From: Apostichopus japonicus | Lineage: Eukaryota > Echinodermata > Holothuroidea > Aspidochirotida > Stichopodidae | Assembly (NCBI RefSeq): GCF_037975245.1 | Contig: NC_092577.1 | Span: 35,084,898 to 35,148,897, forward strand | Length of the DNA: 64,000 bases | Reading direction: 5' to 3' | In this document: positions 1 to 64,000 of the stretch, one piece after another | Numbering within the stretch: the stretch's first letter is position 1 | Layout: every line of letters begins with the position of its first letter | Translations under genes and position numbers: made by a program | The notes under the pieces: generated by a model | The model's input: the letters and a program-made list of their open reading frames with translations, nothing else | Told to the model about the DNA's origin: nothing | Databases searched by the model: none

Positions 1-3000
1 AAATCCCTATTTTCCATGGCGCACGGGGCCCGAAACACATGCCAAATATGCCAATTTTGTTTTGGACTTAGAAAAAAAAATGAAACAGCTCCCATTGACT
101 TTGTGTTAGCTCCGTGAGGCGTTGCAAATGTTCAAGGCCCCCAGTCCCAAGCCCCCCACGGTATGGTACTCAAACTTCGTGAACGTCTAGCTGGTACATA
201 CGAAATTTGGGTCAGGACTTAGTTTGGGCCAAATCCCTATTTTCCATGGCGCACGGGGCCCGAAACACATGCCAAATATGCCAATTTTGTTTTGGACTTA
301 GAAAAAAAAATGAAACAGCTCCCATTGACTTTGTGTTAGCTCCGTGAGGCGTTGCAAATGTTCAAGGCCCCCAGGCCCAAGCCCCCCACGGTATGGTACT
401 CAAACTTCGTGAACGTCTAGCTGGTACATACGAAATTTGGGTCAGGACTTAGTTTGGGCCAAATCCCTATTTTCCATGGCGCACGGGGCCCGAAACACAT
501 GCCAAATATACCAATTTTGTTTTGGACTTAGAAAAAAAATGAAACAGCTCCCATTGACTTTGTGTTAGCTCCGTGAGGCGTTGCAAAAGTTCAAAGCCCC
601 CAGTCCCAAGCCCCCCACGGTATGGTACTCATACTTCATAGACGTCTAGTTGATACATACGAAATTTGGGTCAGGACTTAGTTTGGGTCAAATCCCTATT
701 TTCCATGGCGCACGGGGCCCGAAACACATGCCAAATATGCCAATTTTGTTTTGGACTTAGAAAAAAAAATGAAACAGCTCCCATTGACTTTGTGTTAGCT
801 CCGTGAGGCGTTGCAAATGTTCAAGGCCCCCAGTCCCAAGCCCCCCACGGTATGGTACTCAAACTTCGTGAACGTCTAGCTGGTACATACGAAATTTGGG
901 TCAGGACTTAGTTTGGGCCAAATCCCTATTTTCCATGGCGCACGGGGCCCGAAACACATGCCAAATATGCCAATTTTGTTTTGGACTTAGAAAAAAAAAT
1001 GAAACAGCTCCCATTGACTTTGTGTTAGCTCCGTGAGGCGTTGCAAATGTTCAAGGCCCCCAGGCCCAAGCCCCCCACGGTATGGTACTCAAACTTCGTG
1101 AACGTCTAGCTGGTACATACGAAATTTGGGTCAGGACTTAGTTTGGGCCAAATCCCTATTTTCCATGGCGCACGGGGCCCGAAACACATGCCAAATATAC
1201 CAATTTTGTTTTGGACTTAGAAAAAAAATGAAACAGCTCCCATTGACTTTGTGTTAGCTCCGTGAGGCGTTGCAAAAGTTCAAAGCCCCCAGTCCCAAGC
1301 CCCCCACGGTATGGTACTCATACTTCATAGACGTCTAGTTGATACATACGAAATTTGGGTCAGGACTTAGTTTGGGTCAAATCCCTATTTTCCATGGCGC
1401 ACGGGGCCCGAAACACATGCCAAATATGCCAATTTTGTTTTGGACTTAGAAAAAAAAATGAAACAGCTCCCATTGACTTTGTGTTAGCTCCGTGAGGCGT
1501 TGCAAATGTTCAAGGCCCCCAGTCCCAAGCCCCCCACGGTATGGTACTCATACTTCATGGACGTCTAGTTGATACATACGAAATTTGGGTCAGGACTTAG
1601 TTTGGGTCAAATCCCTATTTTCCATGGCGCACGGGGCCCGAAACACATGCCAAATATGCCAATTTTGTTTTGGACTTAGAAAAAAAAATGAAACAGCTCC
1701 CATTGACTTTGTGTTAGCTCCGTGAGGCGTTGCAAATGTTCAAAGCCCCCAGTCCCAAGCCCCCCACGGTATGGTACTCAAACTTCGTGAACGTCTAGCT
1801 GGTACATACGAAATTTGGGTCAGGACTTAGTTTGGGCCAAATCCCTATTTTCCATGGCGCACGGGGCCCGAAACACATGCCAAATATACCAATTTTGTTT
1901 TGGACTTAGAAAAAAAATGAAACAGCTCCCATTGACTTTGTGTTAGCTCCGTGAGGCGTTGCAAAAGTTCAAAGCCCCCAGTCCCAAGCCCCCCACGGTA
2001 TGGTACTCAAACTTCGGCAACGTCTAGCTGGTACATACGAAATTTGGGTCAGGACTTAGTTTGGGCCAAATCCCTATTTTCCATGGCGCACGGGGCCCGA
2101 AACACATGCCAAATATGCCAATTTTGTTTTGGACTTAGAAAAAAAAATGAAACAGCTCCCATTGACTTTGTGTTAGCTCCGTGAGGCGTTGCAAATGTTC
2201 AAGGCCCCCAGTCCCAAGCCCCCCACGGTATGGTACTCATACTTCATGGACGTCTAGTTGATACATACGAAATTTGGGTCAGGACTTAGTTTGGGTCAAA
2301 TCCCTATTTTCCATGGCGCACGGGGCCCGAAACACATGCCAAATATGCCAATTTTGTTTTGGACTTAGAAAAAAAAATGAAACAGCTCCCATTGACTTTG
2401 TGTTAGCTCCGTGAGGCGTTGCAAATGTTCAAGGCCCCCAGTCCCAAGCCCCCCACGGTATGGTACTCAAACTTCGTGAACGTCTAGCTGGTACATACGA
2501 AATTTGGGTCAGGACTTAGTTTGGGCCAAATCCCTATTTTCCATGGCGCACGGGGCCCGAAACACATGCCAAATATGCCAATTTTGTTTTGGACTTAGAA
2601 AAAAAAATGAAACAGCTCCCATTGACTTTGTGTTAGCTCCGTGAGGCGTTGCAAATGTTCAAAGCCCCCAGTCCCAAGCCCCCCACGGTATGGTACTCAA
2701 ACTTCGTGAACGTCTAGCTGGTACATACGAAATTTGGGTCAGGACTTAGTTTGGGCCAAATCCCTATTTTCCATGGCGCACGGGGCCCGAAACACATGCC
2801 AAATATGCCAATTATGTGTTGGACTTAGAAAAAAAAATGAAACAGCTCCCATTGACTTTGTGTTAGCTCCGTGAGGCGTTGCAAATGTTCAAAGCCCCCA
2901 GTCCCAAGCCCCCCACGGTATGGTACTCATACTTCATGGACGTCTAGTTGATACATACGAAATTTGGGTCAGGACTTAGTTTGGGTCAAATCCCTATTTT

Positions 3001-6000
3001 CCATGGCGCACGGGGCCCGAAACACATGCCAAATATGCCAATTTTGTTTTGGACTTAGAAAAAAAATGAAACAGCTCCCATTGACTTTGTGTTAGCTCCG
3101 TGAGGCGTTGCAAATGTTCAAGGCCCCCAGTCCCAAGCCCCCCACGGTATGGTACTCAAACTTCGTGAACGTCTAGCTGGTACATACGAAATTTGGGTCA
3201 GGACTTAGTTTGGGCCAAATCCCTATTTTCCATGGCGCACGGGGCCCGAAACACATGCCAAATATGCCAATTTTGTTTTGGACTTAGAAAAAAAAATGAA
3301 ACAGCTCCCATTGACTTTGTGTTAGCTCCGTGAGGCGTTGCAAATGTTCAAGGCCCCCAGTCCCAAGCCCCCCACGGTATGGTACTCATACTTCATGGAC
3401 GTCTAGTTGATACATACGAAATTTGGGTCAGGACTTAGTTTGGGTCAAATCCCTATTTTCCATGGCGCACGGGGCCCGAAACACATGCCAAATATGCCAA
3501 TTTTGTTTTGGACTTAGAAAAAAAAATGAAACAGCTCCCATTGACTTTGTGTTAGCTCCGTGAGGCGTTGCAAATGTTCAAGGCCCCCAGTCCCAAGCCC
3601 CCCACGGTATGGTACTCAAACTTCGTGAACGTCTAGCTGGTACATACGAAATTTGGGTCAGGACTTAGTTTGGGCCAAATCCCTATTTTCCATGGCGCAC
3701 GGGGCCCGAAACACATGCCAAATATGCCAATTTTGTTTTGGACTTAGAAAAAAAAATGAAACAGCTCCCATTGACTTTGTGTTAGCTCCGTGAGGCGTTG
3801 CAAATGTTCAAGGCCCCCAGGCCCAAGCCCCCCACGGTATGGTACTCAAACTTCGTGAACGTCTAGCTGGTACATACGAAATTTGGGTCAGGACTTAGTT
3901 TGGGCCAAATCCCTATTTTCCATGGCGCACGGGGCCCGAAACACATGCCAAATATACCAATTTTGTTTTGGACTTAGAAAAAAAATGAAACAGCTCCCAT
4001 TGACTTTGTGTTAGCTCCGTGAGGCGTTGCAAAAGTTCAAAGCCCCCAGTCCCAAGCCCCCCACGGTATGGTACTCATACTTCATAGACGTCTAGTTGAT
4101 ACATACGAAATTTGGGTCAGGACTTAGTTTGGGTCAAATCCCTATTTTCCATGGCGCACGGGGCCCGAAACACATGCCAAATATGCCAATTTTGTTTTGG
4201 ACTTAGAAAAAAAAATGAAACAGCTCCCATTGACTTTGTGTTAGCTCCGTGAGGCGTTGCAAATGTTCAAGGCCCCCAGTCCCAAGCCCCCCACGGTATG
4301 GTACTCATACTTCATGGACGTCTAGTTGATACATACGAAATTTGGGTCAGGACTTAGTTTGGGTCAAATCCCTATTTTCCATGGCGCACGGGGCCCGAAA
4401 CACATGCCAAATATGCCAATTTTGTTTTGGACTTAGAAAAAAAAATGAAACAGCTCCCATTGACTTTGTGTTAGCTCCGTGAGGCGTTGCAAATGTTCAA
4501 GGCCCCCAGGCCCAAGCCCCCCACGGTATGGTACTCAAACTTCGTGAACGTCTAGCTGGTACATACGAAATTTGGGTCAGGACTTAGTTTGGGCCAAATC
4601 CCTATTTTCCATGGCGCACGGGGCCCGAAACACATGCCAAATATGCCAATTTTGTTTTGGACTTAGAAAAAAAAATGAAACAGCTCATATTGACTTTGTG
4701 TTAGCTCCGTGAGGCGTTGCAAATGTTCAAAGCCCCCAGTCCCAAGCCCCCCACGGTATGGTACTCAAACTTCGTGAACGTCTAGCTGGTACATACGAAA
4801 TTTGGGTCAGGACTTAGTTTGGGCCAAATCCCTATTTTCCATGGCGCACGGGGCCCGAAACACATGCCAAATATACCAATTTTGTTTTGGACTTAGAAAA
4901 AAAATGAAACAGCTCCCATTGACTTTGTGTTAGCTCCGTGAGGCGTTGCAAAAGTTCAAAGCCCCCAGTCCCAAGCCCCCCACGGTATGGTACTCAAACT
5001 TCGGCAACGTCTAGCTGGTACATACGAAATTTGGGTCAGGACTTAGTTTGGGCCAAATCCCTATTTTCCATGGCGCACGGGGCCCGAAACACATGCCAAA
5101 TATGCCAATTTTGTTTTGGACTTAGAAAAAAAAATGAAACAGCTCCCATTGACTTTGTGTTAGCTCCGTGAGGCGTTGCAAATGTTCAAGGCCCCCAGTC
5201 CCAAGCCCCCCACGGTATGGTACTCATACTTCATGGACGTCTAGTTGATACATACGAAATTTGGGTCAGGACTTAGTTTGGGTCAAATCCCTATTTTCCA
5301 TGGCGCACGGGGCCCGAAACACATGCCAAATATGCCAATTTTGTTTTGGACTTAGAAAAAAAAATGAAACAGCTCCCATTGACTTTGTGTTAGCTCCGTG
5401 AGGCGTTGCAAATGTTCAAGGCCCCCAGTCCCAAGCCCCCCACGGTATGGTACTCAAACTTCGTGAACGTCTAGCTGGTACATACGAAATTTGGGTCAGG
5501 ACTTAGTTTGGGCCAAATCCCTATTTTCCATGGCGCACGGGGCCCGAAACACATGCCAAATATGCCAATTTTGTTTTGGACTTAGAAAAAAAAATGAAAC
5601 AGCTCCCATTGACTTTGTGTTAGCTCCGTGAGGCGTTGCAAATGTTCAAAGCCCCCAGTCCCAAGCCCCCCACGGTATGGTACTCAAACTTCGTGAACGT
5701 CTAGCTGGTACATACGAAATTTGGGTCAGGACTTAGTTTGGGCCAAATCCCTATTTTCCATGGCGCACGGGGCCCGAAACACATGCCAAATATGCCAATT
5801 ATGTGTTGGACTTAGAAAAAAAAATGAAACAGCTCCCATTGACTTTGTGTTAGCTCCGTGAGGCGTTGCAAATGTTCAAAGCCCCCAGTCCCAAGCCCCC
5901 CACGGTATGGTACTCATACTTCATGGACGTCTAGTTGATACATACGAAATTTGGGTCAGGACTTAGTTTGGGTCAAATCCCTATTTTCCATGGCGCACGG

Positions 6001-9000
6001 GGCCCGAAACACATGCCAAATATGCCAATTTTGTTTTGGACTTAGAAAAAAAATGAAACAGCTCCCATTGACTTTGTGTTAGCTCCGTGAGGCGTTGCAA
6101 ATGTTCAAGGCCCCCAGTCCCAAGCCCCCCACGGTATGGTACTCAAACTTCGTGAACGTCTAGCTGGTACATACGAAATTTGGGTCAGGACTTAGTTTGG
6201 GCCAAATCCCTATTTTCCATGGCGCACGGGGCCCGAAACACATGCCAAATATGCCAATTTTGTTTTGGACTTAGAAAAAAAAATGAAACAGCTCCCATTG
6301 ACTTTGTGTTAGCTCCGTGAGGCGTTGCAAATGTTCAAGGCCCCCAGTCCCAAGCCCCCCACGGTATGGTACTCATACTTCATGGACGTCTAGTTGATAC
6401 ATACGAAATTTGGGTCAGGACTTAGTTTGGGTCAAATCCCTATTTTCCATGGCGCACGGGGCCCGAAACACATGCCAAATATGCCAATTTTGTTTTGGAC
6501 TTAGAAAAAAAAATGAAACAGCTCCCATTGACTTTGTGTTAGCTCCGTGAGGCGTTGCAAATGTTCAAGGCCCCCAGTCCCAAGCCCCCCACGGTATGGT
6601 ACTCAAACTTCGTGAACGTCTAGCTGGTACATACGAAATTTGGGTCAGGACTTAGTTTGGGCCAAATCCCTATTTTCCATGGCGCACGGGGCCCGAAACA
6701 CATGCCAAATATGCCAATTTTGTTTTGGACTTAGAAAAAAAAATGAAACAGCTCCCATTGACTTTGTGTTAGCTCCGTGAGGCGTTGCAAATGTTCAAGG
6801 CCCCCAGGCCCAAGCCCCCCACGGTATGGTACTCAAACTTCGTGAACGTCTAGCTGGTACATACGAAATTTGGGTCAGGACTTAGTTTGGGCCAAATCCC
6901 TATTTTCCATGGCGCACGGGGCCCGAAACACATGCCAAATATACCAATTTTGTTTTGGACTTAGAAAAAAAATGAAACAGCTCCCATTGACTTTGTGTTA
7001 GCTCCGTGAGGCGTTGCAAAAGTTCAAAGCCCCCAGTCCCAAGCCCCCCACGGTATGGTACTCATACTTCATAGACGTCTAGTTGATACATACGAAATTT
7101 GGGTCAGGACTTAGTTTGGGTCAAATCCCTATTTTCCATGGCGCACGGGGCCCGAAACACATGCCAAATATGCCAATTTTGTTTTGGACTTAGAAAAAAA
7201 ATGAAACAGCTCCCATTGACTTTGTGTTAGCTCCGTGAGGCGTTGCAAATGTTCAAGGCCCCCAGTCCCAAGCCCCCCACGGTATGGTACTCATACTTCA
7301 TGGACGTCTAGTTGATACATACGAAATTTGGGTCAGGACTTAGTTTGGGTCAAATCCCTATTTTCCATGGCGCACGGGGCCCGAAACACATGCCAAATAT
7401 GCCAATTTTGTTTTGGACTTAGAAAAAAAAATGAAACAGCTCCCATTGACTTTGTGTTAGCTCCGTGAGGCGTTGCAAATGTTCAAGGCCCCCAGGCCCA
7501 AGCCCCCCACGGTATGGTACTCAAACTTCGTGAACGTCTAGCTGGTACATACGAAATTTGGGTCAGGACTTAGTTTGGGCCAAATCCCTATTTTCCATGG
7601 CGCACGGGGCCCGAAACACATGCCAAATATGCCAATTTTGTTTTGGACTTAGAAAAAAAATGAAACAGCTCCCATTGACTTTGTGTTAGCTCCGTGAGGC
7701 GTTGCAAATGTTCAAGGCCCCCAGTCCCAAGCCCCCCACGGTATGGTACTCAAACTTCGTGAACGTCTAGCTGGTACATACGAAATTTGGGTCAGGACTT
7801 AGTTTGGGCCAAATCCCTATTTTCCATGGCGCACGGGGCCCGAAACACATGCCAAATATACCAATTTTGTTTTGGACTTAGAAAAAAAAATGAAACAGCT
7901 CCCATTGACTTTGTGTTAGCTCCGTGAGGCGTTGCAAATGTTCAAGGCCCCCAGTCCCAAGCCCCCCACGGTATGGTACTCATACTTCATGGACGTCTAG
8001 TTGATACATACGAAATTTGGGTCAGGACTTAGTTTGGGTCAAATCCCTATTTTCCATGGCGCACGGGGCCCGAAACACATGCCAAATATGCCAATTTTGT
8101 TTTGGACTTAGAAAAAAAAATGAAACAGCTCCCATTGACTTTGTGTTAGCTCCGTGAGGCGTTGCAAATGTTCAAGGCCCCCAGTCCCAAGCCCCCCACG
8201 GTATGGTACTCAAACTTCGTGAACGTCTAGCTGGTACATACGAAATTTGGGTCAGGACTTAGTTTGGGCCAAATCCCTATTTTCCATGGCGCACGGGGCC
8301 CGAAACACATGCCAAATATGCCAATTTTGTTTTGGACTTAGAAAAAAAAATGAAACAGCTCCCATTGACTTTGTGTTAGCTCCGTGAGGCGTTGCAAATG
8401 TTCAAGGCCCCCAGGCCCAAGCCCCCCACGGTATGGTACTCAAACTTCGTGAACGTCTAGCTGGTACATACGAAATTTGGGTCAGGACTTAGTTTGGGCC
8501 AAATCCCTATTTTCCATGGCGCACGGGGCCCGAAACACATGCCAAATATACCAATTTTGTTTTGGACTTAGAAAAAAAATGAAACAGCTCCCATTGACTT
8601 TGTGTTAGCTCCGTGAGGCGTTGCAAAAGTTCAAAGCCCCCAGTCCCAAGCCCCCCACGGTATGGTACTCAAACTTCGGCAACGTCTAGCTGGTACATAC
8701 GAAATTTGGGTCAGGACTTAGTTTGGGCCAAATCCCTATTTTCCATGGCGCACGGGGCCCGAAACACATGCCAAATATGCTAATTTTGTTTTGGACTTAG
8801 AAAAAAAAATGAAACAGCTCCCATTGACTTTGTGTTAGCTCCGTGAGGCGTTGCAAATGTTCAAGGCCCCCAGTCCCAAGCCCCCCACGGTATGGTACTC
8901 ATACTTCATAGACGTCTAGTTGATACATACGAAATTTGGGTCAGGACTTAGTTTGGGTCAAATCCCTATTTTCCATGGCGCACGGGGCCCGAAACACATG

Positions 9001-12000
9001 CCAAATATGCCAATTTTGTTTTGGACTTAGAAAAAAAAATGAAACAGCTCCCATTGACTTTGTGTTAGCTCCGTGAGGCGTTGCAAATGTTCAAGGCCCC
9101 CAGTCCCAAGCCCCCCACGGTATGGTACTCAAACTTCGTGAACGTCTAGCTGGTACATACGAAATTTGGGTCAGGACTTAGTTTGGGCCAAATCCCTATT
9201 TTCCATGGCGCACGGGGCCCGAAACACATGCCAAATATGCCAATTATGTGTTGGACTTAGAAAAAAAAATGAAACAGCTCCCATTGACTTTGTGTTAGCT
9301 CCGTGAGGCGTTGCAAATGTTCAAAGCCCCCAGTCCCAAGCCCCCCACGGTATGGTACTCATACTTCATGGACGTCTAGTTGATACATACGAAATTTGGG
9401 TCAGGACTTAGTTTGGGTCAAATCCCTATTTTCCATGGCGCACGGGGCCCGAAACACATGCCAAATATGCCAATTTTGTTTTGGACTTAGAAAAAAAATG
9501 AAACAGCTCCCATTGACTTTGTGTTAGCTCCGTGAGGCGTTGCAAATGTTCAAGGCCCCCAGTCCCAAGCCCCCCACGGTATGGTACTCAAACTTCGTGA
9601 ACGTCTAGCTGGTACATACGAAATTTGGGTCAGGACTTAGTTTGGGCCAAATCCCTAATTTCCATGGCGCACGGGGCCCGAAACACATGCCAAATATGCC
9701 AATTTTGTTTTGGACTTAGAAAAAAAAATGAAACAGCTCCCATTGACTTTGTGTTAGCTCCGTGAGGCGTTGCAAATGTTCAAGGCCCCCAGTCCCAAGC
9801 CCCCCACGGTATGGTACTCATACTTCATGGACGTCTAGTTGATACATACGAAATTTGGGTCAGGACTTAGTTTGGGTCAAATCCCTATTTTCCATGGCGC
9901 ACGGGGCCCGAAACACATGCCAAATATGCCAATTTTGTTTTGGACTTAGAAAAAAAAATGAAACAGCTCCCATTGACTTTGTGTTAGCTCCGTGAGGCGT
10001 TGCAAATGTTCAAGGCCCCCAGTCCCAAGCCCCCCACGGTATGGTACTCAAACTTCGTGAACGTCTAGCTGGTACATACGAAATTTGGGTCAGGACTTAG
10101 TTTGGGCCAAATCCCTATTTTCCATGGCGCACGGGGCCCGAAACACATGCCAAATATGCCAATTTTGTTTTGGACTTAGAAAAAAAAATGAAACAGCTCC
10201 CATTGACTTTGTGTTAGCTCCGTGAGGCGTTGCAAATGTTCAAGGCCCCCAGGCCCAAGCCCCCCACGGTATGGTACTCAAACTTCGTGAACGTCTAGCT
10301 GGTACATACGAAATTTGGGTCAGGACTTAGTTTGGGCCAAATCCCTATTTTCCATGGCGCACGGGGCCCGAAACACATGCCAAATATACCAATTTTGTTT
10401 TGGACTTAGAAAAAAAATGAAACAGCTCCCATTGACTTTGTGTTAGCTCCGTGAGGCGTTGCAAAAGTTCAAAGCCCCCAGTCCCAAGCCCCCCACGGTA
10501 TGGTACTCATACTTCATAGACGTCTAGTTGATACATACGAAATTTGGGTCAGGACTTAGTTTGGGTCAAATCCCTATTTTCCATGGCGCACGGGGCCCGA
10601 AACACATGCCAAATATGCCAATTTTGTTTTGGACTTAGAAAAAAAAATGAAACAGCTCCCATTGACTTTGTGTTAGCTCCGTGAGGCGTTGCAAATGTTC
10701 AAGGCCCCCAGTCCCAAGCCCCCCACGGTATGGTACTCATACTTCATGGACGTCTAGTTGATACATACGAAATTTGGGTCAGGACTTAGTTTGGGTCAAA
10801 TCCCTATTTTCCATGGCGCACGGGGCCCGAAACACATGCCAAATATGCCAATTTTGTTTTGGACTTAGAAAAAAAAATGAAACAGCTCCCATTGACTTTG
10901 TGTTAGCTCCGTGAGGCGTTGCAAATGTTCAAGGCCCCCAGGCCCAAGCCCCCCACGGTATGGTACTCAAACTTCGTGAACGTCTAGCTGGTACATACGA
11001 AATTTGGGTCAGGACTTAGTTTGGGCCAAATCCCTATTTTCCATGGCGCACGGGGCCCGAAACACATGCCAAATATGCCAATTTTGTTTTGGACTTAGAA
11101 AAAAAATGAAACAGCTCCCATTGACTTTGTGTTAGCTCCGTGAGGCGTTGCAAATGTTCAAGGCCCCCAGTCCCAAGCCCCCCACGGTATGGTACTCAAA
11201 CTTCGTGAACGTCTAGCTGGTACATACGAAATTTGGGTCAGGACTTAGTTTGGGCCAAATCCCTATTTTCCATGGCGCACGGGGCCCGAAACACATGCCA
11301 AATATACCAATTTTGTTTTGGACTTAGAAAAAAAAATGAAACAGCTCCCATTGACTTTGTGTTAGCTCCGTGAGGCGTTGCAAATGTTCAAGGCCCCCAG
11401 TCCCAAGCCCCCCACGGTATGGTACTCATACTTCATGGACGTCTAGTTGATACATACGAAATTTGGGTCAGGACTTAGTTTGGGTCAAATCCCTATTTTC
11501 CATGGCGCACGGGGCCCGAAACACATGCCAAATATGCCAATTTTGTTTTGGACTTAGAAAAAAAAATGAAACAGCTCCCATTGACTTTGTGTTAGCTCCG
11601 TGAGGCGTTGCAAATGTTCAAGGCCCCCAGTCCCAAGCCCCCCACGGTATGGTACTCAAACTTCGTGAACGTCTAGCTGGTACATACGAAATTTGGGTCA
11701 GGACTTAGTTTGGGCCAAATCCCTATTTTCCATGGCGCACGGGGCCCGAAACACATGCCAAATATGCCAATTTTGTTTTGGACTTAGAAAAAAAAATGAA
11801 ACAGCTCCCATTGACTTTGTGTTAGCTCCGTGAGGCGTTGCAAATGTTCAAGGCCCCCAGGCCCAAGCCCCCCACGGTATGGTACTCAAACTTCGTGAAC
11901 GTCTAGCTGGTACATACGAAATTTGGGTCAGGACTTAGTTTGGGCCAAATCCCTATTTTCCATGGCGCACGGGGCCCGAAACACATGCCAAATATACCAA

Positions 12001-13990
12001 TTTTGTTTTGGACTTAGAAAAAAAATGAAACAGCTCCCATTGACTTTGTGTTAGCTCCGTGAGGCGTTGCAAAAGTTCAAAGCCCCCAGTCCCAAGCCCC
12101 CCACGGTATGGTACTCAAACTTCGGCAACGTCTAGCTGGTACATACGAAATTTGGGTCAGGACTTAGTTTGGGCCAAATCCCTATTTTCCATGGCGCACG
12201 GGGCCCGAAACACATGCCAAATATGCTAATTTTGTTTTGGACTTAGAAAAAAAAATGAAACAGCTCCCATTGACTTTGTGTTAGCTCCGTGAGGCGTTGC
12301 AAATGTTCAAGGCCCCCAGTCCCAAGCCCCCCACGGTATGGTACTCATACTTCATAGACGTCTAGTTGATACATACGAAATTTGGGTCAGGACTTAGTTT
12401 GGGTCAAATCCCTATTTTCCATGGCGCACGGGGCCCGAAACACATGCCAAATATGCCAATTTTGTTTTGGACTTAGAAAAAAAAATGAAACAGCTCCCAT
12501 TGACTTTGTGTTAGCTCCGTGAGGCGTTGCAAATGTTCAAGGCCCCCAGTCCCAAGCCCCCCACGGTATGGTACTCAAACTTCGTGAACGTCTAGCTGGT
12601 ACATACGAAATTTGGGTCAGGACTTAGTTTGGGCCAAATCCCTAATTTCCATGGCGCACGGGGCCCGAAACACATGCCAAATATGCCAATTTTGTTTTGG
12701 ACTTAGAAAAAAAAATGAAACAGCTCCCATTGACTTTGTGTTAGCTCCGTGAGGCGTTGCAAATGTTCAAGGCCCCCAGTCCCAAGCCCCCCACGGTATG
12801 GTACTCATACTTCATGGACGTCTAGTTGATACATACGAAATTTGGGTCAGGACTTAGTTTGGGTCAAATCCCTATTTTCCATGGCGCACGGGGCCCGAAA
12901 CACATGCCAAATATGCCAATTTTGTTTTGGACTTAGAAAAAAAAATGAAACAGCTCCCATTGACTTTGTGTTAGCTCCGTGAGGCGTTGCAAATGTTCAA
13001 GGCCCCCAGTCCCAAGCCCCCCACGGTATGGTACTCAAACTTCGTGAACGTCTAGCTGGTACATACGAAATTTGGGTCAGGACTTAGTTTGGGCCAAATC
13101 CCTATTTTCCATGGCGCACGGGGCCCGAAACACATGCCAAATATGCCAATTTTGTTTTGGACTTAGAAAAAAAATGAAACAGCTCCCATTGACTTTATGT
13201 TAGCTCCGTGAGGCGTTGCAAATGTTCAAAGCCCCCAGTCCCAAGCCCCCCACGGTATGGTACTCAAACTTCGTGAACGTCTAGCTGGTACATACGAAAT
13301 TTGGGTCAGGACTTAGTTTGGGCCAAATCCCTATTTTCCATGGCGCACGGGGCCCGAAACACATGCCAAATATACCAATTTTGTTTTGGACTTAGAAAAA
13401 AAATGAAACAGCTCCCATTGACTTTGTGTTAGCTCCGTGAGGCGTTGCAAAAGTTCAAAGCCCCCAGTCCCAAGCCCCCCACGGTATGGTACTCAAACTT
13501 CGGCAACGTCTAGCTGGTACATACGAAATTTGGGTCAGGACTTAGTTTGGGCCAAATCCCTATTTTCCATGGCGCACGGGGCCCGAAACACATGCCAAAT
13601 ATGCCAATTTTGTTTTGGACTTAGAAAAAAAAATGAAACAGCTCCCATTGACTTTGTGTTAGCTCCGTGAGGCGTTGCAAATGTTCAAGGCCCCCAGTCC
13701 CAAGCCCCCCACGGTATGGTACTCAAACTTCGTGAACGTCTAGTTGATACATACGAAATTTGGGTCAGGACTTAGTTTGGGTCAAATCCCTATTTTCCAT
13801 GGCGCACGGGGCCCGAAACACATGCCAAATATGCCAATTCTGTTTTGGACTTAGAAAAAAAATGAAACAGCTCCCATTGACTTTGTGTTAGCTCCGTGAG
13901 GCGTTGCAAAAGTTCAAAGCCCCCAGTCCCAAGCCCCCCAAGGTATGGTACTCAAACTTCATGAAAACTTAGCTGGTACATGCGAAATCC
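1..13990 (+). repeat. Satellite array, ~230-bp monomer, higher-order organisation
   Basis: About 61 head-to-tail monomers of 229-230 bp fill the first 14 kb; the one-base length difference is the A-run (7-9 A). Monomers fall into a few variant types, best told apart at the AAACTTCGTGAACG / ATACTTCATGGACG / AACTTCGGCAACG position. Rare variants recur at set distances: an ATTATGTGTT variant at 2811, 5798 and 9243 (2,987 then 3,445 bp), a CCTAATT variant at 9654 and 12641 (2,987 bp), and a TAATTTT variant at 8781 and 12227 (3,446 bp). These are 13- and 15-monomer higher-order periods. The final copy decays from about 13,950. The array enters from before the window, so its full size is unknown. 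Short open frames inside it are periodic artefacts, not genes. Confidence 0.97.
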
Positions 13991-14260
13991 CTATTTTCCA
14001 CGGCGGATAACCTTATTCCATTACAACATTCTTAACAACTCCTGAACCTTACGCCAACTATGTTAACTTGATTATTTCTGTATCGTACGGAAGCGTAGAA
14101 AGGACATTGCATTGACTTGCACACTTAATAAAATATATCAATACGTCAAACTTTTGAAAACTGCGTTTTGCACACTTCGTACAACTTGTCAATACTAAGA
14201 GGCTGGATGACAAAATATACAAGGGAAACATACAAGCACAGAGTACACACAGTACAAATA
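13990..14260. repeat. Satellite-flanking segment, left inverted arm
   Basis: This segment follows the last satellite monomer and recurs as an imperfect reverse complement at about 20,690-20,935, next to the inverted array. Shared landmarks include ACGGAAGCGTAGAAAGGACA, GTACAACTTGTCAA and GGATGACAAAATATACAAG. Satellite and flank were therefore duplicated or inverted together. A short piece of the same sequence (TGTCCTTTCTACGCTTCCGT) also lies near 57,868-57,895, so the flank is itself part of a dispersed element. No coding potential is seen. Confidence 0.8.
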
Positions 14261-14459
14261 TAATTTTCCAATTTGAGATTTCATGTTTAACACATGTATC
14301 TGCCTAAGTTCTACCCTAGTTTCTTCACAGAAAGTAATGATGTTACTATACAGTCATGGAAAGCAATCGGATAGTGATCGCATTGAATACGCCTTTCAAA
14401 CTATTTCGTAATTATACGAACAGCAGAACAGTGTTAATAAAGTGATATCAATTGGAAAT

Positions 14460-14770
14460 ATGTTTGGTACAATGTGTAAAAGTTAAGACCTGACGTTTCG
14501 ATCCTAGCAGGATCTTCTTCAGAGGCTCAAGGACAAAATAAGTGACAAATACAAGCACAGAGTACAGACAGGTTAATGAGTATAGTGAATACGGGGAACA
14601 CAAAAGAGTAAGGTGAAAGAGGATTAGTAGACAAAGGTAGTGAGAGAACGAAGAAATTTACAGGGGGAGAGGAGAGGTACAGCAAATAAACTGCGGAGGG
14701 ACAAAGGGCGGATTCAAAGAAGGGGATAGGAATAAACTGCAGAAGGACAAAGACAGGGCTTCTTTAGGGT
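14460..14770 (+). repeat. Penelope-like element terminal region (copy 1)
   Basis: It contains the motif CTGACGTTTCGATCCTAGCA followed by AGGATCTTCTTCAGAGGC; GATCCT-AGC-AGGATC is a small hairpin. A purine-rich tract follows (cacagagtacagacagg, aggattagtagacaaagg, ggggagaggagaggtac). The same tract recurs in reverse at 15,046-15,380 and 20,480-20,720 and forward at about 32,090-32,340. Its position beside a GIY-YIG fragment suggests Penelope-like terminal sequence. That assignment is inference; the repetition is seen directly. Confidence 0.55.
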
Positions 14771-14867
14771 CGCCATTGTTGGAATCTCTTGCTATCCAGA
14801 GTCAAATTATGGAGCTGTGATTTCAAAGAATCGTAACCTTTACTTACACCGAGTGGAGCACTGGAAT

Positions 14868-15045
14868 AACACAGAGTCACTTCTAGGCGTTCCCACGGAC
14901 TCTGGTTTGCTTAAAGCATGCATAGGTAGAGCTAAAATGAAAATAGCAGATAAGATCTCTTGCAGAGTTTGCGGCATCCAGTATGTTGGTGAAACCAGAA
15001 CCACCCTCAAGAAGATATTCTATGGTTACAGATCAACAGTGGATT
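14868..15045 (+). pseudogene. Penelope-like element GIY-YIG endonuclease fragment
   Basis: In the frame of 14,817 the translation reads ...KMKIADKISCRVCGIQYV then GETRTTLKKIFYGYRSTV. This matches the CxxCGxQYVGET...LxxRFxxHRS pattern of the GIY-YIG endonuclease domain that ends Penelope-like reverse transcriptases. Only about 60 residues are recognisable. The expected RFYGHR core reads IFYGYR, with the conserved Arg replaced. The frame then runs into a C/T-rich tract matching the reverse complement of the purine-rich terminal repeat. No reverse transcriptase domain is nearby, so this is a dead 3' fragment. Confidence 0.7.
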
Positions 15046-15380
15046 TTGCTTTCCCCCCCCCCTCCTTTCCTTCTCCCCCTGGTTACCTCCATTCTCTTGG
15101 CTCTATTCCACCCTTTTTCTCCACACCTCCATGTCTTTGTCCTTCTGCAGTTTATTCCGTACCCTCTTCCCTAATACTTCCTTTGTCCCTCCACAATTTG
15201 TCTCCTGTACCTCTCCTCTTTCTGTGTAAATTTCTTCGTTCTATCCTTCCTTTGTCTAAAAATCCTCTTTCACCTAATTCTTTTGTGTTCTCCCTATTCT
15301 CATTAACCTGTATGTCCTTCAGCCACTGGAAGATCCTGTTAGGATCGAAACGTCAGGCCCTTAACTTTTACACATTGTAC
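15046..15380 (-). repeat. Penelope-like terminal region (copy 2, inverted)
   Basis: This pyrimidine-rich tract is the reverse complement of the 14,460-14,770 sequence. It ends with AGGATCGAAACGTCAGGCCC and a TTAACTTTTACACATTGTA stretch, the exact counterpart of TACAATGTGTAAAAGTTAA at about 14,470. The two copies face each other around the GIY-YIG fragment, as inverted terminal repeats would. Confidence 0.55.
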
Positions 15381-15417
15381 TTAACACATGCGCGTATCCA
15401 GGGGGGCGTTGGGGACG

Positions 15418-15539
15418 AAACGTGAAAAAACTTCCAGCCTCCACAGGGATTCGAACCCGGGCCTTCCGCTCTGTGCATATACGCACAGAGCGGAAGGCCC
15501 GGGTTCGAATCCCTGTGGAGGCTGAAAGTTTTTCACTGT
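15418..15539. repeat. Near-perfect ~60-bp-arm palindrome with tRNA B-box-like core
   Basis: Two arms of about 58 bp, nearly identical in reverse complement, flank a spacer of about 6 nt (ATATAC at 15,477-15,482). Each arm holds GGTTCGAATCCC (on opposite strands), resembling a pol III B-box/T-loop, next to GAGCGGAAGGCCCGG. I find no acceptor stem, D-arm or anticodon arm, so this is not a tRNA gene. It may be an inverted duplication of a tRNA-derived SINE end or a fold-back sequence. Confidence 0.8.
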
Positions 15540-15615
15540 TCTTGATTTTCCAACTCATTACGATTTTCATTTATATATATTCATTTGCCTTTGTAGTTTA
15601 CCTCCATTGCATTAA

Positions 15616-15626
15616 TATATATATAA

Positions 15627-15658
<32 letters not shown>

Positions 15659-15693
15659 ATACCGTATATATATATACCGTATATATATATACC

Positions 15694-15759
<66 letters not shown>

Positions 15760-15980
15760 AGACTAGTGGATATATATATATATTCGTCAGCAATACTTGG
15801 CAGTCGAATGAAAAGTACAAAATGACACATTTCCAATATATTTTCTAAAACTTACTCCTTTTTTGTCAATTATGAGCCATATCTTATTTCTCTGGTTTTC
15901 TCTAATAATATTTTCTTTTGGAGTAAACGTGGATTTTCGTTATATATATATATTTCGTTATATATATATACTATATATAC
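15616..15980. repeat. (TA)n-rich microsatellite with ATACCG interruptions
   Basis: Long AT dinucleotide runs at 15,616-15,755 are broken three times by ATACCGTATATA. Further short TA runs lie at 15,767-15,782 and 15,940-15,985. Translations through it are repeating Tyr-Ile artefacts. Confidence 0.95.
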
Positions 15981-16381
15981 TATATATACAACAATACTAT
16001 ATTAGAATATGATGACGCGTGTGTGTGTATGATCGCCTTAAACAATTGTAAAATTGTGCTATGAAACCAACTGTGGCTGGTCTTGAACTCGAACGAGTCG
16101 TCTGGGAACATGACACATTTCGATATTAGACCAAATGTATGTGCGAACTGAACTAGACATATGTCCTTCGATGCTACACTGCCATCCAGAGATAGAAGGT
16201 TATACAACCGCGAACTGAATGCTAATTGTTACCCCACCCTAGTACCGTAAGTCATACAATGAATCTAAAAATAAATTCCGCATGTGATTTGAGAATTGAG
16301 CACATTTCCTGTGAATATCATGTAGTGGATCCAAAGGCGTATCATTGCCGGGGCGGACGCACGCATCTCTTCCTGAGATTG

Positions 16382-16815
16382 TTCACATCTACATAACAAT
16401 TAAACATTTTGCCAAAAAATGTCCAATTGACGAGAAAAGATAAGTTGTCAATTAAACATTTTGCAGAAAATGTTTCAATTGCTCAGATGGAATGAAGTGA
16501 ACAATTAAACATTTTGCCCAAAAATGTCCAATTGACGAGATACGATAAGTTGTCAATTCAACATTTTGCAGAAAATGTTTCAATTGCTCAGATGGAATGA
16601 AGTGAACAATTAAACATTTTGCCCAAAAATGTCCAATTGACGAGATACGATAAGTTGTCAATTCAACATTTTGCAGAAAATGTTTCAATTGCTCAGTTGA
16701 AATGAAGTGAACAATTAAACATTTTGCCAAAAATGTCCAATTGGCGAGGTATGATAAGTTGTCAATTAAACATTTTGCAGAAAGTTGTTCAATTGCTCAG
16801 TTAAAGCAACTGAAC
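16382..16815. repeat. Minisatellite, ~105-bp unit, about 4 copies
   Basis: Units carry GATAAGTTGTCAATTMAAC, then ATTTTGCAGAAAATGTTTCA, ATTGCTCAGATGGAATGAAG, and AAACATTTTGCCMAAAATGT. Successive TACGATAAGT marks at 16,541 and 16,646 give the 105-bp period. Each unit is itself two diverged half-units sharing AACATTTTGC. The last copy has decayed. It is non-coding. Confidence 0.9.
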
Positions 16816-17243
16816 AATCCAACATTTTTCTGATTTTTGATAAGATTTTATCTTATTATCTAAACAATTTACTGAAAAAGGTCAACTTATGGGGCAAAGT
16901 TTTTCTAATGTCGATGGCACTTTTAAGCTTCCATAGATTAGCATTGAGCGTTTTCATACAGCCAATGTATATTCTGAACTTACTTGAAGCTAGCGGACAG
17001 GGTCAACCCACCCAATAGCAAAATTAATACATAAATTAACCGAATTGAAGCTGAACGTTGTACAGTAGTTCTAAAAGGCATTTTTTTGAGAGTATTCAAA
17101 ATCGTACGAAGTTTTGTATGGTGGAGTATAAGGTTCGCGAGATACAATTCCTCAATACGACAAGGAAAACGTGTTAAATATGACTGATTAAGGGTCAATT
17201 TTGACAGAAAAAATTAGGTCACTCACAAATTACAAGAATATGT

Positions 17244-17317
17244 GAAAATTAGAGTGCGACAGTCTGAAAAATGAGAGTGCGACAGTAGGAAATTCCGACT
17301 GTCGCACTCTAATTTTC
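17244..17317. repeat. Perfect 21-bp inverted repeat (hairpin, 32-nt loop)
   Basis: The arm at 17,244-17,264 (GAAAATTAGAGTGCGACAGT plus C) is exactly reverse-complementary to 17,297-17,317. The loop holds a third GAGTGCGACAGT. A fold-back element or a remnant of converging repeats is likelier than a conserved RNA gene. Confidence 0.7.
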
Positions 17318-17958
17318 CAACTATCGTCAGTTTTACCAAGATTGAGGGGTGAGACACCCACGGCCCTTCTAGCGACGTCCCTGCTTCGCCCGTAGTGCCA
17401 AGAACTTGGCAAATCCGGCAACACACCACTTCATCGATAAACAAAGTGATCGGGGTTGTGTTTTAGTGACAACAAGAGGTCGTTCACTGACCTACATGGA
17501 GTGTGCATGACCACTCCCGATTTTGCAATTTCCCAAGATCAGGCCCCGAAAAATCCCAAGACAATGTACTGTATGGATATCTAGCAATATCTAGCGATAT
17601 CTATAGGGATGAAAATCCCAAGATCTTCCATAAACTGAAGGCAAATAGAGAATCGAAGCCTTCAGTGTGTAATGAACTTAAAACCTTGCGTCTTTCGAAA
17701 TGAAAAGAATGTGGGGCATTGCCTATAAGCATATAAAAGTTATTTATTTCAGTCTCATTTCAATTATTCGAATTTGTAAATCAAACAGCAGATATCACAT
17801 CATATCAGTGAACATGAAAATGGCGTTCTAGAATGAACAGCCTCCAAACTGTGTATGTGTGTAGTGTTCGGTTTCGGAAATATATGGTATTTTTTCATTT
17901 CCTTCAACGAAGTTTTATAGTCGCCATTATAAGAGGTTTTAATATTTGTACACCAATA

Positions 17959-18706
17959 CATGGGCGCAGATCATGGCGGGACAGCGGGACGCGTCCCCAC
18001 CAACTTTTTCAGTGGTGGGGACATGATATACCATGTCCCCACCAATTTGTCTTGACCAAACGTTGCATTTCAAATTCCCCTGTATTGAACTTTGGCGTAT
18101 TTTGATCCAGCATTGTGCAAATGACATGCTATGAAAAACGAGAATGATTACTATTGACACTGTTAGGCGTGACTTCTCCGCTGAAGTATTAACACATTCA
18201 ATCATGTGAAACATACTCTATAAAAGAGACTGGTAAATTGTGGTCAGCAAAACGGACTGAGTGCGACCAAAACAATCGTTAACAACTCACACTGTGTGTT
18301 GCCAATTTGAACTACCTTCACGTTCAGTTCTAATTTTACTATATTTATCCACAGTTGTTAAATATAGGACGGATATCGCATTTGCGGCAGTCTATAATTA
18401 TTTTCTGGGAGACGACCCCAGACCCATCGTATACAAAAGTCTACTTGGATTATTTGTCCCTGATTTTTTTCCGCAGACGCCCATGTGCTTCCCAAACTAA
18501 ATTTATAGGCCACGAGATCTAAAACTAAAGTAGGTTTGGGAGCATCATTTGGGTCTGCAGGAACTGTTATTGCCGGCGATCTGAGAGGTATATTTGCCCA
18601 AAATTTTGTGTACGTTAAGCCTGAACCCATGGTCGCGCTCCGCTTAGAGAGTATCAGAGAACAGACATGCGTCCCCACCATTATCCAAGACTGATGTGCG
18701 CCCATG
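17959..18706. mobile_element. Non-autonomous hAT-like element, 748 bp
   Basis: The terminal inverted repeats are CATGGGCGCAGATCA at the left and TGATGTGCGCCCATG at the right, imperfect only near the inner end. The flanks CACCAATA (17,951-17,958) and GACCAATA (18,707-18,714) form an 8-bp target duplication with one mismatch. There is no transposase frame. An inner segment at about 18,565-18,655 (GCGATCTGAGAGG ... GCGCTCCGCTTAGAGAGTA) recurs in the elements at 19,174 and 49,084, so the three form one family. Confidence 0.85.
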
Positions 18707-18983
18707 GACCAATAAATTAACTGTGTCTAAATTTTCGAAATTTCCCTGACCAACATTCCTAAGCATACTTCCCTCTACTCGTGCAATTTTGACCGGTCTG
18801 TTAAGGGGTTTAAGGAGGTCTTTCTGTATTGATTGTCCATAGATGAAATTTTGTGCAACATTATGGGTATGTTTTGAAGTGAATTTATTTCACGAAAAGT
18901 GTGAATTTTCAAATTCTGAACGAATAATTGGCTAAAAACCTTGAAAAGTGGGGCTGACGGGTATTAGGGCTGCGACATAGAAT

Positions 18984-19173
18984 CATACAAATGACATTGA
19001 CGGAGATGTTTTGTGTACAGCTAAGAAGTTTGCTGATGACACCAAATTGTATTCTGAGGTCTCTTCTAAAAGCGATTCTGCGAAGTTTCAAACTAATTTG
19101 GATAAGTTTTTTCCTGTTCTCAGTGATGGCAAATGCTTTTTAATATTGATAAATGCAAGGTAATGCACATTGG
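18984..19173 (+). pseudogene. LINE reverse transcriptase fragment (FADD box), 5' part
   Basis: The translation gives NDIDGDVLCTAKKFADDTKL, then YSEVSSKSDSAKFQTNLDKF. This is the catalytic FADD (YADD-type) box of a CR1/Jockey-like non-LTR reverse transcriptase. A frameshift follows, after which LFNIDKCKVMHIG continues the typical downstream block. The reading stops where a hAT-like element interrupts it at 19,174, and the LINE sequence resumes at about 19,463. It is only a short, broken relic. Confidence 0.75.
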
Positions 19174-19462
19174 CAGGCGCGTAGCCAAGGGGCGGGGGGC
19201 GAAGGGGGCAGCCCCCCTTGAGCATATTTTTTTTTTTAAATTTAATGTTTTTATGATATCGCTAGTATTTTCAAAAGAGAAAATGCTAAGATGCAACTAA
19301 CAAGGCCTGGGAAGTGCCATTTCCAGCGATCTGGGAAGCATTTTCAGCCAAAATTGTCTTGTACGCTTCGCGCCAACCCATAGTGGCGCTACGCTTAGAT
19401 AGTTTGCAATGCCGAATCTACAGTTTCGCCCCTCCCTTGGCAAATTCCTGGCTACGCGCCTG
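19174..19462. mobile_element. Non-autonomous hAT-like element, 289 bp, inside a LINE
   Basis: The termini are CAGGCGCGTAGCCAAGG and CCTGGCTACGCGCCTG, with near 8-bp target duplications CACATTGG (19,166-19,173) and CACGTTGG (19,463-19,470). It sits within LINE reverse transcriptase coding sequence, so it inserted later. It carries G-rich tracts and the GCGCTACGCTTAGATAGT module shared with the elements at 17,959 and 49,084. No coding region is present. Confidence 0.87.
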
Positions 19463-19565
19463 CACGTTGGTTGTAGTAACCAAAAGTATACATACAATCT
19501 TAAAGGTGTGTAGTTACAAGAGGTCTTTCTTGAAAATGTAAGTTGGCCTGACGTTTCGATCCTAG

Positions 19566-20070
19566 CAGGGGCGTAGCGAGCGGGGGGTGTGGGGGGGTGT
19601 CACACCCCCCCCCAATAATTTGGTCGCTGTCGGCAAATTTTGGGTCTGTCGGCAAAAGGAGAAAAAGTGAAGAGAGCGGAAGGGGAAGAAAGAAGGAAAG
19701 CTGAATAGAGAAAAGGAGAACGGGAGCTTCTTCCGTGCCAAATTTGACTTAAAATATGCACCAGATTGCATCTAAGGACGTTTCAAAACTAAAAATTTTC
19801 CAAAGGGGAGGGGGACACCCCCTCCCCTTAGACACCTCCCCCATTTCTGTCACCACTTCCAGATCCGTCGGCAAATCAAATTTGACTTAAAATATACACC
19901 AGATGGCATCTAAGGACGTTTCAAAACTAACAAATTGCCAAAGGGGAGGGGACACCCCCTCCCCTTAGACCCCCTCCCCATTTCAGTCACCACTTCCAGA
20001 TCCGTCGGCAAATCAAATTCTCCACACTCCCCCCCCCCCCCCCAACAAAAAACCCTTCGCTACGCCCCTG
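19566..20070. mobile_element. Non-autonomous hAT-like element, 505 bp, inside a Penelope-like terminus
   Basis: The termini CAGGGGCGTAGCGA and TCGCTACGCCCCTG are perfectly inverted. Perfect 8-bp target duplications GATCCTAG lie at 19,558-19,565 and 20,071-20,078, within the Penelope-type motif ACGTTTCGATCCTAGCAGGA. The inside contains a tandem duplication of about 125-130 bp (about 19,745-19,870 and 19,878-20,000) with CATCTAAGGACGTTTCAAAA and a short GGGGAGGG-ACACCCCCTCCCC hairpin. There is no transposase. Confidence 0.92.
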
Positions 20071-20078
20071 GATCCTAG

Positions 20079-20935
20079 CAGGATCCTCTTCAGAGGCTCA
20101 AAAAAGAAGGAAAGGAAAGGAAAGGAAAGGAAAGGGAAAAAGATTCCTCTTAAACAAAGCAGTTCAAACAAACACAAAATTCTCCTCCCTTCAGACAGAC
20201 CCCAAGGCCAGCAGTTCCTGAAAAACCCAGCCTTGCCTACAGACGTTCACGCAACCTACCGGACCTTCATGTGCGTGCTGCTGTTCCAACCTTTACTTCT
20301 AACCCTACACCCATTCACCCGTGACCGTACTTCGAGATGCATCTGTAGTCACCACATTGTTGAACCCAATTCCACCACCACCTTTTGCTCCCCTTTCCAT
20401 CTCCCCCATGTTATCCCCATGTTTCCCCCTCCCATACCCCCCTATGTTACCTTCTCTCTTGACTCTCTTTCACCTTTTTTTCTCCACACCTCCCTGTCTT
20501 TGTCCATCTGCAGTTTATTCCATACCCTCTTCCTTTAATCCTCCCTTTGTCCCTCCACAGTTTATTTGCTGTACCTCTCCTCTCCCCCTGTAAATTTCTT
20601 CGTTCTCTCACTTCCTTTGTATATTAATCCTCTTTCACCTTACTCTTTTGTGTTCTCCCTACTCATTTACCTGTGTGTACTCTGTGCTTGTATTTGTCTC
20701 TTGTATATTTTGTCATCCAACCTCTTAGTTTTGACAAGTTGTACGAAGTGTGCAAATAGCGGTTTTCAAAAGTTTGACGTATTGATATATATTATAACGT
20801 GTGCAAGTCAATGCAATGTCCTTTCTACGCTTCCGTACTAAACAGAAATAATCCAGTTAGCATAGTTGGCGTAATATTCAGGAGTTGCTAAGAATGTTTT
20901 TCATAGAATTAGATTATCCGCCATGGAAAATAGGG
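20079..20935 (-). repeat. Penelope-like terminal region (copy 3) and right inverted flank
   Basis: CAGGATCCTCTTCAGAGGCT continues the motif interrupted by the element at 19,566, followed by a GGAAA run. The C/T-rich tract at 20,480-20,720 is the reverse complement of 14,530-14,770. From about 20,690 to 20,935 it is the reverse complement of the satellite flank at 13,990-14,260. Apparent frames rich in Pro, Leu and Ser are products of the pyrimidine tract, not genes. Confidence 0.7.
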
Positions 20936-22868
20936 ATTTCATATGTACCAGCTAGGTGTTCATGAAGTATGAGTACCATACCGTGGGGGCTTGGGACTGG
21001 GGGCCTTGAACTTTTGCAACGCCTCACGGAGCTAACACAAAGTCAATGGGAGCTGTTTCATTTTTTTTCTAAGTCCAAAACAGAATTGGCATAGTTGGCA
21101 TGTGTTTCGGGCCCAGTGCGCCATAGAAAAGAAGGATTTGACCCAAACTAAGTCCTGACCCAAATTTCGTATGTACCAGCTAGACGTCCATGAACTTTGA
21201 GTACCATACCGTGGGGGGCTTGGGACTGGGGGCCTTGAACTTTTGCAACGTCTCACGGAGCTAACACAAAGTCAATGGGAGCTGTTTCATTTTTTTTCTA
21301 AGTCCAAAACAGAATTGGCATAGTTGGCATGTGTTTCGGGCCCCGTGCGCCATGGAAAATAGGGATTTGACCCAAACTAAGTCCTGACCCAAATTTCGTA
21401 TGTATCAACTACACGTCCATGAAGTATGAGTACCATACCGTGGGGGGCTTGGGACTGGGGGCCTTGAACTTTTGCAACGCCTCACGGAGCTAACACAAAG
21501 TCAATGGGAGCTGTTTCATTTTTTTTCTAAGTCCAAAACAGAATTGGCATATTTGGCATGTGTTTCGGGCCCCGTGCGCCATGGAAATGAAGGATTTGAC
21601 CCAAACTAAGTCCTGACCCAAATTTCGTATGTATCAACTAGACGTCCATGAAGTATGAGTACCATACCGTGGGGGGCTTGGGACTGGGGGCCTTGAACTT
21701 TTGCAACGCCTCACGGAGCTAACACAAAGTCAATGGGAGCTGTTTCATTTTTTTTCTAAGTCCAAAACAGAATTGGCATAGTTGGCATGTGTTTCGGGCC
21801 CAGTGCGCCATAGAAAAGAAGGATTTGACCCAAACTAAGTCCTGACCCAAATTTCGTATGTACCAGCTAGACGTTCATGAAGTTTGAGTACCATACCGTG
21901 GGGGGCTTGGGACTGGGGGCCTTGAACTTTTGCAACGTCTCACGGAGCTAACACAAAGTCAATGGGAGCTGTTTCATTTTTTTTCTAAGTCCAAAACAGA
22001 ATTGGCATATTTGGCATGTGTTTCGGGCCCCGTGCGCCATGAAAAATAGGGATTTGACCCAAACTAAGTCCTGACCCAAATTTCGTATGTACCAGCTAGA
22101 CGTTCACGAAGTATGAGTACCATACCGTGGGGGGCTTGGGACTGGGGGCCTTGAACTTTTGCAACGCCTCACGGAGCTAACACAAAGTCAATGGGAGCTG
22201 TTTCATTTTTTTTTCTAAGTCCAAAACAGAATTGGCATATTTGGCATGTGTTTCGGGCCCCGTGCGCCATGAAAAATAGGGATTTGACCCAAACTAAGTC
22301 CTGACCCAAATTTCGTATGTACCAGCTAGACGTTCACGAAGTTTGAGTACCATACCGTGGGGGGCTTGGGACTGGGGGCCTTGAACTTTTGCAACGCCTC
22401 ACGGAGCTAACACAAAGTCAATGGGAGCTGTTTCATTTTTTTTCTAAGTCCAAAACAGAATTGGCATATTTGGCATGTGTTTCGGGCCCCGTGCGCCATG
22501 GAAAATAGGGATTTGACCCAAACTAAGTCCTGACCCAAATTTCGTATGTATCAACTACACGTCCATGAAGTATGAGTACCATACCGTGGGGGGCTTGGGA
22601 CTGGGGGCCTTGAACTTTTGCAACGCCTCACGGAGCTAACACAAAGTCAATGGGAGCTGTTTCATTTTTTTTCTAAGTCCAAAACAGAATTGGCATATTT
22701 GGCATGTGTTTCGGGCCCCGTGCGCCATGGAAAATAGGGATTTGACCCAAACTAAGTCCTGACCCAAATTTCGTATGTATCAACTACACGTCCATGAAGT
22801 ATGAGTACCATACCGTGGGGGGCTTGGGACTGGGGGCCTTGAACTTTTGCAACGCCTCACGAACATGG
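20930..22868 (-). repeat. Satellite array in inverted orientation, ~8.5 monomers
   Basis: The same ~229-bp monomer is present as its reverse complement: CCATACCGTGGGGGGCTTGG recurs about every 228-229 bp from 20,981 to 22,808. These copies differ from the main array at several positions, for example CAAAACAGAATTGG here against CAAAATTGGCAT-type spacing there, and are less homogeneous. The last monomer stops at about 22,860 at the junction with the Gypsy element. Confidence 0.95.
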
Positions 22869-22958
22869 TGTTGAATCAATATCACGAACTTCATTTTCTT
22901 TTGAGATCTCATTCCTGTGCAAAGTCAATGCGTACAGAGAACCTGAAAATATTTCTGT

Positions 22959-24478
22959 GTGTGTGCGCCGTGGTGCAACGTTGTGATTTTGGTCTCGTCA
23001 GGATTTAGCCACCTTGGTCACAGATTTAACCTGTGTAAGCGCTATAACCTCTTCTGGCATTTTCAGCCTCCAAAACCACTAAGTTTTGAGGGAAACACAG
23101 CAGAGAACTGGCGAAAGTGGCGTCAAAGGTTTGAGCTTTACATGGCAGCTACGGAGACTGACAAAAAAGACGAAAATCTGCAGTGCAGCGTGCTACTACA
23201 CCTCATTGGAGAAGACGCCTTGGAGGCATAGGCTATAACACTTTTACGTTTACTACAGATGATGATCGAAAAAAAATTGCAGTGTTGATTGCAAAGTTCA
23301 ACGAATACTGCACTCCACAGAAAAACCTTACTTATGAACGGCATAAATTTTTCACAAGATCACAACGCCCGTCTGAAACTTTTGATCAGTATCTAACAGA
23401 TCTTCGATCAAAGGCGAACACTTGCGAGTTCGGTACTTTACACGATAGTCTCATTAAAGACAGAATTGTATGCGGTATCCAGAGTGAGCCATTACGTGAA
23501 CGTATGTTACGTGATGCAAAACTGAACTTGACAAGTGCAGTAGACATGTGTAGGGCAGCGGAGACGAGCAAGATGCACCTAAAAACCATGAATTCAAGTG
23601 AACACATGGTTATGGTTGACAAAGTTAACACTAGTTACGGTGGAGCTCGTAGGAAGCAGTTCAGTTACAACAAACAGAGACAAGGTCAAAGTCGCAAAAC
23701 TGGTCTCAACAGTACGAATCGGCAGCACAGTGGGTCCAATCCTAACAGTAACATTAAAAGCTGTAGTAGCTGTGGTTTAGATCATCGCCGAGGTGACTGT
23801 CCAGCATGGGAAAAGCAGTGTCTAAAGTGTGGTAAAAGCAACCACTATGCCCGTGTATGTCGAAGTGCAAAGATAGACATGATACAGGCGCCAGCGATGA
23901 GGGCACAACAAGAGATTCCAGCTTCGAATGAAGAGAGGGATATTTTTATCGGTGCTCTGAACAATCACAATGTTGCAACAAGTGAACAATGGAATGTTAC
24001 ACTCAAGCTAGAGAATAAACCGGTGACACTCAAGGTTGATAAGGGAGCCGAGGCGAACGTCATCCCAAAATCTTTGTTTACGAGGATAACACGACAGCAC
24101 AAGGTCACAGTGACTTCTTCCAAAGTATCACTGAAAGCCTACAATGGTCAGAAGATACCCGTGGATGGCAAATGCACACTCAACTGTCAGTACAAGGACA
24201 AAAACACTAAACTAGAGTTTATAATTGCTGACGTTAATGCCCAACCCCTGTTAGGTGCAACAACTAGTGAATCCTTGGGGTTAATACAAAGGATTGCATC
24301 AGTAGAAAAGGAGCATGATGTAAGTTATGAAAGTTTATTGCTTGATACTCAAGAAATATTCACAGCTTTAGGTTGTATTCCAGGTGTACAGACTATGGAG
24401 GTAGAGGGTGATGCAAATTGCAAAACCAGTTATACACGCCCCTCGCAAGATACCCATTGCGTTGAGGGACAAGGTTAA
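22959..24478 (+). pseudogene. Gypsy gag and protease region, frameshifted
   Basis: A short first frame to 23,231 carries a gag N-terminal motif (FEGNTAENWRKWRQRFELYM). Translation breaks near 23,225-23,235 and continues in another frame to about 24,415. That second part has a CxxC...H...C double knuckle region (CSSCGLDHRRGDCPAW, then CLKCGKSNHYARVC), typical nucleic-acid-binding zinc knuckles. A retroviral-type protease follows, but the expected D-T/S-G-A active-site motif reads VDKGAEANVI, so the residue after Asp is Lys and catalysis should be impaired. The frame is lost again near 24,415 before RT. Confidence 0.88.
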
Positions 24479-25208
24479 ACAAGAGCTAGATAGGATGGTG
24501 ACCATTGATGTTATAATAAGTAAGGTAGATTATCCAACTTCATGGGTGAATTCGATGGTTGTAGTCCAAAAAACAAATGGTACCCTTCGTATTTGTTTAG
24601 ATCCAAGGGATTTGAATCAATATGTCAAAAGGTCACACTACCAACTTCCAACAGTTACAGAGATAACTGCTCAGTTGTCAGGTGCTAAATTTTTTAGTAT
24701 TCTTGATGCGAGTTCAGGGTTTTGGCAGGTTAGGCTTGATGAACCAAGTGCTGACCTTTGCACTTTCAACAGTCCGTTCGGTAGGTATAAATTCAAACGT
24801 CTACCGTTTGGCCTTAACAGTGCCCCTGAGGTTTTTCATCGCTTGGTGCATGAAATCTTTGAAGGGCTACAAGGAGTCACCACATACATAGATGATATTC
24901 TTGTGTGGGGGAATTCAAAGCAGGAGCATGATCTAAGGCTAATTGAGGTTTTGAATAGGGCAAAAGACAGGAAACTCACCTTGAATAAAGCCAAGTGTCA
25001 GTTTGGCCTCAGTAAGATTAAGTACTTAGGACATGTTTTGACTGCAGAAGGGGTGCAAATTGATGATGGCAAGATTGAGGCTGTTGTAAACATGCCTAAA
25101 CCACAGTGTAAGAAGGATGTAGAGAGATTTTTAGGTATGGTAACCTATATTGCAAAATTCATCCCCAACCTTTACTGTGGCCGCACCATTACGTCAGTTA
25201 TTGTGTAA
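24410..25208 (+). pseudogene. Gypsy reverse transcriptase domain
   Basis: This open frame has the ordered RT blocks: VIHAPRKIPIALRDKVKQEL, then VVVQKTNGTLRICLDPRDLN, FSILDASSGFWQVRLDE, LPFGLNSAPEVF and the catalytic YIDDILVW. KIKYLGHVLTAEGV and the RFLGMVTYIAKFIPNL connection follow. Catalytic Asp residues are intact, but the frame ends early at 25,208. The thumb and connection continue in another frame from about 25,175, so a small indel has split RT from RNase H. Confidence 0.93.
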
Positions 25209-26199
25209 AGATGTTACGTGGCATTGGCTAGAGAATCATGAGAATGCATTTATTCAGCTAAAGAAACTTGTCACTACAACACCCATTCTACGCTATTATG
25301 ATGTCAGTAAACCAGTCACATTGTCAGTCGATGCGTCACAAAGTGGACTCTGTGCAGTGTTGCTTCAGGATGACAAACCTGTGGCATATGCGTCACGAGC
25401 ACTAACAGAAACTGAGAAAGCATACGCCCAAATTGAGAAGGAGATGTTGGCTGTGGTACATGGGTGCGAACGCTTTCATCAGTATGTATATGGCAAGCAA
25501 GTTGAAATAGAGTCAGATCATAAGCCATTAGAATCCATAGTGCGGAAACCACTTGCTTTAGTACCGCCGAGACTACAAAGATTCTTACTCAGATTACAGA
25601 AGTATGATGTAGCAATTAAGTATAGGCCAGGTAAAGAGCTCTTAATTGCTGATACTTTGTCCAGGGCATACCTAAATCAAACAGGTGATGACAAATTATG
25701 TGAAGAAACTGAGGCATTCGTTCATATGCTAACAGCAAATTTGCCTATGACAGATCAAAAGTTGCTTGAGTTTCAAAATGCTACAAAAGAAGATGTTTGT
25801 TTGCAAAATCTGCTCAAACTAGTTCAAGGCGGGTGGCCTGAGAATAGGTCAGAAGTCATAGCTAATGTAAGGAGTTATTGGGAATATCAGGGAGAACTGC
25901 ACTATGCCGATGGTCTACTGTTTAGGGGTGAACGACTCATCGTTCCACAATCTCTGAGAAAACAAATGCTCTCAAAAATCCATGAAGGGCATTTGGGGGT
26001 AATAAAATGTAAATCTAGGGCAAGGGAGACAATGTTTTGGCCAGGCATGTCTGCCCAAATTAAGGATGTTATTTCAAAATGTGACATCTGTCAAACATAC
26101 CAAAACTCTAACCAAAAGGAACCGCTAAAATTGCATGAAGTTCCATTGCGACCATGGCAAAAGGTTGGCATGGATTTGTTTCACTTTAGTACTTGCTAA
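25150..26199 (+). pseudogene. Gypsy RNase H and integrase N-terminal region
   Basis: The frame begins in the RT connection. RNase H follows, with VDASQSGLCAVLLQ (first catalytic Asp), YAQIEKEMLAVVHGCERFHQ (Glu) and SDHKPLE (Asp), then IKYRPGKELLIADTLSRA. Next comes the integrase HHCC zinc-binding segment (HEGHLGVIKCKSRARE ... CDICQTYQ) and the start of the catalytic core (PWQKVGMDLF). The frame stops at 26,199. A few residues before the LIVDYFSRY motif are lost, which points to a small deletion. Confidence 0.92.
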
Positions 26200-27021
26200 T
26201 AGTCGACTATTTTTCCAGGTATGTGGAGGTTTGCATGCTAAAAAATAGCACAACTAGTTCTTCAGTCATTGTGCATATTAAGTCAGTTTTTGCAAGACAT
26301 GGAGTTCCAGACGAGGTCATGTCCGACAACGGTCCTCAATTCCATTGCAAGGAGTTTACTGAATTTGCAAAACAGTGGGGTTTCATGCATACCGTATCTA
26401 GTCCACTCTTCCCACAGTCGAACGGCTTGGCCGAAAGATCGGTACAAACGGTCAAGAGGTTGCTCAAGAAAGCTTTGGCTGAAGGGAGGGATCCTTACCA
26501 TAGTCTTTTTATATTGCGTACAACACCAGTTGAAAGTATTGGTGGCAGCCCAGCTCAGCTGTTAATGGGCAGGCGACTAAAAAGTAATTTGCCAATGACA
26601 CATCAATTACTTAATTAAGCCTAAGGTGATCCCTAAAGTAAGAGAGAAAATGGTGGAAAATCAAGCTAGTCAGAGAAAGTACTATGATCGAGGAACAAAG
26701 CCTTTGTCATATCTTTCTGTAGGAGACAGCATTAGATATCAAACGCAAAATGGCAGATGGGAACCTGCTGTTGTCATTGAGAAAGCTACCACACCAAGGT
26801 CATATGTTATTCGTAACAAACATGGTAGTATCTTTAGGCGAAACAGGAGATTTCTACAGAAATCTAAAATTCCTTGGAAAGTGCAGGAAGACGTAGAATT
26901 TGATTTTAAGCCAACAGATATGCCAGGAATTAGGGAGACAGGTAACAATGCACACAGGGGTTTGCATACCAGGAGTGGTAGAGTTGTCAGGCAAAGGAGG
27001 AGGTTGATTGAAGAAGTGTAA
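26193..27021 (+). pseudogene. Gypsy integrase core and C-terminal region
   Basis: The D,D-35-E core is readable: IVDYFSRYVEV (Asp), MSDNGPQF (Asp) and SNGLAERSVQTVK (Glu). A stop at 26,616-26,618 and a frame change follow. The C-terminal part from 26,626 includes KYYDRGTKPLSYLSVGDSIR and WEPAVVIEKATTPRSYVI, the usual GPY/F-like tail region of Gypsy integrases. It ends at the TAA at 27,019-27,021, about 200 bp before the polypurine tract. Confidence 0.9.
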
Positions 27022-27228
27022 ACTTATTCTTAAAAAAGAATAGAGACGAAAGAGTAAAGAAAGAGTAAAAACTTTTAGTTGCTTCAAAGTACAAGTTCAC
27101 TTTTATTAAACTTCATATCAAATCATTAACATTTTTGTATTGCATGACTTAAAGGGACATTCAATTTTAAGTTAAATGTCTGTTTTGTAATAGTAACTAA
27201 TTATGTCAAATCATCTTAAAGAGGAGGA

Positions 27229-27350
27229 TGTCATGTATTCAGAATACTTGTATGTAGTTTCTATTCTGACATACCGCCCTCTATTCTGTTAATTGTATAA
27301 ATGTGTTGAATAAACGAGTTGATCACAAGATGGCTACCTGACTACATAAA
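27229..27350 (+). repeat. Probable 3' LTR of the Gypsy element
   Basis: It starts with TGTCATGTATTCAG directly after the polypurine tract AAAGAGGAGGA. It contains an AATAAA-type polyadenylation signal (GAATAAACGAG) and probably ends at ...CATAAACA near 27,350. About 120 bp is short but known for this group. The 3' boundary is a guess because no 5' LTR is available for comparison. Confidence 0.6.
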
Positions 27351-27956
27351 CATATTTAATAGCCGGTGTCACGTGGTCGGCATTCAAGTGATGTAAATTC
27401 ACAATTCTCAGTCCCAGTGCTCCTTCGTTTCACAATTTTGGATTAAAGAAAACTTTTGATGATGGAACGTTATCTTTGTTTTAAGAAAGAAAGAAAGGAA
27501 GGGAAAGGAGGAACTACATAAGTGATACGAGCCATAATTATAACTTTGAAGAGACGTACAAAATTGTGATAGTCTGATATGAAAGACATGAAAGCATTGA
27601 CTCAAATTTATGTCCTTGCTTTATATCTCTCTGTCTGTCTAAAGAAATGAAACCCTCTGTCTTACAATAAATGTTTGAAATCAAGTAGGCTGGTATTGAA
27701 TTCCCTACACCAGACAGTAACCAATGGCGACGGTAGTCCCATAAAGTGCTTCAAATTCTTTCTTACTTGATATGATCTAATGTTAATATGGTGAGATAGT
27801 TCCTCATTGCTAGTGGATGCGTAAACTGGCCACCTCTACTCACTTTCAGTTCTGGCTTTAGATCGTTTTCTACTGATGCACCCCGTCCCCAATCTTGATT
27901 CCTACACAGAGAAATACATCTTTTGCCCAAACTTCACTTTTGATGTTGCTGAAATC
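27351..27956. other. Intergenic stretch, nothing recognised
   Basis: There are no open frames with coding character. The stretch is A/T-rich with GAAAG/GGAAG runs around 27,485-27,510. Confidence 0.5.
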
Positions 27957-28323
27957 CAAGGGCATAGGAACCGGGGGGCTGGGCCCCCCCCCCCCAGTGA
28001 AAAATATTGGGGCGGAAGTATCATTCCTCCCCCCCCCCCCCCGCTCCGTAAGTCAGAAAACCCCTTTTTCATTTCCAAATGAGAAAAAAATCTCATTTGG
28101 AGCACCACACTACATCTAAGGCCAGGTGAAAATGCAAAATTATTTACAAAACTGGAGTGGGTGTTGAAGTGTGTTATATTGCACCAAATTGCGTCTGAGT
28201 CCACCTAGAAATGCAAAAAAATCCAAAGGGGGACACCCCTCCCCTTGTACCCCTCCCCCAGGCCGGCCATCAATCTTCAGCCCCCCCCCCCACCCCCACT
28301 TAAAGTATCTTCCTACGCCACTG
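27957..28323. mobile_element. Non-autonomous hAT-like element, 367 bp
   Basis: It starts with CAAGGGCATAGGAACC and ends with CTTCCTACGCCACTG, imperfect inverted repeats sharing the RGCRTAGGAA core. Perfect 8-bp target duplications CTGAAATC lie at 27,949-27,956 and 28,324-28,331. The inside has poly-C/G tracts and an AAAGGGGGACACCCCTCCCC block shared with the element at 19,566. No coding region is present. Confidence 0.9.
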
Positions 28324-28331
28324 CTGAAATC

Positions 28332-31300
28332 GGTCTTCAATAGGCCATATCGATAATTGGCCTGATGCCAAATCGGGTAAAGTTCACAGGTAAAACACAG
28401 GGAAGATATTTTAGTGAGATATTGGGTGCGGGGACAGTTGACTGAACAAATAAACAAAGGTGGTGTTTAAGAATACGAAAGTATGTGTTTGAAAAAGGTA
28501 AAACAAACATTGTACGAAGACAAGATTTCACTACTTCATGGACAAATATGTAACTGTAGAGTAAAGCAGTACACATTTGAGAAATCGTTTGAGACATACA
28601 ACAATAACAAAAAATCGGTATGTGTAGTTTCGAAATTTAAAGGGGGAAAAGTACTAGTCTCAATTATTTACAATTTCTTATGTTCTATCTGGGCCACTAT
28701 AAAATTCGTATGGAGAGGCTCGTAAAACCGCGCCCATTTCTGCCCACCTTTCCCACTATTTATTAGCTTATCATACCACGCCTCTTATTATAATTTGGAA
28801 AGATATTCTTCAAATATTTCAAGGTATAAGTTATTCTGTAACACAAAGAGAGCATGGCAATATATGGGGAAGAGGACCCAAACATTCCCGTCATTGAAGG
28901 TTGGCATATGGACTTTGAATGTTCAAAATTCTTTTTTAATTCAGATTTAACTTAAGTTCGTTATCATTGTTTATTCGATTTTGTTGTTAGGTTTGCTACA
29001 ATGCAGCTTCATGCAGCCCCCCTCCCCCATCCCTTCGGACCCGCCCACCATATGGGACCTACAAATACGTTCCACAGTAATTTAATTCTTCTCTCCACAT
29101 ATATTTTTGTGTTTTAAACGAGAAACAAAGATAAAAAAGAAAGACGCCAAATTCACAATTTTCCGGGGACTTCGTCGCCTGTTACCCATTTGTCTTAGTT
29201 ATTTTCATAATTCGTTTCTTTATGTTAGTTATTTGTGTACTCTATGTACAGGAAGTGTCTCACTACATAAGCCCACAATGGTTTTTTTGATACACTGGCT
29301 TTCACATTCCATAACTCTCTGCATTAGCTAATTAAAATGTGTACATGTTGTGAGAAAAAAAAACAAATAAATAAACGAAACGAAACGATAATGTGGTCGT
29401 TTATGGCGTAATTCGGTTTTTCACTTAAGATAATGATGTTTTATGTCAAATCGAAATGTTTAAATCGGATTTGTCATCGGAACATGAACAGTAGTTACTG
29501 TTCTAGCTATGAGTATTGGGTGGATTTGTTCACCCCTAATTTCAACTTTCATCTTGAACATATGATATTTTGCTATTAAATGGTGACGCTTTACTTTGAA
29601 GATTTAAACGTGTTTTTTCCTTATTTATAGCTTATTTTAGCATGAACACCTATATTTGAGTAATTGTGACATCTCAATTACACTTGTGAGATAAGACGTG
29701 TTTGCTATATCATCCTTTCTCTTTGAGTCACTTCATTGATATTTCTGATCTGGTCTTTACATTCTCTGTTTTTCATATACTTTTCCAGTCCAGTGTACTG
29801 AGGATAATGATATCCAGGATGTCCGACATGATAGGAGTCTACTTGGTCTTCTGATCCATCCTCCCAGGATTCAATCAGTTCCAACAGAGTTCGGTATGAT
29901 GTCATCTCAATATATCATATTCCAATAAATTGGAAACTTCACTTTATATGCCTTCTTTCTCTGCCCAAAATATTGGCTTCATTACAGTATATATAAGATT
30001 ACGCTAAATATGAAGTTGTTAAAGCAAACTTACTTATTAGAATTGTGTAAGGATGAAGAACCATGACGCACTGCAATAGAAAGTTCCACGATCCATGGTT
30101 ATAATTACTACGTATTATTATCATGGATGATTTATTAACTGCAATATATTGAACAGCCAGTTGGCACAATTTTCCAATGCTTCACCACGTTATTGTCTTA
30201 TTGAACAGCCGTTTTTAAGCTTTATCAAATATAAGCGAGGTGTTCGTAATGCTCACAACGTCAGTGATTGCTTTGAAGCGGGAACTGAAAGTACATCAAT
30301 ACCAAATATTGTCCCAGCTGAGTGATATTAAATAAAATGCAGCTCTTCTCTTACACTCTGTACAGAAGTTATCTGTACACAAAAGACTGGTCACTCATCC
30401 TTTTCTTTAGATACATTAACGAGGTAGTTAGATATTTTACTTAAAAAAAGGAAGGTCACCTGGCATTTATTTTTATCTGGTCGTGATAATTTCTGTTTTA
30501 AATCCGTTTCTGGCTGGTCGTCAAGATTTGGTCCCACTTGATATTCAGAATATGGTCAGAAAGGCTCAGCCTTCAGCTCATTAATGTAACAGTTGTAATA
30601 GAAAGAAAGCTTCAATTCAAGCCAGCAGTGCTCGAGTCGAGTACATGTAATTCAAGTACTTCCGGGTACTTCGTGTTTCGAGTACCAAGTACTAGTCAGA
30701 TTACTGTTTTTAATAATCCGAGTACCGAAATGGAGTACTTTTTCATCCGGCTTCTTTTTCGAATTCCATATACAAAGGCCGTTATGTTCATGTTCAAAGA
30801 TCGTTATTGTAAGCAAACGAATATTAATAACCCGACATCGTTGTCTTTGATTTGTTATAGATGAGTTAAGTCCACCAATTTCTACTGACCGTTGTTTATC
30901 TAAAAATGGACGCTTGGTCACCCATCCCACCGACAACCATTGCATTAAAGTGGATTTTAGATTTTCTGAAATTTACAAAAAGGAATGAACCAGATGGAGG
31001 GGAACATAAAGCCTACAACATGTTACAGTTTAATCATTTTATTTTGTAGTACTGTTCATGAGGGTGACGTCATCTTGCCTCGTTTCCGTTATAGTATTGT
31101 GTAGTATTGTAGTGAAATGCACGTTTGTCTGTAATATATAGTTTCCCATCTGTGTGTGCACAGGATGTATTGTTTACATTTACATTTGTTCAGTACATAG
31201 ACTATACCCATGCATTTATGATGCCTATGTGAGCCTTGAACACCAGTGGTACTTCAAAACAAAGTCAGTTTGCCTTATCTATAACAGAAGGCTCCCCACC

Positions 31301-31555
31301 CCCACGTACGTCCCCACATGAAGGGCCTCTCCAACCCATATGTGAGTTTCTAAAGTAGTCCAAAAAGAATGGTTGCCTAGGACCAAGTTTTATAATCGAT
31401 TTCTACAAACTTACATTGTTGTTATTGATTACAAATTTTGACACTGTTTTGTTATTTACGGTGGTGTCTGCAAACTATGGTCCACTTAGAGACCCTGGCG
31501 AGATATGAGCAATGCTTACTGGCATTTTCAAACACTTATATCTAATAAGCAGCAT
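28332..31555. other. Intergenic region without a convincing gene
   Basis: It is mostly A/T-rich sequence with scattered stops in all frames. A CTCGAGTCGAGTAC / CAAGTACTTCCGGGTACTTCG / GAGTACCAAGTACTAG cluster at 30,630-30,740 looks like the subterminal repeats of an unrecognised transposon. One short minus-strand frame (29,705-29,905) is listed separately. Confidence 0.5.
29705..29905 (-). CDS. Possible terminal exon or short ORF, unrecognised
   Basis: A 66-codon minus-strand frame begins MTSYRTLLELIESWEDGSED, contains HVGHPGYHYPQYTGLEKYMK and ends at a TAG near 29,705. Its mixed, non-repetitive composition is unlike the simple-sequence frames nearby. An AG (TATTGAG) immediately precedes the ATG on the minus strand, so it could also be a last exon. 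I recognise no domain and see no partner exons on that strand, so chance remains quite possible. Confidence 0.2.
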   Translation of the reverse strand: MTSYRTLLELIESWEDGSEDQVDSYHVGHPGYHYPQYTGLEKYMKNRECKDQIRNINEVTQRERMI

Positions 31556-32870
31556 GGTATCCAGTCAAAACGTCCCCGCTTTTTTAAGACCAAAACGTCC
31601 CCGCTTTTTACCAAAACGTCCCCGCAGTCAAAACGTCCCCGTGAGTCAAAACGTCCCCGCTTTTAATATCAGTTGGAATACAAATATGGATGTTTTTAGT
31701 TAAAATCAAAGAGTAAGGATAGGTATAGTTTAGGTTGAAAACACGTTTTTTAGGATTGGTAAGTGCCGGATATGAGGGCGGAAACATTTTTGAGTATAAT
31801 TTTCGGAGGTATAGGAAATTATAAATAGAAAAGGGAATGCAAGAGGGGGCTATAGCAGGATTTTTTCAACCTCTCCGAGTTGGTTTCTGAATGAATATAT
31901 GCGATATTGAGGGAAGGGAATAAAAAAGAATTTTTGTTTTGTTTACAAGTTACTTTTGGAATATATCAACGAGTAAGGATATTAGGATAAGTATAGTTTA
32001 GGTTGAAAACAGTTTTTAGGAGTGGGAAGTACCGGTTATGAGGGCGGAAACACTTTTGAGTATAATTTTCTGAGGTAAGATAAAGAATCAAACTACATGC
32101 ACAGAATACGGACAGGTTAATTAGCACGGTGAACACCGACAATGAGATACATGTAAGGGGATTAGTAGACAAGGGATGAAGAAAAGAAAGCAACAGGGGA
32201 AGAGGAGAGGTAGGAGATAAACAGTGGAGGGGCAAAAAGAGGATTAAAGGAACGGGGTAGGGAATAAACTGGAGGACAATGACAGAAAGGTGTGGAGAGA
32301 AAAAGCAAAAAAAGGGTGCGGAAGAGAGCTGTGAGAAGAGGATTGATGGGGGGGGGGGGAAGAAAAGGAGGAGGGCAGAGGAAAATTTGGTCATGTCCTT
32401 CATATCACGTAAGATAATACAAATAGAAACGGGTGATGCAAAAGGGCTGTAGGTTAATAGATTTTTTTTAAACACGGGTTGGTTTCGGAATGAATATAGG
32501 CTATACGATATTTTGAGAGAAGGGGGAAAAAAAGAAAATTTTTTGTTTGTTAACGTACAAGTTACAAGATAATAAAAGGGAAGGAATACAAGAGGTTATG
32601 AGTTTGTTTTTTTAAATTTTGGAATGAACATATACGATGTTCCCCCGGTTTGATTCGGTGACCATTTTTTCCCCCGAATATTTGCTTCCGTAAAATATGA
32701 AAATCCCCTAGTTGAATGTCGTGATTTTTTTCCCCGCTGAAAATTCGCTTTCGAAAAGGTATGAAAATTTGACGCCGTGACCTTTTTTTCTCTTTGCAAA
32801 ATTGTGCATTTTTACCCCCCCCCCCCCCCGCCCCGTCAGCCGCTATACAAATCATACCCTGTTTAATTCT
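31556..32870 (-). mobile_element. Degenerate copy of the AACGTCCCC-repeat element
   Basis: It starts GGTATCCAGTCAAAACGTCC, the same terminus as the right end of the intact element at 58,858-59,480 read in reverse. AAAACGTCCCCGC recurs five times in 31,568-31,665. The unit with GAGTAAGGATAGGTATAGTT and GAGGGCGGAAACATTTTTGA appears at 31,705-31,870 and again at about 31,965-32,080, so the inside is partly duplicated. A Penelope-like tract interrupts it at about 32,090-32,400. The right end could not be fixed; the C-run at 32,815-32,830 may be beyond it. Confidence 0.6.
32090..32400 (+). repeat. Penelope-like terminal purine tract (copy 4)
   Basis: The tract has CACAGAATACGGACAGGTTA, then GGGGATTAGTAGACAAGGGA, GGGGAAGAGGAGAGGTAGG and GGTGTGGAGAGAAAAAG. 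This is a diverged forward copy of 14,560-14,770. It lies within the degenerate AACGTCCCC element. Confidence 0.55.
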
Positions 32871-33194
32871 ACTTTACCCTCCCTTATTAAATATACAGAT
32901 AAAGAAACGCCGACAAGCAACAAATCAACAACATACTGAATTTAAGTTATAAACTACATAAATAAACTACATTCTTGTTGTAGAACTTGTTCACCGACAA
33001 GCAAAACATGTAACGTTACAACACTAAAGGTAATCGAACGATTAATTCCATACTTCAAAATGTCAAATATCAACAGGGGCACGTACCGTAAATTTTACTT
33101 CGTAAAAATAAACGATAAGTGATTTCACTCAATTTAAAATATTATAGAGATAAATTTATATTGTATAGTATACGCATCCAAAATCGTTTCAGTC

Positions 33195-34560
33195 ATTGAA
33201 GAAGTAATGATTTAGTGGTCATTTAAATTGGTCAAGCACTCTTTGGACCGGGCAAGACGCATTATGGTAGTCTTCTACAATGTCCTTAGAGTACATGTTA
33301 CCCATAGGTTTGGTGATCCAAGGCGTGCTGCATGGATTAGGGCCCAAAGCTTTTTCGTGGACCCGTTACACTCATTAAATAAGTAATGATTTAATGGTCA
33401 TTTAAATTGGTCAAGCACTCTTTGGACCGGGCAAGACGCATTATTGTACTCTTCTACAATGTCCTTAGAGTTCATGTTAACCATCGGTTTGGTGATCCAA
33501 GGCGTGCTGCATGGATTAGGGCCCAAAGCTTTTTCGTGGTCCCGTTTCACTCATTAAATAAGTAATGATTTAATGGTCATTTAAATTGGTCAAGCACTCT
33601 TTGTACCGGGCAAGACGCATTATGGTACACTTCTACAAAGTCCTTAGAGTTCATGTTAACCATCGGTTTGGTGATCTAAAGCGTGCTGCATGGATTAGGG
33701 CCCTAACCTTTTTCGTGGTCCCGTTTCACTCATTAAAAAGGAATGATTTAGTGGTCATTTAAATTGGTCAAGCACTCTTTGGACCGGGCAAGACGCATTA
33801 TGGTACTCTTCTACAATGTCCTTAGAGTTCATGTTAACTATCGGTTTGGTGATCCAAGGCGTGCTGCATGGATTAGGGCCCACAGCGTTTTCGTTGTCCC
33901 ATTTTACGGATTAAGTAATGGTTTAATGGTCATTTAAATTGGTCAAGCACTCTTTGTACCGGGCAAGACGCATTATGGTACACTTCTACAAAGTCCTTAG
34001 AGTTCATGTTAACCATCGGTTTGGTGATCCAAGGCGTGCTGCATGGATTAGGGCCCAAAGCTTTTTCGTGGTCCCGTTACACTCATTAAAAAAGTAATGA
34101 ATTAGTGGTCATTTAAATTGGTCGAGCACTCTTTGTACCGGGCAAGACGCATTATGTTACCCTTCTACAATGTCCTTAGACTTCCTATGACCCATTGCTT
34201 GGGCGGTCCAAGGCGTGCTGGTTTTGATTAGGGCCCAAATGTTTTTTTTCAGTTCCCGTTACATTTATTTAAAAAAAATGTTGATTTAATGGTCATTTTA
34301 ATTGGTCAAGCACTCTTTGGACCGGGCAAGACGCATTATGGTACTCTTCTACAATGTGTTAAGAATTCATATGACCCATTGGTAAGGTGGTCCAAGGCGT
34401 GCTAGTCTTGATTAGGGCCTAAAGTAATTTGTTTACATTAATTTAAGAACTGATGAAGTACTGGTCATTTTAGTTGGTCAAGAACTATTTGGATCGGTCA
34501 AGATGCATTATGGTACCCTTCTACATAATCATTAGAGTTCATATGATCCATGGGCCATAG
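33195..34560 (+). repeat. Tandem repeat, ~180-bp unit, about 7.5 copies
   Basis: GGTCATTTAAATTGGTCAAG recurs near 33,217, 33,396, 33,575, 33,755, 33,928, 34,108, 34,292 and 34,464 (last copies diverged), a spacing of 173-184 bp. Each unit also carries ACCGGGCAAGACGCATTATG and GGCGTGCTGCATGGATTAGG. Copies 1-5 are similar; the last three are clearly decayed, as expected for the edge of an array. It ends about 290 bp before the start codon of the coiled-coil gene. Confidence 0.95.
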
Positions 34561-34848
34561 ATAAACCTCTTTCCACGACCAAATGTTGAACATCTTGTAA
34601 GAAAGCTTTTGTCTTGCCAGAGGTGTTACGTCGATACCATTGTCGAATACGTAACTGAATAGGTAGCTCAGTTACTCATTCGCGAATATCGAACGAGAAA
34701 CGGGGAATAAGTATCTAACTTCACACCGGTCATTCAGTTAGCGACAAGACCACGACAAGACGCCACCCACCGTTGCCATCGAACTTGGCGTCCGTTTCTA
34801 GACTGTCAACTATTTTTGTTACGTGAATTATATCTTCTTGCAAGTACA

Positions 34849-37800
34849 ATGAGTTCCATTTCCAGTATGGCAAGATTTAAAAATCCACAGAAATCTTCAG
34901 GAAGTATGAAACCATTTGTATATTTTCTCTGTCTGTAGTGTAATATCACCAATGATAGTTATCATTAAATTCCGCTAGCCTAACGTACGTTCTCAATTTG
35001 ACAAGTATTATTGGATAGTGAATTTTATACGCAAACATAATGTTAGGTCTTCTCAAACTTGCTGAAGCAAATTTGGAATGTGTTTATTATTAATTATGAT
35101 TTATCATTATTATTTATTATTATTCTAACGTTAGCTTAAAAGTACTGATGCATTCCCCATGATTTACATTCCCCATGTATGAAAATATCCGACTAGGCCT
35201 AGGCCTATGCTATGTTGCAAATTTGGGCAAAATGCTAGACAAAATAAGAATTGCAAACTGGCACAGGTGCTCCAATTGTCCCAACATTATACAATAAATT
35301 TTTGTGCTGGATGTACTTCAGTAGTTGCCGTCCATCATCAAATTGAAAACAGTGCATTTTTCTTCCTTGGCAGAAAAGCATATTTTTATGGAGGAAAGTA
35401 AATTTAACAGATTTAAGTCAAGGCTTAACATTTGCATATATGTTGTCTTGAAAACTTAACTAAAATATCTTGAACATGGTGTAGTATTTCACTGTCATAA
35501 ATTGAATCTGGCATGTAAGTGTTCAAACGATGAACCTCCATCTTACCGTGTAATTTTTATTTTAGATCCTACGTTTGGATATTCCCTAAGGAAAAGTGGA
35601 AGTATGGGAAATCTTACTAAGAAGAGCACATCAAATCTAGCACCATCATTTAATACCAGGTAAATATGACTGAAAGATATTCTTAAATCTTTAGTTTCAT
35701 AACATTGTACTGTTTCTGAAGATATTACAAATGATAACAGAGTAACGTACCGTTGACGCATAATTGTTTTACATCTGATTCTTAAATTCAGGAAAATTCT
35801 TGTTAAATTCTATTATGACTGCAGAAGTGTTGAATGAAACCTTTAAAGTTATTTTTTAGTTATATGATAAAATACCTTGTTTTGAAGCTGACAGGAATTC
35901 TAGTTTCTGTTTGCTCTAATAATTGACAAGGCCCGTTAACCCTATTGTCTGAAAGATTGTAAATTAGCTGTGACCTGATTACCATCCCTCTGCAATTGGT
36001 CATATTTAAGCATTACACTGCTTATTTAACGGTCAGGTAAAGAAGTTATGACCCCACCCTTATTTACCCGAGGATCAGCAACTATAATTCACTTTATTAT
36101 TATTACTTCTTTAGTTGAGGTGTTTTGGAGGTTCGGAATTTTGTCCCTTATAAAATGATATATGGTACAAAATCTGCTGTACACTGTTAGATGCCAACTA
36201 AATTAGTACCTGTTGCATTTCTATATATAGTTCTACAAAAAGTTATATCCGTAACAACTATCTACTTCTCACACAGCAAATCTACGATGAAATCAACAGT
36301 TGACATGAATAATATCGAGGCTGAATACATCAAGAATCTACAGCAACAGATTTATTTCTTGGAACTGGAGTCCAACTTTCTATATCCTTTTTTGTCGTAA
36401 TTTATTCACTTTATATTAATTTGAAAATTATGTTTATAAATAATGAAAAAGTATATATGTCACAGAGACAAATTACTATACACTTTTGGGAGTGCTCGAT
36501 TTCTCTTGGTATGAACTGTCTCCTTGACTCTGCAATTTTCACTCGTGACCAAGCAAGGAAAGCCACCGACCTTCAACCCAAAATGACAGAAGAGGCAAGC
36601 AGAATGCTATCCAAGTTAAAGGTGATCTTTGAAGGAACATATTTGGTTGATTTTTATCAATATTTTAGATCGTTATTTGATACTAAAATCCCATAAACAA
36701 AATTTAAGGTCATTGGCTTGAGTAGTTAAGTTTTATTACGGACAATGTAGTTTCCGACAAAGTTGTTCATAAATACATTTTCTGCGTTCAATTGATAATA
36801 ATGTGAAAAAATGTCTGGACAACAAAATGTGAGGATCAAAGCAAATTCGTTTATTACACCTGTCATCTTTTGATCAACTTTAAAGATAGTTTTGGTAATT
36901 TTGTGACCATCCCAAAACCCCACAATTTTGTTCTCAAAGTAAGTGGTTAATTAGCCTGTTGATTGGCTAGTAAAATATGATTAATAGTCAAATCAAAATT
37001 CATACCTGCCGAGACACTTTCTCGTATAACAATAAACCATGTGCAAAAGCGTACCAATAAATCTCTGCATATGTCTAAACATTAACATAAATGAAGCTAA
37101 TTGACTTCCAAGGATAGATCTGATCAACTCAAGCATTGATGGAAGACTTACTGTACCCATTCCATTATACAATTATTTTTCCACAGGAGTTACAATCAGA
37201 TATGGATTCTCTACAACTAGAGGTTAGAAGGAAGGAATCTAATCTGGACATGGTCAACACAGAGAAAGAAAGACTAGACCAGAAATTGAGACTGCTATCA
37301 GGTACAGTCAAAAGAGAATCATTTGGTATATTATGTTCATTTTGCATCATTGGTGCATCATTAAGTGCATTTGAAAATGAGACCTCTAGAAAGTACATTA
37401 CAATTGTTTAGTTCATTTGTTCATGTTGCATCATTGGTGCCGCTTATATCATCTCCATATGACAATACAACTCCTTTGGAGATGACTGTTCATTTATTTA
37501 TAAACTGTTTTCCCATCTAGTCATGGAATAATTTAATCTTCATATTTCGTTTAGTGGTTGGCTCTGAATGTTTTCATATAAAATACTTTAGTTCCTTTGT
37601 GAAAACAATAGCTAAAATCTTTGCACTTCCAATTTGCTCATTCTGTGATGCTATAGCGAATCAGGTATTCCCTGCTAATAAAATGAAGATGCGATCCCCT
37701 CCCCTACTCCTCTGGGTTCTATTAGAATGACACTTGATGCCTTGTTACATGCATATGCAAGGTATTGTGTTTTCTGACTGGTACACATCAGCTATTTAGT

Positions 37801-40800
37801 GGTTCCCTCCAACAGAGAGTTATAGAAGGGGGGGGGGGGGTAGTGTTAAAGGTCTTTTATCTGTTAAGGGTATCTATTTCTTTTTGGGGAAGGGGGGTAG
37901 TTCTTTTATAGGTGTAAAGGTTATCTATTTTCTTTGATGGGAGTACTCTATTCGATTAAGCCCAAAAGGGTTTCTTAGTTTACTTCCTTTCACATTTTTT
38001 ACTTATTTGCAGTTATATTGTCTTGTTCACCTTGTTATACTATGTGACAAAAAAAATAATAATAAATAATAATAATTTGTAGAGCACAGGGCTTGGTATT
38101 TTGTTTTCTGTCTGGTACAATGTCATGTACAAGATCTTTCGGCGCCCGTAGCTTTCTAAATGCTGTACCACTTTTATGGAACTCCCTCCCTGTTGAAATT
38201 AGGTCTTTAGATTCTATTATTCAAATCAAGCGCTGTCTTAAAACTTTTCTTTTCTCTCAACTCTATTAGTGTTTTCAGCACCCGTAAAGCCCATTGAACA
38301 ACTTTTGTCGGAGTCTTCGCTATATAAGACTAGTTATTATTATTATTACACACCAGCTATCCCCGCCAACAAAGACTTGTTTGTAGGGAACAAGGCTTGT
38401 AATCCTGAGGTCACTGAACGTTCCAATCCAATTCTAGCCCTAAATTTCTTCCATCCTAATAGATAACCACACCAGAGAGAAGAAGCTCCTCGTAGAAGAA
38501 ATTGTGACCTTGAAGAAACAGAACGACATGATACAGCGAGATATCAACGACAAAGAAGGCCAGATTCTCAGCGCCAAACACGAGCTGGATAAAGGATCCA
38601 CATCTCTCTCGTCCGCTGAACATCAAATTCAAATGCTGCAAGCACAGGTAGAGTTATTAAACATTACTAAAATTATTAAATTAAATAATTGTTACCAACA
38701 GGTTTTAGAAGTGTCCATTCTTGTCTCTTGCACATCCTTCCATGTGAAAGCTAAGGAGTGCCACAATGGCATCGCCCACTGAAAACTTGCAAAATTGCAC
38801 CTGTATGACAATTCGCCCATTTTATATAGCATCTCGTTATGTGATCAGGGATGTGTTCACGCCCATCGGTTGCGCCCGGTAGTTCTGAATGCTGCCCAGC
38901 ACAGACAGTATTTTAAACTTTTCCGCCCGGCACTGTTTTCGATGATTAATTTTACCAAATTTTACCGTTACCAAAATATGAGTGCATACTTGGCCCAGCC
39001 ATTAGCTCCAGAATAGGAAAAAGATTAGCAGACATGTTTTGGGAGAGACCCTCACCCCTTAGACCTCTCCCCTCATGACGTGGATCACACTAATCCGCCC
39101 GGCCCTCAAATATTCCTGAGCTTATCCCTGTGTGTAAGCAGATCATACCGGAAAATAACTTATTCCCCGATTCTTGTTCGTGTTTTTTGTTTTTTTCAGC
39201 TCGACCAGAAGACAGAGCAGTTGAGGAATACTCAGCTGGTTCTTGAGGAGAAGAGAACAGATTTGATCAAGACCCAGTCGGGACTCCAGGAGATGGAAGA
39301 GAAATATTACTCCAGCACTGCATCAATACAAGATGCAGCTGTAGCAGATCTCAGGGTAGGCAGATTGGTCAGAGCAATCAAGGATATTATGCCAAAATTA
39401 CTACTTTTTGGGGAAATATGGAAAAAAAATTGATATTAACGTACTGCACATGATGCTCATGTATCAAAAAATGCTGTTTTAATATTTTTGACTGGGACAA
39501 GACATTGAGATGGGGTTTTCAATCATCGTTTTAAAATCGTCAATATGAAATATTTTTGTTTTTCGAATATAAGTGTCATCTTTTCTGCCACTGGAATATT
39601 CCTTTAATTACTGAAATTGTATAACCATCCAGATGGTGAAGATTAACATTCCATTAATAACCAAATAAGGTATGAATACTTCAGTTGAAGAATACCATAT
39701 CATTAGATTCTTTTTCAGCCAGATCGTGAGATCTAGTTGATAAATTGCAGATATTTAAGAGACACAATTCATGCCTGGGGTTTTACTCAAATATCTTATT
39801 AGTATTCAAATAAGGCTTGAATATTCAAAAGGAAACTAATCCTCTGTGTCATTTGACTCATTTCTCTTCTTTTCTTTGCAGCTGGAAATTCAGAATCTGC
39901 AAAGGAAGCTGAAAGAATCGGAGATGTCTGCAGAACATGACCGATACATGAAGTCCAAGGTAATCCATGATAAGAGAGGTTATATTGCATGATAAATGCA
40001 TGACTTCTGAAATAAATGTCATCAGTAATTCCCAAAAAACTATGCTATGATGTCAGTAATGGTCACTCTTGCTCAAACTTCAGTAGGCATTGTACTGCAA
40101 GCTGCAAAGCATTTTCCTCCAAAACACATTGTGACATTGAAAAATCATTTTTAGAAATCGCTAGCAATTTTTGCCACGCCTAAGTCAGAGACCATGATGA
40201 TGCTTTATAGGTCAATGGTATAGTGCCCAGTTTAGCATGCTAAAAAATGCTATAGTATTTTAACAGTACTTCTGTACAGAATGTGACCCATATATTGTAT
40301 TTAAAATTATTCCTTCGTTTATATTTATATTTTTATATTAATATTTAAGCTGCGTCAATTTTATTTTTCATATTCATATTTTAAGGGTTTTGTCATTTGT
40401 TGTCATTGTAAAGCGCTCTTGAACATGCTTTAGCATGAAAAGAGGGCTATATACATCGGGTAAATAATAACTGTTCTAGCATATTTAGGAGCATTAGGGA
40501 TGTTTAATGAAAGAAAGTTACAATCTTTGGATGTTCAACAGAAACTGTGTTAATCAAAATTAACCAAAAATAAGTTATTAGTGAAAAGACTAATGACTGA
40601 TCCATTTTTTTCTTCCAGATGTCAGATGATGTTAATAATTTGATTAAAGAGAATGCCCTTATCAGCTCCCAGAACCTGGAATTACAGAAACAACTAGAAC
40701 GGGTGAGTTAAGAAGCAATATATATATTATATATTGATATATATTACATATATATAATATATACTATATGTAATATATATATATATAATATATATTATAT

Positions 40801-43585
40801 TTTAGTTTTTGTTTTGGACATGCTCTCAGTCAGAGGTAGAGAATAATTTTTGATCTGGTATGGAATTGTAAATTGCGATATTTTTCCTCTCATGGGAAAC
40901 AGGAGAGAGGGCTTCGAGAATCTCGCGACACGAGACATTCGACCAACATCACTGAATTAGTTTCCATAAAGGATCGAGAGAAACATCTCCAACTGGAACT
41001 GAATCAAACCAAGGAGGAGTTGAAAACAGAGAGGGACAGGGTGGCCACTCTCATGCACTCCGTGAGTCCATTCTTCATAGTCACATTTTTTTTTTATACC
41101 TATTTTCCATCTTTACAGGATACTATACAAAGATCACGGTTACTGAACTGTATTACCAAGACTGGATTGCTCAATTATGTGACCATGAAAACCTTCTTAA
41201 CTCCATTATTGTCACAAAAACTATGAATACCAGAGAGAAAGATATTCAAAACTGCCTTACTAGTTTACAAGTTTATTCAATCTCTGTGCACCTCACTCGT
41301 GTGAGGTATGTAGAGTACAAGTATATGGCAAGCCATGTGGGGCAAACACCGCATAATATATCCGCGTATTAATTCGAATATATACGCGTATTAATTCGAA
41401 TATATATGTGTTGTACATGTGTAAAGTTTCGCTTTATGAAGCGATCTCGCGAGCCCGCCAAAACATTTATCGTTGGTATATGTACACAGCAAGAGCGGAA
41501 ATGTGTTTTCGTGTATATTCTAATTAATCCGTGAATATAGTGGATTTAATCCCCATATGTATTCTATTTAATACGTGTATATATTCGAATTAATACGTGT
41601 ATACATTCGAATTAATACGTGTATATATTCGAATTAATACGCGGATATATTCGAATTAATACGCGGATATATTTGGGCCATATGATTGGCTAATAATATA
41701 TACGCGTATATATTCCAATTAATACGCGTATAAATTACGATTAATACGCTGATATATTATGCAGTGTTTGTCCCACATGGCTTGCCATACAAGTATGCTT
41801 ACAAAGTACATATAACTCACCGTTGACAAAAAGAATTAAAAAAAAAAAAAGGTCTTAGCGATGTTGAAAGAAGTACTACAACTTGTGACCATTTTAGCAT
41901 ATCTAGCAATTTTACGTTTCACTCTTTATAAACCCTTTAAACCTGTATATTGAGTTGTAGTTTCCAAATATCAAACTTTAGAGTTAAAGAAAAAATGAAG
42001 TACTCCCAAAATAATTGTTGCATAGATCCACCAAAATCACACCAGGAATAAATGAAATTGGCACAACATTCAAATGGTTGGAAATGAAATAAATAAACTG
42101 GTGGGGAAATCGATTCTTTTGTTTTTATTTTTTTGTATTGGACTACTTAAATTTTCTAGTACAAATTTTTAATTAGGAACTAACAAATGCATAAATTTCT
42201 TTTCCTCTTTAACCTAGTAAATCCAATAGAACAAGAATATTACATGGTGTTTTTAAAAATACAAAAACATTTCAGCAGGTTAGGTCCAGTTTACTAATAC
42301 AATCTTAAAATATTTAACATGTAACATTTTTTTTGGAGGGGGGGGGGTGGTAGTTCTTTTATAGGTGTTAAGGTTATCTGTTTTCTTTGGTGGCAGTACT
42401 CTATTCGATTAAGCCCAAAAGGGTTTCTTAGTTTACTTCCTTTCACATTTTTTACTTATTTGCAGTTATATTGTCTTGTTCACTTTGTTATACTATGTGA
42501 CGAAACAAATAATAATAAATAATAATAATAGTATTAAATCTCTGTCATTTTGAGAGAATTTCTATCAGTGACTTTCACATCAATGAAGCCTTTAACAATT
42601 TTTCTTGTTTCATCTCTCTGTTCTATTTGGTAGTTGACAAAGCAAGAACAAAGAAACACCCAGCTGTCTTTGGGTCAGAACACCAGCAAGAGTAAAGTGA
42701 CTGAATATGAGGCCCGCCTCTCAGCTGTGGAGCAAGAGAACACACAGCTGAGGAGGGATAAGATGCTTCTAGTGGATCATGTGTCTGAACTCCAGAGACA
42801 GGTGAGGAACAATTCAGAGCTTGTTTTGCTTCAAAAAAATGGTCCTTGTTTTATTGCTACATGTAAGAGCATTGAATGGACTTTACGGCAAAGTATGGTC
42901 TTGCAGTGTCATGTAAGGCTCAACAGGTGTCATGTAAGGCTTGACGTGTGTCATGGAAGGCTCAAGGTGTGTCATGGAAGGCTTGATGTGTGTCATGTAA
43001 CGCAGAATGTGTGTCATGCCAGGTCCAATGTTAATTATGCAAGGCTCAACATGTGTCATGCAAGGCTCAAGGTGTGTCATGCAAGGCTCAATGTGTGTCA
43101 TGAAAGGCTCAATGTTTGTAATGTAACACAACGTTTATTATGCAAGGCTCAACATGTGTCATGCAAGGCTCAAGGTGTGTCATGCAAGGCTGAACATGTA
43201 ACCAATAACACAGATATGCTGGTGACTAAATCATTTTCTGACAAATTTCATACTTTTTATACCCTGTAGTGTTCCCCACACTTGGTAACACCTTCCCCTT
43301 CTTTTGCTACGAAAATTGTACATGCCGGCCTTTGTATCTAACTCAGATTTGTCAAAAACTGTTTCTCTTTCTTCGTTGACAAAGGTTTCCCAAAATGAGC
43401 ATGAGACACTTCGCTACCACTCTCACATCAAGACTCTGGAAGGTAAACTGGAAGATGAACACAAGAGGAGTCATCTGGAGATATCCATGCAGTCTCAAAA
43501 ATGGAGCGAATTTGAGAAGATGGCAGAAAGTATGAAGAACCTATCTCGCAGCATGACCGCACGATCAATGTCACCAGAAACATGA
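34849..43585 (+). CDS. Long coiled-coil protein, 12 coding exons, 492 aa
   Basis: Exons by eye: 34849-34903, 35566-35659, 36277-36381, 36543-36621, 37187-37301, 38463-38647, 39200-39355, 39882-39959, 40619-40702, 40903-41061, 42634-42801, 43385-43585. They total 1,479 nt, keep frame at every junction and end in TGA. All introns are GT-AG except the third, which is AT-AC. The N-terminus (MSSISSMARFKNPQKSSG) is polar and Ser/Lys-rich. From about residue 90 (EAEYIKNLQQQIYFLELESN) to about 470 the protein is heptad-rich, charged coiled coil with no enzyme motif or membrane segment. The tail is Ser/Met-rich (NLSRSMTARSMSPET). I do not recognise the orthologue; a cytoskeletal, centrosomal or ciliary scaffold is a guess from shape only. 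Introns 5 and 10 carry LINE-tail repeats and a hAT-like element. The start is the first ATG in frame with exon 2 via a GAA|GTATGA donor; an upstream non-coding exon is possible. Confidence 0.88.
36382..36542 (+). other. AT-AC (U12-type) intron 3 of the coiled-coil gene
   Basis: The 161-bp intron begins ATATCCTTTT, the consensus U12-type AT-AC donor, and ends TTTTCAC. A CTCCTTGAC sequence at 36,520-36,528 matches the U12 branch consensus TTCCTTRAC at eight of nine positions, with the branch A 15 nt before the acceptor end. Removing it joins CT to T, giving ...LELESNFL-RDQARKATD... in frame. No GT-AG pair gives a comparable join here. Confidence 0.85.
37830..38100 (+). repeat. Dispersed retroposon 3' tail in intron 5 (copy A)
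   Basis: GGTAGTTCTTTTATAGGTGT, GAGTACTCTATTCGATTAAG, CCCAAAAGGGTTTCTTAG and CTATGTGACAAAAAAAATAA lead into an (AAT)n tail. A nearly identical copy in the same orientation lies at 42,345-42,530 in intron 10. The tandem AAT end resembles a 5'-truncated LINE or SINE tail. Confidence 0.75.
38132..38269 (+). pseudogene. LINE ORF2 C-terminal fragment in intron 5
   Basis: The frame RSFGARSFLNAVPLLWNSLP, then VEIRSLDSIIQIKRCLKTFL, ends FSQLY-stop. This FGxRSF...LWNxLPxxIR...FKxxLKTxLF pattern is the conserved C-terminus of CR1/L2-group LINE polyproteins. A short 3' UTR and a (TTA)n tail at about 38,335-38,347 follow, the usual end of such elements. The fragment is 5'-truncated. Confidence 0.8.
41325..41788. 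mobile_element. Non-autonomous hAT-like element, 464 bp, ATATACGCG-rich
   Basis: The termini ATGGCAAGCCATGTGG and CCACATGGCTTGCCAT are inverted repeats, and the similarity extends inward to about 50 bp (GCATAATATATCMGCGTATT). Perfect 8-bp target duplications ACAAGTAT lie at 41,317-41,324 and 41,789-41,796. The inside is full of short AATACGCGTATATATTCGAA-type palindromic units. There is no transposase. It lies in intron 10 of the coiled-coil gene; a truncated inverted copy is at 51,615. Confidence 0.92.
42345..42530 (+). repeat. Dispersed retroposon 3' tail in intron 10 (copy B)
   Basis: This is a nearly identical second copy of the 37,830-38,100 repeat: same CTCTATTCGATTAAGCCC core, same TATACTATGTGACGAAACAA end and an AAT tail. 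Both insertions share the gene's orientation. Confidence 0.75.
42896..43200 (+). repeat. Minisatellite in intron 11, ~20-22-bp unit
   Basis: GTGTCATGYAAGGCTCAA-like units repeat about 14 times, with variants GGTGTGTCATGGAAGGCT and CATGTGTCATGCAAGGCT. The array starts about 95 bp after the exon 11 donor. It keeps exon 11's frame open for many codons because the units lack stops in that frame, but this is intron sequence. Confidence 0.85.
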
Positions 43586-46500
43586 TGCCCACCCCTCACC
43601 CCACCCCTGCCCTCCCTTCCCGTCCCCTATTTGTCAAATTTTTTGTACCTTGTTGTGATGAGTCTACTAGTCACACACTTGTAACTGAGTCACATTTTCT
43701 GCTGACTTGATTTGAATCTGTATCCAAATTTAGTTGACTTGACGAGTCAGCTTCCAACATGCACCGACATTTTTGCATAACTGTTGAGGCTTTGTAGTTG
43801 AATTAAGATGTGTGTGGGGGGCAGGGTGAGGGGGGTATATTCCTTTGCTCTTATCTGATGGACATTAAAAAGGCCACTTGGGGTTTGTCTAATTTTAGCA
43901 GTAAAATATGATATTGTGTTTTCCAATATTCCACACTTTTTTTTTTTTATTCCTTGGAAATTTTTTAAGAAAACTTTTTAGAGACTGTTTAGAGACTGTT
44001 TCAGCTTAACATAGCTTACCCTTTCCCATTTAGTAATATAGTACACTGTTCATTAGCATATCTTGTATTACCCCAAGGTAAGGTGGGGGGGGGGTTGAGG
44101 AAAAGTTAACATTACAGTACCAAGAAGACCCTCCTTAAAGATGTTTATGCTGTCTACAACCTTTGAACTATGATGGTTACTTCTAATGTCTCAATGATGA
44201 CCTGAAAATCCTTGAATTTGTTGAAGTAAGACAAAACGTTTCAAAGCTTTTAATACCTCATCATTTGACTATTTGACAGGCAACTCTTCCTCCCTCCCTC
44301 CTCAAGGAAGTAGAGACCAACAAATGGACATCCTGCTGACTAGACATGAAACAAAAGATACCAAGAAAATATTTCATATATATTTAAAATAATGTATTTC
44401 ACTATCAACATTTCAAGCAAACTTTTATACCATCAAATTTATCACCTTGATATGCAAATTGTATTCATAAATGAGATACATATTTTTCAAGATGTTTTTC
44501 AAGACTATTTTATTTAAGAAATTTTCATTCCTTCCAATAGTTGTTGTGTATATAGAACAACCTTTGTACATTCTCTAACTACTTTACTGCTCATGATCAT
44601 CTTCCATTTACTTTGCAAGCTATATTCATGTAGATGATGGTAAACTTTGTGGTGAAAAGTTTGACAAAGTCCAGCATTCATTAATACGTCAGTCATGGAT
44701 ATCATATTAATGCTTTTAAGACCTAATATGAAACTGTCAAAAATCTTCTTTTTTTCTTTTTTTTTAATTCCTTGAAATGTTTTGGTAAGGTCGTTATTTA
44801 TTGTTTTTTTGACAAGCTGCATAGTTTATATATTGCATTAAATTTTCACAAACTGATTGTGGGACTCCGGTAACAAAACCAAAACATTCATCCATTCTCT
44901 GCTATAACGAGAGAAGAAATATCGATGAACCATCTCGGTATGTTGTTGTAACCGTTTAGGGAGGATGGAGTGGCTGGGACATTTTGCCCATCAGTCCTCT
45001 CACCCTGTCATTACTTATAAGGTCACTGCCTTTATCCACTCTCGACCATAGCATAGTTTAATTACATTGATAACAAATTTGATGTAAAAAATATGAAAAA
45101 TAACAAATAAATTAAGATTAATTTATTTCATTTATATCAGAAGAAAATCATCTCTTTACAAAAGGAAAGGATTTATGGCGATAAAATATTTCTTCCAGTC
45201 GAAATGAAAGAAAAATGGACTCTGAAGGCTTCTGCTGTTTCTCTTTGAGTTTTTACTTTTGTAAGTTTTTTTTTTTTTTTTTTTTTTGGGGGGGGGGGGG
45301 GATATACGTCCTATCGTTATTCCATCCGTGTGTTAATATATGTGTGTGTGTCATAGTGGTACATATTTTTAAATTGGGGGCGACAAACACAGTCAGGAAA
45401 CCTTGTAATTAGGATAACTCCAAAAAGAAAGCTTTGATTATCTTCATATATATATATGATATTTAGGTCCACATTAGCACCAGAACCATGCTGCCAGAAA
45501 TGGTCAAAACTTGAAAATCTTGTGTGTTGTGATATATTAAATGTTCTCGGAGAAACTGGCAGGGAATCACTAGGTCTTAATTCCATATCAAGTTTATAAT
45601 ATCAAAATTTACGTTGTTCATAATGATATAATGATATTTGTGCTTTGCTGTGTGCATTAAACAAGTCAATCCCTCTTACGAGCAAAATAAAATAGTCCGC
45701 TTTTCATATTCTCATTTTCTTTTCTTTTGCATAAATCATGACCTGTGGGCTTCTACCACCAGTGTCTATATTACGTAGGCTGCTGCATTAGTTAGGACGG
45801 GCAAAAAAACCTTTCTATTAATTCTGACATGATTCTGAAATAAATTACGATTTTGTACTCTTGAGATCAATACAATTTGTAACCTAAATACGGAATTTAT
45901 CTTTCTTCCTTCTATTTTCTGTTTTACCTGTTTGTGCTATAGTTACATATTACAGAGATGTCACCTTCATTGTTGCCATCCGTAGAATTACGTCCCCGCG
46001 ATTATCATATCAAAATATGTCACGTATTAAATTGCTACTCAAAATGGTGGCTTGTGGTTCGAACTTCGGCAAACCAGAACAAATATGAACTACAATAAAA
46101 AATTAAAAAGGGATGACAAATATTTAACAAGAAACAATCGATTGTCACAAACTTGTCACAGTGCACGTCCTGCAAATGCTATGTACCTCCTCAGATGCAA
46201 TATCCATCCAAAACAGGGTCAGTTGACCTGGGCGGGCAAGGGGGTAGGGGGTTGGGAACACAGTTTGAATAAAATATTAAGTGCCTCTTTTCATCAATGA
46301 AACAAAAATGTATTTGAAATTCCTTGGAATGTGCTGAGGATTCACTTTGATGGGAAGGTTTGAGGTAAATTTCTGGGTTGCTCCCCCTCCCCCCGGATCA
46401 AAGCCATATGCTTCACTGCCCCTGGAATTTTGTGCCATCACCTGTCAGCCCCCCCCCCCCAACTTCCACAGCTCCTGCAGGATTGCAAATTGAAGAGAAT

Positions 46501-46681
46501 TATAAAAGGGGGTAACGAGAAAAAAGTAGACAAAACTTAATCAGAATGAAAGCATTTAGCGAGACAAGGAAAGGGACCTGACTTAATTGGGGGAATGCCC
46601 ATCCCTGGCATACACTCCCAAAGTCCCCCACATAAGCGCCATGAGCACCTTCGGGCGGATACCGGCGCTATACAAAGTGTC

Positions 46682-46718
<37 letters not shown>

Positions 46719-48137
46719 CTCTATTGAAGGGTCAGAGGCTAGTGAAGGACTATAAAGGCACCGGAGGGCGTGGCCATGGCGTCGTTGAAGCCTACTCCCA
46801 TGCGGGGGACAGGGGGTGGTGATCCTCCCGCAGGGAAATACATTTAGTCATCCAATGCTGCATTCCGAGGCAGGGTGTGAAGACTCGCGCAAAAAGAAAC
46901 GTCTAATGCCGGTAATCTGACCTCGTTTCGAATGAGGTGTAACAGAAGTGTTAGACACCACCATCGATCCAGAAAATCATACACAGCTTGCTACCGTCGG
47001 TAAGTAGACACTAGTGTACAGTCAGTACATACAGCTACGGTCAATACCCACCGCACAGTGTAGAAACGATACAGCGATGGACATCTCAGGTCCAGCTAAA
47101 GATAACAAGGTATCACGTTTCATTACTGTCTGCATTTTGTAGCGACACGAACAAAACGTCACTTTCAAGCAACAGAAAGTTAACTTTATCAGATGGCCGC
47201 ACGCGGTTTGGGGCGAGTCTTCAATGCCTTTAATGTCGTCGATTATTACTTTATGCCTAAACGCAAGGTGTTTATAACTCCATGGTTTTACCTACAAATC
47301 CTCTTGATGCCTAAACGCAAGGTTGTACCTACAAATCCTCTTGAATTTTTATGAGCGGTTCGAAACTGGGTGAGGGGAAGGGAGTGGCTAGCCTTGATCC
47401 AGAGAAGTGGTCTAATATAAACAATCCCCTAATTTAATGTAAAAATGCCCCGATTGAATCATTTCCTCCCCTCCGACAGACAGTGGATAGTCCCCCCTGC
47501 TCCCCCCCCCCCCCCCGTGCACTCCACTGCCGGAAAAACTTCCAGGCATAGAAAATATATACCAACTTCTTTTTGCTGGTTGTGTCTGCAAAGCAATCAT
47601 GCAGACACAGAAAACTGACTGTGGGAAAATGACCGATTATTGTTGTTTTTTCGCCTGAAGTATTGGCTAGTACTACGTACGGCACTCAACCAGTTTAATG
47701 ATTTGAAGATCAGCTTCAAAGTTACACCTGGAATCGGTCAGGTTGAATTTGTTCTACCATAGAGCTATTCGGTAAAAAAAAGCTCCATGGTTCTACACAT
47801 CTCGCGTTTCAAAGTCCAAAAACCCGTAGACAGTAACTGTTTTAATTCGTCACTTTTTGACTGCTGCTATAAATAAAACACAATAGGTCTTATTTCAGAA
47901 CCTAGTTGTGCAGTGAAGGAATAATCTAAAATGTCAACTTTCTGAAATAAGGCAGTTTAGTCTGTTGATCTTTCTTGTTAATTATTTTATAGATTCCTGG
48001 TTGCATCGAAAAGAGCTAGGTTTGTTTGATGCGGACGGTAATCCTCTCAGGCACCCTAATAACAACTAAATACTCATGCAGGATCAGACAGTATAAACCT
48101 ATTAGATACAGGGAAAAGCCTTTGTTACTTTCATAAA
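43586..48137. other. 3' UTR and intergenic region
   Basis: The first part must hold the 3' UTR of the coiled-coil gene; an AATAAA at 45,106-45,111 is one possible polyadenylation signal. A T-run meeting a G-run lies at 45,260-45,301. CATGAGCACCTTCGGGCGGA, then CGGCGCTATACAAAGTGTCC and a (TTA)n run at 46,628-46,715, look like a retroposon 3' end. Poly-C/G tracts at 46,450 and 47,500 suggest decayed hAT-like elements. No gene is supported here. Confidence 0.5.
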
Positions 48138-48359
48138 ATGGATCAAGAAGAAATGGGGACTGGCAGACCCAATCTGTTACGTTCCCTAACGGGTAATATA
48201 AACCATTTCATAGCATTATGTTACTATGTGTATGTTACACGCTTCAGTATTGGTCACCAATCTTACGTTCTTAGGGAAAATGGATTCGTTCCTCGCGAGC
48301 AAATGGAATTCTTTCCCGGACCTACTTTTCGGATCGCCTATTTAACACATATTTGTGAG
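48138..48359 (+). CDS. Alternative first exon A, AIG1/ADTRP-like
   Basis: It encodes 74 codons from ATG (context AAAATGG): a polar start MDQEEMGTGRPNLLRSLTGN, a hydrophobic segment HFIALCYYVYVTRFSIGHQS, then REQMEFFPGPTFRIAYLTHI-CE. The donor is GAG|GTAGGT in phase 0. The Thr of YLT is five codons from the exon end, aligning with FLT of the canonical exons and so with the catalytic Thr. The FFPGxxFRxAYxTHI pattern is shared with exon B, which suggests selection on both. The donor is 13.3 kb from the first constant exon. Confidence 0.72.
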
Positions 48360-51300
48360 GTAGGTTCCCTTACCGATGTAATCATTCGCTTTCCAATTGG
48401 ACGGGTGTGGGGGAGGATAGAGGGATCGCATGTGACGTAGGACTAAATATGTCTAGTAATGTATTTTAGTATTTGAAGTTATGCTTGTTTTTATTATTAT
48501 TATTATTATCATCATCATCATTATTATTATTATTATTATTTTTATTAGTATTATTATTATTATTATTATTGGGGGGGGGGCTCTTGGTCTTGGTCTAATC
48601 TCTTTGACTAATTAAGCTTTAATTGATGTATCTATGTTCCATTTGTTTTTAATTGCGGAACAAATAAGATAATTATTTTTCACCAGGATGGACGGAGGAA
48701 AGTTGAAACCTCTCTCAGGCTGAAAAGGAGAGTATAGGAGAGGTGTACTATACAGCGAAATCAGTGTATATGACATGGGTGCAATATGGCCCCCTGGATA
48801 TTCCTTACTGTTTCAAGGCTACATAATATATCTCAATTCATGACGGATAGTTTGTGGCACCGAAGTCGCGGTCGCGAGGATATGAGGCACCGAAAACGCC
48901 GATTCATCACATTCTTTGCAGCGAATAAGATCCTAGTTTCTTCGGTAGAGATCAGTGTGTCGCTTGTCAGTTTCCAAACCCAGTGCCGCCGGTTAAATCA
49001 CTGCACCAGTGGCAGTTTATACGAAGCCCTACTCCTGTCCCAGTAATATCAGGCGCAGAACTAGACTGGGTTGGGGAAGGGGGCATGGGCGTCAACAGGT
49101 GGGGGACGGGGGGGACATGTCCCCCCACTTTCAAAAGTGGAGGGGATATCATATCATTTGTCCCACCCACTTTTCAGAGTAGTTATTAAAAAAAATCACA
49201 TGCATATGCGCGATTTTCTATTTAAGGTCAAGAAATCTGGACTCCCTGGGCCCCTGCTATCTATCACTTGCACCGTCATTTATCTCCCATTCTCCCAAAA
49301 TCCTAAATCTGCCCATTTAATTCGTTCGGGGGGGGGGGGGGGAGACCATTCGAAAGTGTATTGAATCTTGCACACATGTTGTTTGTATGGGTTCCAAGGG
49401 ATTAGGTAAGCCATACAGGTAGATGGTGATGAGTTACTATGTTCATATCACTACCTCCAGTCCCTTGGACTGGCCGGACGAATAGGGGTGTAGGGGTTAA
49501 GTAATTAAGGCTACATGTATTCGCCGGATATGGCAGATCTTTCTTGTTGAGTGCCGGCTAGGCGCTACACACGCTCTGCGCGCGGTGCCTTTTTCTGATT
49601 ATTATTATTAAAGTACCTGGGCACATAACAACTGACGTCTCGCACCTACATGCATGTATTATATATACCACTCCACTCATCCCGGAGGTGACGGCGCCAC
49701 TTTTTCAATATTTCGTTTGAGATGGACGCTGTGTAATTCGTCTCCCTTGGTGTCAGAACGGCATCTTTCTACCAGTACTTTCTGTCGGAATTTAGTTTTG
49801 TGAGACAAAATTTCTCCTCACAGATCTGGTTCTGATGTAACTAAAAACGACTCAGGAAGGCCGTCTCCTGCGATCTAGGGGGTCTTATGTACCCAAAATT
49901 TTCTGAAACGCTACGCGCCAACCAATGGTGGCGCTCCGCTTAGATAGTATAGTGTCCCCCTCACTTTCTGAAACCTGCTGACGCCCATGGAAGGGGGAGG
50001 AGGTATTCACTCCCTCTTTACCTCATACAAAGATTCAACATTAGTTATTAGCACAACCTTGTGCTTAGATGATAGATCTCCCTCCTTCACCAACCCCAAC
50101 CGCCACCATTCTGCATATGGTATGCAAGTATCCTTGCTTCTTGAAGTCATTGAGATGGTAACGACATATGATTAAACGTAGCATATGTTGGAAAGCATAC
50201 GGAAGTAGGAATTGTGAAATATAGAAACGTGTCAAAAGCTTTCACTTCAGTCAGTCCATTTAGTTAAGAACTTTTCCCCTGACTATGGAAAACTCATGCC
50301 GATTCACACCACTCGCAACAACCATGAACCGCTGCCTAATCGAGGGCGACATTGCAAAACAGTTTGTAAGCTAGTGTCCTTCGGAAAGCACGTTGTAAGT
50401 ATAACGATCATATACATGTATACGGTATCGAACAGCAGCCGTTATATGCATGGTAATACAATAGTACATGTTTGTAATCGAAGTATGTTATCCAGGTAAA
50501 GCTGTTTGACACGCGGATCAATAGTATCTGCAGTTTATACTTCATTGAACACAGAGCTGTACATAAGTTTCATGTAAGCGGAAATTGAATATTACATTGA
50601 CTGGCATCAGCAAATGGTGAACTCAGAAAAGTCACGATCGTAAAAATGGGGAAAAAAGGCACTAATCCTAAGCAGAGCCGGAGATCGGGCGGCTTGAAGC
50701 GTCAAGTGCAAGATCAAGATCGTGGCTTCGGAAATCCAATGTATTTGGGACGCCGATTGTTGCATTTTGTAATATTCTGTTACTATTTGTTTATAAATAT
50801 CTATGATCTTGGCTACGAAGCCGTACTTTTACGCGACCGTGGTCTGGTTCCGCCCGAACAGGTGAAGTTTTTCCCAGGGATTTTGTTCCGTTCCGCATAC
50901 ATGACACATATTAATCAGGTAAGTCGACCCCACGAAGGAAGCACATAATATATATATATATCACACATGTATTCCACAGGCATGATCAACTGGATGGTTT
51001 TGAACTTCTGATATAAAATAGGCTCATCTCACTGTGTCGTTGGTTTCGCATTACTTAATTCTCCCGCCTGAACACTCTCGACCCCTCCCCCCTTTTTTTT
51101 AAATAACAATTAACTATCAAGCACTGTACACTTAAGGCCTACATTCAAGCTTTCAGAAGAATATGTTATCACTAAGTAAAAGTCAGTATAAAGTATCATC
51201 TTATCAAACAGTTTCTATTCAAGTGTGGTTTGAAAGAAAAAAATCGACCAATTTATAGCCGCCCAAGAAAACTACACATAACATATGGTCATTGTTCTGG

Positions 51301-54300
51301 TACACTCTGAAGTCTTACCCCTAGTCCCAAGTTACCCTGGGGGAGGGGTGGAGGCTGCAACATCGATCGTGATTATGAGGGTCACGAAGGTCAGTATTAC
51401 GATGCCTTGCATATCACGGATATCGTAAAGTGGCAATTGCAAGTAGCCTACCCGACCAAAGTAGAGCGTGGCCTTGCAAACAAAACAACTTCAATGATCT
51501 ACTCTTCTCCATCCGAGGTGCCTTTTGAGGGTGTGACCTTGCGTTTATCGGTGCTAAAGGTCGAATTAATTAAGTACGGTCATTTAGAAGGGTAGTACTC
51601 GAGCCTACACGGATATGGCAAGCCATGTGGGACAAACACTGCATAATATATCAGCGTATTAATCGTAATTTATACGCGTATTAATTAATTGGAATATATA
51701 CGCGTATATATTATTAGCCAATCATATGGCCCAAATATATCCGCGTATTAATTCGAATATATACACGTATTAATTCGAATATATACACGTATTAATTCGA
51801 ATATATATACACGTATTAAATAGAATACATATGGGGATTAAATCCAATATATGCACGGATTAATTAGAATATACACGAAAACACATTTCCGCCCTTGCTG
51901 TGTACATATACCAACGATAAATGTTTTGGCGGGCTCGCGAGATCGCTTCATAAAGTGAAACTTTACACATGTATAACACATATATATATATTCGAATTAA
52001 TACGCGTATGTATTCGAGGAACGTATATATTATAGGAACTGTTATGCCTAATGTTATCAGTCAAATAACAAGACCGTATAACTCTCTAATATCTCAATGT
52101 AGCCAATGTTCACAGTTATGTAATAGACGCATTTTATATCCGCAGGCTACACAAGCGTTTTGAGTATACATGTGTAGGGTACTTAATCGGGTTAACTAAA
52201 TATGTAGTTTGAACCCTTCGAATTTCCTCGATTCATTTGATTTTAAATTACAGTGAAACCAACACAAAGTACCATATGGGTTCGAATGATCGAGATGATA
52301 ACCTTTTCGAACTTTGCGCAGCACTTCTCCAGAAATAGATTAAAAGGAACAGGTTCGCAAAAATATATCCAACTTTAAAAATAAATGATAAATAAATGAA
52401 TGAATGAATGAATGAATGAATGAATGAATGAATGAATGAATGTATGAATGAATGAATGAACGAACGGACGGACGGACGGACGGACGGACGGACGGACGGA
52501 CGGACGGACGGACGGACGGACGGACGGACGGACGGACGGACGGACGGACGGACGGACGGACGGAGGGATAGAGGAAGGTACGGACTGACGGGCAGCGGCG
52601 GGCGGGCGTATGGAAAGCCATTCTAACATTTAATCGGGAATAAAAAACTGAAGACACAAACACTCAGACCCGATTACAATGCTTAAAGTGCTTGTCCAAA
52701 GCATTCTTAAACCCATTGACACTATTTGCAAGTACAACTTTCTCAGGCAAACTATTCCACTCATTCACAACCCTATTAGAAAAAAGTTATGCCGAATATT
52801 AATCCTACATTCCTACTATGCGACTTTTGAAGTTTAAGACAATGACCTCTAGTACAACTACTGTTTGCAAACATGAAAAAGTCGGTAAAGGATAAATTGT
52901 CGAAACCATACACAATCTTGAAAACCTGGATCAAGTCCCCACGTAACCTCCTAAGCTCCAGTGTGGTGAGATTCAACAGTTGTAACCGCCTATAATAAGG
53001 AACCCTCTTTAAGGAACTAATCATCCTAGTAGCCCTCCTCTGGACCTTTTCAAGTACTTCTTAATCCTTAGCAAAATAAGGGTTCCAAGCCTGCACAGCA
53101 TATTCCAGATGAGGCCTAACCAACTGCTTATAAAGCCTAACTACGATGTCCTCTTTCAGAAAACTGAAGTTCCTCTTGATCATACCTAAATCCCTATTAC
53201 CTCTTTTAGCAGCTTCAAGACAATGTTTTTGTGATTGAAGCCTGTTTGGTATTAGAAATTTACTTTATGAAATTTATCATATAATTGACTAACACTTCTA
53301 TCGCTACTGTTTGATTGATCCAGCAACGTCACAATGGAGAACATCCCATAGTGGGTGGGTTTGAAATAGTACTCAAGCCCATGCACGCACAACTGACTCG
53401 GATTCTTTTTCACATTATAATTAATCACGTATAAAATTGAATCTTGAATATTTAAATATGTCTTACATTCACTTGTTGAAAAGAAAGTTGAATAGTCAAG
53501 CTAAATAACTTGACCACGCCATGGGATTTGAACTGAACAAATACGTTGATGTTTGTTTGTTATTCCTATACTGAATAATGGTCACCACTTTAGCATATAC
53601 CACGAACTGCAAGATGTGTCACATTCTGGAGCTTCCTGAGCAAGATCATAATTTACCTTGATTGAGGGCTCTCGACTAGGTATAAATGTTTGGATCAAAC
53701 AGGCTGTGAGAAGGAACCAATTCATGAGTTTTGTTTACAGTTGCATCCAGGCGCGCGGTTAATATGTGTGTATATAGAGCATGCGCAATGGGATGCATTG
53801 TAACGATCTCAGTGATAACTTACCATTGATAAATAAATTGCTATACCCTGTAATTAGGAAAGTAATATACGAAGAGTCAATAATTAATCGTTTATACAAA
53901 TATATGTTGTGTAAAAGTAAGTGGGCCTGACGTACGTTTCGATCCTTGCAGGATCATCCTCAAATATATATTGCGATTATATTTTCTGATGTCTTGTCTT
54001 TTCTTTCCTTGGTTTTGTCTTCTCATATCGGGAGTTCCCCTCGATTGGGGTCCCTGCATGGGCCTGTTTATCCATCTAACCTACTCGTAAACCCGGCCCT
54101 ATAGTCAAATTTATATACAAATCTACTCCTGGTCATATCAGAAGAGGATAGGGAATGGTACAGCTTTGACGTGACCCCATTCCTCCTTCCCAACCCTTTC
54201 CCCTTAACCCCCCTCCCCTCCCCCTCCCCTCCCCCTCCCCTTCCACCCTTAGTAACGCCACCGCGATATATGTCAACGATATCTCCTTAACTGTTACTAT

Positions 54301-57300
54301 GGAAACGGTCGTGCCGTTATCGTTGAACTATAAGTGGTTAACTTCTCCTACTATTAAAATCTGAATGTGACTTTGCTTATACTATGCGTAAACAAAACCG
54401 AGAACAAATGATGACATTTGACCTCTTGAACAATGTATTCGCAGCGATTAAAATTGACAAGAGCCACTAGTTATATTTACACTAGTTAAACGCCTGTGTT
54501 AACCCATCTGTTAAAGCCTGTATATACATACTGAAGTCGTAATACATGGGAACGCTATGCAGCTACGTATTTGTATCTGTTGTATGACGTTTTCAGGTTG
54601 TTCTCGTAGAAACAGCCAGAAACATCGATGCCACGTTGTGTTGTGAGCTGCAAGTCATCCGTTTTGCCTTGTAGGATATTTGGTACCGTACTGTTGTCGA
54701 AGATTGCGCAATCGGGGTCATAGTTCAACACATGCAACTCGGACCTTTTTGACCTTCGTTTTCATCTTAAAGTAATGTATTAATGTGTTACTCGGCGTAG
54801 GTTTACATTTACCTGCTTACATATAAATCCCTTTGGAGTTATTTTTGGGATTTTTGTCGACGCCTATTTGACACACTCCAATGGACTGAGAGAAGTTCAC
54901 CTCTCCACTTGATTTGTGAGTGACTTCGCAGCCATAAATATTGAAGTCTTCACAATATCTTGCAACCTATTCAGCAAGTAACCATTTTTCCAGGTACTGT
55001 GTTTTCTTTTAAATCCGGGAACTTTTTGTCAAAAATCAAAACCATGCAAAGACGAGAAGAAGCGGTAACTATCGACTTGGATGAATCCATACCGTCCAAG
55101 GCCGGTACCGCCGATATCAATGGCCATATACCGCGGTCTGGCAATCACAGATTAACAGCATGGAAAGTACTGCTGGGGTTAACACGGTTCGTGTTTCACA
55201 TCGCGGCTTTCAGTTTCTATTTAAGAGCGATATGGGTGGACTGGACACATTACTCACCGGTATTAATCGATTACGAACTCGTCAACGAGCAGATCCTCGT
55301 CTTTTTTCAAGGATCGATATTTTACAAAGTCTGTTATATTTCAAATATCTGTGAGGTAAGTATATAGATCGTCACTGCATGAATCTATGTTAAGTAATAA
55401 CATTTACAAGGGAAATTCCCAAATCTAGACATCCCATGTAAACAAAGTTTCGTTGTCACGTGGTCCATGTGCATACTTTGTGTTTTGTCGATGGTGCATA
55501 CGTATCTGCTCTATTGCAGTTTTATGGTTTGATGTGATCAAATTAAGGTCCTTATCTACCCTCACCTGCCCCCCCCCCCCATCCCACCCACACACGCACA
55601 ACCCCTCACCCTCCTGATATCGATGTGGTTATGAAGAATGCCCCAAAGTCTATATAGAATGCAATTCATTATTGTAATTAGTTTGTTGTTATTCATACAT
55701 CTTCTTTCAACCATATGCTGAAAAATGTTATCTCTGCTTTCTTAAATTATAGTCTACTGTCACCCACGTATACACCACACACAACACCTGAGCCTCCTTT
55801 ACCTCTTTGATGCAGATACCTATACTAGGTCCACGTCAGTGGTGTCGCCAGACATTTTAACCTGGGAGGGGGCACAGCCCGCACAGGGAGGGCTCATCAA
55901 TAAATTAGGGCGGCATAATGTTTATTTGTGAATGCCGTCCTGGGGGAGTGGTCTAATGGGAGGGTGCTTCCCCCTCCCCTTTGAGAAAGGTTGATGAATC
56001 AAGGGTATTAAGGGTCCTTAGATGCAATCTGGTGCTATATTTTGCAACTTTAATTAACTTTAATTAAGTTCAAGAATATTAGTCTGTCCGATATTTATGT
56101 TTTTAATTGAGGCGGATAAAAAAGTTATACAAAATATTGAAATTAACCCTATTGCTGATAATATTTTTTAAATAAGAGTGTTGAAAATTGTAATTGAAAT
56201 TCATGCACGGTAGTAGTGAAGTTTAAGTACTAGCGATTCACGCCGGGGCCTCTATAGGGAGAAAACAACTGGTTATTGTGACGGTCGGTGGAAAGAAGTT
56301 TTACTGAGGAACATAAAACGTTTCGCTCTTTGTAAACAAGTTTTTGTTTGAGTATTTTTTTAACACTACAAATCGCATCTGTGGCACCTGGGGGGGGGGC
56401 ACGATTTTTGTTTGGGAGGGCACGTGGCCACTCCTCTTTGAGAAATGTTGGTAGAATCATAAAATGGAGGTTGCTTGGATACAAAATGGTGCTATTTTTT
56501 TGGGCAACTTTTGAAACAATTTTCTACTTCTAAAGTTGTACCGCACATAATATGGTTTTTACACTAGACATATTTTATTGTAATGTTCTGTCTGCCAATG
56601 GGGAGGGTAGCCCACTGAGGGAGGGGACGGGTTAAAACCCCCCCAAAAGTATACGTTGGAAGTTGCGCCCGTGGTATAGCCTCTTCCTCACATGACGAGG
56701 GATTGTGTTGTAGTGTGCATATGTACATATGATTTCATTCACGTCAAGTTAACAGTTTGTATGTTTTTTAATATATCTTGCTACGAAATGTCAAGTTTAA
56801 TATATGACGGTGACGAAGAGGTTGTTGCTGTTGTTATATGATGTTGTTGGTTCGCTTATAATGCATGTATATAACACCAGACTAGGAATGGACTACAAGC
56901 GAATTGAAACTGGTTTATTTCAGTCATGTTTGCTATCATATGAGTTTCTCTGGATATCGGAGAGATTCGATGGTTTTTTAAGATAAAATCTTTGGTTTGA
57001 CTTGTATCGCCACACACTTATGATACCAGAGTTCCAAAGGCCAAGGGTACCGCCTGCACGCTCCCTGTAACAAGACAATCGAAAACCCAAGAATTTTTAA
57101 CCCGAATAGACTGGTCTTTGGTCCTTTCATGAAGTCAATCATTCGTCGAAGATAATTCCACACCGCGGCATTTGTAAATCCAGTTATGTCTGTATCGTCA
57201 CGTCCTAATGAATAACTATGTAGAGTTTTATGTAGGCCTATGTTGCACATATTACTTCGGTCCAGTAAGCCTACAGGGGGCCTAAGCTATATTCGCTAAA

Positions 57301-60300
57301 TTTACTGAAGTTTTCAACTTCTCATGTGCATGAGTGAACAAACTTAAACTCTTCTATACCTGTTTACATTGTCCATAATGAAAAACAGCCGCGGAAAGGA
57401 AAAAGTGAACACCGGTTTACACCGTCACGGACATATCGCGATATTCATTTGGTATGTGTTCGTAATTACTATCGATTGGATATACTTTACACCGCGATTA
57501 ATGTTATTTTCTGACGAAAGAAAACACTTTTTGGAGTTCTTCCACTTTTACCTTTGTAATTTGGCGTTTTTAACCAGCATAAATACGGTAAGAAAGAGAC
57601 TGTTCTTAACATCGTTAAATTTTGTGTATTGGTCGCATGCTTTTGCACACGTGCGTACGTAAGGAGGGAGAGGGGGGTTAGAGGGGTGACATAACACAAA
57701 GTGGGGGAATCTTGGGGATACTTTTGGCACTCAGTCGGTGGAACCTAAGGACCACTCTTCCATTATCTCGTCAAAACGTCAATTTTTTGAGGTTTGTCAC
57801 GTTACCATCTCGTCAACTCGTCAATTTGCAGATAATTGTCGTTTTGTCAAGTTGGTAACTCGTCAATGCAATGTCCTTTCTACGCTTCCGTACCATACTG
57901 TTAGATCAGGGACTAGTGATTCGGCTTTGATCGCTGAAACAGTACGTTGTCTGCAGTCTGCATTCTAAAAGTTATCCTAATCCTACCGTATTGTCAGTTA
58001 TATTCAGAGTGTGAATCTTCATATTATTAATGTTGATTTCTGAAGAAAAAAAGACATAAAATACAATTGGTTGAACGTAGTTTGAAATTCTCGGCGTATG
58101 TACAACTACTTTTTTCACTAACGTTAGAATCCTCCCAGACACAATGGCAGCTACCTCTGTCACTGCTACCATCTTTCATTTTGGACTTGTCTGGTATTAT
58201 TTTTACACATATTACCATTATACCATTACTTTTGAACCATCTCTTCGACAATTTCGTCCAGATACATATGGTGGTTTGTGGAAGTTCCTAACCTTCTGGG
58301 GATTGGTAAGACATCCTTCATGTAGTAATTGTTAAGAAGCATGTTGTAGATCGTATCACAAGCGCATGCTACACTCGTTACTTCGTTAACGTGCGTTGCT
58401 CAGTATACAGCATACGGAAGTGTTCTTCGATGATCTGGGAATGCCGTTGTTTCTTGCTTTGCTTGTTACTTCGTTATCGATATTTTTTGACACCTGGTTG
58501 TTATAGGAACTTCATTGTATCTTCATATTAATTTAAAAAAAAAACTATTGGCAAATTGTTGAGGTCTATTTTGTCCTGTGCGAGTCGAGTCGAGACGAGT
58601 CGAGGTGGCTTGTTAGCCTTGTATTGTAGCCTAACGGTATTTTAATCTGCCCAGGCCTAGACTAGAACTAAAAGTTAGGCCCAAGTAAGATAACTTAGCA
58701 CTGCCAATGTTAGCAATTTAAGTCTGTAAAGACGTTACAAACGTGTTATGGATAACGTGATCACGAACGTAACGCAAAGATTGGACTAGGCTAAGCCTAG
58801 CAAGAACTCAGATTTTGTTTATATATTTGTATATCCTAGGCTTAGTATTATTACAATGCTTACCAGTCAAAACGTCCCTTTACCAAGACGTCCCTGTACC
58901 AAAACGTCCCCGCTTTTGGTCAAATCGTCCCCGTTGGTCAAAACGTCCCGTAAGTCAAAGCGTCCCCATCTAAGACATTCATTCACAGTTGTTAATATAT
59001 ATTAATTTTAAGTTATTATTTGGCTATGTTATCGGCATGCAAGTTGGATTACAGGCCCAAAATAAATCATGAAGGACTATATATCATTTAGGGCAGGGAC
59101 AGGAAAGGGGGCTGGGGCTTTAGCCGTAGTCCCCCTTCTAGACCATCAAAAAATACCAACTCGTGTTTAGAAAAAATCCTTTTACCCTACAGCCCTCTTG
59201 CATTCCCTTTTCTTGTATCTTACTGTACCTCAGAAAATTATACTCAAAAATGTTTCCGCCCTCATACCCAGCACTTCCCACTCCTAAAAACTGTGTTTTC
59301 AACCTAAACTATACTTATCCTTACTCTTTGATTTGAACTAAAAACATCCACACTTGCATTCCAACTGATTATAAAAGCGGGGACGTTTTGACTGCGGAGA
59401 CGTTTTGGTAAAAAGCGGGGACGTTTTTGGTCTTAAAAAAGCGTGAACGTTTTGGTAAAGGGACGTTTTGACTGGATACCATTACAATACTAGTTGTTAT
59501 GTCGTGAGTCTGTCGTGTATATAATATGGGCTACAGTACATTAAACTAGGCTAGGCCTGGTAACTCTCGGATTAACACTCGGATTAACACTCAGATTAAC
59601 ACTCGGATTACTTGTACTTACTAAGTATGGATGCACTAGTTTATTTGTAATGTCTGGTAGCATGATGGTGTGTATATAAGCTACGATTTTCAAAAAAATC
59701 AATTTCACCAAAAATTTGTAGTTAATAGTGACCAACGTGTCGAGACAATGAATAAAACCTACTATATTATTTCTAAAATAAGCATTCAGTATCATGCAGG
59801 ACAGTGAGCAACAAGTTATCTTGAATACTTAACAGTAAAAATGTTGCAGAATGGAACTAATGCATAGTGGTACACATGTACATCAGTGTTTGACACAATC
59901 CCTCACTGGCTTGTGGACACCTCCCCAAACATGCTGAGTCATCGGTGCATAGTACCGCTTACAGTTATATTATATAAAAGACATGACCAGTTAATTTCTC
60001 AAAAGATCTCAAATTGAGAACATAATTGATTTGTACCCTGTTCAAGTCAAAATCATTAATTATAAGCACTTGGATTGGCTCAAATGAGACCATCATTTGC
60101 TACGCTTAGTACATGATTTATTCTACCTTTGATTCCTGCATCTATAGATCTGTTACGGTTGCATGACCTACCAACAAATCATTGCTACCATTGCAACAAT
60201 TCCTGCCTGGTTTTCGTCCTGTGTGTTTGCTCTTTTGCTGATAAAGTTGAGATTATTTGTAAACCTTGATATGTACTTTATCTTGAGTTGTTTACTTTGT

Positions 60301-63300
60301 ATTCACATGGAGAGAGGTGTATGTCTGTTTTTAAGATATATGCCATTGCTGTGTATACGATGGCAGCCATTTTATCTTCAATATTAAACTTAGCCACTCA
60401 GTACAGTATCCTAGCTATAGCTACAGTACATGTACATTTTGTGTAGAGTATATGACCCTGTTAAACATACATGTACAGTTTATCTGTTTTTACATTAAAC
60501 TGACTTCACAAATCCACTACCATCTTTGCTTTCTGGAGATAAAGAGGTTTAATTCTGTTTTTCCTGTGGTCGTGGTGTGAGATTTTTGAATGGTAAATTT
60601 CTGATTTAATACAGTACTTCAGTTGCTTTGTATCCTGATTTGATCTGTGGCTTGGATCTCGTCTGGTGATTCTGGTCTGGTCTGGTTAACCTCTTCGTCA
60701 GTCATTTTGGATAAAAAAACAGTTCAACAAGACATTTCAATATGGCTTCTGCCTCGTCTTTTATATTAACTTTGTTACATTTGGCGATATCGTACCATTA
60801 TACCATGACCTACTGGATATACATAACGGATACGAAACAGCGATTGCTCGCCGTGCGACCGTATACCTACGGCGGGGAATACAAATTTTTCACAATATGG
60901 TGTCTGGTAAGAATCAGAGAAAACAAACAGCTACTGTTTAAGCTGACTTAAGTGATAAGTCAGAATTTTGGTATTAAAGAGTAACCATCTCCTATTCAAT
61001 TTGGTCAGTTAATATTTAAAGATATGTTGTTTATAAATATTTTTGATATTCCTGAAACTAACAGTAGTAATTTTGTTCACAGAACATATCACCCCAGTGG
61101 TTAAATTTGATATATGTTTGATCGGATTGTTTTAAATATCAAATGTATATGAAAATTTGCCAAATTTACAATCTAAAACTACAGTACATTCTCTGCTGTA
61201 TAAACTTGCAGTTTAACTTACTGGTTACAGTGTGTTTTCCTCAGCCTGAAAATATCAAAATACAAGTGATAAGAAAGTTAAATGATAAGTGAAAAGTAAT
61301 TATTTCTTTAATTTATGAAGAGTAAGATTACCTTTAGATGCAGGGGGGCTTTTTTGAACATATTTCTGAGCTTATTTTTCATCGGCTTACGACACAGGTT
61401 TTGTAACTGTAAAAAAAGACAGAAAAGTAATCAATGTTTGAGGTATGGCACAGAAAAGGCACAAAAGGCATCAGTGAATCAGAAACAGGTCGACTGTTAG
61501 GTACCACAATTGCTAACCAGAAATCCATGATTGTAGTACAACAGGTCAGACAGACCTTCTCTGCATTTCCCAAAGGAAGTATCACGTTTGTGATATGAGA
61601 AAAATAAGTTCATTCTTACTTCTTTTTCCATTTTGTTATTTTTATTTCTCCAGATTTTGCAGTTAGTATATTTCTTCTGGTCTTGCATAACTGACATGGT
61701 ATCGGCGTCTGCACCACATAGCTCAGCAGGAAGGGCAACTGTAGCTTTCAGAGATTGGTTCCTGGCCGCAATAGTCTTCCCCATTGGTTCTGTAAGTCTT
61801 TAACTATTTGTATTTCTCTGGTAGACTTTAAGGCTGGACTTAGAAAATGGAAGTGGGGAGGCTTGGAGGAGGTGGGGGTGGGGGGGGAGAGGAATGTGGG
61901 ATGGCAGGTATGAAAGAGAATAAAAGGGTGAGAATAACAAAAAGGGTAAAACATATATCAGAAAGATTACTTGCCTTGAGAAGCAAACTATGCAGTATAG
62001 TGTATACAGGAATCCTTATGTAGTAGGACTGGACGTTGTACGTACAAATGTTGTTCTCACAAAAATTGCGCAAGTTCCGGGCAGTTCTGTTTAAATGGCT
62101 TGGAGGGGATGGGGTGGGGGGGAGAGGGGTGTGGGATGGAAGAAGGAGGGTAAGAAAGAGAATAAGAGGGTGAGAATAACAAAAAGGGTAAAACATCTAT
62201 CAGAAAGATTACTTGCCTTGTCGAGAAACAAAATATACAGTATGGTGTATACAGGAATCCTCATGTAGTAGGACTGGACGTTGTACGTACAAATGTTGTT
62301 CTCACAAAAATTGTGCAAGTTCTGGGCATTTCTGTTTTACATATTAATCCATTCATTGTTTCTCTGTGTTTTTCCTTTCTCAACAGTTGGTCGTTATAAC
62401 CTTTTGGGCGATTTATGGTATGAACAGGGAGCTCATCTTTCCGGCGGCACTTGACGAATTCTTTCCAGCCTGGTTAAATCATGCTTTGGTAAGTCATGCA
62501 GTATTTCTATGAGGGAATCTAAAGGCACCAGTTCAAGAAATGTCTAATGTTTAGATCATGTAACTTCAAGAATCTTGTTGATGCTATCGACCAGCCTCTC
62601 ACCCGATTCTATCAAGATATGAAATTATTGACATTTTGTGAATTTTATCGGGGAACGTACAAAGCCCAACTATTGATATCAGTGAAGAACAAGACTTCAA
62701 AAATGCTTTTGTAATTCTTTGGGCACTTTGCCGTATGCAGGCTTGCTAAGAATCTTATCAGGGTTAATTTTGAACTGTACCAGACAAAGAGACAATTGAC
62801 AGCCAGTTGAGTTCCTTTTTGGTGGATCTTTTTCCACCTTAGCCTTAGGGAAGTACCGCCTTGCTTCACTCCATACCCTGTATCTTCCTTAACCTGGGCT
62901 GCACTCACCCCCTGAGGGTGCAAGGCAGGGCTCCATGGGTGCAGATTTATAGACATAAACAACAAATTTATGCACAAAACAATAATAGACAGCAGGTGAA
63001 GTTTTTGCAAAATTATGTTTCCATCGGTTAGGGATGTGCAAGTAGTAGAAAAGATAAAAAAAATCCTGCCCTACAAACACCCAGGGCAAGAGCTTTCAAT
63101 ATTTGTCAATGTTTTTGCTATTTGGACAATCTCAGAATATCCTTCATAATTTTCTAAAATAGATAAACAATGTCTCTTTGTTGTTCCTTAAGTGATTGTT
63201 CCCTTATGTTTTCTCTTTCATTTCACAGCATACCTTTGTTCTCCCGTTGCTTCTTATCGATATGTTGCTGGTGAAACATAAATATCCTTCTCGGATAAGT

Positions 63301-63344
63301 GGAATCCTCGGTGCTGTAGGCTTTGCTCTTTGTTATCTAGTATG
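48138..63344 (+). CDS. AIG1/ADTRP-family membrane hydrolase locus with six alternative first exons (3' end beyond window)
   Basis: Three constant exons (61654-61791, 62387-62488, 63229-63344) encode the second to fifth membrane parts of an AIG1/ADTRP (FAR-17a) protein. Matches include TVAFRDWFLAAIVFPIG, FWAIYGMNRELIFPAALDEF and AWLNHAL-HTFVLP. Vertebrate family members are multi-pass membrane proteins that hydrolyse fatty acid esters of hydroxy fatty acids using an intramembrane Thr and a His. The His of HTFVLP is in the third constant exon; the Thr lies in the variable first exons at 48138, 50646, 55044, 57378, 58144 and 60742. All six end in phase 0 and the constant exon begins in phase 0, so each could be spliced to it. 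No second copy of the constant exons was found between 48,360 and 61,653. The last exon or exons lie beyond 64,000. Alternative reading: upstream units are remnants of tandem genes. Confidence 0.85.
50646..50918 (+). CDS. Alternative first exon B, AIG1/ADTRP-like
   Basis: It encodes 91 codons, with a long basic N-terminus (MGKKGTNPKQSRRSGGLKRQ), a hydrophobic segment RLLHFVIFCYYLFINIYDLG and the end VPPEQVKFFPGILFRSAYMT-HINQ. The donor is CAG|GTAAGT in phase 0. It is the closest relative of exon A (H-F-x-x-x-CYYxx, V-P-x-EQ, KFFPG, FRxAYxTHI), so the two are recent duplicates that diverged mainly at the N-terminus. Thr is five codons from the exon end. Confidence 0.75.
51615..52015 (-). mobile_element. 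Truncated inverted copy of the ATATACGCG hAT-like element
   Basis: It begins with the same ATGGCAAGCCATGTGGG terminus and reads as the reverse of the 41,325-41,788 element (AGCCAATCATATGGCCCAAA, then GGCGGGCTCGCGAGATCGCT in order). It breaks off near 52,015 without the other terminus. It lies between first exons B and C. Confidence 0.88.
52385..52563 (+). repeat. Compound microsatellite (TGAA)n then (CGGA)n
   Basis: About 18 TGAA units (52,385-52,460) are followed by about 24 CGGA units (to about 52,563) and a decayed CGG-rich end. Pro-Ser-Val-Arg and Ser-Phe-Ile-His frames on the minus strand are repeat artefacts. Confidence 0.97.
52640..53240 (-). pseudogene. LINE polyprotein C-terminal region, minus strand
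   Basis: Read on the minus strand from 53,240: DIVVRLYKQLVRPHLEYAVQ, AWNPYFAKD, a stop, then EVLEKVQRRATRMISSLKRV, YYRRLQLLNLTTLELRRLRG and DLIQVFKIVYGFDNL. A frame change precedes NEWNSLPEKVVLANSVNGFK. This is the C-terminus of a CR1/Jockey-type LINE (LVRPxLEYAxxxWxP and LExVQRRATRxI). The in-frame TAA and the frame change show it is dead. Confidence 0.87.
53925..53960 (+). repeat. Isolated Penelope-like terminal motif
   Basis: GGGCCTGACGTACGTTTCGA followed by TCCTTGCAGGATCATCCTCA matches the motif at 14,490 with a 4-bp insertion. No element body is recognised around it. Confidence 0.5.
54555..54737 (-). CDS. Possible short coding segment, unrecognised
   Basis: A minus-strand frame includes LHVLNYDPDCAIFDNSTVPN, then DDLQLTTQRGIDVSGCFYEN, and ends YKYVAA-stop. 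The composition is protein-like and not repetitive. No ATG opens it near the observed N-terminus, and no neighbouring exon is evident on that strand. It may be a last exon, a decayed retrocopy or chance. Confidence 0.15.
   Translation of the reverse strand: MHVLNYDPDCAIFDNSTVPNILQGKTDDLQLTTQRGIDVSGCFYENNLKTSYNRYKYVAA
55044..55355 (+). CDS. Alternative first exon C, AIG1/ADTRP-like, Ser at the nucleophile position
   Basis: It encodes 104 codons from ATG (context AACCATGC). The N-terminus is long and acidic/polar (MQRREEAVTIDLDESIPSKA). The hydrophobic segment is LGLTRFVFHIAAFSFYLRAI, and it ends QILVFFQGSIFYKVCYISNI-CE. The donor is GAG|GTAAGT in phase 0. In alignment from the exon end, the Thr of the other five exons is Ser here (YIS). 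FFxG-xxF and NICE/HICE tie it to exon A. The frame is open upstream to 54,960 but has no earlier ATG. Confidence 0.72.
55852..56672. mobile_element. Probable hAT-like element(s), boundaries unresolved
   Basis: CAGTGGTGTCGCCAGACATT at the left and GTTGCGCCCGTG at the right resemble this family's termini. TTAGATGCAATCTGGTGCTA at about 56,020 is the reverse complement of sequence inside the element at 19,566. GC tracts and a second, related block (about 56,370-56,500) suggest two nested copies. I could not find an 8-bp target duplication, so the limits are guesses. Confidence 0.45.
57378..57587 (+). CDS. Alternative first exon D, AIG1/ADTRP-like
   Basis: It encodes 70 codons from ATG (MKNSRGKEKVNTGLHRHGHI). 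The segment AIFIWYVFVITIDWIYFTPR is hydrophobic, and the exon ends FFHFYLCNLAFLTSINT with donor ACG|GTAAGA in phase 0. The Thr of FLT is five codons from the exon end as in A, B, E and F. It is shorter than A-C and the most divergent in the middle. Its frame extends upstream to 57,369, but only with a TTG codon. Confidence 0.7.
58144..58305 (+). CDS. Alternative first exon E, canonical AIG1/ADTRP type
   Basis: It encodes 54 codons (MAATSVTATIFHFGLVWYYF...), ending RPDTYGGLWKFLTFWGL with donor TTG|GTAAGA in phase 0. TYGGxWKFLTF is nearly identical to the human AIG1 segment that contains the catalytic Thr (T43), and exon length and boundary agree with that protein. With exon F it represents the ancestral first exon type. 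The ATG context is good (ACAATGG). Confidence 0.88.
58858..59480. mobile_element. Element with arrays of AAAACGTCCCC at both ends, 623 bp
   Basis: Termini GCTTACCAGTCAAAACGTCC and GGGACGTTTTGACTGGATACC are imperfect inverted repeats. Perfect 8-bp target duplications ATTACAAT lie at 58,850-58,857 and 59,481-59,488. Each end carries five or so direct AAAACGTCCC(CGC) repeats, inverted between the ends. The inside lacks a transposase. A degenerate inverted relative is at 31,556. The 8-bp duplication suggests hAT-like mobilisation. Confidence 0.87.
59489..60741. other. Inter-exon stretch between first exons E and F
   Basis: It is mostly A/T-rich unique sequence. Four CTCGGATTAACA-like repeats lie at 59,565-59,610. 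A frame at 60,163-60,387 is hydrophobic but lacks the family motif and a matching donor. The promoter of exon F should lie in the last few hundred bases, but I see no clear TATA box. Confidence 0.4.
60742..60906 (+). CDS. Alternative first exon F, canonical AIG1/ADTRP type
   Basis: It encodes 55 codons (MASASSFILTLLHLAISYHY...), ending RPYTYGGEYKFFTIWCL with donor CTG|GTAAGA in phase 0. It shares TYGGxxKFxT, length and start (MA[AS][TA]S) with exon E and is closest to the constant exons (748 bp). It is therefore the likeliest default first exon. Thr is five codons from the exon end. Confidence 0.88.
61654..61791 (+). CDS. Constant exon 2, AIG1/ADTRP family
   Basis: It has 46 codons in phase 0 at both ends (acceptor TTTCTCCAG, donor TCT|GTAAGT). 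It encodes ILQLVYFFWSCITDMVSASA (membrane segment 2 and the following loop) and RATVAFRDWFLAAIVFPIGS (start of segment 3). RDWxLAxxxFPxG is a family signature. Hydrophobic and loop lengths agree with human AIG1, although the loop here is shorter. Confidence 0.9.
61853..62335 (+). repeat. Two ~240-bp tandem copies within intron 2
   Basis: Unit 1 (about 61,853-62,094) and unit 2 (about 62,096-62,335) share GTGAGAATAACAAAAAGGGT, AGGACTGGACGTTGTACGTA and CAAATGTTGTTCTCACAAAA in order, at roughly 90% identity by eye. Each unit begins with a G/A-rich tract. Confidence 0.9.
62387..62488 (+). CDS. Constant exon 3, AIG1/ADTRP family
   Basis: It has 34 codons in phase 0 at both ends (acceptor CTCAACAG, donor TTG|GTAAGT). 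It encodes LVVITFWAIYGMNRELIFPA, then ALDEFFPAWLNHAL. The FWxIYxxNRELIxP...LD...PxWLNHxx stretch is the most conserved block of the family. The exon ends just before the catalytic His. Confidence 0.93.
63229..63344 (+). CDS. Constant exon 4, AIG1/ADTRP family, carries catalytic His
   Basis: The acceptor is TTTCACAG; the first codon is CAT, the His equivalent to AIG1 H134 in HTFVLP. HTFVLPLLLIDMLLVKHKYP, then SRISGILGAVGFALCYLVW, covers membrane segments 4-5, with the family motif YPSRxxG. The donor TATG|GTAAGT splits a Trp codon (phase 2). The remaining exon or exons, about 70 residues in relatives, lie beyond the window. Confidence 0.92.
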
Positions 63345-64000
63345 GTAAGTGTATATGTCTGTCAAAGGGATATCCTGCTGGCTGTAGTCCATCGTTTTTA
63401 CCAAATTTGTTGGAAAATTTCCCTTTTTTCTGTATATATACATAATCTCATAGTAATTTGGATGGAGAAGTTACAAATTTGCAATTGTTTGTGAGTGTAT
63501 ATGGCAACAAATGTGAATTATGTCAGAATGGCAATTGAGCTGAAAGTATTGTCTTTTTTATTTTTTATTTATCCAGACCAGAGGAAAAAAGTATTTTTAC
63601 ACACAAAAAGTTGCATTGTGACAAAATTCTAAGTACAAAGACCATGGACAGCTAAGCAATCATTCCAAATGTATCACATTACAAGGGTGAATCAACAAGA
63701 ACATTTATTGGAAAGTAAAGCTTTTTTAAACAAAAAACCCTGCCTTGATGACATCACAGACCAATAGATCACTAGAGGAACAGAGGGTGTGGCTATAGAG
63801 ATAGTTGGTCTTGATGTAAGGGGGTAGAGAGTGGACCAAGTGGTTTGGTTGTTGTGCCCAGGCTCAATCAGGAGTGACTTTTCTTTAAAAGCATCTAGTT
63901 GTCTTCTTCAAATGAACTTTACGTCTTGAGAAATTAATAATTCTGTATGATTTTAAAAATTTGTCTACGATGTACTTTAGTATCATAGTCTTATTCACAT
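63345..64000. other. Intron 4, start only
   Basis: The sequence is A/T-rich. I found no acceptor followed by a sequence like the family's C-terminal membrane segments, so the next exon is outside the window. Confidence 0.6.

Follow-up and report, generated by a model that had tools for sequence, protein, structure and literature searches.

Tandem alternative first coding exons are probably joined to a single constant body in an AIG1/ADTRP-family gene of Apostichopus japonicus

The locus considered here lies in a 64,000-nucleotide stretch of the A. japonicus genome (NC_092577.1; hereafter the window, meaning the whole stretch of DNA that was analysed) and raises a simple question. Do six tandem plus-strand exons serve as alternative first coding exons of one AIG1/ADTRP-family hydrolase, such that each contributes its own N-terminus and presumed nucleophile to one shared catalytic body? 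The features on which an answer depends are as follows, with coordinates being those of the window and -5 being counted in residues from the exon end.

48138..48359, plus strand: first exon A, class I; 74 aa, Thr at -5, donor GAG/GTAGGT
50646..50918, plus strand: first exon B, class I; 91 aa counted from the first ATG, Thr at -5, donor CAG/GTAAGT
55044..55355, plus strand: first exon C, class I; 104 aa, Ser at -5, donor GAG/GTAAGT
57378..57587, plus strand: first exon D, class I; 70 aa, Thr at -5, donor ACG/GTAAGA
58144..58305, plus strand: first exon E, class II; 54 aa, Thr at -5, donor TTG/GTAAGA
60742..60906, plus strand: first exon F, class II; 55 aa, Thr at -5, donor CTG/GTAAGA
61654..61791, plus strand: constant exon 2; 46 codons, phase 0 at both ends, present in P0001-P0003
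62387..62488, plus strand: constant exon 3; 34 codons, phase 0, holding the first His of the invariant NHxxH (His152 of P0001)
63229..63344, plus strand: constant exon 4; 116 nt, starting with the second invariant His (His155 of P0001), with a Trp codon split at its end

The original prediction described six plus-strand exons with an ATG and a phase-0 GT donor, and the sequence bears this out at all six exon ends (48359, 50918, 55355, 57587, 58305 and 60906), each of which is followed by GT in phase 0 and has an in-frame ATG upstream. Additional later in-frame ATGs occur in A, B, D and F. Scored against MAG/GTRAGT (maximum 9), the donors of A to F reach 7, 9, 8, 7, 6 and 7, respectively, that of B being the sole 9/9 site among 3,825 plus-strand GTs. 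The hydrophobic segment ascribed to every exon is evident in B-F (KD17 maxima of 1.31-2.01), but it is only moderate in A (KD17 maximum of 1.04). Although the hydropathy of A is only moderate, the predicted model of isoform A, which comprises six long helices at a moderate mean pLDDT of 69.2, includes a helix at residues 13-47, and its exon junction (residue 74/75) falls inside the second helix, 62-93. A fold search with this model returned 0 matches at E <= 0.001, and a sequence profile identified no relative among PDB chains at E up to 10. A-F constitute tandem homologous first coding exons, each with an ATG and a donor and all in one phase, which are the defining traits of a variable-first-exon cluster. 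As for the identity of the encoded protein, F joined to exons 2-4 matches the Far-17a/AIG1 profile PF04750 with an E value of 8.1e-41 (140.2 bits, cut-off 24.5), and the profile match, the N-terminal Thr (Ser in C) and the conserved His expected of this family are all present. By themselves, A, B and C each gave no family-profile match, while E alone matched PF04750 at 7.7e-4, below the curated cut-off. The only match to D alone was a sub-threshold one to COX1 (0.0044).

Constant exons 2, 3 and 4 each have a CAG acceptor and a GTAAGT donor. Separate profiles of exons 2, 3, 4 and 5 were run over 3,512 six-frame segments of the whole window, which yielded a single strong match apiece for exon 2 (E 1.8e-26), exon 3 (1.9e-23) and exon 4 (5.3e-24). 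For exons 2-4, the next best segments had E values of 0.25 or worse, such that a second copy of these exons was not detected in the window; exon 5, the last coding exon, was not found within it either (best 0.86), and tblastn with the full body identified no further body there (next match E 0.64). The earlier claim that the only acceptor exons are a downstream set at 61,654-63,344 in phase 0 is thus upheld for the window, and the search of 48,360-61,653 for missed constant exons, which the whole-window exon profiles covered, revealed none. Private downstream exons for A-D were considered as well, but the body tblastn and the four exon-wise profiles revealed none within the window.

Connections between first exons and body come from database proteins. 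A query composed of A and exons 2-4 is identical to P0001, androgen-induced gene 1 protein-like isoform X3 [Apostichopus japonicus], over its entire length (100% identity, 100% of the query), exon A corresponding to residues 1-74. Exon F similarly accounts for residues 1-55 of P0002 (isoform X4) and exon E for residues 1-54 of P0003 (isoform X5), each being followed by the same body, and the 181-residue bodies of X3, X4 and X5 are identical, all three being computed database models placed on a contig of 37,207,079 bases. A further A. japonicus model, P0005, consists of a B-type first exon and the body, its N-terminus matching exon B at 89% identity. In P0005, 21 non-matching residues occupy the place where exon 3 should stand. 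In P0004, a C-type first exon continues into a Holothuria-like body within one unbroken reading frame of 318 aa, on a contig of 1,821 bases; this body is identical at 180 of 181 positions to that of Holothuria leucospilota P0006, itself F-type. Since so short a contig spans an exon junction, P0004 suggests a spliced RNA, with a retrocopy as the alternative. With A+B+C+D joined into one query, P0005 and P0001 were the sole matches among 536 candidates, and no D-type protein and no A. japonicus C, D or exact B was retrieved; this query also missed P0004 and was therefore not exhaustive. Isoforms X1 and X2 of A. japonicus were absent among the protein matches listed. The claim that six first exons share one body is accordingly established to different degrees: joining to constant exon 2 is present in public computed models of A. 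japonicus for A, E and F and is indicated indirectly for the B and C types, whereas none was found for D. With several first exons and one shared body, this is a real variable-first-exon gene in A. japonicus. It represents a known kind of layout and is not categorically new. Such isoforms are already present in the automatic annotation of both sea cucumber and starfish, and the novelty thus lies in their interpretation rather than in the records.

It might be argued that the isoform models are an annotation artefact, created when software joined the first exons of neighbouring genes to one body. X-numbered isoforms are indeed computed models, and a model such as P0005, with unmatched residues replacing exon 3, is what faulty joining might yield. 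However, no alternative body exons were found in the window, the long open frame of P0004 is uninterrupted, and the same switch point recurs in the sea cucumber, Holothuria-like, two starfish and shrimp sets, and we regard this explanation as very improbable. The cross-animal comparison draws on 26 proteins listed from the 7,997 scored candidates that shared most words; sea urchin and crinoid proteins are not among them, which carries no information on those groups. P0021-P0023, P0026 and P0027 are among the listed matches but stand outside the comparison. In Patiria miniata, three differing N-termini (X2, X3 and X4) precede one 183-residue body that is the same in every isoform; in Asterias amurensis, two differing N-termini (X2 and X3) likewise precede one 183-residue body. 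The switch point is the same in both sets, and differences occur only before the junction. X2 of both starfish species resembles class II, whereas X3 of both species and Patiria X4 are closest to class I. As far as the protein sequences can tell, these two starfish share the layout and switch between both classes at the junction. In the shrimp Palaemon carinicauda, X2 and X3 change at the same point, with 170 of 174 compared body positions being equal and a second difference located at the C-terminus. Presumably, the switch point coincides with an intron in Patiria, Asterias and Palaemon as well.

The six first exons fall into two classes, A-D (class I) and E-F (class II). When a profile was built without each class I exon in turn and run over the window segments (P0004 also being omitted in the case of C), the missing exon was recovered with E values of 7.1e-13 for A, 2.8e-17 for B, 6.3e-11 for C and 1.5e-7 for D, and no segment of the window outside A-D scored below 0.05. 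Because these profiles recover each of A-D, the similarity among class I exons exceeds chance. A tree of 20 first exons, which omitted P0005 as a near copy of B as well as P0009, P0013 and P0014 due to their short N-termini, separates A-D, P0004, Asterias X3 and Patiria X3 from class II with support of 95/92, and the class clustering was matched by 0 of 500 label shuffles; 11 of the 17 inner branches of the same tree are open and D forms a long branch. A class II profile built without sea cucumbers identifies E (1.6e-10) and F (1e-5), and the first exon of H. leucospilota P0006 is of the same type as F. A profile of four starfish N-termini identifies B (8.2e-6) and C (1.3e-4) and is not significant for A (0.12) and D (1.2). 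One of its four rows, P0014, is clear for no class in pairwise tests; its removal leaves B at 1.3e-4 and C at 6.5e-4, with A at 0.39, D at 1.9 and an unrelated segment at 0.18 outranking A. Pairwise shuffle tests agree mostly, but not cleanly. For Patiria X3, the comparison with class II P0006 gives z 4.9 and that with C no more than z 1.2; P0018, a fish protein, reaches z 6.0 when compared with D; and Palaemon X3 falls clearly into neither class. In sequence, class II resembles the N-termini of the sampled hemichordate, most sampled arthropod, and fish sequences. Class I is apparently a second type common to starfish, which would have been multiplied in the sea cucumber lineage by exon duplication.

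The same data bear upon a more pessimistic explanation, in which A-D are silent remnants of tandem gene copies that have lost their bodies, leaving E and F as the only genuine first exons. No database protein supports D, and among the sampled proteins class I occurs only in those of echinoderms, both of which are compatible with decay. Still, no other body exons were found in the window. In addition, the four frames are open and have usable donors, A is used in X3, B-type and C-type N-termini are used in P0005 and P0004, and class I isoforms occur in two starfish genera. Among paralogous exon pairs, pS exceeds pN in all five that were compared (e.g. 0.70/0.40 for A-B and 0.96/0.42 for E-F), although dS between these exons is large or not computable, such that pS and pN indicate direction only. 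Overall, the remnant explanation appears very improbable.

If the first exons are genuine alternatives, the next question concerns what is exchanged. The residue at -5 in A-F is T, T, S, T, T and T, respectively, and among 24 N-termini it is T in 22, S in one (C) and G in one (P0004). Six of these 24 are the window exons and the other 18 are retrieved proteins; P0001-P0003 were excluded as repeats of A, F and E, and P0010 was also left out. The N-terminus of P0010 ends RCKYLTHLDL, with T at -5. The -5 column presumably corresponds to AIG1 T43/ADTRP T47, judging by the family motif and the human sequences. The NHxxH motif is invariant in 20 of 20 aligned proteins; constant exon 3 encodes its first His and constant exon 4 its second, so that the two follow the junction. 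Accordingly, the Thr column is in the variable part and the putative catalytic His in the constant part, in agreement with the claim that the intron separates the catalytic Thr and His. T47/H131 in ADTRP and T43/H134 in AIG1 are needed for the hydrolysis of FAHFAs (PMC8123165). Of the "six nucleophile-bearing N-termini" in the original prediction, A, B, D, E and F stand by virtue of their Thr, whereas C is doubtful, having Ser itself and Gly in its relative P0004. A Thr or Ser five codons from the exon end is likewise present in 6 of 6, but this represents one inherited position rather than six independent coincidences, since the residue is inherited together with the junction. Because Gly occupies -5 in P0004, the C type is possibly without the usual nucleophile; C-type isoforms may exhibit altered or absent hydrolysis and are possibly catalytically silent.

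How a given first exon would be selected is a separate matter. Within 400 nt upstream, no strong acceptor-like site was found for B, D, E and F (4 of 6), while A and C have such sites at -145 and -369, respectively. The same test is passed by the acceptors of 3 of 3 constant exons. Acceptor-like sites occur in the window at 1.22 per kb, or ~0.5 expected per 400 nt, and thus 2 of 6 is background. The sites upstream of A and C could be taken to suggest that a single upstream promoter and a common non-coding exon serve all the first exons, which would then be cassette exons, and the isoform proteins are uninformative regarding 5' ends. Nevertheless, most of the exons lack such a site, and the frame upstream of C is open to 54945, with a short stretch there resembling the extra N-terminus of P0004; the C transcript seems to run unspliced upstream of its ATG. 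We consider cassette splicing unlikely and a separate promoter for each first exon the probable arrangement. TATA-like words within 500 nt upstream were found for A (-270) and C (-222) only. Exact words common to the six 400-nt upstream stretches were counted with thresholds of 5 or more stretches for 7-mers, 4 or more for 8-mers, and 3 or more for 9-mers and 10-mers, and each class yielded 0 (control means of 0.07 to 1.56).

Considered together, these observations make it highly probable that the locus is one A. japonicus AIG1/ADTRP gene, whose tandem alternative first coding exons are spliced to a single body. Most likely, transcription would start separately upstream of each first exon, and the chosen exon would then be spliced via a phase-0 intron to the common acceptor at 61654. 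The resulting isoforms would differ in their N-terminus, first transmembrane helix and presumed Thr nucleophile, while the His-bearing body would remain constant. Given the known biochemistry of AIG1 and ADTRP, isoforms with Thr are expected to be membrane enzymes that hydrolyse FAHFA-like lipids, and exchanging the first exon would most likely adjust where the enzyme resides, how substrates enter it and where it is expressed. More tentatively, and with considerable doubt, promoter choice could exchange the active site itself: Thr, Ser and Gly isoforms would be assembled upon one His body, tissues would switch between lipid hydrolases and a silent form, and the layout would date far back in echinoderms, with crustaceans having either retained it or evolved it anew. 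If so, the silent form could perhaps be lipid-binding or dominant-negative.

Three described and four computationally mapped isoforms are given for ADTRP (PMC8123165), and a study of Holothuria scabra names a single AIG1 contig (PMC7838161). A survey of the vertebrate family removed alternatively spliced sequences (PMC8394805) and would therefore have hidden isoforms of this kind. Among the matches listed from open-licence titles and the starts of abstracts, we found no description of alternative first exons for the AIG1/ADTRP family, and in this limited sense the original statement that none is described stands, although automatic annotation already lists the isoforms. The layout occurs here in a Thr-hydrolase family, and its interest lies in the fact that a residue required for catalysis sits on the exchanged exon. 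Since the body is constant, the isoforms are natural chimaeras, which can reveal the role of the first helix and its Thr as well as the effect of Ser or Gly at that position.

Among the known systems close to this one are the starfish AIG1-like isoforms (Patiria X2-X4 and Asterias X2-X3), which share with A. japonicus the switch point and the constant body and have N-termini resembling both classes. They differ in that two or three forms are seen, compared to six first exons in A. japonicus, the starfish forms being compared here as proteins. Vertebrate AIG1 and ADTRP likewise have PF04750, a Thr before the junction and the invariant NHxxH; however, they are grouped as separate genes (PMC8394805), unlike the one multi-first-exon gene of A. 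japonicus. Outside this family, variable-first-exon clusters are known for UGT1, GCNT2 and the protocadherins (PMC1885805). GCNT2 and the clustered protocadherins have the same layout as the A. japonicus gene, but belong to unrelated families. Protocadherin clusters have many more first exons, and in comparison to them, the A. japonicus first exons share no upstream word by the exact-word test. In vertebrate UGT1 (UGT1A), tandem first exons, each with its own promoter, are joined to common downstream exons (PMC1885805, PMC3325998), and A. japonicus similarly combines tandem variable first exons with common downstream exons, although its promoters are inferred. UGT1 is a glycosyltransferase, whereas in A. 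japonicus the variable exon encodes a short membrane segment with the presumed nucleophile, such that part of the active site would itself be exchanged.

In the A. japonicus database protein model P0005, which carries a B-type first exon, the B exon departs from that of the window (50646-50918) by 9 substitutions and 1 gap over 92 positions, and the body, the part that follows the first-exon junction, is identical to the window body at all 46 + 87 comparable residues. Only a single copy of B was found in the 64-kb window itself. The variant present in P0005 represents either an additional B-like exon located on another haplotype or an unusually high variability of exon B.

Further features of the window
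1-13988: 230-bp satellite filling the first 14 kb (60.9 copies, 97% matches)
20936-22861: second array with a 229 bp unit (8.4 copies)
23183-27021: Ty3/gypsy-like element, its reverse transcriptase, RNase H and integrase domains spread across several frames
39080-43269: coiled-coil-like sequence in several frames, upstream of the first-exon cluster
58846-59492: inverted repeat containing CAAAACGTCCC-like units, between first exons E and F
61865-62337: pair of adjacent blocks, each ~230 nt and 85-93% similar to the other, within the intron that separates constant exon 2 from constant exon 3

When the consensus units of the two arrays were compared by eye, the 229-bp array was found to include part of the 230-bp satellite in the opposite orientation. 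The inverted repeat at 58846-59492 is possibly a small mobile element; units resembling its own also occur at 31566-31660. The coiled-coil-like frames, which gave a weak hit to a single Pfam family, Cast (0.0033), are perhaps exons of another gene.

N-terminal switching in the AIG1 family extends beyond the echinoderms, since two AIG1-like isoforms of the shrimp Palaemon carinicauda (P0024 and P0025) change at the same point as the echinoderm ones, with the presumed catalytic Thr, five residues before the first-exon junction, retained in both.
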